From NCBI GenBank assembly GCA_025403435.1, contig CM046327.1:14376218-14440217 (forward strand): a stretch of 64,000 nt of DNA. Reading direction: 5' to 3'. The position numbers were made by a program, and so were the translations under genes. The notes beneath the pieces are model-generated. The model saw only the letters and a program-made list of their open reading frames with translations, was not told where the DNA came from and did no database searches. Shown here piece after piece: positions 1-64,000 of this stretch (its first letter is position 1; each line of letters begins with the position of its first letter). This DNA is from Artocarpus heterophyllus (taxonomy: Eukaryota > Streptophyta > Magnoliopsida > Rosales > Moraceae).

Positions 1-366
1 AGTGCGTGCAACACAATAGCACTCAACAATACACCTTAACCTTAAATTGATAAAATTACTATGTATATCAAGATAATGTTTCTGCAGTGCTATCAAAGCA
101 GACAACAGGCACTTTGAAGGTTAGACACTGCATGCTTGACATAAGCAGATGTTGATTTTGTGAAGTCGGTATCAACTTCTACATGTCATGTCCCCTTTAG
201 TTCTACAGACTTCCGCTGCAGCTTGCTAGTTGCTAGCGTGTGCCTAGTCAAATCCAATAGATGCCAAACATATGACTATCTAACAAACATGACATATTCA
301 TTACACATTCAATTTTGACACTGAAGACGCTGTTAAAACTATCATCATAGGAAATAGAAAACAAAC

Positions 367-2896
367 TCTTTCTCCGAGAATACGAGCTTTATCTGGAGTA
401 CCAACACCAACTGCAACTAGCTTTACACCAGCTGAATCAAATCTTTCTTTTGCTTCTTTCAGAGCTGAAGCAAGCTCCCAACTAGAAGCAACCACAAGAT
501 GCGATGAGTCACAAAAAATACAACAACTTAGACGAAACCGACACTAAAAAGCTCCTTGTACATATTATTTACCAGCAAAAACAACCAAAGTGTCTCAATA
601 AAGCAACAACAGCTATTCCCTGGAACAAAAAACAACAGAACGAATTACTCCAAAGTGTTAGAAGAGTTGCATCTATATCTTACGTTTTACAAATTGTGTT
701 AAAAACCCTACTCAGAGGGAAAAAAAAAGTTCTTAACACTACTTGTTACTTCCCAAAGAGTTCGTTTTTAACATGATTTGTCAATTTCACAGGATAATTT
801 TTTTACAAGTTTTGTAAAATATAAAGAATAAGTTTAGCATTTTTGAAAACGTCGGGTAGAACTGATCATTTCAATTAAAAAAAAGGAAGTTTGCATTTTA
901 TCGCTATATAAAATGATGTTTGTGCATATATATGTACAGTTATACACATAATGACATACGTGCATTTCTCGATAAATACTGATATACATACATTACATCT
1001 ATATACCGATATACATAATACATACATATATTATAATATGTTGTGTTTTTTACCAAAAAGTTTTTTGTAGAAGTGGCATTGGTGAGGCACTGTATCTAGA
1101 GAGCTACTATAGTCCTCTAGTCAAGAAACTTTGGCTTCTCGCTTTCATGGCTGGTTGTTTGTTCATATGGGACCTTACGAATAAGGTGCATTTCAAAAGG
1201 GATGGTGTGCACTGGTTGCTGCTTGCACCTATGCTCTCAGCTATATTAGCCTATTAGGTAGTCTAGGCTTTTCAAGTTTGGTTATTTGTATAATTCAGCT
1301 TCTGAGACATGCATTCTATATAAGTTACATGTTTGTTAGCTTTTGCCTTGCAGTCCTAGGGTTCTTGTTTCCTAGATTACTCCTCCTTTAGATTAAGTAA
1401 AGGTCAACAACACTGATGGTTTAGCTACGGCGCTCCTGGCGTGACTGCTTGTGGTGGAAGTTTCAGGAATTGTTTGTGGCTGTTTCAACTTTTTCCTTGG
1501 AGAAAGTACTTCTTTTGAAGCTGAAATGTAGCCTGTGATTGATTGCTATTTCCACTGCACGAGAATGGTTGTCATAAGTTGTGGTTTGAGAGTGATTCTT
1601 CCTTGATCACTTCTCTCTTGAGCTCCAAGTCTTAGAAGGTTCATTAGAGGCTGTGTAATAACTAATGCAGGGCTCTTTCTTCCTCCCAGAGGATGCAGTT
1701 TCGGTGTTCCCATGTGTTTTAAGAAGCTAATGAGTCTGCAGACAAGCTTGCTAATCTTGGGATCATTAATAGTAATAGGATGTGTTGGTCTCCTTGTTCT
1801 AGCTCCTTGGATTTTTATGCCAACAGGGACTATATTGGTTTACCTTTTTACAGATTCACTTAATTGTTTTGAGGTGGTTATTTTTGTTGTTTCTACTCCT
1901 TAATAATATGAGCCTCAGTTGAGATGTTGAGATGATTATATATATTATATATATATATATATATGTACATATATTTTTTTTGAGATGTTGAGATGATATA
2001 AATATACATATAATATATATATATATATATATGTATTGTTGTCTATTGGTATGTTTCTAATAATTATATTTCTAATAAAATATATTTTAACAATAATTAA
2101 TAACGTGGTGTTATAAAAATTCAATTTCACTAATTATTATAATTTTTTCATCATTTACCTAATTTATTACAACCGTTTAACGCTTATTACACGGTTAATA
2201 ATAATAATATTGATCGAAAACTTAATCATTTAAACTACACTCGTGTGTGTGTGTGTGTGTATATATATATATTGACTAAATAAAACACCACATTAACCCA
2301 TCCCACTCATTTGTATGTTAAAGCCACTATTTATTTTTTTTGAAATTTTCCTTTATGCAGGAAACTATGACTTTTGTGATGTAGGTAATAGGGGAAAAAA
2401 AAAAGCTTTGAAACATTTTTCTCCCACAATAATCTTTATTATCAAACAAAAGGCCAAAAATTTAAATTTCCACAATATTTAAATACATCATTAAATTAGA
2501 CGACCATATTATTGAGTCGTTCGACTGTAATTAGTAGTATTTTGACCAAAATGAGAAAAGAACAATCTGGAGATAAACACTTGAGATGAGAATCTTAACC
2601 TCGTTTTGGTCCCAGAGATCCTTAAACACGACGGGCTCGCCGGCGGCGGTGAAGATCCTAACATCGCCGAGGATCTCCGCGATGTTTGGGCCGAAATCGG
2701 AAACCGCCGCTCTCGCGACGACATGTCGTCTAAGGCCTACGACACACGTAGCTGGCTTTGCGGAAGGTGCGGCGACGGAGAGGGACGGGGCGTAGGGTTT
2801 TGGAAGCTCGAGAGGGGGAGGCCGGGAACGGAGCGACGGAGATGAAGGGAAAGAGAGGGCCGGCGCGTGGAAAGCCCGTGCGGAGCTGAGAGCCAT
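367..2896 (-). CDS. AAED1/PRXL2-type thioredoxin-like protein, chloroplast (3 exons visible, 3' part beyond window)
   Basis: Split gene reading right to left. Exon 1 is 2600-2896 (99 codons), exon 2 is 573-619 (47 bp), exon 3 is 367-481 (115 bp). All junctions are GT/AG and frame is kept: exon 1 ends on a full Glu codon, and exon 2 ends TG, completed to Cys by the first base of exon 3. The first ~60 residues are rich in Ala, Ser and Pro, like a chloroplast transit peptide. Then come an 'IAEILGDVRIF' stretch, 'FKDLWDQNE', the RHFGC-F-CC motif (residues 108-115, the expected redox cysteines) and WELASALKEA...GVGTPDKARIL. This order matches the AhpC/TSA-like AAED1 (PRXL2) family of thioredoxin-fold proteins, presumed plastid redox proteins. 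The next exon (expected LPFPM...) is not found in 1-366, so the gene continues outside the window. Intron 1 is long (1980 bp). Start chosen at the only Met giving a transit peptide. Family confident; substrate unknown. Confidence 0.86.
1071..1257 (+). other. exon-like open block, opposite strand inside intron 1 of the AAED1-like gene
   Basis: Directly after an acceptor-like run (ttttttgtag, 1061-1070) an open frame of 61 codons runs to TAG at 1255-1257. It reads SGIGEALYLESYYSPL, then a hydrophobic stretch (LLAFMAGCLFIW), a KVHFKRDG turn and a second hydrophobic end (LLLAPMLSAILAY-stop). Composition and codon use look coding, as in the last exon of a small membrane protein. About 650 bp after it also lacks the AT-richness of the rest of the intron and could be its 3' UTR. 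No upstream exon is seen in 1-1070. It may be a captured gene fragment or the end of an overlapping gene. Family not recognised. Confidence 0.35.
1919..2040. repeat. TA-rich microsatellite pair in intron 1
   Basis: Two (TA)n tracts, each preceded by the same 'tgagatgttgagatgat' phrase (around 1920 and 1981), suggest a local ~61-bp duplication carrying the microsatellite. A further (GT)n-(AT)n tract lies at 2243-2272. Confidence 0.7.
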
Positions 2897-4013
2897 GAGT
2901 TTTGGAGTTTCTAAGCGAGAATGAACTTGGGTAGGCTAAAGTCTGGGAAGAAATATTAGAAATTAAAAATAAATAAGAAACCGATGGCACTTGGCAGTGG
3001 CTGTGTGGCGGGAGGACATATGTGAGTACATGACCCCGTTTCCTTTTTTTTTTTTTTCCTTGCGAGAAATCATTTTTTCTTTTGAATTAATTTAACATGC
3101 ATCCCTATGAACTATAAAATATCAACAAAAAATTGCTTTTTGTTAAAAATTTTTATAAAACCTGATACACAATTTAAGGGTACTTGATAACTCTGTCTTG
3201 TATAAAGCTAATTTAAATTTAAAAATTTGTTATAACTTAAAATTGTAATTGATAAAAATATAAACTAAAAAATCTTAAAATTTTTTGTAGAAATAAGCTT
3301 TTTTTTCATTTTTTTGTAACTACATTAAAGTAAACTAATAATTTAATGGTTCACTAAATCGTTTAACAATCTTATTATTTGTGTAAATGTTATGCCATTT
3401 ATACTCAGAATCATAATTAAGTATTTTTTTGGTTAATATTGTGTAGGTTGGAGGAGTAAATGTTATGTTTTGAAGTTTCGAAGGGAACAAATATTATGTT
3501 TTGAAGTTTACAGAACATAAGATTATAAGGTTAACTATTTAAGATTATAAGGTCTATAGTTAAGGAGGAATTTTTGTATTTTTTAAAGAGAAAAATTGTT
3601 TTCCAATATTTTCTTTTAAAAAGAAGAAAAATTGTTTTGCAAGATAAAATGATGAATTATCTTTTAAATTGAAACTCAGAATTCATTCAATAGGCATAGA
3701 GTCTGCCTTTACCCAAAAAAAAAAAAAAACTGATAAACTTTAACAAACAATCTATCTATTTAAACTTACCAAAATTAGAGGTAGCATAATTAGCTAGGAA
3801 TTAGGCCATGACTTTCCCTGAGAGACATACCAAACATTGCTGCTACTAGCTTTGAGAAATCGCATCTCGAATGTCTTCAACAACATTAGACTCCCAAGCT
3901 CGAGGATTCAAATTTAACACAACTTTATACATATTGAGTGCATCTGTCTTAATGCTTCAACAATCAAAATCGCAAGATTGAGCAAACCGAGCTCAAAGAG
4001 AGAGGGGTTGGGT
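2897..4013. other. intergenic, upstream of AAED1-like gene
   Basis: AT-rich, with T- and A-homopolymers near 3045 and 3715. No intact gene. One short coding-like remnant on the minus strand, 3846-3943, reads DALNMYKVVLNLNPRAWESN and continues to a stop at 3846-3848, preceded by an acceptor-like CAG. It could be a last exon or a pseudogene scrap; family not recognised. Confidence 0.4.
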
Positions 4014-4471
4014 TGTTAAATTGTGATGAAAACTATCATCACCCAGGATCGTTCATGTCAAATCATCAAGAATATTAATAAGATGCGAAAGTTACCTGAA
4101 TCCATTGATAGAATGTGATTCTTGAGTCTTTTGGTTGAGGATCTTCCAAGTCTGGAATGTAAATTCTCCTTTTCAGAATGCTCTGTAATCTCTCTGTAGA
4201 TGGGAAACAGAAAAATAATGTACGTACTGACTTGGGGACCACAACCCTTTTGTATAATTGCTAAACCCTAGCAATTAACCTTAATTACCAATTTTGCCCA
4301 TCATAAAATTAGTAATTACATTTTTAGTCTCTACACATAGGAGGCCCACACTTAATGATGCATTAAAAGCCCAAAATCTAAATTAATCACTTTTAATTGG
4401 GCAACCTTATTGATAGCCTTTAATTCACATTTATTTAATATATTGGCCCATAATTGGATTTTGATCCAACA
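4014..4471 (-). mobile_element. candidate LTR of a Ty1/copia element (minus strand)
   Basis: On the minus strand the segment begins TGTTGGATCAAAATCC at 4471, immediately after a purine-rich tract (complement of 4472-4484, CCAAGTGGGAGAT), the usual polypurine-tract/LTR junction of plant copia elements. An opposite terminus TTTAACA would put the outer end at 4014 (458 bp). The inner end is well supported; the outer end is only a best guess because no second LTR or target duplication is visible. Confidence 0.5.
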
Positions 4472-4759
4472 ATCTCCCACTTGGGCTATATATGAAACTT
4501 TATAAATGTGTATTATACCTTATGAGCTCATGAATTTTGCTATTAAAACCTTATGCACCTTATCAATCTTGTCCATTAACCATATCAATTGAGGACCAAA
4601 GAGACCTTCATTACATGAAACTTTATATATGAAACTTGGGCCATAATTGGCCCATAATGTGCATTGATTTGGGTCTGCTTCTTGAACGATGTCAGGAGTA
4701 GAAAACCTGATCAATGTCAATAACAGCTGTGGGATATTAACATATTCCTCTTCAAGACA

Positions 4760-5615
4760 AAGTCTCTAACCATATCTCCCCCGCAAACCGACATCCTCAA
4801 AGAACCTGGCATTTCCCGTCTCAAATATCGATTTGGTCCGTGGGATCATAAAACTTGTACCCTCTGATCTTTCAGAGTATCCAATAAAATAACAACTAAC
4901 CGTCCTTGATTCCAGTTTCTTTTCATTAGGCCTATAAGGCCTTGCCTCAGTTGGACATCCCCAAACATGCAAATGCTATATACTAGGCTTCTTGCTCGTC
5001 CAAAGTTCGTAAGGGGTGTTAGCAGTTGCTTTAGTGGAACCCCTGTTAAGGATATACGCTGCGTCTTAAGTGCTTCTCCCAGAGTAATTCTAGTAAGGCA
5101 GAATGAGAAATCATACTCTCACCATGTCCTTAAGAGTTTTGTTTCGTCTTTCAACAACACCAATCATAGTGGGCGAACCCGGCATAGTGTACTATAGGAC
5201 GATACCGCTTTCCTCTAGGAACTTAGGAAATGGTCCAGGACGTTGTTCACCTGAACCGTCATATCTGCCATAGTATTCACCACCACGGTCAGATCTGACG
5301 CTTTTAATCCTTTTGCTGAGTTGATTTTCAACTTCAGCCTTATAATTTTTGAACACATCCAGCGACTGTGACTTTTCATGAATGAGATATATGTAGTCAT
5401 ATCTGAAAAAATCGTCTATGAACGTTATAAAATTTGTTGACCATTCCAGAAGCCATAGGGAATGACCCACAAATGTCTATATGTATAAGTTCTAAGACAT
5501 CCAAAGTCCTGTTGACTTCAAATCTTTTATTGGTTTGTTTCCCCTTAATACAGTTAATACAAATATCAAAATCTGTAAAGTCTAAGGGGTTGAGAATTTC
5601 GTCTAACACAAGTCT
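4760..5615 (-). pseudogene. Ty1/copia pol remnant (GAG-pre-integrase and integrase core)
   Basis: Broken minus-strand frames read in order: a GAG-pre-integrase end (ICINCIKGKQTNKRF), the start of the integrase core (LELIHIDICGSFP), FITFIDDFFRYDYIYL, VRSDRGGEY, then HVWGCPTEARPYRPNEKKLE and a GYFIGYSERSEG block near 4766-4972. This is the usual order of a copia polyprotein around integrase. Frameshifts separate the pieces, and reverse transcriptase and RNase H are missing between integrase and the polypurine tract at 4472-4484, so the element is internally deleted and dead. Its upstream part runs into the assembly gap. Confidence 0.85.
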
Positions 5616-5715
5616 NNNNNNNNNNNNNNNNNNNNNNNNNNNNNNNNNNNNNNNNNNNNNNNNNNNNNNNNNNNNNNNNNNNNNNNNNNNNNNNNNNNNN
5701 NNNNNNNNNNNNNNN
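5616..5715. other. assembly gap, 100 Ns
   Basis: Exactly 100 N, the conventional length for a gap of unknown size. It lies inside or at the edge of the copia remnant, so missing sequence is probably repeat DNA. Confidence 0.98.
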
Positions 5716-6393
5716 TATTCGAATAAGGCAAGCAAGGTGTCACATAAAACTAACAGCAAAGCATTATTCACGTGCAACTAGTACTTACATTATTCACGTG
5801 CCACAAAAATAGTAATAGAAAACAAATCCACTAAAACCATGATTCCACTAACTAAGACCATGACTCCACTAACTAGGATTGACTTATTCAACAAAACAAA
5901 AAAAATGTCAGAATTAGAATTAACGCCAACAAATATGAACTACTGTTTACTTTCGACCAGAACGATTCATTTGAAAGTGGTTTTGTTCTTTTATTTTAGC
6001 TCTTCGTTGCCTTTTTTTTTCCTTTAGCACTTTTTCTCTATTTTTTTTTTCCATTTTCAATCTTCTCTTCTTACTTTCTTTCTCTTGCTTTTCTCATTTC
6101 TTTGTTGTTTTTCCCCTAACAATAAGATATTTAAATCTATTTTATTAAATTATTTATTAATTTTTTTGAAATATCTTATTATAATTTATTCCCACTTAAA
6201 TATTTCTACTTGATCCACTATTAACTTTAGATCAAAACAGTTCGTTTTGATCAAAAGGTTTAATTTTTGGAATTTTATATTAGTCCTTCCTTACTTTCTA
6301 TCTCTTTATTTTTTCCTCCTCCCGAGTGCCCCTATTTAAATATGTTTTTCATTCTCATATAAAACAAATATTATAATCAGATATAAATTTGTA
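5716..6393. other. AT-rich intergenic DNA
   Basis: Pyrimidine-rich tracts around 6000-6110. No gene-like frame or recognisable repeat. Confidence 0.5.
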
Positions 6394-6755
6394 AAACTTC
6401 CGTTGAAATAAACTTTGGTCTTTCTATTCCATTTCCAGTTATATTTGCTCATTCTTCAATAGCTCAGATGCCTCTTCCATTATATGACACTCACAGTGAT
6501 ATACTTTGAAATAAATTGATAGGGTGTTTAGTAAAGTTGGTTAGAACTTTTAGTTCAAAACATTACAGCATGTGAAACTTCCGTTGAGATGTCCTTTGGT
6601 CTTTCTATTCCATTTCCAGTTATATTTGCTCATTCTTCAATAGCTCAGATGCCTCTTCCATTATATGACACTCACAGTGATATACTTTGAAATAAATTGA
6701 TAGGGTGTTTAGTAAAGTTGGTTAGAACTTTTAGTTCAAAACATTACAGCATGTG
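6394..6755. repeat. 181-bp tandem duplication
   Basis: Two head-to-tail copies (6394-6574 and 6575-6755) starting aaacttccgttga and ending acattacagcatgtg, differing at a few bases near the start. Few differences, so recent. Confidence 0.9.
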
Positions 6756-6864
6756 AAAGCTTTATATTGTAGCAATTTTTTACCTTTTATTGTAGTATGT
6801 GAGAGCTTTACACTATTTCCTAACGAAAAAGTTGGTTAGAACCAATTTTACTAAACACCCTATA
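6702..6864. mobile_element. small inverted-repeat element (MITE-like)
   Basis: The left end atagggtgtttagtaaagtt is answered on the right by its imperfect complement aattttactaaacaccctat. This gives ~20-bp terminal inverted repeats around ~160 bp without coding capacity. The left TIR is also present in the first copy of the 181-bp duplication. No clear target duplication found. hAT-like by feel only. Confidence 0.5.
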
Positions 6865-7587
6865 GATCAAATTGTTATCATTGTGTTTTTGGGGACATGA
6901 GTTTCCTAACTTCTATTTACACACTCCCCCTTATTCTCTACATCCTTCCTAAAACAAACCACATAATTTTAAAATGATTAAATTTACTTTCTAACACCCC
7001 TAGTATTCCAAAATTAATCCAAATTATTTTCATAAAATAATTAGTTTTTGACCATTTTATTTTTCTTTTTACATCCAGAATATTTCATTTTAGTTCATCA
7101 CTATAATATTATAATTTCTCTACCTCTCCATTTTTTTAAGCTTTATGTACAAGCCTTTTCTATAACATTTTTTTCATTCATAAAGAAAATTTACAATAAC
7201 GTGTTTCTTTTATAAAAATAAAAGACACTTATTTATATACAATTGACAAGTAGAAGTCATTTTTTTTTATAAAATAAAAAGCAAAACAACTCAGAACATA
7301 AAATAAATAAACAACAACAAAATTAGCATGTTAATTGAGGTATGATTAAAAAGAGAAAATGAAAAAAGAAAAGGAAAAACAAAAGGTAAAACAACATATG
7401 AGCATAAGAAAAAAAAAAGGAACCAAATGGAACAAAAAAATATCAATCCATCTTCACGAACATAAAACAAAAATGGTAAAAGAACCACTGTCATTAATTT
7501 ATAATTTGGGGATATGATACGTAGGTGTATGGAGAGGGAAAAACTTCATCATTAGTTTTTTTATATAATAAAATTTAATTATGTAAT
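6865..7587. other. AT-rich intergenic DNA
   Basis: Nothing recognised; homopolymer-rich, with only low-complexity frames. Confidence 0.5.
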
Positions 7588-8449
7588 TGTAACGTCCCTA
7601 TATGGGGGTTAACAGTTTTTAATGAAATAAAATAAAAATCAAAAATAAAAGTAAAACTTTAAAAATAAAGTTGCCCGGGACTTAAATGAAAACTCTCAAA
7701 TCAAAAATAAAAATATAAATGATGATTAAACCACAGTTTAATGTAGTACCTTAAATTTAATTATATAAAATTGTCATCATCATTTCAACCCTCAACGCAT
7801 TTTAATACAGTCACAGAAAGTAACAATTAATGATTACATTATCATGAAGAACATTCTTAGCAATTGAAGCAGTCCTAACGTAATATAGCTACATAGTTGT
7901 GACGACCCGCCTTTTCGGGCAGTCACTTTACTTTCATAAACATAGTTTCATAAACAGTAATCTTACTTACTTAGTAAGAAAATACTGTAATAAATTTTTT
8001 TTTTCTTTCCTTAAACGTTCTTTAAAATTGATGCGACCTCTGTCGCATTCAAGTGGAGACATCGCTCAACACTTGTCCTTAAAATCATTTCAAAACGTTT
8101 CTTAAAACTTAATAAGAAACATTTATTAAATCATAATTTAAAACTTTACTTTATAATTACATAAAACAGTTCATAAACTGTATCTTAAAACTTTGAACAC
8201 AATTCTTAAAACTCTGGTTTTCTTTAAACTTCGAAAACACAACATTAAACAATAGAAAACATTTTCTTTACGTAGCGGAAGCAAACAGTGATGGTATCCA
8301 TACCCAAATCTTCGCATCTGTCCTCCGCAGCACCCAGCTCTTCTAACGGGTCCCATTGGTCACCCATATGTTACCTACAGCATGAAAAACTTTTAATGAG
8401 CTTTCGCTCAGCAAGTTCAAACATATTCTCACAAAGCATTTAAACATGC

Positions 8450-8835
8450 TTTAAAAACTTTTCTCTTGAAAACCTTTCTCTTGAAACGTTCTTCATGAAC
8501 GTTTTCCATAAACATTTCTGAAAACGTTTTCCATAAAACATTTCTGAAACGTTTTACATAAACGTTTTTCATAGAACATTTCTGAAAATGATTTTCATAA
8601 AACATTTCTGAAACGTTTTTCTTAAAACGTCATTCGTAAACCTTTTCTTGCAAACATGAAATGTTTTTCATAAACATTTAATGTAAAACCTTTCTCTTAA
8701 AACATTTCTTGAACGTTTTTCTTAAAACGTTGTTCGTAAACCTTTTCTTGAAAACATGAAAATGTTTTTCATAAACATTTGTCATAAAACATTTCTCTGA
8801 ATGTTTTCCATAACATAGCATATAAACATTTCATG
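8450..8835. repeat. degenerate short-period repeats in family A LTR
   Basis: Many variants of 'aaacatttctgaaacgtttt' and 'cataaacatt' repeated at ~20-45 bp. A second cluster at about 9270-9740 repeats 'attgcataacaaatgcaac'. Both recur in the partner LTR (about 13560-13900 and 14360-14830). Confidence 0.75.
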
Positions 8836-10539
8836 GAAGGCATTCAAGCAACATTAGAATGCATGACTTCATTTATGCTCAATTATTAACTTTAATTATG
8901 AGCCTTTTATGAACATTCTATAAACTTAAATATTCATTTCTTTCTCAATCTTTATTCTTGTTCTTTAACTTTCTTTATCTTATAACTTTCCTTTTCCTTA
9001 CTTTACTTTAGTGTTCGTACCAACTCATTAATCATGAGATCATAAACATGATGCTTCCCTTGTGGAAGACTTGAGACCATCAAACATTGAGGTCTTGTAC
9101 CTCACCTTTAGGAGGTCACACTTTAATTTCACTTTCATTACCTCATAACAAAGAGGCTGATACGACACTTTCTTTTTATCTTAACGTTACCTTCTTATTA
9201 ACTTTAGTGAGCATTTCAAATGCAATCACATCATATGCAATACACTTGCAATTCATAGCTTGTACTATAAAATTTATTGCATAACAGATGCAACATATTG
9301 CACAATAAATGCAACATAAAATGCAAACACATTTTACTAATCATAATTTGTATTCTAACACTCATTGCATAACAAATGCAACATATTGCTTAATAAATAC
9401 ATCATAAAATGCAAACACATTGTGCAAACTATAACTTTTATTCTTAAATTTATTGCACATCAAATGCAACTTATTGCATAGCAAATGCATCATTAAACCT
9501 TTAACTTAAACTATAAAACATTATGCATTGTCATAATGCAAAACATACTTTCAATACTTTGAAAATCATAACTTAAACTTTTAAATAACGTTATGCATAT
9601 CAATATGCAAATAAACCTTTAACATAACGATTGCAAATTCATTGCAAATCTTTTTCTTGAACTTTAAAACTTCTTGCATAATAAATGCAAACATACTTTA
9701 AAAACAACTTGCTTAACAATTGCAAACACATTTGCAAACATATAAATAAGCATTTAAAAATCATTTACTTCATGCTGTAGGTGAGGTTTGAAACTTACCC
9801 AAACTATGCTCTAGCGTTCTCTATTCCGTTCCTTTCTCGTTCCTTTTCCTTTCCATTGGTCGGCTTTTGTGTCCTGATCATACGACAGCCGACTCATTAA
9901 TTAACTTTCTTTATTATCAATCCACTCGATTGATAATAAAACGTAAACATTAATCATTCATTCCTTATTCATAACTTGGTATACTATCGGTCTACCATTC
10001 AGTTTACTCAACCTTATAAACCATCAGTTTACATTTCCTTCAATTAACCTTGTAACCCACCGGGGTTACATTTCCTTTTAACTTTGTAACCCATCGGTTA
10101 CCACTCGTTTACTTAAAACATTCATCGTTAAATCTTGATCTCACATGACCGTTACGTTACTTAACGTATCACGGAACATTTTCCATCTAATAACATTATG
10201 CTAAATCGGAGTGTTCAACTCCGTTCTAGCCGTTTCCTTAAAAATGACGATTTTACCCTTAACGGGTTTTTCGTCACCTTATAACGTTATAAAACCTATT
10301 CTTACATAAACAGTGTAACAATCACTGATCATGCATTTCATAAATTTCTATGAAAGCATCTAAAACAATTCATACTGCAGTCGAGATTCCTACTTACTTG
10401 AACTCCAAGCTAAGCAGATCCAGTTGTATCTCGCTGCATCTACAGTATATGAAGCATCCTCTGTAGTGCTCCTCGAGCGACCATGAATGGCTAAGAATTC
10501 TTCCTGGAGATCATACATTCTTGAAAACGTCATTCTGGA

Positions 10540-11640
10540 CTCCGATACTACTGTTTGAATCGCCTCGATCTGCGTGCAGTCGGTACCAGATGATTTTCAT
10601 CGGAGTAGAATTAGCTCGAACGGAGGTCACCATTGCGTTCAGAGCGTCGAAACGAGTCGGGAGGCGGTCTCGGATCTTCGATCGGAGGTCCGGATCACAA
10701 AATCCCATTTTGCCCTTGGACCGGCCGTTGACCGGCGTTGACCGCCGTTGACCGGCCGTTGACCGGTGGCTGTTGGCTCCGTTGAGGGCTGAGCTCGAGC
10801 CTACCCCCCCTAATTCGACCTCCTGAGTCGATTGGTGGGGTCAATTTCACCCAATTCGGCCTCCATCTGCTCCAATCGAGGATGGATTTCTCGGCTAACA
10901 CCGGCGGCTCCGATCTCGGTCCTCCGGCGACGGTAGCCCAAAATTGACTTGGGCGTTTTCTTCCCCGTGTCCCTCTGAGTGTTTCCCCTACGATGGGGCA
11001 GCTCAACACCACATGGAACGGCGGCCCGAAGCTCCCCACGGCGGCGCACCAAGGCGGAGGTCGTTCTCCGGTGACCGGCCGTCATTTCGTGAAATTGAGG
11101 TACCGAATTTCTTCCTCTCGGTCCTCTGAAGGTGTTTGTGCCTTCAATTTGGCACAAAACGGCCTAAAATGGTCAACCCAACCTCACCCACGGCGGCTCA
11201 CGGCGGGTGCCTTCGTTCTCCAGCGAGGGGCGGCGGAACGGTGCAATTGACCGAGGGGTCTTGCTCGCCGTCGCCCTCTGATCATTTTGGCACCGGCGGT
11301 GTGCCACACCGCCACCAGGCACGACGGCTGCGACGACGGCTCCACGGCGGCAACGGGGCAGCTCCGGCGAAGCCTTTCCAGCCAAAATTGAGCTGGAAAA
11401 TTGGTACCATCTTGTTCCTCTCCTCACACTGAGTCCATAGACACCAAAATCACGTCGATTGGTGGTCGGACGGCGGAGAAATGACGTCGGAAAATTATGG
11501 GTTTCGCCGCCACTTTGGGCGGCGCGTGGGCCCTCCTCCGGCGGCTATTTGGGTGGCACGACACCTCGTTGGACTCAGCTCAACGAGAGCTTCTCACTGG
11601 TATGGGAGGTGTCGAAAAATAACGCCGGAATCTCAAACGA
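10540..11640. other. GC-rich block inside family A LTR
   Basis: About 1.1 kb strongly enriched in CGG/CCG, unlike the AT-rich rest of the LTR, with short overlapping frames on both strands (partner at 15620-16730). The frames have no recognisable domain and shift by small indels between the two LTRs, so they are not treated as genes. It may be a promoter/leader region or an old captured sequence. Confidence 0.5.
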
Positions 11641-11922
11641 GATTTGAGGAGAGAGAGAGAAATTCTAGAGAGAGAAAGAGGAGAGAGAAAGTCTCGAATT
11701 TTGCCCTCAATTTTCTGATTTTTTTCCTTTTTTTTTTCTTTTTCTTTTATAAAAGTATAAAAAAGAAATTGTGGTCCACACAATTCAATTCTTATACTGC
11801 GTTGCTCTAACACTGTATAATTTTCCATCTTATTATACAGTATTTTCCTTTAATTGTACTTTGTCTTAACATAATCTTTAATTTAATGCATTTTTAATGC
11901 ATTAAAAATCTCGGGTGTTACA

Positions 11923-13013
11923 ATCTTCCCTCCTTAACAATTTTCGTCCTCGAAAATCAGCACCTTCATAGGCAGTTCATCTTCCTTGTCATCCTTGTTC
12001 GTTCTTGACATACTTCCTTGATCACTACTTTTTCATTAAAACTGAGCCTTTATCTTGAAGCTTCAACAATTTTCATCATATTCTTGACATATTCCTTTAA
12101 ATTGCACACCACACTTTTGCTGCGCAACTCTGATCTTCCAACATTTGAGCGCAGTTTCCATTCATCTAAGGGTTTAGCATTCTATTATTGAATGCTATTC
12201 TTAGAAATAGGGTTCATTTTCATTCTAATCTCTTCATTTCCTTCTAAAGATCAAGGTCACCCGACCACAAAATCCATAATTTTCGGTTCTATATCCATTC
12301 TAAAATGACATTTTGCCGTAATTTTTCTCATAACGTATAATTTCCAGCTTCCATCCTCCAATCTGTGAGGTTTCCGCTGCCAGATTGGGCATCGTTGTCT
12401 TAATCGTATTTCCCATCCGGGCAGTTACGAGTTCATTCGCATGCCTCAGCTTAGCGAAGGAGTGCTTAAGCTCTATCAAATCACATAATTAATGATCTAA
12501 CGTCAACTTGCTCTCAGGCACTCTCGTTCTATAGAGCACCAAAAATCACTTCAGACCTTCTTTATTCCATTATCTTAATCCACTTTTTCTCGTTATGCGT
12601 GTAGCCAATACATAATAACTACAACAGAGTAATATTGGCTCCTACGGAGACACCATTGTGCGCCTAAACATCCTAACGTGTCACAAGCTCATCTTCATGA
12701 TTTTGAGCTGTCGGCCATCTGTTGACCATCATTGAGCACGTTTTATCATCGTTGACTTGATATCGCTAATAGACAACGACTACTGTCGAGTTGCGAGGAC
12801 ATTCTAGCATATATCATCACATTCATCCTTTGACTTTTGCCTTCTCGTTGTTCATCTGGGTGCGCCGATATCAAAGGCTACCCCCAACATAAATACGTAT
12901 TCAGTAAATTCTAACTTTTCTTTCTACTTAACTTAACTTACTTACTTGAGCTATGGTGTAGCGGACATATGACAGCGCGAAATGGGATGGCAGGATACTG
13001 CTCTGATACCACC
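11923..13013 (-). other. family A internal region, non-coding
   Basis: 1091 bp bounded by polypurine tract and primer site. It keeps the complement of 'tttcgaggacgaaaattgtt', the conserved end of the pol-3' region of Tekay-like elements, but has no open frame of useful length. Confidence 0.85.
12999..13011 (-). other. primer binding site (initiator tRNA-Met) of family A element
   Basis: Minus-strand TGGTATCAGAGCA, complementary to the 3' end of plant initiator tRNA-Met, two bases inside the LTR. Confidence 0.85.
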
Positions 13014-16000
13014 TGTGACGACCCGCCTTTTCGGGCAGTCACTTTACTTTCATAAACATAGTTTCATAAACAGTAATCTTACTTACTTAGTAAGAAAATA
13101 CTGTAATAAATTTTTTTTTCTTTCCTTAAACGTTCTTTAAAATTGATGCGACCTCTGTCGCATTCAAGTGGAGACATCGCTCAACACTTGTCCTTAAAAT
13201 CATTTCAAAACGTTTCTTAAAACTTAATAAGAAACATTTATTAAATCATAGTTTAAAACTTTACTTTATCATTACATAAACAGTTCATAAACTGTATCTT
13301 AAAACTTTGAACACAATTCTTAAAACTCTGGTTTTCTTTAAACTTCGAAAACACAACATTAAACAATAGAAAACATTTTCTTTACGTAGCGGAAGCAAAC
13401 AGTGATGGTATCCATACCCAAATCTTCGCATCTGTCCTCCGCAGCACCCAGCTCTTCTAACGGGTCCTATTGGTCACCCATAAATTACCTACAGCATGAA
13501 AAACTTTTAATGAGCTTTCGCTCAGCAAGTTCAAACATAATCTCACAAAGCATTTAAATATGCTTTAAAACTTTTCTCATGAAAACCTTTCTCTTGAAAC
13601 GTTCTTCATGAACGTTTTCCATAAACATTTCTGAAACGTTTTACATAAACGTTTTTCATAGAACATTTCTGAAAATGATTTTCATAAAACATTTCTGAAA
13701 CGTTTTTCTTAAAACGTCATTCGTAAACCTTTTCTTGATAACATGAAATGTTTTTCATAAACATTTAATGTAAAACCTTTCTCTTAAAACATTTCTTGAA
13801 CGTTTTTCTTAAAACGTCGTTCATAAACCGTCTCTTGAAAACATGAAAATGTTTTTCATAAACACTTGTCATAAAACATTTCTCTGAATGTTTTCCATAA
13901 CATAGCATATAAACATTTCATGGAAGGCATTCAAGCAACATTAGAATGCATGACTTCATTTATGCTCAATTATTAACTTTAATTATGAGCCTTTTATGAA
14001 CATTCTATAAACTTAAATATTCATTTCTTTCTCAATCTTTATTCTTGTTCTTTAACTTTCTTTATCTTATAACTTTCCTTTTCCTTACTTTACTTTAGTG
14101 TTCGTACCAACTCATTAATCATGAGATCATAAACATGATGCTTCCCTTGTGGAAGACTTGAGACCATCAAACATTGAGGTCTTGTACCTCACCTTTAGGA
14201 GGTCAAACTTTAATTTCACTTTCATTACCTCATAACAAAGAGGCTGGTACGACACTTTCTTTTTATCTTAACGTTACCTTCTTATTAACTTTAGTGAGCA
14301 TTTCAAATGCAATCACATCATATGCAATACACTTGCAATTCATAGCTTGTACTATAAAATTTATTGCATAACAGATGCAACATATTGCACAATAAATGCA
14401 ACATAAAATGCAAACACATTTTACTAATCATAATTTGCATTCTAACACTCATTGCATAACAAATGCAACATATTGCTTAATAAATACATCATAAAATGCA
14501 AACACATTGTGCAAACTATAACTTTTATTCTTAAATTTATTGCACATCAAATGCAACTTATTGCATAGCAAATGCATCATTAAACCTTTAACTTAAACTA
14601 TAAAACATTATGCATTGTCATAATGCAAAACATACTTTCAATACTTTGAAAATCATAACTTAAACTTTTAAATAACGTTATGCATATCAATATGCAAATA
14701 AACCTTTAACATAACGATTGCAAATTCATTGCAAATCTTTTTCTTGAACTTTAAAACTTCTTGCATAATAAATGCAAACATACTTTAAAAACAACTTGCT
14801 TAACAATTGCAAACACATTTGCAAACATATAAATAAGCATTTAAAAATCATTTACTTCATGCTGTAGGTGAGGTTTGAAACTTACCCAAACTATGCTCTA
14901 GCGTTCTCTATTCCGTTCCTTTCTCGTTCCTTTTCCTTTCCATTGGTCGGCTTTTGTGTCCTGATCATACGACAGCCGACTCATTAATTAACTTTCTTTA
15001 TTATCAATCCACTCGATTGATAATAAAACGTAAACATTAATCATTCATTCCTTATTCATAACTTGGTATACTATCGGTCTACCATTCAGTTTACTCAACC
15101 TTATAAACCATCAGTTTACATTTCCTTCAATTAACCTTGTAACCCACCGGGGTTACATTTCCTTTTAACTTTGTAACCCATCGGTTACCACTCGTTTACT
15201 TAAAACATTCATCGTTAAATCTTGATCTCACATGACCGTTACGTTACTTAACGTATCACGGAACATTTTCCATCTAATAACATTATGCTAAATCGGAGTG
15301 TTCAACTCCGTTCTAGCCGTTTCCTTAAAAATGACGATTTTACCCTTAACGGGTTTTTCGTCACCTTATAACGTTATAAAACCTATTCTTACATAAAACA
15401 GTGTAACAATCACTGATCATGCATTTCATAAATTTCTATGAAAGCATCTAAAACAATTCATACTGCAGTCGAGATTCCTACTTACTTGAACTCCAAGCTA
15501 AGCAGATCCAGTTGTATCTCGCTGCATCTACAGTATATGAAGCATCCTCTGCAGTGCTCCTCGAGCGACCATGAATGGCTAGGAATTCTTCCTGGAGATT
15601 ATACATTCTTGAAAATGTCATTCTGGACTCCGATACTACTGTTTGAATCGCCTCGATCTGCGTGCAGTCGGTACCAGATGATTTTCATCGGAGTAGAATT
15701 AGCTCGAACGGAGGTCACCATTGCGTTCAGAGCGTCGAAACGAGTCGGGAGGCGGTCTCGGATCTTCGATCGGAGGTCCGGATCACAAAATCCCATTTTG
15801 CCCTTGGACCGGCCATTGACCGGCGTTGACCGCCGTTGACCGGTGGCTGTTGGCTCCGTTGAGGGCTGAGCTCGAGCCTACCCCCCCTAATTCGACCCTC
15901 CTGAGTCGATTGGTGGGGTCAATTTCACCCAATTCGGCCTCCATCTGCTCCAATCGAGGATGGATTTCTCGGCTAACACCGGCGGCTCCGATCTCGGTCC

Positions 16001-16989
16001 TCCGGCGACGGTAGCCCAAAATTGACTTGGGCGTTTTCTTCCCCGTGTCCCTATGAGTGTTTTCCCTACAATGGGGCAGCTCAACACCACGTGGAACGGC
16101 GGCCCGAAGCTCCCCACGGCGGCGCACCAAGGCGGAGGTCGTTCTCCGGTGACCGGCCGTCATTTCGTGAAATTGAGGTACCGAATTTCTTCCTCTCGGT
16201 CCTCTGAAGGTGTTTGTGCCTTCAATTTGGCACAAAACGGCCTAAAATGGCCAACCCAACCTCACCCACGGCGGCTCACAGCGGGTGCCTTCGTTCTCCG
16301 GCGAGGGGCGGCGGAACGGAGCAATTGATCAAGGGGTCTTGGTCGCCGTCGCCCTCTGATCATTTTGGCACCGGCGGTGTGTCACACCGCCACCAGGCAC
16401 GACGGCTGCGACGGCGGCGACGGGGCAACTCCGGCGAAGCCTTTCCAGCCAAAATTGAGCTGGAAAATTGGTACCATCTTGTTCCTCTCCTCACACTGAG
16501 TCCATAGACACCAAAATCACGTCGATTGGTGGTCAGACGGCGGAGAAACGACGTTGGAAAAATATGGGTTTCGCCGCCACTTTGGGCGGCGCGTGGGCCC
16601 TCCTCCGGCGGCTATTTGGGTGGCACGACACCTCGTTGGACTCAGCTCAACGAGAGCTTCCCACTGGTATGGGAGGTGTCGAAAAATAACGCCGGAATCT
16701 CAAACGAGATTTGAGGAGAGAGAGAGAAAATCTAGAGAGAGAAAGAGGAGAGAGAAAGTCTCGAATTTTGCCCTCAATTTTCTGATTTTTTTTCTTTTTT
16801 TTTTCTTTTTCTTTTATAAAAGTATAAAAAGAAATTGTGGTCCACACAATTCAATTCTTATACTGCGTTGCTCTAACACTGTATAATTTTCCATCTTATT
16901 ATACAGTATTTTTTCTTTAATTGTACTTTGTCTTAACATAATCTTTAATTTAATGCATTTTTAATGCACTAAAAATCTCGGGTGTTACA
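13014..16989 (-). repeat. family A LTR, upstream copy (3976 bp)
   Basis: Partner of 7898-11922. In element orientation it is the 5' LTR, beginning TGTAACACCCGAG at 16989 and ending GGGTCGTCACA at 13014. Near that end it carries the GC hairpin motif CCCGAAAAGGCGGG. Confidence 0.92.
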
Positions 16990-17885
16990 ATAGTTTCATC
17001 AACTATTTTTCTCGTAGCCACCTCACACTTAGTGAGTCCTGAAAAGATAAAAATATAAGGGAATGAGCGACAATATGCTCAGTAGAGAAAACCATTACTT
17101 ACCTTTAGGTTTTTATCATTACCACATTTAAACCTGCATGGTTAGTTAATACTCATCATTATCCAGATTATGAGATTTATTATAATCATATTCTGTGGAT
17201 ACCATAGTTAATCATTACCAAGTTTCATACATATACATATATACAAATGTTACAGTTCATCATTATTCCTAAGTACCCACGTTCAATAGAGTATCACTCA
17301 ACTCATCGAAACCCAAATAGGCGCGCTTGATCACCCTCTAAATATTCCAAGGGTGTTCCGGTGAGGGGACATCAAGCCCCGAGTCCTCACCAAGTCGATT
17401 CTTGTACAGTGTGTTCTGGGACTTTCAACCCAAGGAAGCGTCATCACCTTCCCCCTATTTTACCTTTTAGGGTATTCATACCCAATGACGTAACCGCCGC
17501 CCTCTTCACGTCTCACCATTTCTCTATATTCAATCATTATTAATAGAGTCAGTTTTTCTAACCATGCTTCTCAATTTATAACATGTGTCAATTCATTATG
17601 TTTCTCGCCGTACAATACAAGACGAGTCCATGTCATAGTTTCATATGTGATACTCATATAATAACAGTTCAACATAGATATATATATATATATATCTTGC
17701 GGTAAAACAATCAATTTTAATTCCATAAAAACCTCACAAAAGATGAGTAATAGAATCCCTACCTTCCAAGCTTATCAACAATCTTTAAATCCCAGAATCA
17801 ATTAACGTTAGCTCCACACTCCCTTGATCCTAAGGCGTGCATAAGGACAATTAAAACTAAAGCACAACATACAACCACATTCATA

Positions 17886-18270
17886 AATAAATCATGTGTA
17901 AATCCATCTTATTAGTGTGCCATTAAAGCCTTTATGCAATTTTTTTTTAAATACCACAGTAAACAATTTTTGTCTTAACACAATATAAAATTAAACAAGT
18001 AATCTATATGTTTTAGTCCCTAATAAGATTCATCAATCACTTAGGATAATATTGGAAATGTTGCAAGACCTTAATGAATTAGGTGGTGAGCAAAGATAGG
18101 TTCTTGGTTCAGGTTAGCAGCTGGTATACCATGACAAACTGACAGGTTTACTAGTTTCCAATCTGAAAATTGAAAAATTCATAGAAAATAAAATACAACT
18201 CCGATTTAGGTTTATGATAACTCGTTAGAAAGCTTAGGATGTCTACTTTTTAAATATGCAAACCAATTTA
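17886..18270. other. segment present only in the family B solo LTR
   Basis: Flanking bases align directly to each other in both LTRs of the 35241-43447 element, while these ~385 bp have no counterpart there. Either an insertion here or a deletion in the younger lineage. AT-rich, no frame. Confidence 0.65.
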
Positions 18271-19158
18271 TAAAATTCATTTTAATTTAATCCTAAAATT
18301 TCAAGAAATAGCCACTGCCCATAGAGGTATTACAAAGTTTATGGAATGTCAAATTTTTCTTTAACCCAAAACATATTATCCTTGTTTAAAATCTTAAAAC
18401 CATTCCAAAATATGCAGCTTGCATTATATAATCACAATAAACATATTTTCATGAGTTTTATACCAAAATCATCATCAAACCATATCTCTAGCCTTTTTTA
18501 CAAATAAGGGTGAAAACATGCTTATGTCAAACTTTCTCATTCAAAACCATAAAATCTAAATTATACAGCAAAATAAATGAGCAATTTCAAAGTAAAGATG
18601 GTAGATAAGACTAGGTTAATTTTCTAAAATCTTACCTTAAAATCTCATTGAAAACTTTAAGTCATCAATTTAAGAGATTAAAGCTCAAGTTCAACTTTAG
18701 CATTGGGACTTTTGAATCACATGGGGCTGGGTTTCTCAGGCTTAGAGAGCAGAAGAAGGAAGAAGAAGAAGAGAACGAGAGGAAGACATTTCAAGGAGGA
18801 AGGGAAAGAAAAGTGTTGCACGGAGAAAAGAAAATGAATGTATGATTTTCTTCGTTGGAGGGCCCGATTGAAAGAAAATAATAAGAAGTGGGAGACAAGT
18901 AGGTGAAGCATTAAGTGCATTATGTCTCATTCGAAGACTTTAGTTCATATAATGCCAAATGACATTTTAATAATTAATTTGATGTTTCAAGAGCGTTTCA
19001 GTAAATTTACTAAATAGATATAAAAAAATTTTAGAAAATTTTGAAATAGATATAAATAAATAGGATGAAATAGATTTTAGATGAAATAAATTTTAGTTAG
19101 CACATTAATAATTAATTTAATTACCATATTACCTATTAAGAAAATAATGGGTGTCACA

Positions 19159-20600
19159 ATAATTAATCAATCATAATTGTTTTTTGCCATTTTATATGAG
19201 GACCTTTTGTAATAAGAAATTTTAATTAAAAATGGAGTGGAGAGTACAGAGACAAAAGGAGTGCGTGGGTAGAACCTTCTTTTTTTTTTTTATAGGCGAG
19301 TTTTTTAGCCAGTCTACTGAATAAATTTTCATTAATTATTAACATCTATGGGCTTCAACTTGCTTTGGTTCACGGAATTATTTTCATCTTTCCTTTTTTT
19401 GGTCTCATTTATTACTTCTACTTTTCCTAATTCCATGATTTTCGTATAATTTATTATCTCGACATATTGTGGCACGAACTACTCCATGATTGAAGGATAA
19501 TTATCCACTTCATAGTTGATCGCTCCCATCCCATGCACTCATAATTAACTTTGTTGGGTCTAACCCCCTCTTTTCACAATAGCTAAAGAACTTAACGTGC
19601 TTATGCTCTTGTCGGCACTTTACTCATTTTGACTAAAGACTAAATAATATATAGCTTATTAAAAAAAAAGAAAGAAAAAAAGAAGACTAGAGATAGAAGA
19701 AAAGTCACTCATTAACAGTAATATTCCCTTGTCAAAAATTAACATCTAGTCCGTAACACAAGGAAGTAGTGATTCTCAAAATAGAAAATGCATATCACAT
19801 GACATGTTTTACTAGCCATACATTTTTGCGTCTTTTCTCGATGCGGACCTCATTGAAAAGTTTTGTTTTTGTTTATTAAGTCTAGTTAAAATTATCCAAT
19901 CTTTTTCAAATACAAAAAAAAAAAAACAATACAGTTATCTACTAATTGATTGCTTTTTCAATAATTACGGTAAAACTTTCTGCCTTGAAGGGCTGGTCCA
20001 CGGAAAGACAAGAGTGTATAATAAACTTTGAACTTTTTTTTTTTAATAATTTTATATATAAATTTTCATAAAAAATTATATTCTAACCTATTTTTTTTTA
20101 AATTATATTCTGTCTCCTTGAAATTATATTTCACCTTTTTAAAATTAATTTTACCTTTTATTATATTAATTCAGTCACACGTCCCTCCAATTCACTGGTA
20201 TCTCTATTCACTAATTTTGCTGGCCCGAGTTACTGTTTGACATTATAGAACCCTTTTGTTGTTAGATTGGACCAACAAACACATTCAAAATCTGCATGCA
20301 AAATCCTTGGCGCCCCATGACCTACCTAAATACGAAACCAAATAATACACCCCTCATTACTTCCCTCCACGAGATCCGTCTGCTTCCGTCTCGGCAAAAT
20401 GACCATAATACCCTCAATGCTTACCAATTTTAATCTTTTACGATTTTCGACAACGCCAATTTTGCAAAGCGAACACCGACAATGGAACGTGAAAAGCGGG
20501 AATTAATTTGCGGCAAAGGCAAATGGAGTAAATAAGAAAAACAAAGGAAAATTGTATTAGAAAAATAAGAAAAAGAAAAATCTTTTTAACTTCCATATTG
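19159..20600. other. intergenic, upstream of GT34 gene
   Basis: AT-rich with A/T homopolymers (19660, 19910, 20035). No gene or repeat recognised. Confidence 0.5.
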
Positions 20601-20617
20601 TGTCGGTTTATTACCTC

Positions 20618-20623
20618 CACGTG
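20618..20623 (+). promoter_or_regulatory. G-box CACGTG upstream of GT34 gene
   Basis: CACGTG within ccacgtgtcatgg, ~350 bp before the start codon and ~140 bp before the TATA box. This core is bound by bHLH/bZIP factors and resembles an ABA-response element. Function inferred from position only. Confidence 0.5.
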
Positions 20624-20759
20624 TCATGGTCAAGAGTTGGAAAACTTAGAAATATCCCGCCACGTAGGCATTGAGAAGTGGGACCCAGTTTCTGCCTTGC
20701 CTTTGTGGGGCTTGGCGCATTATAGCACGGTTGCATCCTTTTTAGAGACGAGACGACAC

Positions 20760-20766
20760 TATAAAA
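20760..20766 (+). promoter_or_regulatory. TATA box of GT34 gene
   Basis: TATAAAA within cactataaaacg, followed about 30 bp later by CT-rich sequence typical of plant transcription starts. This implies a 5' UTR of about 170 bp. Confidence 0.65.
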
Positions 20767-20967
20767 CGAACCAACAAAAGTCGTTCACCTCACTTCACAC
20801 TCTCGTTTATCCTACACCCCCTATAGAGAGAGAAGAGACATAAGAGAAGCTCACAAACTCCAACAATTGCGCCAAATTCAACCGTCACCACTTGGTCGCT
20901 ATCGCTCTAAGACAAAAAGCAGCCCCAAAGTCCCTACTTCAACTGTCCTTCTCTCTCTTCCTTAACA

Positions 20968-22347
20968 ATGGTCTCGCCTGAACTCTCTGATCACTACGAA
21001 AAGTCGTACCGGATGGCGAAACCCTCTCTCAGGAGCAAAGCCTCCCTCTGGATTTCCGACGGCTTCCTCTTCCTCGGCGGGGCCTTACTCGCCGTTTTAC
21101 TGATTTGGTCTCTGTGGTCAATCGCAAGCCCTAGCCCCAATCCAAGCTCTGATTTTCTCCGCTCGGAGGTTAACCCCAGGGGTAAGGAAGCTACGCCGAG
21201 GGAGATAAATTGCGCCGAGGGTGAAACGCACGGTGCTAACATGCACCGCGACTCGCCGGAGAGGAACTTCTACGACTCGCCGGAGCTGAGCTACTCGATC
21301 GGGTCGCCGGTGATGGATTGGGACGAGAAGAGGAGAGATTGGCTGAGGAAGAACCCATCGTTCGCCGCTGGAGCTAGCGATAGGATTTTTATGCTCACGG
21401 GATCACAGCCCTCCACGTGTAAGAATCCTATTGGGGATCATTTGTTGCTCAGATTCTTCAAGAATAAAGTTGACTACTGCAGAATCCACGGCTACGATAT
21501 CTTCTACAACAATGCGTTGCTCCACCCGAACATGGGCTCGTATTGGGCCAAGCTCCCGGTGGTGCGGGCCGCAATGATGGCCCATCCTGAGGCCGAGTGG
21601 ATCTGGTGGGTCGACTCGGACGCGTTGTTCACCGACATGGAGTTCAAGCTTCCGTTGGAACGTTACAAGGATCACAACCTCGTTGTTCATGGGTGGGCCA
21701 ACCTGATTCACGAGAAGCACAGTTGGACGGGTCTCAACGCCGGGGTGTTTCTGATCCGGAACTGCCAGTGGTCCATGGACTTCATGGAGAGGTGGGCCCA
21801 GATGGGCCCACAGACGCCAGAGTACGAGAAATGGGGCTCGGTTCTGCGGTCAACGTTCCCAGACAAGGTTTTCCCGGAGTCAGACGATCAGACGGGGCTG
21901 GCTTACTTGATCTACAAGGAGAAGGAGAAATGGGCGGACAGGATTTACTTGGAGAGCGAGTACTACTTCGAAGGGTATTGGGAAGAGATCGTGAGAACTC
22001 TCGATAATATCACGGAGAAGTATTTGGATATCGAGAAGAAGGACGAGAAATTGAGGAGGAGACACGCGGAGAAGGTGAGCGAGCAATACGGTGCGTTTAG
22101 GGAGGAGCACTTGGGTGCGGCGGGGCACGGGTTGGGAAGCTGGAGGCGACCGTTCATTACGCATTTCACGGGGTGTCAACCCTGCAGTGGGAACCACAAT
22201 CAGATGTATTCAGGAGAGTCTTGCTGGGAAGGCATGAGAAAGGCGTTGAATTTCGCTGATAATCAGGTGCTTCGCACTTTTGGTTTCATGCACCCGAATC
22301 TACTAGATCCTTCCGTTCATGCGGTGCCGTTTAATTATCCTGCATAG
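20968..22347 (+). CDS. GT34 family glycosyltransferase (galactomannan galactosyltransferase/GT6-like; xyloglucan xylosyltransferase relative)
   Basis: Single-exon 459-aa type II Golgi membrane protein. Residues 1-32 form a basic cytosolic tail, 33-53 (FLFLGGALLAVLLIW...) the signal anchor, then a ~70-residue stem and the catalytic domain from ~135. Visible family signatures are FMLTGSQPSTCKNPIGDHLL (141-160), YWAKLPVVR, WIWWVDSDALFTDM with the metal-binding DSD at 216-218, WTGLNAGVFLIRNCQWSMD (253-271), FPESDDQTGLAYL and HFTGCQPCSGNHN (399-411). One sequon lies at N347. The short N-terminal tail and ~460-aa length fit the GT34 clade of galactomannan alpha-galactosyltransferase/GT6-GT7 better than the xyloglucan XXT1/2 clade. 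The expected role is adding alpha-linked galactose or xylose to a beta-glycan backbone during wall or mucilage polysaccharide synthesis. TATA and poly(A) signals are in place and the frame is intact. Family very sure; donor sugar uncertain. Confidence 0.95.
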   Translation: MVSPELSDHYEKSYRMAKPSLRSKASLWISDGFLFLGGALLAVLLIWSLWSIASPSPNPSSDFLRSEVNPRGKEATPREINCAEGETHGANMHRDSPERNFYDSPELSYSIGSPVMDWDEKRRDWLRKNPSFAAGASDRIFMLTGSQPSTCKNPIGDHLLLRFFKNKVDYCRIHGYDIFYNNALLHPNMGSYWAKLPVVRAAMMAHPEAEWIWWVDSDALFTDMEFKLPLERYKDHNLVVHGWANLIHEKHSWTGLNAGVFLIRNCQWSMDFMERWAQMGPQTPEYEKWGSVLRSTFPDKVFPESDDQTGLAYLIYKEKEKWADRIYLESEYYFEGYWEEIVRTLDNITEKYLDIEKKDEKLRRRHAEKVSEQYGAFREEHLGAAGHGLGSWRRPFITHFTGCQPCSGNHNQMYSGESCWEGMRKALNFADNQVLRTFGFMHPNLLDPSVHAVPFNYPA

Positions 22348-22449
22348 GAGGAAATACATAAGAGCAAACTAATAATAGTATAATATGAAAGTACTACTAG
22401 AATTTGGCATGGTCTATGATATTTGAGAAGGGAGTTTCGAACGTGAAAT

Positions 22450-22455
22450 AATAAA
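22450..22455 (+). terminator. poly(A) signal of GT34 gene
   Basis: AATAAA about 100 bp after the stop codon, followed by T-rich sequence. Confidence 0.5.
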
Positions 22456-22984
22456 TATGCTGTCGTCGAGATTGTATATTATTTCATTCCTTTTACTTTT
22501 TTCAAAGTGCTTTTTTTTTTATAATTTTTTTTATGTGCCAAAGTGCTTTCACTAAAGTGTGTACCTTCCCTTCTGGGGGCTTAAACTAGTGCATGATTGA
22601 AGGAAAATATTTCTCCCTTTTCTTTTTCTTTTTCTTTTTTTTTTTATACGATGACGAAAAGATAATGTCTCTTTGGTGAGTGTCACTGCCGAAATTCATG
22701 ACTAATAGGGTAGATTAGACTTCAATCGGTACAAAACAGATTGAGAATTATAATATACGAAAGTTTTACATTATAGTTATTTTTTATTTTTTATTATAAC
22801 GATTGAAAATTTAATTATTTATAGTTAAAATTTATGAGTTAAAACTAAAATGTCAAATAGATAATAAATTATGGCATTAACGGAATCAAAATCAAGCTTT
22901 TATTACATTTACGGTTTAATATCCTATGCCTCTTCTCATTTTTTAAAGTTGTGTGAGGTCAAAGATTGAAATGAGACAGAATAT

Positions 22985-23200
22985 CCAAACTTAAAAAATT
23001 TGGATTTGATGCATTTGATATATATATTTTTTGTTTTATTTAAATATGTTCCTCAGACATAGCTTTTTGAGCATTATAATTAATTATCATCTAGTACGAC
23101 TTTAAATTGGCGCATTGTTTGAAACAAGGAGTTGACACTTGGAAACTGCCGTCCGCTCTTCAGGTGGATATACAATACAATTGTGATCCCATTGGTCGCA
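22985..23200. repeat. diverged dispersed duplicate, copy 1
   Basis: 'gatgcatttgatata...tttaaatatgttcctcagacatagctt' and 'acaattgtgatcccattggtcgcaatcgg' recur in the same order at about 27035-27200 with many substitutions. Not coding. Confidence 0.5.
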
Positions 23201-23763
23201 ATCGGATTTTAAAATTCAAAACATAATATGGTTTGTTTCAGCCTGGATCATATTATTAAGTGATAGATTACCAAATTTTCCCTCACTTTGCCATCTGGTG
23301 TCGATATCTTTGTTTGTTTGCACTTAATTATGCATATGTAAACCTTGAACCTTCCAACATAACCCATGCCTCATATTTTAATCTGCGACGACACATAAAA
23401 TCTCTATCACGTGAGAGGGATGTTTGTATATATATTATACTAGGTTTTTAGACAGGTATAATGCCGTTATTTCAAATACACACACACATATATATATATG
23501 TAAAATAAAAATAGTGCGAACCCAGCTTATTTGATGTCCGGATCAGGAATAAGATGCTTTTGTTTTTGTTAAAACTCTAAAAAATGATTAAGAGTGGGCA
23601 ACACAGTCAGAAACAATGGTTTTATTGTAGCATGTGAGAACTTTATATTACAGTTTACTTTAGTTTTATATTGTAATAGTTGGAATGATATTTTCTGAAC
23701 AACGTTGCCGAACGTTTTCTAAAGAAAGCATATATCTAAGTTTGCAATTACTTTTTTTTACTG

Positions 23764-24151
23764 TTATTAACACCAATGGCTCTTAAACTTTAAGGTATGA
23801 CATTTTCTTTTAAATTTTAAAAATCACCACTTTGACCCCTAAACTTTCAAAGCTCTTCACTTTGCCTCATGAATCATTGATTTTTTTGTTCAAATAGACG
23901 AAATTAAGTCTACAGGATTTATACATTGGAGTGATAAAATTTCATTTTTGCCCTTACAGGTAGAATCATGTAGGCTTAATTTCTTCTATTTGAACAAAAA
24001 ATAAAAAACTTAGGGGACAAAGTGAGGAGTTTTAAAAGTTCCAAAGGCATAGGGGTGCTTTTCAAAGTTCAAAGGGACAACTAAGGGGTTTTGAAGTTTA
24101 GGGAGCAAAATGAGAGAAATGCGAAAGTCTAGGGGTCATTAGTGTTAATAA
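23764..24151. mobile_element. foldback MITE, 388 bp
   Basis: The left end TTATTAACACCAATGGCTC matches the complement of the right end, TTATTAACACTAATGACCC. The complementarity continues inward (tttgttcaaatagacgaaattaag against cttaatttcttctatttgaacaaa), so most of the element folds into one imperfect hairpin. No coding capacity. No target duplication identified, so the superfamily is left open. Confidence 0.75.
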
Positions 24152-27034
24152 TCTTTTTTTTTGGGAAAATTTTATATTTACAAGATAACAATTTTGATTT
24201 TACTTTAAAAAAACGTATTTTATTTCTAAACATTTATATTGAATTAAATTACTGAATTATAAGGATTCTTCTAATTCATCTATCATTTTAAAATCCTCTT
24301 TTAATATTGTCTTCTTTCGAAACAATTCTCTTTTCCTATCGGGTTTTGCGATGTCTCTTGTTAGTTATTATTATTATTATTATTCTAGAAACTATTGGAG
24401 TGGATCTGAACATCAATTTTCTTATATTTGCTCTGTCGTTCTTTGTCACGATCTTTGCAAGCATCGAGAGTTGTCTTGCAGAAGACACTTTGATGCTCAA
24501 GTTAGCCAAACAATGGTGGAGATATTTTATGAATGGAAAAGAAGAAGAATAGAGAAAAAGAAAATCTTGGAAGAAAGAGAGAAGGATCCCTTTTTCTTAG
24601 GTTTCATGTCCCATTTATACTTGATTTGTCCCGATCTAATAATTGTTAAGATAATCATCAGATTTGGTATGCGTCATATTCCTTTTTGAGGCTTAAGGTT
24701 TCCTCTGATTTTTCCCTTTTTAAGTATGGGCCCAACATGAGTGTTTGTTATTGCTCATTCCTTTTTCTTGTCTTTTCTTTTGAGATTTGTGTACATTCTC
24801 ATGTTTCCTCTTGCTGCGCAAGCTATGAGAGACATGTTTAGTTAATAGTGGTTTCCCTGAGACATAGACTCATATGTCCTTTAGGATGGTTGCCCTGCCG
24901 TCATTTGAATTATTCAAATTTGATCCATTCAACCTTCATCTCGATATGTTCCTTCTTATATCCAGATGAAGGTCGACCTCTGTACTCAGAGCTATTGGAG
25001 TTCCTTGGTTTGAGCCATGTTGATCATCACATCTTTACTCGTACTTGTTTAATCTATCTTAACGGTCGAATGTTGATATTTATCATTTGAGGGTCACATC
25101 GATATTTCATTGGCTTGGTGGAAAATCCCCCAACAAATACCGTAAACCTCTTGACGCTCCTTTGTTCCCATGCTTTTGCAAATAGATAGTAATGTACCAT
25201 AACGTTGTCAAGCAATATAATGACAAGATTTAGGTTCTTCTAATAGAATTTAGGTATTTTTGATGGATCACCAAGATCTCTAGGACAGTCATAAAATCCG
25301 AGATCACCGAGTATTAGCTTGGTAAATTTTTTCTTGGTGAAAAGATAAAAACATGTAAATTTAGATAAGGTTACGATGAGTTTAAATGAAAAGGTGTATC
25401 CAAATTTAGATTTCGAGAGTCGTGGGATCACAATCAAGTCAAGATTAATCCAAATATGATGATGCTACCTCCTTAGTTCATTCAAACGAGGAAACCACCA
25501 AAGAAAAGGCCATATCAGAATCAACAAATTAAACCACTTAAATTGAGAAATAAAAAAATAAACGTGTGATATTCAAATTACTTTGTGCAAATTGATAATG
25601 CCCAACCTAGGCACACTATAAGTAATAGTTGGTCCTACCAGGCAACCGAAGTCTAGCCTCTTGGTACGTACGCTTGAGTTCTCTTGTAAATCTTTTTCTT
25701 ATGGTGAGGCATTCCCTTCCTTAAGAAAATCCTAGGGACTAGCCTCTCCAATTGAGGTGAATTACACTAAATCTGTTCTTTATTTTGTACTACTTTTTAT
25801 GATCTTCTTCATTACTTTATCTGTTTTTTCAGTCCCCTAATTTTCATACTGTTCGTTTGTTGTAATACTAAATTAAATACTTCTGGGCAAGAAATGATTG
25901 GCTGTGCAAAAATAACCCACAAAAAGTCATCTAAATTTTTCTTCAGAAAAAAATGCTGTCTCCTAATAATTGGATGTGAAGTTGTAATGCGAGTTAATGG
26001 CAATATCATTGTGTAATAAATTTCGTAGATGAACTTTAAAGCTTTTCACAATGCCCCCAATCAAGCAATAACAGGTATCCACCCATCCGTACACTTTCTT
26101 TATTGTTTTCATTTGCCGTTCCCTTGTTGAACGAATTTGTCATAGGACATTAGTTTGACGGTGCGATCTGCCATATGCGAGTGTCCTAGAATGTGCTTTG
26201 GAGGGTGCATTAAATTGAAATAAATATACACATATGTATGGCATCCTGCTTTCATAAGATTCGCATGTGGACGTTTCCAAGCAAACGAATTTAGTAGCAC
26301 GGCCCCAGTTGCAATGAATGTTTGTAAATGCTATTTTCCCTCTAAAGCAAAGAAGTATATCGTTAGTTTAAACTGTTAGGTCGAATTAAAAAGACTGAAA
26401 CAATTTAAATTCTATAAGAATAAATATCGTAGTAAACTTAATTTGAACTGAAATTTTTTTCGGTTCAACCATTATAATTTCTAGATCAAATTAGCTACAA
26501 GATCGCGTATAAGGGCACTTTAGTCATCTTCTAAACATGGAAAGGCAAACATTTAGATAAAAGAAAGAGATAATATTTACCAAGGACGAAACAAAAGAGC
26601 CAGGTGGGTCTTCATAGAGCTGTTAAAGAAACGATGAATTCATTTTTGCAAGCTTTTGGTTTTACATTTTTTTTATGGGATAAAAAAGGAGAAGAAAGTT
26701 GTGTTTTTTCAGTTAGTTTTGGAATTACAATATTAAAAGTATTTAAATGGATTAATATGGCCTTTTAATTTTGTAATAAGCAATAAAAATATGATAATGA
26801 AGTTTAGAATATCTTATTAAAATACGACACAAGTTTTAAAGTTTATAAAGAATTTTTCTTCAAAAGCCATTTGCTTACAGATACTCTTTTACAAAGTCAA
26901 GACTTTTTTTTACTGATTATTCAAATACCTCTAAAAGCAGCTTTATCATGAAAAAAAAAAAAAACTGAAATTCGTCCCCAGAACAAAGAAAACTACAAGG
27001 CTAACGTAACCTAAACTCTTAAATTAAAATCTGC
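24152..27034. other. intergenic DNA without recognised genes
   Basis: AT-rich. Two frames near 24307-24689 overlap a (TTA)n run, lack domain motifs and are not called. Nothing else supported. Confidence 0.5.
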
Positions 27035-27200
27035 ATATGATGCATTTGGCATATTTTGTTATATTTAAATGTGCTGCTGAGACATAGCTTTCAAGCGTTA
27101 TATACAATTATCATTTTGATTTCAACCAAAAAAATAATTATCATTTAGCTCTTATATTATTACAAGCAAGTTGTGATGCCATCAGTCGTTATCGTGTACT
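27035..27200. repeat. diverged dispersed duplicate, copy 2
   Basis: Counterpart of 22985-23200, just before the 160-bp tandem array. Confidence 0.5.
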
Positions 27201-27209
27201 AGTTGTTGC

Positions 27210-27690
27210 TAACCGTCTGTTAGGTTCGATAATTTAAATTTTTTAAGCATTATATGTTTTTTTTAATGCAAACATTGTTTCATTATTACATGAATAATGA
27301 CACCGTTAAGGGGTTTGCTAATATTTTATTTGCTACGCACTTTCTTTTTCCATTTGCTATAATATATCTAACCGTCTGTTAGGTTCGATAATTTAAATTT
27401 TTTAAGCATTATATCCTTTTTTTAATGCAAAACATTATTTCATTATTACATGAATAATGATACGGTTAAGGGGGTTTGCTAATAATTTATTTGCTACGAA
27501 CTTTCTTTTTCCATTTGCTATAATATATCTAACCATCTTTTAGGTTCGATAATTTAAATTTTTTCTACGTTATTTCATTATTTTTAATGCAAACATTATT
27601 TCATTATTATGTGAATAATGACACCTTTCAGGGGTTTGCAAATAATTTATTTGCTACGAACTTTCTTTTTCCATTTGCTATATATATATA
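27210..27690. repeat. ~160-bp tandem repeat, three copies
   Basis: Unit starts taaccgtctgttaggttcga at 27210, 27369 and 27530 (third copy degenerate) and ends with cattTGCTATAATATATC. Each unit holds a small inverted pair, 'attatttcattatta' and 'tgaataatga'. Non-coding. Confidence 0.85.
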
Positions 27691-29611
27691 TATGTATATA
27701 TATATCTCTGTCTTTTCTTATAATTAATTATGAATGTGACCACTAATCTGTAAAAAGCACTAAACAAATCCCGAGTCCCACATTATTTAAAGAGAGAATG
27801 AGGAAACTAATGCATTTTTGGAGCTTTTTAAAGTAAACAGTAGATTTTAAAAATATTTATAATAAATAGCTGTAAAAAAATATCATCGGTAAAAAATTTG
27901 TCTACACATAGTAAATAAATAAGTAAAAAAATAATAGAGAAAATTTTCTATTTACAATAAATATTTTCAAAATCTATTATTTACTTTTGTAAGTTTTGAA
28001 AAAAATGCTATTTACTATAATTTTTCTTATTATTATTGTAATTATATTTAAATATGATGGTAATTCTCTTTTCAAAAAAAAAAAAATGATGATAACTAAA
28101 CACAAATTTATAAAGACATTAGACAATGTCACTTAACAGGTTAATCATTTAAGGTGGAAGTCTAAGTGCTTGAAACATCATAAATCTTTGAACATAACCT
28201 GTCTTTTTTCTTGGATTAATTAAAAAAAAAAGAGATTATAATCTTTTTTTGAATTAATTTATATAATTGTATACCCTCTACTTTTAAATATTTCTTTGTT
28301 TGTCCCTTTATTTTTAAAAACTATAACGGATTTCGTTGAATTTTAATTATTTAATTTAATTTCATTCCTTGCCTACTTTATGAATAGAAAAAATTAGGTG
28401 AAACGATATAATTATGCTTAGACAATTTATGAAAAAAATACAGACTTAAAACCCTAAAATATCAAATTGATTAAATAGCGTGGGGTTTAAATACCCAGCC
28501 GAGGGCGCTGTGGTGCCAGGCAGCTTTCCCACGTCCAAAACCCTAGTGTAGGGTTTTGTCTTATGTATTTTTTCTGCCTTTTTCATTGTTTGTACCAATT
28601 TATCCAAATGAGTCGTGCAAGGACAAACCGGAGAGGATTACGCAAAGACACATGGAGATATTAAGTATTAAATAGATAAGAAATTTATTTAATTTTTATT
28701 ATTTTGATTGGGTTGTAATTTAAATATCCGAGAAACCTGGTCAATATCTTTTTCACTTGCCAAATTGAATGCTTTAATTTTATGTTGATACATTACTAGA
28801 AACTTGAGATTATGCTACGCTCATTTAACAAAATTTTTTAACCATTGTGGTAAGGGGAGAAAAGCACAAGGAGTTTGCTTGAAAAGATGAAACTGTCATG
28901 GTAGGTAGCAGAGCCTTACACGATGGTTTTCAATAAAAAGCGTCAAGGTACACGATGGTTTTTACTTAAAACTTTCGTGTAAGATAGTACCTTCTACGAC
29001 AAATTTTCATAAAATCCGTCATGAAAGGTGCATTAAACTCCCTAATCCAACTTGACAATCAGATACAAATCATGAACTCAGCTCTCAAACATAACTAGAA
29101 CCTCCCAAAACTGTAGTCTTCATCCTTCTCCTCCTCCATTCTTCTTAATCTCCTTCATAATTGTAAGTTTTTAATTAGATATATTAATAGGTTTTGATTT
29201 TGTTGATTAGCTTTTTGGTTTGTGAATTTATGATTATGCTTAGTTATTTAGATATGTAGGGTATGATTAATTTGTGGATCAATTAGTATTATTGATAAAT
29301 GTTTAGCGTTTTATAGATATGATTAATTATTTAGATATCATGGATATAATTAATTTGTTGATTTTTTTAGTATGATTAGTTTATGAGTATGATTAATTTG
29401 TGAAAATTGTTGATTTATGGATATTATTTGTTATTTGAATATGATGGGTATGTATAATTTATGAACATTTGAGTATGATTAGCTATATTGAAATTGATAG
29501 GTATGAATAATTTGTGAATTTATGGTATGATTTATATATGGTAGATTAATTAATTTGTGAAATTATTTGTAATTGAATTGCATATATATTTTGATTTAGG
29601 ACTTGCAAAAT

Positions 29612-30073
29612 AGATAAGAAATAGATGTGAGATTTTGATTGACTAGAGAATATGTAAATAGTGTAGAAGAATTTTTGGATTTTGTCAAAACTCATGCCCA
29701 AGATGATAAAATTTGATGCCCATGTGTTCAATGTGGAAACCATGGATTTCATTCAATTCAAAATGTTAGAGGATATTTATTTCAAAATGGGATTATAAGT
29801 AGTTACCAAATGTGACATTTTTATACCGAGTCTAAGTTCAATCCAACTTTAATACGTAAAGAAAAAGAACCTATCATGGAGGATAATATAGGTAATCACG
29901 ACAATATGGTTTACATGATAAATAATTTAGAAGAACACTTTTTACACCATCTGGACTGTTGGAGACAATGATAAATGATGCCGAGACACCTGTATATGAG
30001 AGGTGTATCAATTTCACAAAATTATCCACTTTAGTTGGATTATGGAATTTGTATGCGTTGGTTAGGTGGTCAA
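29612..30073 (+). pseudogene. CACTA TNP2 transposase, N-terminal piece (transposase-associated domain)
   Basis: Broken frames read EEFLDFVKTHAQDDK, then CPCVQCGNHG-like, FHSIQNVRGYLFQNGI and SSYQM, the start of plant TNP2-type transposases (Transpos_assoc domain). The initiator Met and some frame are lost; it is cut by solo LTR C at 30074. Confidence 0.8.
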
Positions 30074-33000
30074 TGTAATGACCGGAAAAAATATTCATTA
30101 ATAAAACATAATATTTAATTGGGTTTAATTAATGAATTTACTTTTAAAAATGTGAATTTTTGTAAAAATTGTAATTTTTGTAAAAATTATGATAAAGTAG
30201 GAATAAACGGCATTGATTGTAAATTATATGGCAAATGTGATGCAATGTTGGATATTGCCGAATACAGATTTTATGAGTTTAATTACTCAAAAATTTATAA
30301 ATAATATCCATAAAATTAATTTTATATCACGATTAATTGTAAAATTGTGATATAAATAAGTGGGTGACTAGAATGTAAACAGAATATAGAAGTTATCCAA
30401 ACCCAAATCAGGGGTAAAAAGGAGGCCGAAGCAGTATGAGTATACTGCTAAATGAAAATGCAGATATGAAAAACGTTATGATTGACCTCCAAAAGTAAAC
30501 AAAAAGTAAGTTAAATATTTTTATACAGTCTAAGGATAGAAAGTATGCTGATTTGACCACGACAGTATAGAAAAAATACTGTGTGATGAAAAATTACACA
30601 GTATAAATTTTTAATTCCATAAAGTGGACATTTGCTTGAATTCTATTGGGCCAACAAGCCATGCAATGTGGCCCAATAAGATGAGGACACCTAGGGTAGT
30701 CTAATGGATGACCATGAGTCATCAAATGTGATAAGGAAGCATTGAATGCATGGTTTTCACAAAATTTCACTTCCTTTCTTTTGTTCCAAGCTCCGGCAGC
30801 CGTAACCAAGACCTCTAAAAAAATTTCTCAGCCCCGAAACTTTGCAAAAATACCCCTAAACAAGTTTTATAAGCAAGTACAAGGATTTCCCACAAGTTTT
30901 GAGGTAAAATCCTAAACTTTTAATGAGTTTTCAAGGGATTTTTCATGGGTAAAGGACAAGAAATTAATCCATGGTATTCTTGTATGGAAGGGAAGCTTAG
31001 GAGGGAGTCTAAAGGGAATTTGAAGGCTTGAAACCAAAAGGGTGTTATTTTGGTAAGTTTTAAGTTTTAAAGTTTGAAATTTTATGGATTTTATTTTGAT
31101 TTTTATTCTTTCAAACCCATGAGGGGTTTTGAGCATGTATTTGATGGAATATCATGTATATGTGATGAATGGTAAGTTTAAGTTGTGAAACTTTGGTTTT
31201 TAGTGCAAACTGGTAATTTTTGAAAAAATACTATTTTTATAATTTTGATGTTTGACTTTGCAAAAGTGATGTTTGAGCATGAGAATGTGTTGATTAAGGC
31301 ATGGAATGGTTTTTGCAGGGGTAGAATTGCAAGTTTGAAACAGATTTTTGTAAAAATGCCATAGGGACTAAATTGAAAGAAAAAGATTTCTCTCGACAGA
31401 ATTGAAAAATAGCCAAAAACACCATTGTACAGTGAGATTTTGAGAAAAGTTAAAACACAAAAGTTGTAGATCTCGACGAAGCTGTTAGGCATTGTGGACG
31501 GTTCGTCAAAAAACTGAATCCTTTATGAGATTTTAATTTTTCAAGAATTTATGAAAATTGTGAAAAATTTTAAAAAGGGCAAAAACGTCATTTCTCAAAC
31601 GATTTTGAATATGGTACTTTGAGAAAAAATGATCCTTGAGAAAAATAGGAAATTTTGATGCAAAGAAGTAAATTTTAGTCCCGGGGGTAAAATCATCAAA
31701 ATTTTCAGTTTAGGGACTAAACCGCAAAGTTTAATGAAAATGGGGCATAATTGAGAAATAAAGAAATTTGACCCACTAGGGTGTTATTTTAGAATTAGTA
31801 TGTGGTTATTTTCGTAAGAATAACGAAATCGAGCTCGGGTAGGTTAGTGGACCCGCAGAGGGCAAAATCGTCATTTTTACCCAAATAACCCGAACATCTT
31901 TGAAATGTTTTCAATGGGATAAGAAAACGACTAGAAAGGTTCCCGCCCTTCGTTAGAAACGATAGGGTAAAGTTAGATAGAAATAAGAAAGACCAGTGGT
32001 TTTTAGAGTTGTACATAGTAATGCAACTCAATTTATTAACTAACGAATGTTTCGTATCGAAACATAGTGAAATTTGGCTAATGGCTTTGTAATTGGCCAA
32101 CAGGATCCTAGGAGTCTAGAAGAAGGAAAATCGAGGTTAAGTTGCCCGACATTTGCATCAAGTAAGTACCCATCCCACCTACAATATGAAATTGTAGGCT
32201 TAGAGTGTAAAATGTGTATGTGTATACTTGTGTGTATATCAAGGTGTATACTTGTATGTATGCAATGACATAAGTATTTATAAAAATGAAAGAGTATACT
32301 TGTGAGTATATGGAATATATATATACATATACCTGAGAGTATATAATGACATATACATGAGTGTATATGATAATCTGTACCATTATGTATATTTTATGTT
32401 AAGTACCTGTGAGTACATTATGCTATATATACCTATGCGTATATTAATGTATACCAGTGTGTATATTTTATGTTAAGTACCTGTGAGTACATTATGCTAT
32501 ATATACTTATGCGTATATTAATGTATACCAGTGTGTATATTTTATGTTAAGTACCTGTGAGTACATTATGCTATATATATACCTGTGCGTATATTAATGT
32601 ATACTAGTGTGTATATTTTATGTTAAGTACCTGTGAGTACATTATGCTATATATATACCTATGCGTATATTAATGTATACCAGTGTGTGTATTTTATGTT
32701 AAGTACCTGTGAGTACATTATGTTATATATACCTATGCGTATATTAATGTATACTAGTGTGCATATTTTATGTTAAGTACCTGTGAGTACATTATGCTAT
32801 ATATATACCTATGCGTATATTAATGTATACCAGTGTGTATATTTTATGTTAAGTACATGTGAGTACATTATGCTATATACCTGTGCGTATATTAATGTGT
32901 ACCAGTGTGTATATAAAGTATGTACCTATGTGTACTATATCGTACAAAAGCATTTATGTAGATTATGTTATGTATAACATGTAATCATCACTTCATGCAT

Positions 33001-33604
33001 GGTATGATAACCATAATAAGTGAATTGATAAACGAATTACCAAAAGTTAAGAAAAGTGTCGTACCGACTCCTGACTCAAGGGGAGTTTAAGGATTACAGG
33101 ATGGTCACGGTGCTACGTAGACCTAAGTGCGCAATGGTATGGACACTTGGGCCCTAGTTAAAGATAAGAAATGATAATGATAAAGAAGGATTATAAGAAA
33201 GCATAATGTGATCATGCATTTTATTGAATGTGCATGTGGGTTTATATGGGACTTACAGGGCATTAGCTCATTAATTTTTTCATGCTATAGGTATTCCGAC
33301 GAAAAGGTCAGAATAAATCGTAATGATGAGCTGGCGGACGGATGATGTGTGTAGACTGGGTATGGTTTCCGTCACAGTATGTTTTCCGCTATAGTGTTTT
33401 AAAATATTTTGAAAGTAATGTTTGATAAGCTATATTGTAAAGGAAGGATGATTATGTAAACACAAGTATATGTTTGTATTTTAAAAGTTGTTAAACCAGT
33501 ATATGTACAGTATTTGTATAAAAGAAAAAAAAAATTTCCTAAATTTTTGCCCTAAAGTAAGGAAGAAAGAGTTTTATCACAGCCCGAAAAGGCGGGTTGT
33601 GACA
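30074..33604 (+). mobile_element. family C solo LTR (3.5 kb, Ty3/gypsy type)
   Basis: Begins TGTAATGACCGG and ends GCCCGAAAAGGCGGGTTGTGACA. The flanks gTCAA (30069-30073) and aTCAA (33605-33609) match in 4 of 5 bases. It splits the transposase between N-terminal and central domains. No primer site, polypurine tract or coding interior. The terminal GC hairpin and the 'gggtatgg..tccgtcac..tgttttccgctat' stretch near 33358 resemble the family A LTR, so the families are distantly related. Confidence 0.8.
32390..32917. repeat. minisatellite, 7 units of 74-76 bp, in solo LTR C
   Basis: 'tgttaagtacctgtgagtac' starts at 32397, 32471, 32545, 32621, 32697, 32771 and 32847, each unit continuing attatgctatatata...gcgtatattaatgtatac. 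Units differ mainly by TA-dinucleotide number. A diffuse 'gtgtatacttgtgtgtat' region at 32200-32390 looks like its precursor. Confidence 0.9.
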
Positions 33605-33609
33605 ATCAA

Positions 33610-35240
33610 ATTCTAGTTTCATAAATCTTTTAGAATTTAGAGGAAGGCTTCTACTAAAGGGTAATAAATTAACAAATAATATGTATGAGGCTAAGAAGAC
33701 TTTGAGCACTTTGAGAATGGAGTATGAGAAAATTCATCCTTATGAAAATGATTGTGTTGTGTATAGGAATGAGTATGAGGATGGGAATTATTGCCCGGTT
33801 TATAAAAAGTTAAGGTGGAAGAAAAGAAAGGAGCCACAAAAGGTAAGAAATGAATACCGACGAAGGTATTATGGTACATTCCACTGGTATCACGTTTGAG
33901 GCATTTATTCGAAAACAAAAAGCATACCATGAATTTGATATGTCATCATGACAACCGAGTCGATGATCGTATGCTTAGACATTAGGCGGATTCACCACAA
34001 TAGAACATTTTGAAGTTGATCCTTCTGAGTTTAGTGTGGATCCAAGAAATATAAATTTCACTTTATCGATGGATGGAATAAACCCACATGGTAACATAAG
34101 TAGTAGGGATAGTACTTGGCTCGTAATACATGTCAACTTCAATCTCTCTCCAAAAATATGCATGAAGCGGAAGTTCTTAATGTTGTCTTTGTAGATTTTG
34201 GGCCCTTACCAACTAGAGAATAACATTAATGTGTACTTGGCACAGTTAATCGATGACTTAAATAACTTGTGGGAAAATGGAATCGAAGTTCGAGATGCTT
34301 ACTGAGAAGAGATGTTTACACTATGTGTAATGTTGAAATGGACAATAAATGACTTCCCTACGTATGGAAATTTATCCAGTTATTCAATAAAGAGTTCTAT
34401 TAGTTGTCCTATTTGTATGAAGGAAACATCTCATAAACAGTTAAAAAATGGTAAGAAAACTGTTTTTCTTGGCCATAGAAGATGGTTGCTAAGAGATCGT
34501 TGTTACTGTAAACAAAAGAAAGCCTTTGATAGTAATATTGAAGAAAGATACCCTCCTTGGCCTTTGACAGGTTGACAAATATTTGAAATGGTAAAAGATA
34601 TGAAAATGATACTCGAGAAGAGCAAGAAAGATAAAGACGAGCCGCCGATAGATAAACTTTGAAAAAAGATCAATCTTTTTCAAACTTCTATATTGAAAGA
34701 CACTTTTTGTTTGTCATTGCCTAGATATTATGTATATTGAGGAAAACCGTTTGTGAATCAATAGTAAGCACATTGCTTGACATTTAGGGCAAGACTAAGG
34801 ATAGTGAAAAAGCACGGTTGGATCTCATAGAGATAGAAATTAGGCCTAATCTTTTTCCCGAGAACCGCACTTACTTACCTCCAATGAAGCACATATTGTC
34901 AAGAAGAGAAAAGAGAAAGCTTTGTGAATGGCTTACATTGTTGAAAGTGCCAAACAACTATTCTTCAAACTTTAAAAAGTTAGTGTCAGTGAAGGATTTA
35001 AAACTTATTGACATGAAAATACATGATTGTTATGTGTTAATGCAATAATTTCTACCATTGCGTTGGGGGGAATCCTAACAAAGGATATGAGATTTGCAAT
35101 TACTAAGTTGTGCCTATCCTTTAATTCAATATGCTCCAAGATAATTAATCCACTTAGGCTAGATTCACTATAATCGGAGTTGCACAAACTTTATGCATGC
35201 TTGAGAAGTATTGATAATTGGCATTTTTTGACATCATGAT
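33610..35240 (+). pseudogene. CACTA TNP2 transposase, central piece (Transposase_21)
   Basis: Readable blocks in interrupted frames are MYEAKKTLSTLRMEYEKIHP...CVVYRNEYED..CPVYKKLRWKKRK (33681-33899), WTINDFPTYGNLSSYS..CPICMKETSHKQL..GHRRWLLRDRC (34312-34575) and FFPENRTYLPP-like ...KLIDMKIHDCYVLMQ (34818-35048). These are hallmarks of TNP2/Transposase_21. Frames are broken by stops and shifts, and it is cut at 35240 by the family B element. Confidence 0.88.
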
Positions 35241-37212
35241 TGTGACACCCGTTATTCTCCTAACGGGTATTGAGGTAATTAAATTAATTTTTAGTGTATA
35301 AAAAAAATTGCTTCATTTAAATTTATTTTATAATATTTATTTTTATCTATTTTTAAGTTTTCTAAAATTCTCCTATATTTATTTAGTATGATTACTAAAA
35401 AGCCTTAGAACTTCTATTAAATCTCAAAAATGTCATATTGGCATTATGTGTGTTAAAGTCTTTAGATGAGACATAAGGATATCTTTTCCAACTACTCTTG
35501 ACCCTCATTTTCTTTATTTCCTCCGTGACATGCTTCAACATGTCTCCTCTATAATTGTTTCCATCACTTCTCTTCAAAGACTTCATCTTTTCTTCCTTTC
35601 TCTTCCACGGTTCCCACACTCTTCTTCTCATTTCTTTGCTGAAGCAAAATACTTAGAGAACTTCTTCAAGGCAGCCATAAAAATCAGCCACCATCACCTC
35701 CATTTGAGCAAGAATTTCAGTCATACCGAACTAAAGGAACCTGTTTTGAAGCCATTTCAAGCTTCCAACTAACCATAATCCGAGGTTAGAATCTTATGAA
35801 CAAATTTAGTCTTTCATTTATAAATTTTCTTTTATACTAAAGGATTATTCAAATTTGCGTTCTTAAACCTAAGTATATGTTTGTTGCTATTTTGGAGCAT
35901 ATGTATGAAGTCTAAGTGTATATGCCCTAGACAGAAAATTTATATTGTTAAACTTTATAATACCTCTATGGGCAGTGGTTATTTCTTGAAATTCTAAGAT
36001 TAAATTAAAATAAATTTTATGAATGTAGTTGTATGTTGTGCTTTAGTTTTAATTGTCCTTATGCACGCCTTAGGATCAAGGGAGTATGGAGCTAACGTTA
36101 ATTGATTCCAGGATTAAGAGACTGTTGATAAGCTTAAAAGGTAGGGATTCTATTACTCATCTTTTGTGAGGTTTTTATAGAATTAAAATTGATTGTTTTG
36201 CCGCAATATATATATATCTATGTTGAACTGATATTATATGATTATCACATATGAAACTATGACATGGACTCGTCTTGTATTGTACGGCGAGGAACATAAT
36301 GAATTGACACATGTTATAAATTGAGAAGCATGGTTAGGAAAACTAACTCTATTGATAATGATTCAATATAGAGAAATTGTGAGACATGAAGAGGGCGACG
36401 GTTACGTCCTTGGGCATGAATACCCAAAAAGGTAAAATAGGGGGAAGGTGATGACGCTTCCTTGGGTTGAAAGTCCCAGAACACACTGTACAGGAATCGA
36501 TTTGGTGAGGACTCGGGGCTTGATGTCCCCTCATCGGAACACCCTTGGAATGTTTATAGGGTGATCAAGTGCGCCCATTTGGGTTTCGATGAGTTGAGTG
36601 ATACTCAATTTAACATGGATACCTAGGAACAATGATGATTGTTAATATTTGTATAAATGTGTAATTATGACACTTGGTAATGATTAACTACGGTATCTAT
36701 AAGATGTGATCATAATAAACCTCATAATCTGGAATATGATGTAACTTACTAACCATGCAGATTTTAATGTGGTAATGATAAAAACCTGAAGGTGAGTAAT
36801 GGCTTTCTCTACTGAGCATAGTGTTGCTCATTCCCTTATGTTTATATCTTTTCAGGACTCACTAAGTGTGAGGTGGCTACGAGAAATATAGTTGAGGAAG
36901 TGATGTAACTATATTACATTGGGACTGCTTCAATCGTTGAGAATGTTCTTCATGATAATGTAAGCATCAATTGTTACTTCTGTGACTGTATTATAATGTG
37001 TTGAGGGTTAAAATGATGATGACAACAGTTTATATTATTAAATTTAAGGTGCTACATTAAAACTGTGGTTTATTTGTCGTTTATATTTTTATTTTTGAGT
37101 TGAGAGTTTTCATTTAAGTCCCGGGAAAATTTTATTTTTAAGGTTTTACTTTTATTATTTATTTTTATTTTATCTCATTAAAAACTGTTAACCCCCATAT
37201 AGGGGCGTTACA
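35241..37212 (+). repeat. family B element, 5' LTR (1972 bp)
   Basis: Matches the 3' LTR throughout; the only length change noted is in the AT microsatellite near 36210. Near the end it has a cccc-atat-gggg hairpin before GCGTTACA. Confidence 0.93.
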
Positions 37213-37219
37213 GAATTTT

Positions 37220-37232
37220 TGGTATCAGAGCC
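37220..37232 (+). other. primer binding site (initiator tRNA-Met) of family B element
   Basis: TGGTATCAGAGCC, 8 bp after the 5' LTR end. Confidence 0.85.
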
Positions 37233-38701
37233 TAGGTTCGGTTAACCTAGGGAGTGTAGCACCACTTTAAAAAAATATATTTTTGAGATGGTTTTGAAGC
37301 TGAATTTTCATTGTCATCATCAAAATGAACCTTCACATTGATTTATACAGTCTAGAAGGATGTAACATGGAAAGGCCATAGAATGAAAATATCAATAGTT
37401 ATATGAGTACAATAATTTTATAGAAGGAAAGTATTAATAGTTATAAGGGAATGATAATTATATGAAATGAGTTTATAAGTAGAATGCTTATGAGAGATTC
37501 GTATAATATTTGGATCTCTAAGCATATTTAATTCGTATAAACGATGAGAAATTCGTGTAAATAAGAGGATTTAAAAGCCTTTTGTCTCGTGAAAAACAAT
37601 AAGAAATATAAGGCTTGATTTATTGATTTTAAAGTTTGACATAGATATGCCAAATTTCTAGTAATTGATTCAAACCTAAGTAATGATTATGTGTGGATTC
37701 GATGGAGCACATAAGTGTCAATATCTTTTCTTAAAAGCTCTATTTATTTGAGGAATATGATATAAGTTGGGAATCATGGTATTGAATCTTGAGAGAGATA
37801 AATGTTAGACTTTTGGTCTGTTGAGACTGTGTAAAGTCTAGAATGCATGAATCTCAAAATTGGAATATTTCGTTACGTACATTGTATTTAAGTGTACCAG
37901 TGAATCTTTTGGTTACCTAAGGTTTTGTTATATGAGGAAATTATATATTGTATGAGTAGAATTGTGGGGATTCTAGATGTTCTTAAGTAGTAACATCAAG
38001 TGTCTTTGTTCGTTGATATGGTCTATGTTGAAAGACGTAAATCGTATTGATTTCAAGGTTAGTCGCATTCTAAACCCTTGGTAGTAATGATGATGAATCC
38101 ATTGATAGATGTTAAGTATTATCAATAACATATGGGTGTATGCATTGTTCAATAAGGTTTTGATTAAAACAAAATTATTCGAGTTGCTGGAAGATTATGT
38201 TGTTATGAAATGATTTTAAATATCATTCAGGAAGATCCTTGTTGTCGTTAAATTAGATTTGTTGTTCATAGTTAACTTTATCTATAGTGGGCTTTGAATT
38301 GGGTTTGAGATTTATACAAATTGGTTTTCAATTTTATGTTTGTTATTTAACTCGTTCTAAATGTGTTAAGGCCCGAAACAACCTGACCATTTTCAACTTA
38401 GAACATTTGGGCCTAGTTCAAATCTTAAATCAGTTTGATTCACACTGTATCTCCCACGTGGTCTCTATACGTGTCATATACAGTGGTTTAATTATTGTTT
38501 ACATATACGTTTACTGTGCGTAAGACCTTATTTCTCCGAGTTCACTTTTTCTCTCTTAATTTGTTATTTTTTCTCTAAATCGCAAATCCTCTTCTTTTTC
38601 ATTAAAAATTCTTCTTTTCCTCTAAAAGAAGAAGGAATTCTAGGATTCTGCAATTTACTATCTTAATTTTTCCTTTCTATTTACTCTTCTTTCATCTCAT
38701 C
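37233..38701 (+). other. family B leader region
   Basis: About 1.5 kb without gag. The last ~180 bp before the first ORF are pyrimidine-rich (ttcactttttctctcttaat...), like a plant 5' UTR, so the ORF may have its own leader or be joined to the LTR transcript by splicing. One 78-codon frame at 38287-38523 shows no domain. Confidence 0.5.
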
Positions 38702-39223
38702 ATGGACCCAAAGTACCAACACATGAGAAAGTATTTCCCATCACTCTCCCAAAAGATTCTCAGAAAGAAATATAAGGCTAGAATTACTCGGTTGTGGATT
38801 CTTATGCGTTTTGGTATCCCTTGTGATGTGAGAATGTTAATAGAGGGGAAAATCCGTCCGGGTGACTTTAGTCAAGATGTCGGTTTACCAGGAACGGGTA
38901 CCAGTCGTAGTGCAATGAAAAGAAGAGCTCGTGCCATCGTGGTCACTTGTAACAAATGTGGAAGACAAAATTGTAACGGTAAATGTACTTCACCTGGTTA
39001 TATGTCTACGAATAGAGAGGATAAAATAAGGTTTTGTAGGGATGGACTTTCAAAGGAGAACTTGGATAGCATCCATCCTCCTCTCCACGGTCACCCTAGT
39101 GGATATGTTCAAGGAGCTATTTTTAAACTCTGGCCTAAATTTTATACAGAAAGACAACGCCTCAGGAATATGGTATTTCTAGATCCTGTTTGCCAAGCCA
39201 TAAGAAAACTGGATGGGGAATAA
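38702..39223 (+). CDS. basic Cys-rich 173-aa protein in family B retrotransposon, resembling carla-like virus nucleic-acid-binding proteins
   Basis: Complete frame, Met to TAA, preceded by a pyrimidine-rich leader. The N-terminal 30 residues are strongly basic (KKYKARITR). Then comes an 'IEGKIRPGDF' stretch, followed by GTSRSAMKRRARAIVV (66-81) directly before a cysteine cluster, C83-X2-C86-X4-C91-X3-C95 (CNKCGRQNCNGKC), and later an HP-rich segment (125-132). A Gly-x-Ser..Ala..Arg-Arg-Ala block just before a CxxC zinc-finger-like motif is the layout known from cysteine-rich nucleic-acid-binding proteins of carlaviruses and relatives (Carla_C4/Viral_NABP families), some of which suppress RNA silencing and enter the nucleus. 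It is not a Gag zinc knuckle: there is no CX2CX4HX4C. Homology is suggested by motif layout only and needs a profile search. If real, it is a captured or endogenised gene, or a host family with the same fold. Confidence 0.6.
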   Translation: MDPKYQHMRKYFPSLSQKILRKKYKARITRLWILMRFGIPCDVRMLIEGKIRPGDFSQDVGLPGTGTSRSAMKRRARAIVVTCNKCGRQNCNGKCTSPGYMSTNREDKIRFCRDGLSKENLDSIHPPLHGHPSGYVQGAIFKLWPKFYTERQRLRNMVFLDPVCQAIRKLDGE

Positions 39224-39827
39224 GTCATCGCTCTATAAAGGTTATTTAGTCTTTACTTATTTGAAGCAGTTTTAGCTGATGTTCAACAGTTTGTGTTTTT
39301 CTTTTACTCAGAATATTTGCTTTTGTGTTTGAAATAATTGTGATTATTAGATTGATACAGTAAGTGTTAATATCTTATTTAATTTATGATTTTCTTAAAT
39401 ATATATATAATAAAATATATTATCTTATCAGACACGTCACATACGGTACAGTAATATGTTTGAATTTTGAAAAGCTTATCCAGATATTTCAAGATTTGTG
39501 TCTCAAATTTCAAAAGTTCTACAGTATTTGTCGTTTATATTAAATTTCTAGACTTGGTGTATATTTGTCAAAAAGTCTACAGTTGTGTCATGAGGGTCTT
39601 CTGTCAAATTGTTCTCAATTGTCAAAAGTTATACAATTAGAGTCTAATCTTTTTCAAAAAGTGAATCAGATTTTCTGTAAACTATCAATCACCTTATCTT
39701 ACTTTCTTATCCGCACAAGATTTTGTTTAAATCTTTGGATTACCTTTTCATTACCTACTCGTCTATCTCTTTAGCCCTTTTTGTGTATTTCTCATCTTTA
39801 AAAACTCATGTAGAACCCGAAGTCTAA

Positions 39828-40517
39828 GTGGAGCAGACATTAAGCAACCACTTCTATAAACCAAATATGTCTACCTCCCAGTCCACGAAGAAAATAAAGA
39901 ATGTCTGTGTCTTTTGTGGTTCCAGCCTTGGAAAAGATAAAGCTTATTTAGAAGCTGCAAATCACTTAGGGCAAGTCCTAGCACGCAAGAAGATTAACAT
40001 AATCTATGGGGGTGGTAGTATAAAAATGATGGTAAATATGGCACTAGCAGCTAGGTCTAGTGACGCTACTGATGTAAGAATTTGGCCTCATATTCCAGTT
40101 GAAGGAAACCTTTGTAAGGAAGCCATAGGTAAGGGAGAAGGAGTCAGGAGTATCCCTAAAAATTTTAAAGACATAATCTATAATTCTGATGCTTTTATAG
40201 CATTACCTGGTGGTCTAGGTACTCTTGAGGAAATATTTATAGTTGCTTGTGGGCAATTGTTGGGCTTTTATTCCAAACCTTTGGGACTGCTGAACGTAAA
40301 GGGTTTTTATGACGGTCTTTTGAAATTTCTAGATTACGCTGTGGAAGAAAACATCACTACAGAATCAGAGAGACAAATCTTTGTCACTGCTTCAACAGCT
40401 GAGGAATTGATAGATAAAATGCAAATCATACATCCAGAATCCGACACTGCAACATCCAAGCTTGAATGGGAAAGGGAAAGCCGGGAGCGGCCAATTGATT
40501 TGAATCTCCATCTGTAA
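39828..40517 (+). CDS. LOG-family protein (cytokinin riboside 5'-monophosphate phosphoribohydrolase-like), intronless, retrotransposon-borne
   Basis: 229 aa. The usual LOG start region matches from Met14 (39867); Met1 adds 13 residues. Recognisable blocks: VCVFCGSSLGKDKAYLEAA (26-44), IIYGGGSIKMM (58-68), SDAFIALPGGLGTLEEIF (120-137) with the catalytic-type PGGxGTxxE at 127-135, GLLNVKGFYDGLL (153-165) and AEELIDKM near the end. LOG enzymes release active cytokinin bases from their nucleotides in the cytosol. Odd points: GGGSxGLMG is changed to GGGSIKMMV, and the segment before SDAF, which in LOGs carries the conserved Arg-Lys (HxRKAEM), reads IPKNFKDIIYN and lacks them. Activity is therefore doubtful. 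Plant LOG genes normally have several introns; this uninterrupted copy points to capture through RNA. It lies 604 bp after the Cys-rich ORF on the same strand. Confidence 0.88.
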   Translation: MEQTLSNHFYKPNMSTSQSTKKIKNVCVFCGSSLGKDKAYLEAANHLGQVLARKKINIIYGGGSIKMMVNMALAARSSDATDVRIWPHIPVEGNLCKEAIGKGEGVRSIPKNFKDIIYNSDAFIALPGGLGTLEEIFIVACGQLLGFYSKPLGLLNVKGFYDGLLKFLDYAVEENITTESERQIFVTASTAEELIDKMQIIHPESDTATSKLEWERESRERPIDLNLHL

Positions 40518-41455
40518 TCTTTTTGTTTTATCTTTGGCATGTAGGCATGTGTGTCCGTATTTCGTGTGTTACGAATAACCGTTTGCCTTGTATTTTGTGT
40601 TTCTTGTGGTACGTTGTTGTTCAATCTTTTAGATTCATTGAGCCTAATGCCGGGATGGCTGGATACGGAGTACTTGATGCTCTCGAAACGCATCCTTCTT
40701 AAGGTCCGATCTTTTGTTTATCGATGTTTTTGTATCCTATAAGCATGCATGATATGGATAGCTGGTATACGGAGTGCCTTGTACTCTCGAAATGTATCCG
40801 TATCATGTTTGTAATGTGTAATATTCTGTTAATATTATGTGGAAGTACCAGAGTCAGTTATGGGGATATTCCATATGAAATATGAGTATATTATTTGGGT
40901 TGAATGTTTGTGTCATGAGGATAGCTGTTTAATGAAAAATATGTCGGGTTTGTCTGCAACTCTGAGATTCCGTTTAATATCTCTATGAATAAGTTTAATG
41001 TATGGTTTTGAATATAAGTGTTTGTGATATATGTTTTATGATTATGTTTTAGTTTATTAGTTGAGGTATGAAATCAAATATATTTGACTTTTCCTTACTC
41101 AAAAAGGAAAAGGAACCTAAAGATGAAGTATATAAAATTTCTCTGGCAATCTCCTTAAATGTGATTGTAAATCACAGTCCATGGACAATGAAGGACTGGA
41201 ATCATGGTATGGTCAATATGTATGCCTGATCAGATTCTTAGACTATTATACGGTGTTATAAGTTGAAACTTGTCAGAAATACTCTTATTGAGGGATTTAG
41301 GAGTAAGATTTATTATGCAAGTAAATAAGTGGAAATACGATAACTTAAATTTGGAGGACAAACAACATTAACGGTTTAGACTCAGAATTGGAATCATAGT
41401 GGAATCATAATTTTTACTAGTATTGCTAGAATTGAAATTTCGAGGACGAAATTTC
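40518..41455 (+). other. family B 3' internal region
   Basis: Non-coding. Contains two copies of a 'ggatacggagtacttgatgctctcgaaa'-like phrase (about 40660-40690 and 40765-40795), and ends with the 'atttcgaggacgaaatttc' motif that precedes the polypurine tract in Tekay-like elements. Confidence 0.6.
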
Positions 41456-41470
41456 TTTAAGGGGGGGTAG
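41456..41470 (+). other. polypurine tract of family B element
   Basis: taaggggggggtag just before the 3' LTR. Confidence 0.8.
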
Positions 41471-41473
41471 AGC

Positions 41474-43447
41474 TGTGACACCCGTTATTCTCCTAACGGG
41501 TATTGAGGTAATTAAATTAATTTTTAGTGTATAAAAAAAATTGCTTCATTTAAATTTATTTTATAATATTTATTTTTATCTATTTTTAAGTTTTCTAAAA
41601 TTCTCCTATATTTATTTAGTATGATTACTAAAAAGCCTTAGAACTTCTATTAAATCTCAAAAATGTCATATTGGCATTATGTGTGTTAAAGTCTTTAGAT
41701 GAGACATAAGGATATCTTTTCCAACTACTCTTGACCCTCATTTTCTTTATTTCCTCCGTGACATGCTTCAACATGTCTCCTCTATAATTGTTTCCATCAC
41801 TTCTCTTCAAAGACTTCATCTTTTCTTCCTTTCTCTTCCACGGTTCCCACACTCTTCTTCTCATTTCTTTGCTGAAGCAAAATACTTAGAGAACTTCTTC
41901 AAGGCAGCCATAAAAATCAGCCACCATCACCTCCATTTGAGCAAGAATTTCAGTCATACCGAACTAAAGGAACCTGTTTTGAAGCCATTTCAAGCTTCCA
42001 ACTAACCATAATCCGAGGTTAGAATCTTATGAACAAATTTAGTCTTTCATTTATAAATTTTCTTTTATACTAAAGGATTATTCAAATTTGCGTTCTTAAA
42101 CCTAAGTATATGTTTGTTGCTATTTTGGAGCATATGTATGAAGTCTAAGTGTATATGCCCTAGACAGAAAATTTATATTGTTAAACTTTATAATACCTCT
42201 ATGGGCAGTGGTTATTTCTTGAAATTCTAAGATTAAATTAAAATAAATTTTATGAATGTAGTTGTATGTTGTGCTTTAGTTTTAATTGTCCTTATGCACG
42301 CCTTAGGATCAAGGGAGTATGGAGCTAACGTTAATTGATTCCAGGATTAAGAGACTGTTGATAAGCTTAAAAGGTAGGGATTCTATTACTCATCTTTTGT
42401 GAGGTTTTTATAGAATTAAAATTGATTGTTTTGCCGCAATATATATATATATCTATGTTGAACTGATATTATATGATTATCACATATGAAACTATGACAT
42501 GGACTCGTCTTGTATTGTACGGCGAGGAACATAATGAATTGACACATGTTATAAATTGAGAAGCATGGTTAGGAAAACTAACTCTATTGATAATGATTCA
42601 ATATAGAGAAATTGTGAGACATGAAGAGGGCGACGGTTACGTCCTTGGGCATGAATACCCAAAAAGGTAAAATAGGGGGAAGGTGATGACGCTTCCTTGG
42701 GTTGAAAGTCCCAGAACACACTGTACAGGAATCGATTTGGTGAGGACTCGGGGCTTGATGTCCCCTCATCGGAACACCCTTGGAATGTTTATAGGGTGAT
42801 CAAGTGCGCCCATTTGGGTTTCGATGAGTTGAGTGATACTCAATTTAACATGGATACCTAGGAACAATGATGATTGTTAATATTTGTATAAATGTGTAAT
42901 TATGACACTTGGTAATGATTAACTACGGTATCTATAAGATGTGATCATAATAAACCTCATAATCTGGAATATGATGTAACTTACTAACCATGCAGATTTT
43001 AATGTGGTAATGATAAAAACCTGAAGGTGAGTAATGGCTTTCTCTACTGAGCATAGTGTTGCTCATTCCCTTATGTTTATATCTTTTCAGGACTCACTAA
43101 GTGTGAGGTGGCTACGAGAAATATAGTTGAGGAAGTGATGTAACTATATTACATTGGGACTGCTTCAATCGTTGAGAATGTTCTTCATGATAATGTAAGC
43201 ATCAATTGTTACTTCTGTGACTGTATTATAATGTGTTGAGGGTTAAAATGATGATGACAACAGTTTATATTATTAAATTTAAGGTGCTACATTAAAACTG
43301 TGGTTTATTTGTCGTTTATATTTTTATTTTTGAGTTGAGAGTTTTCATTTAAGTCCCGGGAAAATTTTATTTTTAAGGTTTTACTTTTATTATTTATTTT
43401 TATTTTATCTCATTAAAAACTGTTAACCCCCATATAGGGGCGTTACA
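41474..43447 (+). repeat. family B element, 3' LTR (1974 bp)
   Basis: Partner of 35241-37212; two bases longer through one AT unit near 42445. Confidence 0.93.
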
Positions 43448-43452
43448 ATGAT

Positions 43453-44500
43453 TCATCTAATGGTTCACTTAATACGCGAAGTTAAGTTATGCAGATGGGT
43501 ATACTTGAGATGGATGTACCTTTTTGAAAGGCATATAAAGGTTTTGAAAGGTTATGTGAAGAACCGAAATAGGCCAGAGGATGTATTGTAGAGAGTTACA
43601 CAGCGGAGGAATTAATTGACTTTTGCTCCGAATACTTGTCCAATTCAAAAGCAATTGGGCTGCCAAAGACATTAAACATTGATCCTAGAGGACTATCTAT
43701 TAGCAATCCTTTCTTGGTAAATCGAGGGGAGTGGGAGCAAGCTTGTCTTTTTGTCTTGCATAATGCTAATGAAGTGGAGCGTTTTATTAAGGTTCACATG
43801 AAGGAATTAAAAAAGGCAAACCTAAAAAGAGCAAGAAATAAGTAGTGGTTATAAGATGAACACAACCAGACCATTTGGGAGTAGATTAGAGCACACATCT
43901 ATGCCAAGTGCTCTACATCACAAGATAAAAGCCTAGCTAAAGGACCGTCGTCGGTAGTTACAAGGTATACATCATATTCCATAAATGGTTACATTTTCTA
44001 CAATTGTGAAAGAGATGAGAAATATCCCGCCCAAAATAACGATGTAACTCTTCATGCCGAGGCTATGTATATTTCTTCCACCAAGGACAATAATCTGGTA
44101 TGTGGGTCCACGAAATATTTTGGTTTTATTCAAGATATTTAAGAACTTGATTATGGGGGATTACGCATGGTACCTTTTTCAATACAAGTGGGCTAAAAAT
44201 AACTATGTTAAGACTAATAATGACGGCATTATAGTGGCTGACTTTAGGAGATTGGGATACAAAAACGAGTCCTTCATTATGGCATCACAAGCAATCCAAG
44301 ATTTTATACAATAGATCCTGAAGATTTAAAGTTGTCCCTAATCATTTGGATGAAGCCAAGAGTAATTATTAATGGTGAAGAAGTTGTCGAGGATTGCACG
44401 GACATCCTCTCATTCACAAAGGCATTGCTATCGGTTGAAGAGATTGATGACGTTGACAATGATATTTCCCACTTGCTTTTGTGAAGAAGTGGAATGGACA
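43453..44500 (+). pseudogene. CACTA TNP2 transposase, C-terminal piece (DUF4218/DUF4216)
   Basis: Resumes the transposase interrupted at 35240: HLIREVKLC, YLRWMY, VLKGYVKNRNRPED (DUF4218-like), then GLPKTLNIDPRGLSIS (43636-43845) and FKIFKNLIMGDYAWYLFQYKW...VADFRRLGYKNESFIMASQA (44054-44314, DUF4216-like). Frames are broken by stops. Confidence 0.85.
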
Positions 44501-44689
44501 TGTGTTGAACAACCCAATAAAAAAAGTTAAAAATAAGCATTTATAAACAAATTTAAGTCAATTTTATTTCAATGTAAGCTTTTCTTATTTTTTAAGCTGA
44601 GAGATGTATTTATATTAATTATTTTTGTGATAAAAACAACAAAAAGTAAAAACTCTCGGCCATTGGATGTATAACACCTAGGCTGGCCA

Positions 44690-44880
44690 CATAGGCAGAT
44701 GAGAAAAATGGTTTGAAGTATGGTGGTTTTGATCAATTTTTCACGATGGTTTTTGGAGAACCATTGTGAATATAGCCTTACACAACTGTTTTCCACAGAA
44801 ACTGTAATGAAAGATGTGCCTTATACTATGGTTTCTCTAGAAAACTGTTGTGTAATGTGGGGCTAAAACGATGTAGTTTT
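44690..44880. repeat. CACTA subterminal-type motifs at an internal position
   Basis: 'cacgatggtttttggagaaccattgtga', 'acaactgttttccacagaaactgtaatg' and 'actatggtttctctagaaaactgttgtg' resemble the subterminal repeats at the two ends of the element, but lie between its two gene remnants. Confidence 0.6.
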
Positions 44881-44949
44881 AGCCATCCACTCCAATTTAA
44901 GCCCTCATTAGACTGTCCCCTCCTTAATATTTTGAAATTTTAGACCCCC

Positions 44950-45420
44950 TCTCTCTCACTTTGCCTTCGCAACACTGTTGCTACCGTTGCTGTCGACCCA
45001 GTTCACCGTCGACCAACCCCGCGCCACGTCCCTTCCCACCGTCGACCCAAACCTACAAGTAAGCCGCCACCATCGTCGTCTCTCTCTCTCTTGCCTCTTC
45101 TACTCCCTCGAGTCCACCATCAACCAACCCTATGCCTCGTCTCTTCCCACCGTCGACCCAAACCTTTGAGCAAGCCGCTGCTGTCGTTGTCTCCCTCTTT
45201 CTCTCTCTCCTGCCTCTTCTACTCCCTTGAGTCTTCCGTCGACCAACCTCGTGCCACGTACCTTCCCACTGCCGACCCAAACCCACGAGCAAGCTGCCGT
45301 CGTTGCCATCTCCCTCTCTTTTTCTCTCTTTCTCTTGCCAATTTTTATCCTTCAAGTTCAACGACCCAATGTCGTGCCACATCTCTTGCCGTCATTGTCG
45401 AGGCTGCCCCCTTGTGAGCC
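44950..45420 (+). repeat. ~118-bp imperfect tandem repeat, three copies
   Basis: Three units of '...gtcgaccaaccccgcgccacgt-cttcccaccgtcgacccaaacc...caagccgc...tctctctctc-tgcctcttctactccct'. CT- and CG-rich, unlike its surroundings. It keeps a frame on both strands over parts, but with no known domain. Confidence 0.75.
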
Positions 45421-46148
45421 AGCCATCATTGACCCAACCCCACTAGAGCACTTTGATAATAGTGTCAAATTTTTTTTTTAATTTTTAGTTATATAGTTTT
45501 ATTTAGTATTTAGTATTTATTAGTTTTTAGTTAAATAGTTGGTTAGTTCTTATATACTATTTATTAGTTTTAAGTTAAATTTTTGTTGAAATGTGTTTGT
45601 TAGTTTTGTTAGTTTTAATTTTAATTAGTTTTAGTGTTATTGGTAGTTCTAAACTTAGTATTATTTAGCTTTAGTTGCAAGAGTTTTGTTGCTAGTTCTA
45701 AACTTAGTGTTATTTTATTGTTAGTTCTAAACTTAGTTTTACTTCTATACTTACTTTTGTATTTGGTGTTTGAATAAACTTTGAACATCATTTTGCATTT
45801 TGGTATTGATGTGTTGCCCACGACAAGTTTGATAAAAAGCCTTTATGACCATCACTAGCAATTAGTTTTGTAACTTAGTTTTGTTAGTTTTAGCTGTTTT
45901 TGTTATTTTAGTGTTCTTTAGGTTTAGTTTTTGTTACGTTAATTAGTTTTATTTTTGTTATTATTGTTAATTCTATTAATTTGTTATATTAATTAAATCT
46001 ATTAGTTATTACTTTGTTTTATTCACCATCAGTAGTAATTTAGTTTATGTTTTGTTTTAAAATTAAATCTATTAATTTGCTTGATTAGTTTATATCAATT
46101 TATGTGTTTGCCTTTTGATGAGGATTTGGTTTAGATTAGGAAAAAAAA

Positions 46149-48460
46149 TGTCATAAGAGAGTGACAATGAGGAGTATAATGAAGGGTATGAGGAGTATAC
46201 GCCATCTTCCTCTCAATGTAGCAAGGGAAAACAAGTGAGCAAACCCTCAAAAAAAAAAAAAAAAACCAAATTCGATCCTAAAGTTGATTTTGAGTGGAGA
46301 GTTACTTTAATGAAAAGAGTTCATAAGATGAAAAAAAGGGGATTAAGAACAAAAGTGACCTTTGATGCAAAAGGCCAATCAAAAGGCAGAATCGAAAGTT
46401 AATTAAGTAGTTGGATTGAAGTTCTTAATCGGGAAGTACAAAGGTTTCACAGTTGAGAAGTGATATAAGAAAAAAGCTATGAAGATTTGTAGTAAATTAG
46501 TAAAAGGGTTTAAATTTGACCTCTACGTCACTTTTGTAAAGCCTAATCTTTTCGTTTTGGATAACAATGACGATGTATTTAAGCGGCCTCCTATAGTAGT
46601 ACGCTACTACCTCTCTGTAACCAAGGAAGATTGGGAAGTATTTGTTAAGTGTCAGCGTTCCGTCGAATTCCAGCTTCTATCGGCAAACGCAAGAAAAATA
46701 AGAGCACAAAATGAATACGGCTCTATAGTTGGTACGTTATTATCTTGCTTCTATTACATATATCAATGATTCTACCATTAATATGTTACTAACATAGAAA
46801 AATACAGTTAGCTGAGACGGGTGTATGACCATTACGAGAGGAGTTGTAGGTAAAATCATATCAAGGTCCTAATGGACAATTTAAAAATCCAAAATGTGCA
46901 GAAGTTGGACAATTGATTGTAAGTTTATTGAACTTAAATTCTTAATTTATAATTTTACAACTTTTGAAACATATTAAGAACAACTTGATTTGTTATTATG
47001 TTACAAGATGTATACAAGGAGCAACAAACCCTAAGGACCTTCAAGTCCGTAGGTAACGATGATATACTGATGAGGCCACTAGGAAAACTAAGATATTCAG
47101 GACGTGTTTGTGGTCAATCTAAGCATGTGAAGTAGCCTCAATACTTAGACCTTCGACCAACTTCAAAATTCGATTCCTAAATGTCAAAGATACAACAAGA
47201 AATTTCAAACTGTAGGGTCTTGTGACCAAATTTCTTTCCCAAGGAGGTGTCAAACCATCAGATGAGACTGTTTCACAACACAACAGCTTCAACATTAACT
47301 GCTACCCTCTTGACAAAGAAGTAAAAGCTCTAGAAGCTCCAAGAGGACCATTATCACCTCATCGGTAAGAGTCCAAACAACATTAAGAATGCAAATTCTT
47401 TATTGATGATAGAATGAATGGTGGTGTACATTTGTTGCACTTGGAAAGGCATGGATGGAGAGTTTTTTAACTGATATAGTCCATGGAAACCTTTAGGAGA
47501 TAAAAACATTGGCATTAACATGATTACCCCTAAAGTCAGAATGGTTAAATTACCTATTTTGACAATTGAAGCAACAACTGTGGATGAAGCCATCAAAAGC
47601 TTTGTTGCATGGCAAAAAAGGCTAATTGAAGCCGTTGCAATGAGAAAGACAAGTCAAATGCTAGCCACATTCCTCAAGATGTTGAGGGAAAGAAACGCCC
47701 AAAAAAAAAGATGCTAGAAAAGCAAGAGAGTCAGAATTTGAGGTAGAACAATATCGAGCAGTTGAAAAACAACCCGTTACAAATGAGCCCCTACTTTTAT
47801 TTATCTTCTCTTTAGTTCCTGTAAAATTTATGCAATTGGCTTTGTACGCACATGCTTTCATGCAAGATGGATTTGTGGTTCAGTACCCGATACCTAGAAG
47901 AATCACTAGTAATGAAATGCCTATCTATGTGGAGTATGAAGACATGTACTGCTTCCTCACCTTTGATAAAATCAGGGCGAACTGTATAATAGTATTCCTT
48001 AGGTAATAGCTCTATCCTTAATTCTTATTTTTTTAAATCTAAGTAGACTTGTAAGATGTGTTCAAATAAATTAGTATATTGTTTACATTGTAGTTTTTTG
48101 GCAAAATATTGTGAATGTCAAGGCAAGGCTTATAATTTCAGCTTCACATCCTTAGCCCTTTGTCTCAAGTATTGCAAGAGACCTACATAGTGATCTTAGA
48201 TAGCGCCCCATGTCACTTTTCAACCTTTTAGCTCAAGGACCGAAAGGGAAAGTATTCTTTATGCCATACAATGTTGGAGAAGATTGGATATTGGCACTTG
48301 TTTTACCATGGGAGGACCAAATATTTTAGTTTGATCCCCTCGGACACCAACCATGTGATGATTTCGTATCATTCACAAGATTATGAGTATCAATTTTTCT
48401 CATAAAGTACGGTTTAATAAGTTTTATATAATTGTGTTCATTAATTCATTTTAATCATGA
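46149..48460 (+). pseudogene. CACTA second gene remnant (Transposase_24 / Ulp1-like region)
   Basis: Broken frames: an acidic start (ESDNEEYNEGYEEY) with a poly-Lys run, then RPPIVVRYYLSVTKEDWEVF near 46600-46640 and SVEFQLLSANARKIRAQNEY, which matches the 'W..FV..R..EF......R..NKY' pattern of the Ptta/En/Spm Transposase_24 domain. Around 48190-48340 a stretch reading PMSLFNLLAQGPKGKVFF and EDWILALVLPWED resembles the HWxL..ID core of Ulp1-type C48 proteases often found in plant CACTA and MULE elements, but with Asp instead of the catalytic His. Decayed. Confidence 0.65.
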
Positions 48461-48889
48461 CACATTGTTAGGGTCCTTAACAATTACAAATTTCAACTGG
48501 GAAACAGTGTAACAACGCGAGTGAACAGAATGCTATATTTAGACCGTAAGTGTCTAAGTCAAGGAAGAAATATAGAATGCAGTTTTTTTTTTTTTTTAAC
48601 ATTACATGCAGGACATAATTAATTATGGTATATAAGGTCTATCAAAAAAGGAATTTTATACACATAAGGATATAAATGAGGTTAGAGTTGAATGGGTACA
48701 ATTTGTAAGTAGGTGTCTTACATGTAGCTAAAGTAGATAAATGATTATGTAAATTAGATGAATGTAAACGATTTTGTAAATATTTTGTATTTTAATGTAA
48801 ATATCTTATTTTACAACTAGAGCCTTATACTAATGGATAACACACAGGATTGGCCATCTTGTAGAAAACCAAAAATTTTGAATATTTTT

Positions 48890-49255
48890 TTGCCCAAAAC
48901 CAATTTTTCATGACAGTTTCTAACACAAACCGTCATGGAAACACAACCTTATATGACAGTTTCTATGAAGAACCATCACGTAAGACATAAGAGATCCAAT
49001 TTTTCACGACAGTTTTTAATAAAAACCATCGTGTAATGTTCAAATTCCACGATGGTTTTTCATAAAACCGCCTTGGAGGATACACGCCAAATGACCTTGA
49101 TTGCTGCCTTAAGAGGCCTTCCATGACGGTAAAAAACCACCTAGAGAAGTCCAGATAATACCACAACAAAGGATTTCATGAAAGTTGTTTAAATGTCGTG
49201 AAAATTTTCCACAATGGTTTAAAATCGTCGTAGAAGGTCCAGTTCATAGCAGTGA
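48890..49255. repeat. CACTA right subterminal region and terminus
   Basis: At least eight variants of 'catgacagtttctaacacaaaccgtcatgg' and 'cacgatggtttttcataaaacc' in both orientations, ending at the degenerate inverted repeat. Such clusters bind the TNPA-like protein in En/Spm. Confidence 0.8.
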
Positions 49256-49258
49256 TAG

Positions 49259-51040
49259 TTTATTTTATGTCTATGCATAAATCATGCCATATTAGTTCTT
49301 GATAAGTACTTAATTTCATATATTATTCTGTCATTCTTTCTTAAGTTTTCTTTGTCAGTCTTCAAGTTTTCTTGTGTTTTTGTGTTTTGCAAGTATTTTG
49401 AGACAAGAGAATGAAAAGAAGGTGAAAAATATAGACTTAGGAATTTCACATAACATTGTTATTTTTGAACATTTGTATACGTCAGGCGCTGACACCACCA
49501 ACGAGGAGGAGGATTCTGAACATTCTAAATAGACATCTGCACCAACAATGTCTGTGACAACACCCCATCTATTCCCTCACCTATGCAGATTGTTAAGAAA
49601 GTCACAACCAAAGCATCAGGTCGAAGAAGAAGTAAGTTGCATAGAAGGAGACCCCATTCCGTCGTTCCAACATGAAGAAATAGTCTGTCTTTTTTTTTTT
49701 TTTTGGTCTCTACTATCTGGACATTTATAAGCCTGATTTGTTATTTGTTTTGAATTGTCTATGTCTATGTCTATGTCGTGTTGGATTATTAGTCTTTATT
49801 ATTTGTTTATGGGTCTGGTTTGCTAGTACTTTGTCCCTCTTTATTTCAAAAAAAAAAAAAAAATGAGAGCAACCTGGTATTTTTATTTTTGTTTGAATGT
49901 CGCACATGTGTTTTGTGCTTACAGGTTTCTTGTGCTAAAATGTATTTTGACAGGTGCAATTTGTATTTTGATAATAAGGATGCCAACGAGGAAATTGTTA
50001 GAAATTTCATTCCTATGTTTTAAATGTTGGCATATCATTTATCAACGTGTTTTTAATTGGAATTATTTTTATATTTTTGTGAGAGTTTTTTTGAGCTTAA
50101 TTGTAATTTTTTAAATTAAGCGTATATTATTTTACGCTAATTTTGATTTTTGGGAAATCAATTTCTGGTTGGAATATTCGGATTTATTGTGAAAAATTAT
50201 AATATGATTAAGTTTCCTATTTGGAGATTTATGACAACTTTTCTTAAATACGCAGGTCAATCATTCTGTCTTATGTGGACAAATTAATTTATTTATGATA
50301 AGTCCATAGTTCTCGTTTTGTCACTTTGGTTGATTGTTACATGCGAACACGTTGAGGCAGATATGGAAAGCTTATCTTTGTTGATCAAGCTTGTTAAATG
50401 AAGCTTTTTAAGGAAAGTTCAATCAACAAATTTAGAGTGAGTTGTTTTTGGAAATTTTTGCCTTGACACACTGGTAACAATTTTTTTTCTTCCCAAGTTT
50501 CCTCAAGTCTTAAAGTCAAAATTTTTTTAAAGAACCTCTCTCATACTGACTCACTTAATTTTGGGTTTGATTGATATTAATGTGAGCTATTTTTTGGAAG
50601 TATTATGTTGCTAATTTTGAATTTATTAGATGAAAATTAAAGAATATTCAAGTTTCTTTCTTTCGTTTTAGGTGGTGTGCATTCTTGTATTTAGCTCATT
50701 TGTCTCAACAAAACTGTGTTGGACAGCCCACATCCGTGGAGACAGTCAGAGTCAACTGCAGAAATTAATGGCAAATTCGAGGAATTGGAGGATGCATATT
50801 GGGATTAATGGCAACGGCTTTAAAGCCATTTTTGAATAGTTGGAATGAAGATAACCTGTACTGTAAATAAGCCCCTAGAATAAAGGAGTCTCTTGAAGAC
50901 ACTTTTGTATTTTCACTGCATTGTGAGTGTTTTCACTGTAAGCTTTAAGCGTGAGAAACAAACAAGAGAATTCTTGGACTTAACCATCGTCTCTCAAACC
51001 TTATAAAAATCGATCTAGATTGGTCATTCACTAGGAGTGG
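49259..51040. other. intergenic DNA between CACTA and Tekay element
   Basis: AT-rich; short frames without domains. The last ~330 bp and the bases after 60122 read as one sequence once the Tekay element is removed. Confidence 0.5.
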
Positions 51041-51045
51041 ATTAG

Positions 51046-53222
51046 TGTAACGTCCCGAAATTTATTTAATATTAATGTAATGTAAATGATGAATTAGTGT
51101 GCCATAATTAAAGTTTTAATTTTAATTAGATTATTTGGTTGGATTTTTAGTTTTTGGTTGTTTTGTTAAATTGATGTGTTCAAAAGATTCCTTGTTGATT
51201 TAAAATGATGTTTTGAGTTTTAAAACACAACAATTTGTAAAATGTTAAAAATACTCTGTTTTACAAAACCGTGGGCGGCACATGGTTTTCGCACAGTAAA
51301 ACCGCCCACCGATTTTCTCTATTTATTTCTCTCCTCTCTCTCTCTCTTCACTCTCACGGGCTCTCTCTCTCTCTTCACTCTCACGGGCTCTCTCTCTCTC
51401 TTCCCTCTCTCTCACTCGGCAGCCCCTCTCTCTCTCTCAATCTCTCTCAAATTTTTGATTTCCATTCGAATCCAAGCTTCGGAACAGCAAGGAGGAAGCT
51501 CGGGGACGTGATTCGGCGACCGAGAACGCGGATTGAAGCTTCGATTCGAGGTTAGATTCGAAATTTCTAAACTTTTTCAAAATTTTCAATTTTGTGTGTT
51601 TTTGAAATCTAAGTTTGTTTTAGCTTAGAAAACCGTGGATTTGTGTTAAATGAGCTTAGAACAACTAGAATCTAAACCTAGATTGAAGAAAAACGGATTG
51701 AATCTAAGATTTTTCATTTTTCTCCTAATTTTCTCATTTTCGGATTTTTGAAGATTTTGAGTTCAAATGTTGTTTAAATGATTCCAAACATGTTTTAGAA
51801 TGTTTTTCTATCAACTATAGTTATTTTTCATGCCTGGGAATTGAGAAATACAGGTTGGAATTCAGATTTGGATTTTGGGGATCGAGAAACCCGTGGCTGG
51901 GATTTCTGGATTTTCCCAGTTCGGCAGGCCGAAGTTCATGTTCGGCAGGCCGGAGTGATGATCGGCAAGCCGGTGTTCTTCCGACCGGCAGGCCAAATCT
52001 GGGGAAATGTTCGGCAGGCCGAACCTCGTTTCCGGCAGGCCGAACTGTGCAGTTCGGCAGGCCGAAGCAGGGCGTCCGGCAGGCCGACCGAGGCATGGAA
52101 AATTTTGTGATTTTTACCCGATTTCACTGTTTTGAACCCTAATTTAAATCCCAACCTTATAGGATGATTTTAATGATACAAATGGCACACTAGGACATCA
52201 TGAAATGATTTAGTAACATAGAATGTCTCGAACTAGATATTGATTGACTTAGTTTGTATCTAGGATCGTTCGTGGTTCCGTGGAGCTAACGTATAGCGGA
52301 CCGGGATTACGGTGTGGGGTACCGGCACGAGTACTGAGGTAGGACTTCTATCCTATTTCTTTGGTAGCCTGGTTTTGAAAGGATTTGGCTTTGAAAATGA
52401 TTTCTATCAAAATGTTTTCAACGGTTGTTTGAAAATGATTTTACCGGTTATATTTTTATATACCGTGACATGAAATGAATTTCATAATGAATGTAATTGA
52501 CAACACTCGGTAAATGGGTTTTGAATGATAATGATAATAACCACATGGGCATGATGCCATATCAGAGATCGGGTCGTGATCGACCTTGGGGGCAGGTCCC
52601 GAAACCCAGCTGGGCCACTACGGTGGTGATATCATGGTTTGCCTAGGTAAAAGTAAACTGGTGTTTTGATTTGACGAGTAGACTGTTCTGTGTCAGAACG
52701 GTTCTACTCAATTTATTTATTTATTTATTCAAATTTCTTTCTGTATAACTCCTGATAATGCTATGTTTCTTTGCATTAAATTATTTTATAAAACTTAGTC
52801 CTACTGAGCCTTTCGCTCACGTTTTATCTGTTTTAAATTCCCCCCTCTAGGTGGTTTCCCATTTAGGTTTGGAGAAGATTCTTCGGACCGAACTCAGGAG
52901 CAATAGGAAAATTTATTTGCAATCTGTATTTATTAATCAAGGCATGTAAGACTTAACTCTATTTGTACTTGGACTGTAATTGTATTTATGATATTGTCAG
53001 AACCATGTATGTGCACAAGTTGTGGGTTGTGGAACCCATATTCGCGGTTTTTATTCAATTATTGTTATTTGTTTAATGATTTTAAATTCTTTAACAAATG
53101 TGGTGGAAAAATCTCTTTATTTCTTGCTTGATTGGATTTTTAAACCCTTAATTTCAATTAAATTCTCTTTTAATTAATCTAAATATTCCGCCACGTCACC
53201 TCCCGTACTCCGGGGCGTGACA
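51046..53222 (+). repeat. Tekay element 5' LTR (2177 bp)
   Basis: One more copy than the 3' LTR of a 27-bp unit (tcactctcacgggctctctc...) near 51350-51400. Several of its differences from the 3' LTR are G-to-A or C-to-T, as expected from decay of methylated cytosines. Confidence 0.95.
51917..52090. repeat. cluster of TTCGGCAGGCCGAA palindromes in 5' LTR
   Basis: Eight copies or variants of TTCGGCAGGCCGAA within ~170 bp, each able to form a six-base stem with an AG loop. The same cluster is at 58813-58986 in the 3' LTR, where more copies keep the full palindrome. Confidence 0.9.
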
Positions 53223-53225
53223 GAA

Positions 53226-53237
53226 TGGTATCAGAGC
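53226..53237 (+). other. primer binding site (initiator tRNA-Met) of Tekay element
   Basis: TGGTATCAGAGC, 3 bp after the 5' LTR. Confidence 0.9.
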
Positions 53238-53327
53238 TCAAGGTTATGAACCTTGGGAATTGTGCACACATAGGTTTGACAATGAAATACCTCTGACAGT
53301 CCAAATTTTGTTTTCAGAAGTGAGAGA

Positions 53328-56300
53328 ATGGCACCTAGACGTCGTTCGACAGCTGACGCCGAGTTCGGAAATGATGAGGGCCTGATGAGGTCTATGATCG
53401 CGGCTTTCCGGCAGATGGCAGCCAGGACTAGACCGGAAGACTCCAGTGTTGGTAGTCGGCATGCTTTCTTTAAGGAATTTCGGCGGGCGTCTATTCCGAC
53501 TTTTGATGGCAATGGGGATCCGCAGTTAGCTGAGTATTGGTTGGATTCGATCTTGAAGCATCTTGATACCCTTGGTGTGCCTGAGGAGTATCGTGTGGAA
53601 TTCGCGGCGTATAAGCTCGAGGGTGGCGCTAACACCTGGTGGAAACAAACTAAGCGTCTGGAGCGCGGTGGCGATATCGGTTGGGACAAGTTCGAGGAGC
53701 TGTTCTATGATCGGTATTTTCCGCAGGGGTATAGAGATCAGAAGGCAGCTGAGTTTTATAGATTGCAGCAGGGTGATATGTCAGTTCGGGAGTACGAGGC
53801 AAAGTTTAGCGAGTTGGCTAGGTTTGCTCCATCAGCTGTGGCATCGGAGCGCGAGAAATGCATCAAGTTCCAGGAAGGACTCAAGGCTCCTATTCGGCGG
53901 CAGTTGGTTGCTCTACGGCTTAGAAGTTTCGGAGAGCTTGTGTCGTCGGCGATCTCCGTGGAGAATGATTACGTGCAGTATTGTGAGGACCGAGCCAAGG
54001 CTTCAGGAGGACCGCAGAGGAGTGGCAGGAAGAGCATCAGTAGTCGTCCAGCTCCGGGGAAAGGCAAGCAAGGCGGTGCGACCAGTGGCAGTAGCAGTTC
54101 GTCTGGCAGCGGGCGCAGCAATCCCTACAGCTTTCATTGTCATTTCTGTCAGCAGCCCGGACACATCAAGAGGAATTGCCCGATCAGGAGTGCTCGTCTT
54201 GGATCGCAGACCGGGGAGGATGCCAGTCGTTCATCTCAGCCTCAGCCTCAGACCCTACCTCCGCCTCCGCAGTACCCGCAGTTGCAGTATCCGCAGTTTT
54301 CTCCTCAGCAATTCTCATATCCGGCACGGGGACAGCAGCCGCAGTATTTTCAGCGCAGTGTTCCTCAGTATAGAGCTCCGAGTACAGGTAGTGTGCAGTC
54401 ATCTCCATCTCAGCAGCATCGGCCGAGTAATGCAGGACCCAGCAATGTCGGTAGAGGAAAAAGGAAGGCGCCAGTGCAGGTTCATGCAATGGCATCTGGA
54501 GGGTCAGATTCTCAGATTGGTAACGCGGTTGTCGATGGTATGGTTTTGGTTTCTAGATCTTTAGCTCGTGTTTTATTTGATATTGGTGCCTCTCATTCTC
54601 TCATTTCGAGTTCCTTTGTACATGCCTTGGGATTAGAAGTAGAAGAGTTTAATAAACCCCTAGTTATAACTTCTCCCTTGGGGCGGGTGTGTGTGAATTG
54701 TATGTGTAAATCTTGTAAAATAAAGATTGGGGATGAGATTTTGAAAAGTGATTTGATTGTACTCCCCATGAGTTCCTATGATGTGATTTTAGGGATGGAC
54801 TGGTTGTCCAGGTATAGTGCAGTTGTGGACTGCCAACTTAGAAAAGTGACCCTAGTGTCTGATAGTGGGACAGTGATCACTTACCAGGGTGGTGGTGATT
54901 GGCTAATGAGTGAGCGTCTCATGAAGTCATGTCTAGGAGGGCGAAGGAATCTAGATTGTTTTGCTTTTCTTGCCAATCTAGATTGCGAGCCCTATGTTTC
55001 GAGTAGTAGTGTAGCGATTCCGGTGGTTGGTGAGTTCGAGGATGTCTTCCCCGACGAGTTATCAGGATTACCACCGCATCGGGAGATTGAGTTTGGTATC
55101 GAGTTGTTTCCAGGGACATCACCGATTTCTATGGCACCTTATCGGATGGCGCCGGCAGAAATGAAGGAATTGAGGAGGCAACTTCAGGAGCTTGCTGATA
55201 AAGGATATATTCGGAATAGCACATCTCCGTGGGGAGCACCAGTTTTGTTCGCTAAGAAGCACGATGGGACTCTCAGGTTATGTGTGGATTATCGACAGCT
55301 GAATCGTGTTACGGTGAAGAACAAGTATCCCTTGCCTAGGATTGATGAGCTATTTGATCAGTTGGGAGGTTCGCGATACTTCTCGAAGATTGATTTGCGG
55401 TCAGGTTATCATCAGCTCAGAATCAAGGAAGAGGATATTCCCAAGACAGCATTTAGGACTCGGTATGGGCACTTCGAGTTTCTGGTTATGTCTTTCGGGT
55501 TGACGAATGCTCCAGCAGCTTTTATGGATTTGATGAACAGGATATTTAGGCCGTATCTGGATCAGTTTGTGATCGTGTTCATCGATGATATTCTTGTGTA
55601 TTCTAAGACATGGGAGGAGCATGAGCAGCATCTTCGGATCGTGCTTCAGACTCTGCGGGAACATCAGTTGTATGCTAAGAGGGAAAAGTGTGAGTTCTGG
55701 TTGACCGAGGTCAAATTTCTGGGTCATGTCATCTCGGAGCATGGTATTTCAGTGGATCCGTCCAAGATTGAAGCTATATTGGAGTGGGAACGACCAAGGA
55801 ATGTAGCGGAGATTCGCAGCTTCTTAGGTCTTGCTGGATATTACAGGAAATTTGTAAAGGACTTTTCGAAGATTGCAGCTCCATTGACGAGGTTGATCAG
55901 GAAAAACGTCAGGTTTGAGTGGGATGAAGATTGTGAGTCTGCTTTTCAGGAATTGAAGAACCGGTTGACTTCAGCTCCAGTATTAGTTATTCCTAGTAGT
56001 GATGAGCCGTATGAGGTTTATGCTGATGCTTCAGGGCGCGGACTTGGATGCGTGTTGATGCAGCATGGACGTGTGGTTGCGTACGGATCGAGACAGCTAC
56101 GACCTCACGAGCGAAATTATCCTACTCACGATTTAGAGCTTGCAGCGGTGATCTACGCGCTGAAGATTTGGAGATGTTACTTGTATGGAGCATCATTTCA
56201 GGTCTTCTCCGATCATAAGAGTTTGAGGCATTTGTTCACTCAGAGGGATCTCAACTTGAGGCAGCGCAGATGGGTAGAGTACATGGAGGATTATGATTTC

Positions 56301-57920
56301 GCGTTGCAGTATCATCCCGGGAAAGCTAATGTGGTAGCGGACGCGCTTAGCAGAAAGTCTTCAGGGATTCTCGCTTGTTTTATTTTTGAGGACTGGAGCA
56401 GGGATGCGACAGTGAGTGAGTATCGGCTACAGTATCATGACGACGGTGATCGAGTTTTGTTGTATCATGTGGAAGCGACTCCAGCTCTTGTTCGGATGGT
56501 GAAGCAAGGTCAGTGGCAGGATCGACATTTGCAGGGGATTTGGTCGCGGATTCAGAACGGAGAGCAGTTTGAGGAATGGAGCGTGCATGCAGATGGATCG
56601 TTGTACTTCCGGGAGCGTCTTGCAGTTCCAGTTATCGCCGAGGTGACGAAAGCCGTTCTAGATGAAGCTCATAGGTCTCAGTTTGCTATTCATCCGGGGA
56701 GCACCAAGATGTATCGTGATTTGAAGAGGCACTATTGGTGGAGAGGCATGAAGAAAGATGTTCGCGAGTACGTGGCCAAGTGTTCGACGTGTCTTCAGGT
56801 GAAAGCTGAGCACCAGAAGCCTGCAGGTCAGCTTCAGCCGCTTCCTATTCCAGGGTGGAAATGGGAGCATGTGACGATGGATTTCCTCACAGGTTTGCCG
56901 AGGACGGAGCAGCGGCATGATGCAGTTTGGGTTGTGGTCGACAGGTTGACGAAATCGGCGCATTTCATTCCGTTTAGGTCGACGTGTTCCAGGAAGATTC
57001 TTGGGGAGCTGTATATGCAGAACATTGTGAGGTTGCATGGAGTTCCTTTGTCCATCACCTCTGATCGAGACACCAGGTTTAATGCTAAGTACTGGAGGAG
57101 TTTTCAGGAGGCTTTGGGTACAGATTTGAACTTCAGTACGGCGTTTCATCCTCAGACTGATGGGCAGTCTGAGCGGGTTATTCAGGTTCTCGAGGATATG
57201 TTGCGTGCTTGTGCGTTGGACTTCGGCGGGAATTGGAAGCAATGTTTGCATTTGGCGGAGTTCGCGTACAACAACAGTTATCAGGCGAGTATCGGTATGG
57301 CACCATTTGAGGCGTTGTATGGGCGACCGTGTCGGTCACCTGTGTGTTGGGCCGAGCCGGAGGATAGAGTTATTCTTGGGCCAGATGAGATTCGTGACAG
57401 CAATGAGAAAGTCGCGGTGATTCGGGATCGGTTGAGAGCAGCTCAGAGTCGGCAGAAGAGCTACGCGGATAGGAGACGTAGACCCTTAGAGTTCGCGGTT
57501 GGAGATTTTGTTCTCTTGAGGGTGTCACCTCGTAAGGGAACTATGCGGTTCGGGGTGAGTGGGAAACTCGCGCCGAGGTATATTGGGCCGTTCGAGATCA
57601 CTCAGCGTGTTGGTGTGGTCGCTTATCGGCTTGATCTTCCGCCCGAACTTTCTCATGTGCACGATGTGTTTCATGTGTCTATGCTTAGGAAGTGTCCACC
57701 TGAGCAGGGTAAGATAGTATCGTTTCGCGATGTACAGGTTCAGGAGGATACGACGTACGAAGAAGTGCCGATTCAGATCATCGACCGGAAAGTGATTAGC
57801 TTGCGTCGTCGTGAGATATCGTTGGTAAAGGTCGTGTGGCAGCATCACGGGGTTGATGAAGCCACTTGGGAACTAGAGTCGGGTATGCGGGAGTTATATC
57901 CGCATTTGTTTTGCTTTTGA
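53328..57920 (+). CDS. Gag-Pol polyprotein, Ty3/gypsy chromovirus (Tekay/Del)
   Basis: 1530 codons without a stop or shift. Order: Gag (retrotransposon-gag domain ~50-230), zinc knuckle C271-X2-C274-X4-H279-X4-C284, a Pro/Gln-rich linker (300-380), aspartic protease (~410-500), reverse transcriptase (~600-800, FIDD at 751-754), RNase H (D900 in VYADAS), integrase with HHCC zinc site (H1115, H1122, C1152, C1155) and D1185, D1246, E1282 (35 residues between the last two), and a C-terminal chromodomain-like end (about 1478-1528: IIDRKV..LRRREI..VKVVW....DEATWE.E..M...YPHLF). It supplies replication, cDNA integration and probably heterochromatin targeting. One defect stands out: the protease active site is D418-I-G-A rather than DTGA or DSGA (ATT at 54582-54584), expected to abolish maturation. 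Start is the first Met after the leader. Confidence 0.95.
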
Positions 57921-57953
57921 GATGAGTTGTAAATTTCGAGGACGAAATTTCTT

Positions 57954-57968
57954 TTAGGGGTAGAGAGC
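57954..57968 (+). other. polypurine tract of Tekay element
   Basis: taggggtagagagc directly before the 3' LTR, preceded by the 'atttcgaggacgaaatttc' motif. Confidence 0.8.
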
Positions 57969-60117
57969 TGTAACGTCCCGAAATTTATTTAATATTAATG
58001 TAATGTAAATGATGAATTAGTGTGCCATAATTAAAGTTTTAACTTTAATTAGATTATTTGGTTGGATTTTTAGTTTTTGGTTGTTTTGTTAAATTGATGT
58101 GTTCAAAAGATTCCTTGTTGATTTAAAATGATGTTTTGAGTTTTAAAACACAACAATTTGTAAAATGTTAAAAATACTCTGTTTTACAAAACCGTGGGCG
58201 GCACATGGTTTTCGCACAGTAAAACCGCCCACCGATTTTCTCTATTTATTTCTCTCCTCTCTCTCTCTCTTCACTCTCACGGGCTCTCTCTCTCTCTTCC
58301 CTCTCTCTCACTCGGCAGCCCCTCTCTCTCTCTCAATCTCTCTCAAATTTTTGATTTCCATTCGAATCCAAGCTTCGGAACAGCAAGGAGGAAGCTCGGG
58401 GACGTGATTCGGCGACCGAGAACGCGGATTGAAGCTTCGATTCGAGGTTAGATTCGAAATTTCTAAACTTTTTCAAAATTTTCAATTTTGTGTGTTTTTG
58501 AAATCTAAGTTTGTTTTAGCTTAGAAAACCGTGGATTTGTGTTAAATGAGCTTAGAACAACTAGAATCTAAACCTAGATTGAAGAAAAACGGATTGAATC
58601 TAAGATTTTTCATTTTTCTCCTAATTTTCTCATTTTCGGATTTTTGAAGATTTTGAGTTCAAATGTTGTTTAAATGATTCCAAACATGTTTTAGAATGTT
58701 TTTCTATCAACTATAGTTATTTTTCATGCCTGGGAATTGAGAAAAACAGGTTGGAATTCAGATTTGGATTTTGGGGATCGAGAAACCCGTGGCTGGGATT
58801 TCTGGATTTTCCCAGTTCGGCAGGCCGAAGTTCATGTTCGGCAGGCCGAAGTGATGATCGGCAGGCCGGTGTTCTTCCGACCGGCAGGCCGAATCTGGGG
58901 AAATGTTCGGCAGGCCGAACCTCGTTTCCGGCAGGCCGAACTGTGCAGTTCGGCAGGCCGAAGCAGGGCGTCCGGCAGGCCGACCGAGGCATGGAAAATT
59001 TTGTGATTTTTACCCGATTTCACTGTTTTGAACCCTAATTTAAATCCCAACCTTATAGGATGATTTTAATGATACAAATGGCACACTAGGACATCATGAA
59101 ATGATTTAGTAACATAGGATGTTTCGAACTAGATATTGATTGACTTAGTTTGTATCTAGGATCGTTCGTGGTTCCGTGGAGCTAACGTATAGCGGACCGG
59201 GATTACGGTGTGGGGTACCGGCACGAGTACTGAGGTAGGACTTCTATCCTATTTCTTTGGTAGCCTGGTTTTGAAAGGATTTGGCTTTGAAAATGATTTC
59301 TATCAAAATGTTTTCAACGGTTGTTTGAAAATGATTTTACCGGTTATATTTTTATATACCGTGACATGAAATGAATTTCATAATGAATGTAATTGACAAC
59401 ACTCGGTAAATGGGTTTTGAATGATAATGATAATAACCACATGGGCATGATGCCATATCAGAGATCGGGTCGTGATCGACCTTGGGGGCAGGTCCCGAAA
59501 CCCAGCTGGGCCACTACGGTGGTGATATCATGGTTTGCCTAGGTAAAAGTAAACTGGTGTTTTGATTTGACGAGTAGACTGTTCTGTGTCAGAACGGTTC
59601 TACTCAATTTATTTATTTATTTATTCAAATTTCTTTCTGTATAACTCCTGATAATGCTATGTTTCTTTGCATTAAATTATTTTATAAAACTTAGTCCTAC
59701 TGAGCCTTTCGCTCACGTTTTACTGTTTTAAATCCCCCCCTCTAGGTGGTTTCCCATTTAGGTTTGGAGAAGATTCTTCGGACCGAACTCAGGAGCAATA
59801 GGAAAATTTATTTGCAATCTGTATTTATTAATCAAGGCATGTAAGACTTAACTTTATTTGTACTTGGACTGTAATTGTATTTATGATATTGTCAGAACCA
59901 TGTATGTGCACAAGTTGTGGGTTGTGGAACCCATATTCGCGGTTTTTATTCAATTATTGTTATTTGTTTAATGATTTTAAATTCTTTAACAAATGTGGTG
60001 GAAAAATCTCTTTATTTCTTGCTTGATTGGATTTTTAAACCCTTAATTTCAATTAAATTCTCTTTTAATTAATCTAAATATTCCGCCACGTCACCTCCCG
60101 TACTCCGAGGCGTGACA
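57969..60117 (+). repeat. Tekay element 3' LTR (2149 bp)
   Basis: Partner of 51046-53222, with one fewer 27-bp CT-rich unit. Confidence 0.95.
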
Positions 60118-60122
60118 ATTAG

Positions 60123-60900
60123 TTGGATTGAAAATGAGTGATTATTCTTGGAGTAGATTGGTTAGACCAAAGGCAAGCTTTACAAGCCTGAGCTTGAAGA
60201 AAGGGAGAGGTTTCACTAGTTTATGAGTGTCGGAGAGTTTAAGCGTTTTTATAATTTTAATTCCTTGTAACTGTCATTTGAAACAACAAGAGTTCTATCT
60301 TTCAAGCTGGTGTGCTTTGCATCCGTGTTTTTTTTTCCCCAAGTTGGTTTTTTGGCTATGTTAAACAATCGTATTTGGCGCTGATTTATATATATATATA
60401 TATTTGTGATTATTTATGTTCATTAATTTTATTACAGAATTATTTGTCAAAATAATTTCATTCTGTTGTTTTTAATGTGTTCATTTAGTCATGTTTAACA
60501 GGTTCGTTTGTTAGAACTTATAGTATCAGAATAAATTATAAAATTAGAAGGACCCCTAGCCAATCTATTATTTCTAAATTATCTAAGAGCATGCTTAATA
60601 CATTGTATTAACGCCTTCTATTGTATTATTTAAAATACATATTGTTTAGTGACATCTATACATCATATTATTTACCATGCAATTAAAAATTAATATAATA
60701 TAAATTGTGATATTGAATACAACCAAACACTTTGTATTAGACTATATTATATAATTTAACCAAAAATAAACAATATATCACATAATTATAATACTATACA
60801 ATACAATATGATGTAATAAATATAACACGCGTGAGAAAAAAAACCTTTCCTCAAAGAGGCGATATACCATCCCCATGAGCAAGTGATAGGTTTTCCTCCT
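60123..60900. other. intergenic DNA right of Tekay element
   Basis: Continues the sequence broken at 51045. Contains a (TA)n tract at 60389-60404. Nothing else recognised. Confidence 0.5.
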
Positions 60901-60923
60901 TTCCCTGTCGTCTGTTTCTGACG

Positions 60924-61472
60924 ATGGAGGACGTTATGAACAGGTGGAAAATGTTGTCTATTACCGCGGAAGAGGAAGATGTGATAGGCATCAATGATGA
61001 GGATATCGACAGAGGAGGACAGGAGATTGGCTTTGGAATGTTGGGTAGACTGGTTACAAAAAAGTCTTTCAACCATAGGGCTTTCAGGGATCAAATTACG
61101 TTCCTTTGAATGGAAGTGGAAGTTTTGAGATCGATGAGATTGAACCAAGAATAACTTTGTTCTCGTTTGGCAAATTGAAGGAAAAAAAGAATATATTTTA
61201 TCAATGGAGCCTTGGTATTTGACAAATCACTATTGTTCCTCAAGGAGTACGATGGGGAACAATCCGTTGATAGCATTGATGTGCATTTCTTGAGTTTCTG
61301 GGTCCATATTCATAGCCTCCTTTGGGATGGTCAAAACAAGATCACAGCAGAAGCAGTTGGGAATATGATTGGGATCTGTAAGGATGTGGAATCGAAAGCA
61401 TCATGGAAGTGTTTAGGGAGATTTATAGAGGCTGTCCTAAAATTTAAGCGGTTTGAGCAGATTTATTTTTAG
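60924..61472 (+). pseudogene. DUF4283 domain remnant (LINE/retroelement-associated)
   Basis: The first frame (60924-61109) reads MEDVMNRWKMLSITAEEEDV...LGRLVTKKSFNHRAF. After at least one frameshift a second frame (61212-61472) reads LVFDKSLLFLKEYDGEQSVDSIDV..FWVHIHSL...AEAVGNMIGICKDVE. This is the DUF4283 pattern (RW..LSLTEEE...GKLLT.R.FN..AF, then FD..LLVL..., FWVQIHNLP, IG...G) found at the start of many plant LINE-associated and domesticated zinc-knuckle proteins. The zinc knuckle and everything after it are missing. Confidence 0.8.
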
Positions 61473-61479
61473 GACGATT

Positions 61480-62060
61480 TGGTATATATACCTTTTTTTT
61501 TTTTTTTTTTCAGACTTTTACTAAAGTCTCAACGTAATTTATATTGCCAATAAAAAAAACTAAATATGATTATTGACAAAAAAATCACAATCACAATTTG
61601 AGTTTTGAACTAAGTATATGAATATAAAACTAGAGTCCAAAATATACCATAATTCAAAAGTACAATCCCAGATAGAATCTAACATCCAAGCGTAGAGGAC
61701 TTAATAATAAAAGAAACATCCATATTTCAAATTCTAGTGTCTAAATTTTAAAATTCAGAAGCTAAAAAATAAAAATAAAAACCTAAACTTCAAGTTTATA
61801 GTGTTATGTATAGAATGGAACTCAAAAGTCAAACATGAAATTTCGGTTGTTCTATAAAAATTTTAAAAATTTATATTACGCATATATAAGATTTAGGCTG
61901 CGGGCATTTGAAACCACAGTATCAAACTCTAATCTGCAACTGCCAACAAAAAATGGCAGATTGAAATCGCCCCACCCGCTCAATAGCAGGTTTGACATAT
62001 ACCCACCTAGAGTTGGATGGAGCGGGGTGATGTGGGCGGGTAGACAAATTGTGGATATCT
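61480..62060. other. AT-rich intergenic DNA
   Basis: T-homopolymer at 61491-61510; a short GC-richer patch near 61965-62045. No gene. Confidence 0.5.
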
Positions 62061-62074
62061 TTGTACAGTCCTAT

Positions 62075-62482
62075 GAAAAATGTCATGGGATACAAAATAA
62101 TTCCTCAAAGGACACAAAAAATGTCCAAGAGGGACATACGACATGTCCCGGAGGGACACAAAAAGCATGTCCTAGAAAGACACGAACATGTCCCATGGAA
62201 CAGTAAAAATGTCATAGAAGGACTCGTGACATGTCCCATGGAATACAAAAAATGTCCTAGGAAACGTGACATATTCCTAAGGGATTCAACAATTTCCCCA
62301 AGGGACATGTGGCATGTCCATGTGGGACATGCAACATGCTCTAGTGGGACACGAAAAATATCTCGGAGGGACACATCATATGTCTCGGCGGAACACTAGA
62401 CATCTCCAGTGGGACATAAAAAATGCCCTGAAGGGACACACAATATATCCCAGTGGAACATGAAAAATGTCCCGGAGGTAGA
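62075..62482. repeat. array of short palindromes (atgtccc-NNN-gggacat type), ~18 units
   Basis: Units such as ATGTCCCGGAGGGACAC and ATGTCCATGTGGGACAT repeat every ~20-27 bp with heavy variation, spaced by A-rich linkers. One isolated further unit is at about 63097-63110. Frames on both strands (MSRFLGHF..., KKHVLERHEHVP...) are by-products. Confidence 0.85.
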
Positions 62483-63350
62483 AGTGCCAATTGAAATCGG
62501 GTTGTCGATAGTGCAGAGCCCAGCCCTATATTGTGGCGATCTAGGCTTGTCCCTAGCACGGCAAGACCCTTTAAGCCTTGGCCTTTTAGTTGTGTAATTT
62601 TTATTTTCGACTATATTTATTACGTTCGTACACATATTACAAGGTTAAAATATAAACTTGTCTTAGTTATATATTAAAAAGTTAAGAATTTCTTTTTTCC
62701 AAGACTCTATATAATATTTAAAAGTCTTTTTTTACACTTAATAGTCCTGTATTTTTGTACTTATTAATTTTTTATTAAAACTTATTAACAATCTTTGAAA
62801 TTTAAAATTATAGGGTCTGGATTTGGCCCTACATTGCCCTTTAAAAAGAGAGAAAATTGCTTTACGCCACACTTTTTAAAGTTGTGTTTATTTATATGAC
62901 ACTTAGAAAATTTTATATCACACTATCATTCATATTGCATATTAAGTTGTGCCATAAATGAACATATTAAAATACAATGTTTATGAAAATTCCTCCTTCA
63001 AAAGCTAGGGCCTGGGCCAAGACTAGGCTCGAGGGTTTTCCTTCATGCCCAATCCTCTGCCAAGTTGGCCGGACACTGCCCATTTGATAACTTTACCCGG
63101 AGGGACATGCATAAAGTTTATGACATAAAACTTTTTACATTTTGTGATATATATAAAAATTGTGTCTAAAAATATGGCATTTATGAGCTATCTTCGTGCT
63201 ACATTTTATTGAAAGATAGACAGTTTAGTAAGCCAAACTGTATGTTTTAGAAGTCTCAACACAGGTACACATCCAAAACAGAACATCATGGGTCAAATTC
63301 AAAAAACATGCATTGACGGCCATTTGTGCAAATAACGGCAAATAACAATT

Positions 63351-63354
<4 letters not shown>
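62483..63354. other. intergenic DNA
   Basis: Includes GC-richer patches (62500-62590, 63005-63110) among AT-rich DNA. No gene. Confidence 0.5.

Positions 63355-63390
<36 letters not shown>
63355..63390. repeat. (TA)n microsatellite
   Basis: About 18 TA units. Confidence 0.95.
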
Positions 63391-63393
<3 letters not shown>

Positions 63394-63699
63394 TTAATGT
63401 TTCCGGACAGTATTCTAAAAGTAAATTTTCAATTGTTTTCTCCTCGGGCATATCCAATAAAATGGAATAAGATTGGAAGAATACAGACAAAGGTTAGTAC
63501 TGCTGTGCAAAAATCTACAAATCCAATTAAAAAAATCTAGTAGAGATAAAAAGAAGAAAAAAAGTTGTACTTGGATATAAAGTTTGGGAAAAACTACGAT
63601 GGAGAATGCGATTATTCTCTGCCAGTGGAGTATTTTACTCCGAGTCATTGGATCACAATCTAGATCTCCCACACTATATTTATTCTGAAAATAATTTAA

Positions 63700-64000
63700 A
63701 AACCTAAATCTATCTTTTCCTTCCTCTTCTTCACCTACCTAAATCTATCCTGCATCTTCTTCACTGCCTCCTTCGCCAGCCGCCGGCGAAATCACAAGCA
63801 GACCACTCTCACCATTTTATGGACTACGGCTTCCCCTTCGCCGCCATTGCATCCTTCAATCTCTTCCCCATAGCACCCTCGTCCCTCATTGAAACCCCAG
63901 CCTTTAGATCTTGGTTGGTACTGTTCTCATCGAAGATGCAAGGAATCTCGACGATTTCATTGCCTTGAGGAGCCATTTCCCATCGGCGTCCTTGGTCTCT
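63700..64000. other. coding-like GC-richer edge, gene uncertain
   Basis: The last 300 bp change to coding-like composition. A plus frame at 63819-63968 (MDYGFPFAAIASFNLF...) and a minus frame ending near 63825 (MAPQGNEIVEIPCIFDE...AMGKRLKDAMAAKGKP) are both ~50 codons. Neither has a recognised domain. Possibly the first or last exon of a gene beyond the window. Confidence 0.3.

Follow-up and report, generated by a model that had tools for sequence, protein, structure and literature searches.

Non-autonomous LTR retrotransposons are usually viewed as empty templates or as Gag donors. LARD elements combine LTRs of about 2 kb, a primer-binding site (PBS) and a polypurine tract (PPT) with a several-kb interior free of gag-pol, occur in many copies and are presumed to be mobilised in trans; their interiors are regarded as non-coding. 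TR-GAG elements are likewise non-autonomous, retain one ORF, gag, and depend on the enzymes of their relatives (PMC8704663, the part available). Other plant LTR elements have an additional ORF of unknown function in the majority of a family's copies, next to a retained gag-pol (excerpts of PMC7264820 and PMC11963269). Phalaenopsis Ty3/Gypsy elements carry a single added ORF for an ALKBH5-like RNA demethylase, described as a recent acquisition and retained through subfamily splits, and AlkB is also found in Betaflexiviridae and others (PMC9289625, as far as the accessible text goes; the word 'decarboxylase' is absent from its main text). In rice, about 1,235 LTR-captured genes are known, most of them reported to be under negative selection, so that selection acting on captured genes has precedents; in rice and sorghum it is interpreted as the host retaining them (PMC13317346, accessible sections).

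The element analysed here occupies positions 35241..43447 of a 64-kb stretch of Artocarpus heterophyllus DNA (hereafter, the window). Its family resembles LARDs in every structural trait named above, TR-GAG elements in pairing retained ORFs with presumed dependence on relatives, and the Phalaenopsis family in having gained, and kept through subfamily splits, a gene with a possible counterpart in RNA viruses. It differs from LARDs in that the interior encodes two conserved proteins under purifying selection, from TR-GAG elements in that neither of its two ORFs is recognisably retroviral, from the gag-pol-bearing elements in that the extra ORFs alone remain, from the Phalaenopsis elements in having two such ORFs, and from the captured rice genes in that selection is seen within an element family of thousands of copies. 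In a literature search of limited depth we found no earlier report of such a two-gene LTR element.

Structure of the element

All features of the element lie on the plus strand. LTR comparison and repeat search delimited a 5′ LTR of 1972 bp (35241..37212), which begins with TGTGACACCC and ends with GGCGTTACA, and a 3′ LTR of 1974 bp (41474..43447). The two LTRs show 0 substitutions, their sole difference being a 2-bp AT indel at 36206, and they are bounded by the target-site duplication (TSD) ATGAT at 35236..35240 and 43448..43452. The PBS, TGGTATCAGAGCC, was read from the sequence at 37220..37232 and is of the initiator tRNA-Met type; we take it to be the complement of the plant initiator tRNA-Met. 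The PPT region covers 41435..41473, with the purine tract proper at 41459-41467 and the 3′ LTR starting 6 bp further on. Paired LTRs, TSD, PBS and PPT define the element as an LTR retrotransposon. It inserted into a CACTA-type element, whose transposase fragment (Transposase_21) lies at 34306..34572 on the plus strand and whose continuation beyond the insertion gives a weak DUF4218 match at 43573-43842; remnants of the split CACTA element thus flank it on both sides.

The 4261-bp interior (37213-41473) contains two ORFs, both uninterrupted from ATG to stop. ORF1 (38702..39223) encodes a basic protein of 173 aa with 7 Cys and weak similarity to plant-virus nucleic-acid-binding proteins, and the intronless ORF2 (39867..40517) a LOG/TIGR00730-family protein of 216 aa. 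The longest plus-strand frame of the interior has 229 codons, while in 300 dinucleotide shuffles the longest six-frame ORF had a median of 91 and a maximum of 165. A domain profile search (E up to 1) detected no retroelement domains in ORF1 or ORF2. With two ORFs and no gag-pol the window copy is non-autonomous. These data bear out the preliminary description of near-identical LTRs, a perfect ATGAT duplication, intact PBS and PPT, and an interior with two open non-retroviral frames in place of gag-pol. Upstream of ORF1 lies a pyrimidine-rich, ATG-free stretch (38364..38701), the largest ATG gap within the interior; in two sister-family copies the 169-171 bp upstream of ORF1 are also ATG-free and pyrimidine-rich. 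The stretch might serve as the 5′ leader of a transcript of its own.

Copy number and distribution of the gene pair

In the 985-Mb assembly we found 3,829 matches to the LTR/PBS junction and 3,049 to the ORF1 site, and the reversed controls gave 0 in both cases. On contig C1, 63 of the 65 exact junctions led into the cargo sequence, one into gag-pol and one was unreadable. Besides the window copy there were 28 LTR-defined candidates, of which 23 were fetched and 5 left out; among these 23 loci, picked on the LTR alone, 18 contained ORF1, 17 a whole ORF2, and 5 were solo LTRs. The reading frame was intact in 29 of 33 pooled copies of ORF1 (loci L031-L060, selected on ORF1, being omitted, and 15 of the 33 having been selected on a 100% identical ORF2) and in 42 of 45 of ORF2 (omitting the window copy L031, L051, with ORF2 absent from the stretch, and L086, truncated by the stretch end; 3 of the 45 duplicate other sequences). 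The 150 best-scoring ORF matches were kept out of these rates because they are, by construction, the best-scoring ones. Of the C1 copies without the exact ORF1 31-mer, four of the eight alignable ones were broken and a ninth was rearranged; with these eight older copies added, ORF1 was intact in 33 of 41. Among the 12 ORF2 3′ pieces anchored on the LTR, 3 showed two gap positions, and two of these three elements proved intact when read whole.

A second, sister family has the same gene pair in the same order and spacing, at 54% (ORF1) and 50% (ORF2) amino acid identity to the window family; it is known here from its gene region rather than from its LTRs. Among the best 150 sister ORF1 matches, 93 had a LOG match downstream on the same strand (control 0), and in 89 of these 93 the distance from the ORF1 start to the LOG segment was 1.40-1.51 kb. 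The split between the families, which the gene pair survived, has dS > 1. The pair belongs to a family of thousands of copies and also occurs in a sister family that is much older. The idea that a single young element had taken up the cargo did not hold, and one-off transduction, with one or a few cargo copies, does not describe thousands of sites plus a sister family; the C1 junctions likewise answer the concern that the cargo might be a one-off passenger, since unrelated or frameshifted interiors are the exception there, although broken copies exist.

Selection on the two genes

Estimates of selection come from one genome and chiefly from young copies. pN/pS was 0.16 for ORF1 (33 copies) and 0.27 for ORF2 (45 copies). 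Variants common to at least two copies comprised 22 synonymous and 15 non-synonymous changes, against an expected synonymous share of about 28% (p 8e-5). Addition of the eight older C1 copies changed the ORF1 values to a pN/pS of 0.22 and 20:14 shared variants. Between the window and sister families dN/dS was about 0.14 for ORF1 and about 0.31 for ORF2, and in simulated neutral decay either frame closed long before this divergence was reached. Since pN/pS is this low and the frames are intact in most copies, the element is not a LARD with a conserved, non-coding interior. The decisive test proposed beforehand, that both ORFs recur with their order unchanged and show a dN/dS below 1, came out as predicted. 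Private variants of ORF2 were near neutral. The two sister-family copies compared with each other gave 0.47 and 0.77, that is, weak or no constraint, as expected since these copies are old.

ORF1 weakly resembles plant-virus nucleic-acid-binding proteins

ORF1 has a KRRAR motif followed by a C-x2-C-x4-C-x3-C cluster. Its 7 Cys were invariant in 33/33 pooled copies, one Cys was substituted in 2 of the 8 further copies, and F takes the place of C86 of the window ORF1 in the sister family. The window ORF1 and two sister sequences matched Viral_NABP weakly, with 16.0, 18.2 and 14.8 bits against a cut-off of 23 and E-values of 0.0027-0.029 (0.012 for the window ORF1), always under the Pfam cut-off; the match spans residues 64-118 in the window ORF1 and 33-112 in the sister, and none of the 10 control sequences, shuffled or reversed, produced it. 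The window ORF1 also matched the NCBIfam model KduD, an enzyme family of about 250 residues unrelated to NABP, at a lower E-value (0.0007; 19 bits vs. a cut-off of 430). We set this reading aside because neither sister ORF1 matched KduD, while both matched Viral_NABP. Against PDB, ORF1 gave two weak matches, the better again KduD (E 0.041), and a three-member ORF1 profile gave none; the single-sequence AlphaFold2 model had a mean pLDDT of 42.

The basic motif immediately before the Cys cluster of ORF1 is tentatively reminiscent of the carlavirus Cys-rich nucleic-acid-binding proteins (Viral_NABP, Carla_C4). ORF1 differs from them in its sub-threshold score, longer N-terminus and Cys spacing, the zinc-finger cluster of two carlavirus proteins being CX2CX9CX4C or CX2CX12CX4C. 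From these sequence features we infer that ORF1 may bind nucleic acids as a Cys-rich relative of the NABP/CRP proteins of plant viruses.

ORF2 has a LOG fold and lacks a catalytic residue

ORF2 matched PF03641 (9e-22; 78.1 bits vs. a cut-off of 27) and TIGR00730 (5.8e-38; 130.4 bits vs. 96.35), which places it in the LOG family by fold. Its best match among solved structures was the plant protein At2g37210/AtLOG3 (PDB 2a33, 2e-43), with 40.5% identity over 200 ungapped residues. The PGGxGTxxE motif is retained, whereas M96, H97, R99, K100, E125 and W129 of AtLOG3 are all replaced. Plant LOG genes contain introns. The NCBI LOG equivalog model scored 85.6 bits against a cut-off of 300. Arg99 and Glu122 are the catalytic residues of LOG enzymes (PMC4979012, accessible portion); in all 45 ORF2 copies Glu122 is retained and Arg99 is replaced by Asn. 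The earlier assignment to the LOG family is confirmed for the fold; the absence of Arg99 from 45/45 copies speaks against viewing ORF2 as a cytokinin enzyme on the move, and on residue comparison the window-family protein is probably a pseudoenzyme. In both sister-family copies examined Arg99 and Glu122 are present.

A gag-pol relative and a proposed mode of spread

One gag-pol relative (L111, L112, L104, L116) resembles the family in its LTR and PBS region; it is a single copy with frame breaks whose 5′ signals were read. Its LTR is 82-89% identical to the family LTR in blocks between 711 and 1594 and 68% in the last 200 bp, and the first 59 bp of its interior share 91.5% identity with the family. 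These common LTR and PBS signals suggest movement in trans. The window itself contains a Ty3/Gypsy element (51046..60117, plus strand) with one 1544-codon gag-pol frame (53286-57917), which we take to be Tekay-like. Apart from carrying gag-pol it resembles the window element in PBS type, LTR ends and a 30-bp PPT motif (57931-57960, 96.7% identity), while blastn gave no match between the two LTRs. The Tekay lineage is defined by reverse transcriptase phylogeny; the window element encodes no such enzyme, and its likeness to this gag-pol element is in the PPT and PBS. It serves as a model for the helper type, as a candidate only.

The observations are thousands of copies, two genes in constant order, their presence in an old sister family as well, a synonymous excess among shared variants and loss of the LOG Arg99 in the window family. 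As an explanation we lean towards a large non-autonomous Ty3/Gypsy (Tekay-like) family with a conserved two-gene interior, which is mobilised in trans and whose proteins are selected for the spread of their own copy. The element RNA would be copied and inserted by a gag-pol relative sharing the LTR-end and PBS signals, and both proteins would be retained because they improve the success of the encoding copy. ORF1 may bind the element's own RNA and shield it from silencing or aid its packaging. ORF2 would have originated from a LOG enzyme through a reverse-transcribed mRNA; the ancestral type, judging by the sister copies that retain Arg99 and Glu122, probably raised cytokinin and so favoured dividing cells, and in the window family it probably became a non-catalytic nucleotide-fold protein or dimer partner. 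More tentatively, and in our view with the odds against it, the family could be an old satellite-like lineage that swapped gag-pol for a virus-type RNA-binding protein (a possible silencing suppressor) and a LOG-derived protein, and outnumbers its Tekay-like helpers through cis-selected functions related to silencing or hormones.

ORF1 might instead be a shortened and strongly diverged Gag, in particular a basic Cys protein of nucleocapsid type, that aids packaging, with ORF2 an extra host gene, the element acting as a Gag donor to, or parasite of, a Tekay-like helper. ORF1 is basic and Cys-rich and is the first ORF past the PBS, the usual place of gag, and elements with gag as sole ORF exist, one of which transposed in ddm1 plants (PMC8704663, in the available part). 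We regard this account as unlikely. No gag or zf-CCHC profile matched ORF1 of the window or sister family, although the same library matched the window gag-pol to Retrotrans_gag well over the cut-off and to zf-CCHC just under it, so that at profile level ORF1 is not recognised as Gag; the Cys spacing of ORF1 differs from that of the CCHC zinc knuckle, and the sister ORF1s match Viral_NABP only. Less probable still is a joint origin of both genes in an integrated Betaflexiviridae-like RNA virus bearing NABP and LOG, a segment of which was taken over by an LTR element. It would account for the adjacency and nearly equal spacing of the genes in both families and for the NABP likeness of ORF1, but plant RNA viruses are not known to us to carry LOG, the best structural match of ORF2 is a plant protein, and a viral_contigs search sensitive to close relatives only detected none for ORF1, ORF2 or the ORF1 profile.

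That the interior consists of functionless captured fragments, open merely because the copies are young, is a reading already largely refuted. All 8 LTR pairs compared differ at 0-2 of about 1,970 positions, leaving these copies little time to decay, and ORF1 diversity in the LTR-chosen sample is not below that of the spacer; against this stand the mainly synonymous shared variants, the survival of the pair past dS > 1 and the simulated closure of either frame. Retention for the host, with the element as vehicle of a domesticated cytokinin or antiviral function, appears very improbable: LOG proteins do function in plant development, but thousands of copies, near-identical where examined, together with solo LTRs look like an ongoing burst, host benefit would hardly explain why every one of such a large number of redundant copies is under selection, and Arg99 is lost in the window family. 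A misassembly or collapsed repeat is scarcely credible. One contig starts exactly at an ORF2 start, a sign that repeats disturbed the assembly in places, yet the window copy has a clean TSD and sits between the two parts of a CACTA element, and the identical structure recurs at dozens of separate sites. Census, selection and sister-family data together led us to reject the one-off passenger, the neutral LARD and the misassembly.

Set against the usual view of such elements, this family has thousands of copies in which selection apparently maintains two non-retroviral proteins, while nothing recognisably retroviral is encoded. Cis-preference in retroelements mobilised in trans can be tested on it directly, as can the idea that anti-silencing or hormone-related proteins help retroelements to spread. 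Should the viral affinity of ORF1 be genuine, the family records gene flow from RNA viruses to LTR elements; if it is a satellite-like lineage, counterparts are expected in other plants.

Other features of the window

Searches of the window for tRNAs and, at the gathering threshold, for Rfam families gave no match. A solo LTR that is older and belongs to a related subfamily lies on the minus strand at 7588..19158; a search for its subfamily, with 40 of 4,573 candidates scored, did not reveal the interior. This solo LTR is 77-92% identical to the LTR of the window element and is split by an element nested within it (about 7898-16991).

Structure of the element and its interior

The element at 35241-43447 (+ strand) is a complete LTR retrotransposon of ~8.2 kb. 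Its LTRs (35241-37212 and 41474-43447, + strand) differ by 0 substitutions and one 2-bp indel within a TA run, and the 5-bp duplication ATGAT is found on both flanks, which agrees with the near-identical LTR pair and perfect target duplication of the preliminary description. The PBS, read in the sequence, is TGGTATCAGAGCC (+), and the PPT region has 30 bp in common, at 96.7% identity, with the gag-pol element at 51046-60117 (+). The target was a CACTA transposon, now split by the element, with Transposase_21 upstream and a weak DUF4218 match downstream. A tandem array of 74-76-bp units lies at 32330-32935, ~1.4 kb upstream of the CACTA transposase fragment.

The interior had also been described as carrying two ORFs and no retroelement enzyme. 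A profile search of both + strand ORFs, ORF1 (38702-39223, 173 aa) and ORF2 (39867-40517, 216 aa), found no retroelement domain there, in line with that account. Frame length in the interior reached 229 codons vs. a maximum of 165 among 300 shuffles; the frames thus exceed chance length.

A large, recently amplified family with a regular two-gene cargo

Other copies with these LTRs, for which a search had been suggested, proved numerous. In the assembly (985 Mb, 334 contigs), a 31-base pattern spanning the LTR/PBS junction occurred at 3,829 sites at ≤2 mismatches (reversed control, 0), and an ORF1 31-mer at 3,049 sites (control, 0). By arithmetic, the family amounts to ~31 Mb or ~3% of the assembly, an upper bound that treats every junction as a full element. 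With the LTR as query, at least 40 near-identical matches and a single short fragment were obtained (best 40 of 1,400 candidates scored), and among the matches listed were 11 LTR pairs spaced 6.1-6.4 kb. Within 8 pairs, including that of the window, the LTRs differed by 0-2 substitutions over ~1,970 positions, while the mean difference across these 16 LTRs was 0.9%. A recent burst characterises the family, yet sublineages are present. Base 1 of contig C9 is the exact first base of an ORF2 copy, and an ORF2-bearing repeat probably broke the assembly at this point.

The regularity of the cargo was assessed in three samples. Among 30 loci picked by ORF1, window copy included (sample a), ORF2 was also present in 29, at a start-to-start distance of 1164-1173 bp in 29/29; the two ORFs therefore recur at near-constant spacing and in the same order, the latter being the test that the preliminary description had proposed. 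Of 28 LTR-defined candidates, 23 formed sample b; ORF1 was present in 18 of them (17 intact), the remaining 5 being solo LTRs, and a whole ORF2 followed in 17 of the 18 (17 intact), the 18th being ended by the fetched stretch. Contig C1, with 65 exact junctions listed, provided sample c; such junctions bias toward young copies. An exact ORF1 31-mer was located 1.62-1.85 kb downstream in 48 of these, and an ORF1 or ORF2 protein match was found at 6 more. The other 11 included 9 with ORF1 sequence (all fetched; one rearranged), one leading into gag-pol, and one unreadable junction whose leader sequence matched the family. Overall, cargo sequence was found at 63/65 exact C1 junctions. At one C1 locus, L108, two family members in opposite orientation are joined inside ORF1, by an inversion or by nesting of one copy in another.

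Selection on ORF1 and ORF2

Intactness and pN/pS were determined on copies not picked by the ORF under test. The frame was intact in 29/33 copies for ORF1 and 42/45 for ORF2, and pN/pS was 0.16 and 0.27, respectively, which bears out the proposal that the ratio between copies would fall below 1. Among variants common to at least two copies, synonymous and non-synonymous changes stood at 12:7 for ORF1 and 10:8 for ORF2, vs. a neutral expectation of ~72% non-synonymous (both ORFs pooled, p 8e-5, a value that treats sites as independent and is too optimistic given the relatedness of the copies). Private variants gave 16:19 for ORF1, a mild departure from neutrality (p 0.02), and 13:28 for ORF2, which fits neutrality (p 0.41). 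Shared variants mostly date from elements that later copied themselves, whereas private ones are mostly younger than the insertion. Read from codon changes, this is the pattern that would be left by proteins required during spread and free to decay later.

Addition of 8 more diverged C1 copies changed the ORF1 values to 33/41 intact, pN/pS 0.22 and shared variants 20:14; against the window copy these 8 gave pN/pS of 0.16-0.40, and 4/8 were broken. Nucleotide diversity in sample a was 2.3% for the leader, 1.3% for the spacer and 0.9% for ORF2; in sample b it was 1.2% for ORF1 and 0.8% for ORF2. As the ORF1 value is not below that of the spacer (1.3%), the selection argument for ORF1 rests on codon class and not on overall diversity. 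Two loci, L105 and L109, have a stop at ORF1 codon 144, in the same Trp codon, perhaps through a recurrent change in methylated copies or through shared descent.

A sister family with the same gene pair

A 73-residue segment of AtLOG3 was used as query, and the best 150 of 4,672 candidates were scored. The 150 matches listed had 54-63% identity and nearly all spanned the full segment, which is evidence against introns within it. In 99/150 the frame was at least 200 codons and the match stop-free (hand count); 13 contained a stop. Loci L114 and L115 from this list each have an ORF1 homologue upstream of the LOG match, and amino acid identity to the window copy was 54-56% for ORF1 and 49-51% for ORF2. 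Between-family dN/dS (window vs. L115) was ~0.14 for ORF1, at a dS of 2.5 that is near saturation, and 0.31 for ORF2 (dS 1.3); the ORF1 comparison with L114 was saturated.

The sister ORF1 as query gave at least 150 nearly full-length matches at 86-100% identity (best 150 of 5,739 candidates scored), ~42 of which were stop-free (hand count). The sister family is thus older and in decay, and we infer that it too is an LTR element. At least 93 of the 150 ORF1 matches listed had a LOG match downstream on the same strand, with 1.40-1.51 kb from ORF1 start to LOG segment in 89/93 pairs (window copy, ~1.44 kb); control arrangements, with LOG upstream or on the opposite strand, numbered 0 among the matches listed. 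Conservation of both pairing and spacing argues that the two genes moved together across a deep split.

Properties of the encoded proteins

ORF1 encodes a basic protein (34 K+R vs. 14 D+E) with seven Cys, all invariant in 33/33 pooled copies; one Cys was gone in 2/8 extra C1 copies. Its only Pfam matches were Viral_NABP (E 0.012) and Carla_C4 (0.13), both below the curated cut-off. Viral_NABP alone was matched by the sister ORF1s (E 0.0027 and 0.029, likewise below cut-off). It appeared in 0/10 shuffled or reversed ORF1 controls, two of which gave other chance matches (0.019 and 0.087), and in NCBIfam the window ORF1 matched KduD at E 0.0007, a match absent from the sister ORF1s. A single E-value of such size therefore means little. 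Recurrence of Viral_NABP in a protein only 54% identical means more, though the sequences are related. In carlavirus CRPs a basic motif adjoins the finger, CX2CX9CX4C or CX2CX12CX4C in two examples, and preliminary tests of one such protein showed suppression of local RNA silencing (PMC3689765, PMC10141686). The arrangement in ORF1 is alike, KRRAR followed by C-x2-C-x4-C-x3-C, but Cys spacing differs.

ORF2 aligned gap-free with AtLOG3 over 200 residues (40.5% identity) and retains PGGxGTxxE. Arg99, one of two proposed LOG catalytic residues (PMC4979012), is Asn in 45/45 copies of the family, and Met96, His97, Lys100, Glu125 and Trp129 are also replaced. Ala at binding and catalytic residues of a Corynebacterium LOG nearly abolished activity (PMC4979012). 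Because of these replacements, the ORF2 protein of this family is expected to be without LOG activity. Two sister copies retain Met96, Arg99, Glu122 and Trp129, but not His97, Lys100 and Glu125.

Probable mode of mobility and expression

The C1 junction leading into gag-pol continued into gag, protease-RT and integrase sequence with 34-67% amino acid identity to the window gag-pol element. The LTR of this single copy, which has frame breaks, matched the family LTR at 82-89% in blocks (positions 711-1594); identity to the family was 68% across the final 200 bp of the LTR and 91.5% across the first 59 bp of the interior. The element probably borrows the enzymes of a gag-pol-bearing relative. Selection on the proteins of such an element would imply that they favour their own RNA (cis-preference), which would fit an RNA-binding ORF1.

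Between the PBS and ORF1 there are 37 ATGs, and ORF1 is directly preceded by a pyrimidine-rich ATG-free stretch of 338 nt, the longest in the interior; only 56 ATG-free nt precede ORF2. The 169-171 nt read upstream of the sister ORF1s are likewise ATG-free and pyrimidine-rich. This suggests that a shorter or spliced RNA, rather than the genomic RNA, is the template for ORF1 translation.

Comparison with known elements

The family has its life style in common with LARD and TR-GAG elements, but its interior is neither non-coding, as defines the former, nor endowed with a recognisable Gag ORF of the kind that defines the latter. Other plant LTR elements have an additional ORF in most copies of a family, but those described retain gag-pol (PMC7264820, PMC11963269). 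According to a gene-capture review, most of ~1,235 LTR-captured rice genes are under negative selection (PMC13317346), so selection on captured genes is not new as such. One study screened consensus sequences of plant LTR elements and reported 15 unusual domains in Gypsy elements and an orchid Gypsy family with a captured RNA demethylase (PMC9289625); the word decarboxylase is absent from its main text. Among the elements compared, the orchid family is the nearest precedent. A report of a LOG-carrying LTR element was not found in the literature searched.

Other elements in the window

The element at 51046-60117 is a Tekay-like Ty3/Gypsy retrotransposon with an unbroken single gag-pol frame of 1544 codons and LTRs 98.3% identical. 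A nested LTR-like element occupies 7898-16991; its two terminal repeats, of 4.0 kb each, are 97.5% identical and enclose an interior of only ~1.1 kb, and its PBS-like TGGTATCAGAG (minus strand) resembles the PBS of the element at 35241-43447. It sits inside an older solo LTR (7588-7894 and 16995-19158, minus strand) of a related older subfamily, for which a genome search gave at least 40 matches at 95-100% identity (best 40 of 4,573 candidates scored). Among the matches listed, one pair on contig C64 is spaced 6.9 kb, a hint that full elements of a different size exist.
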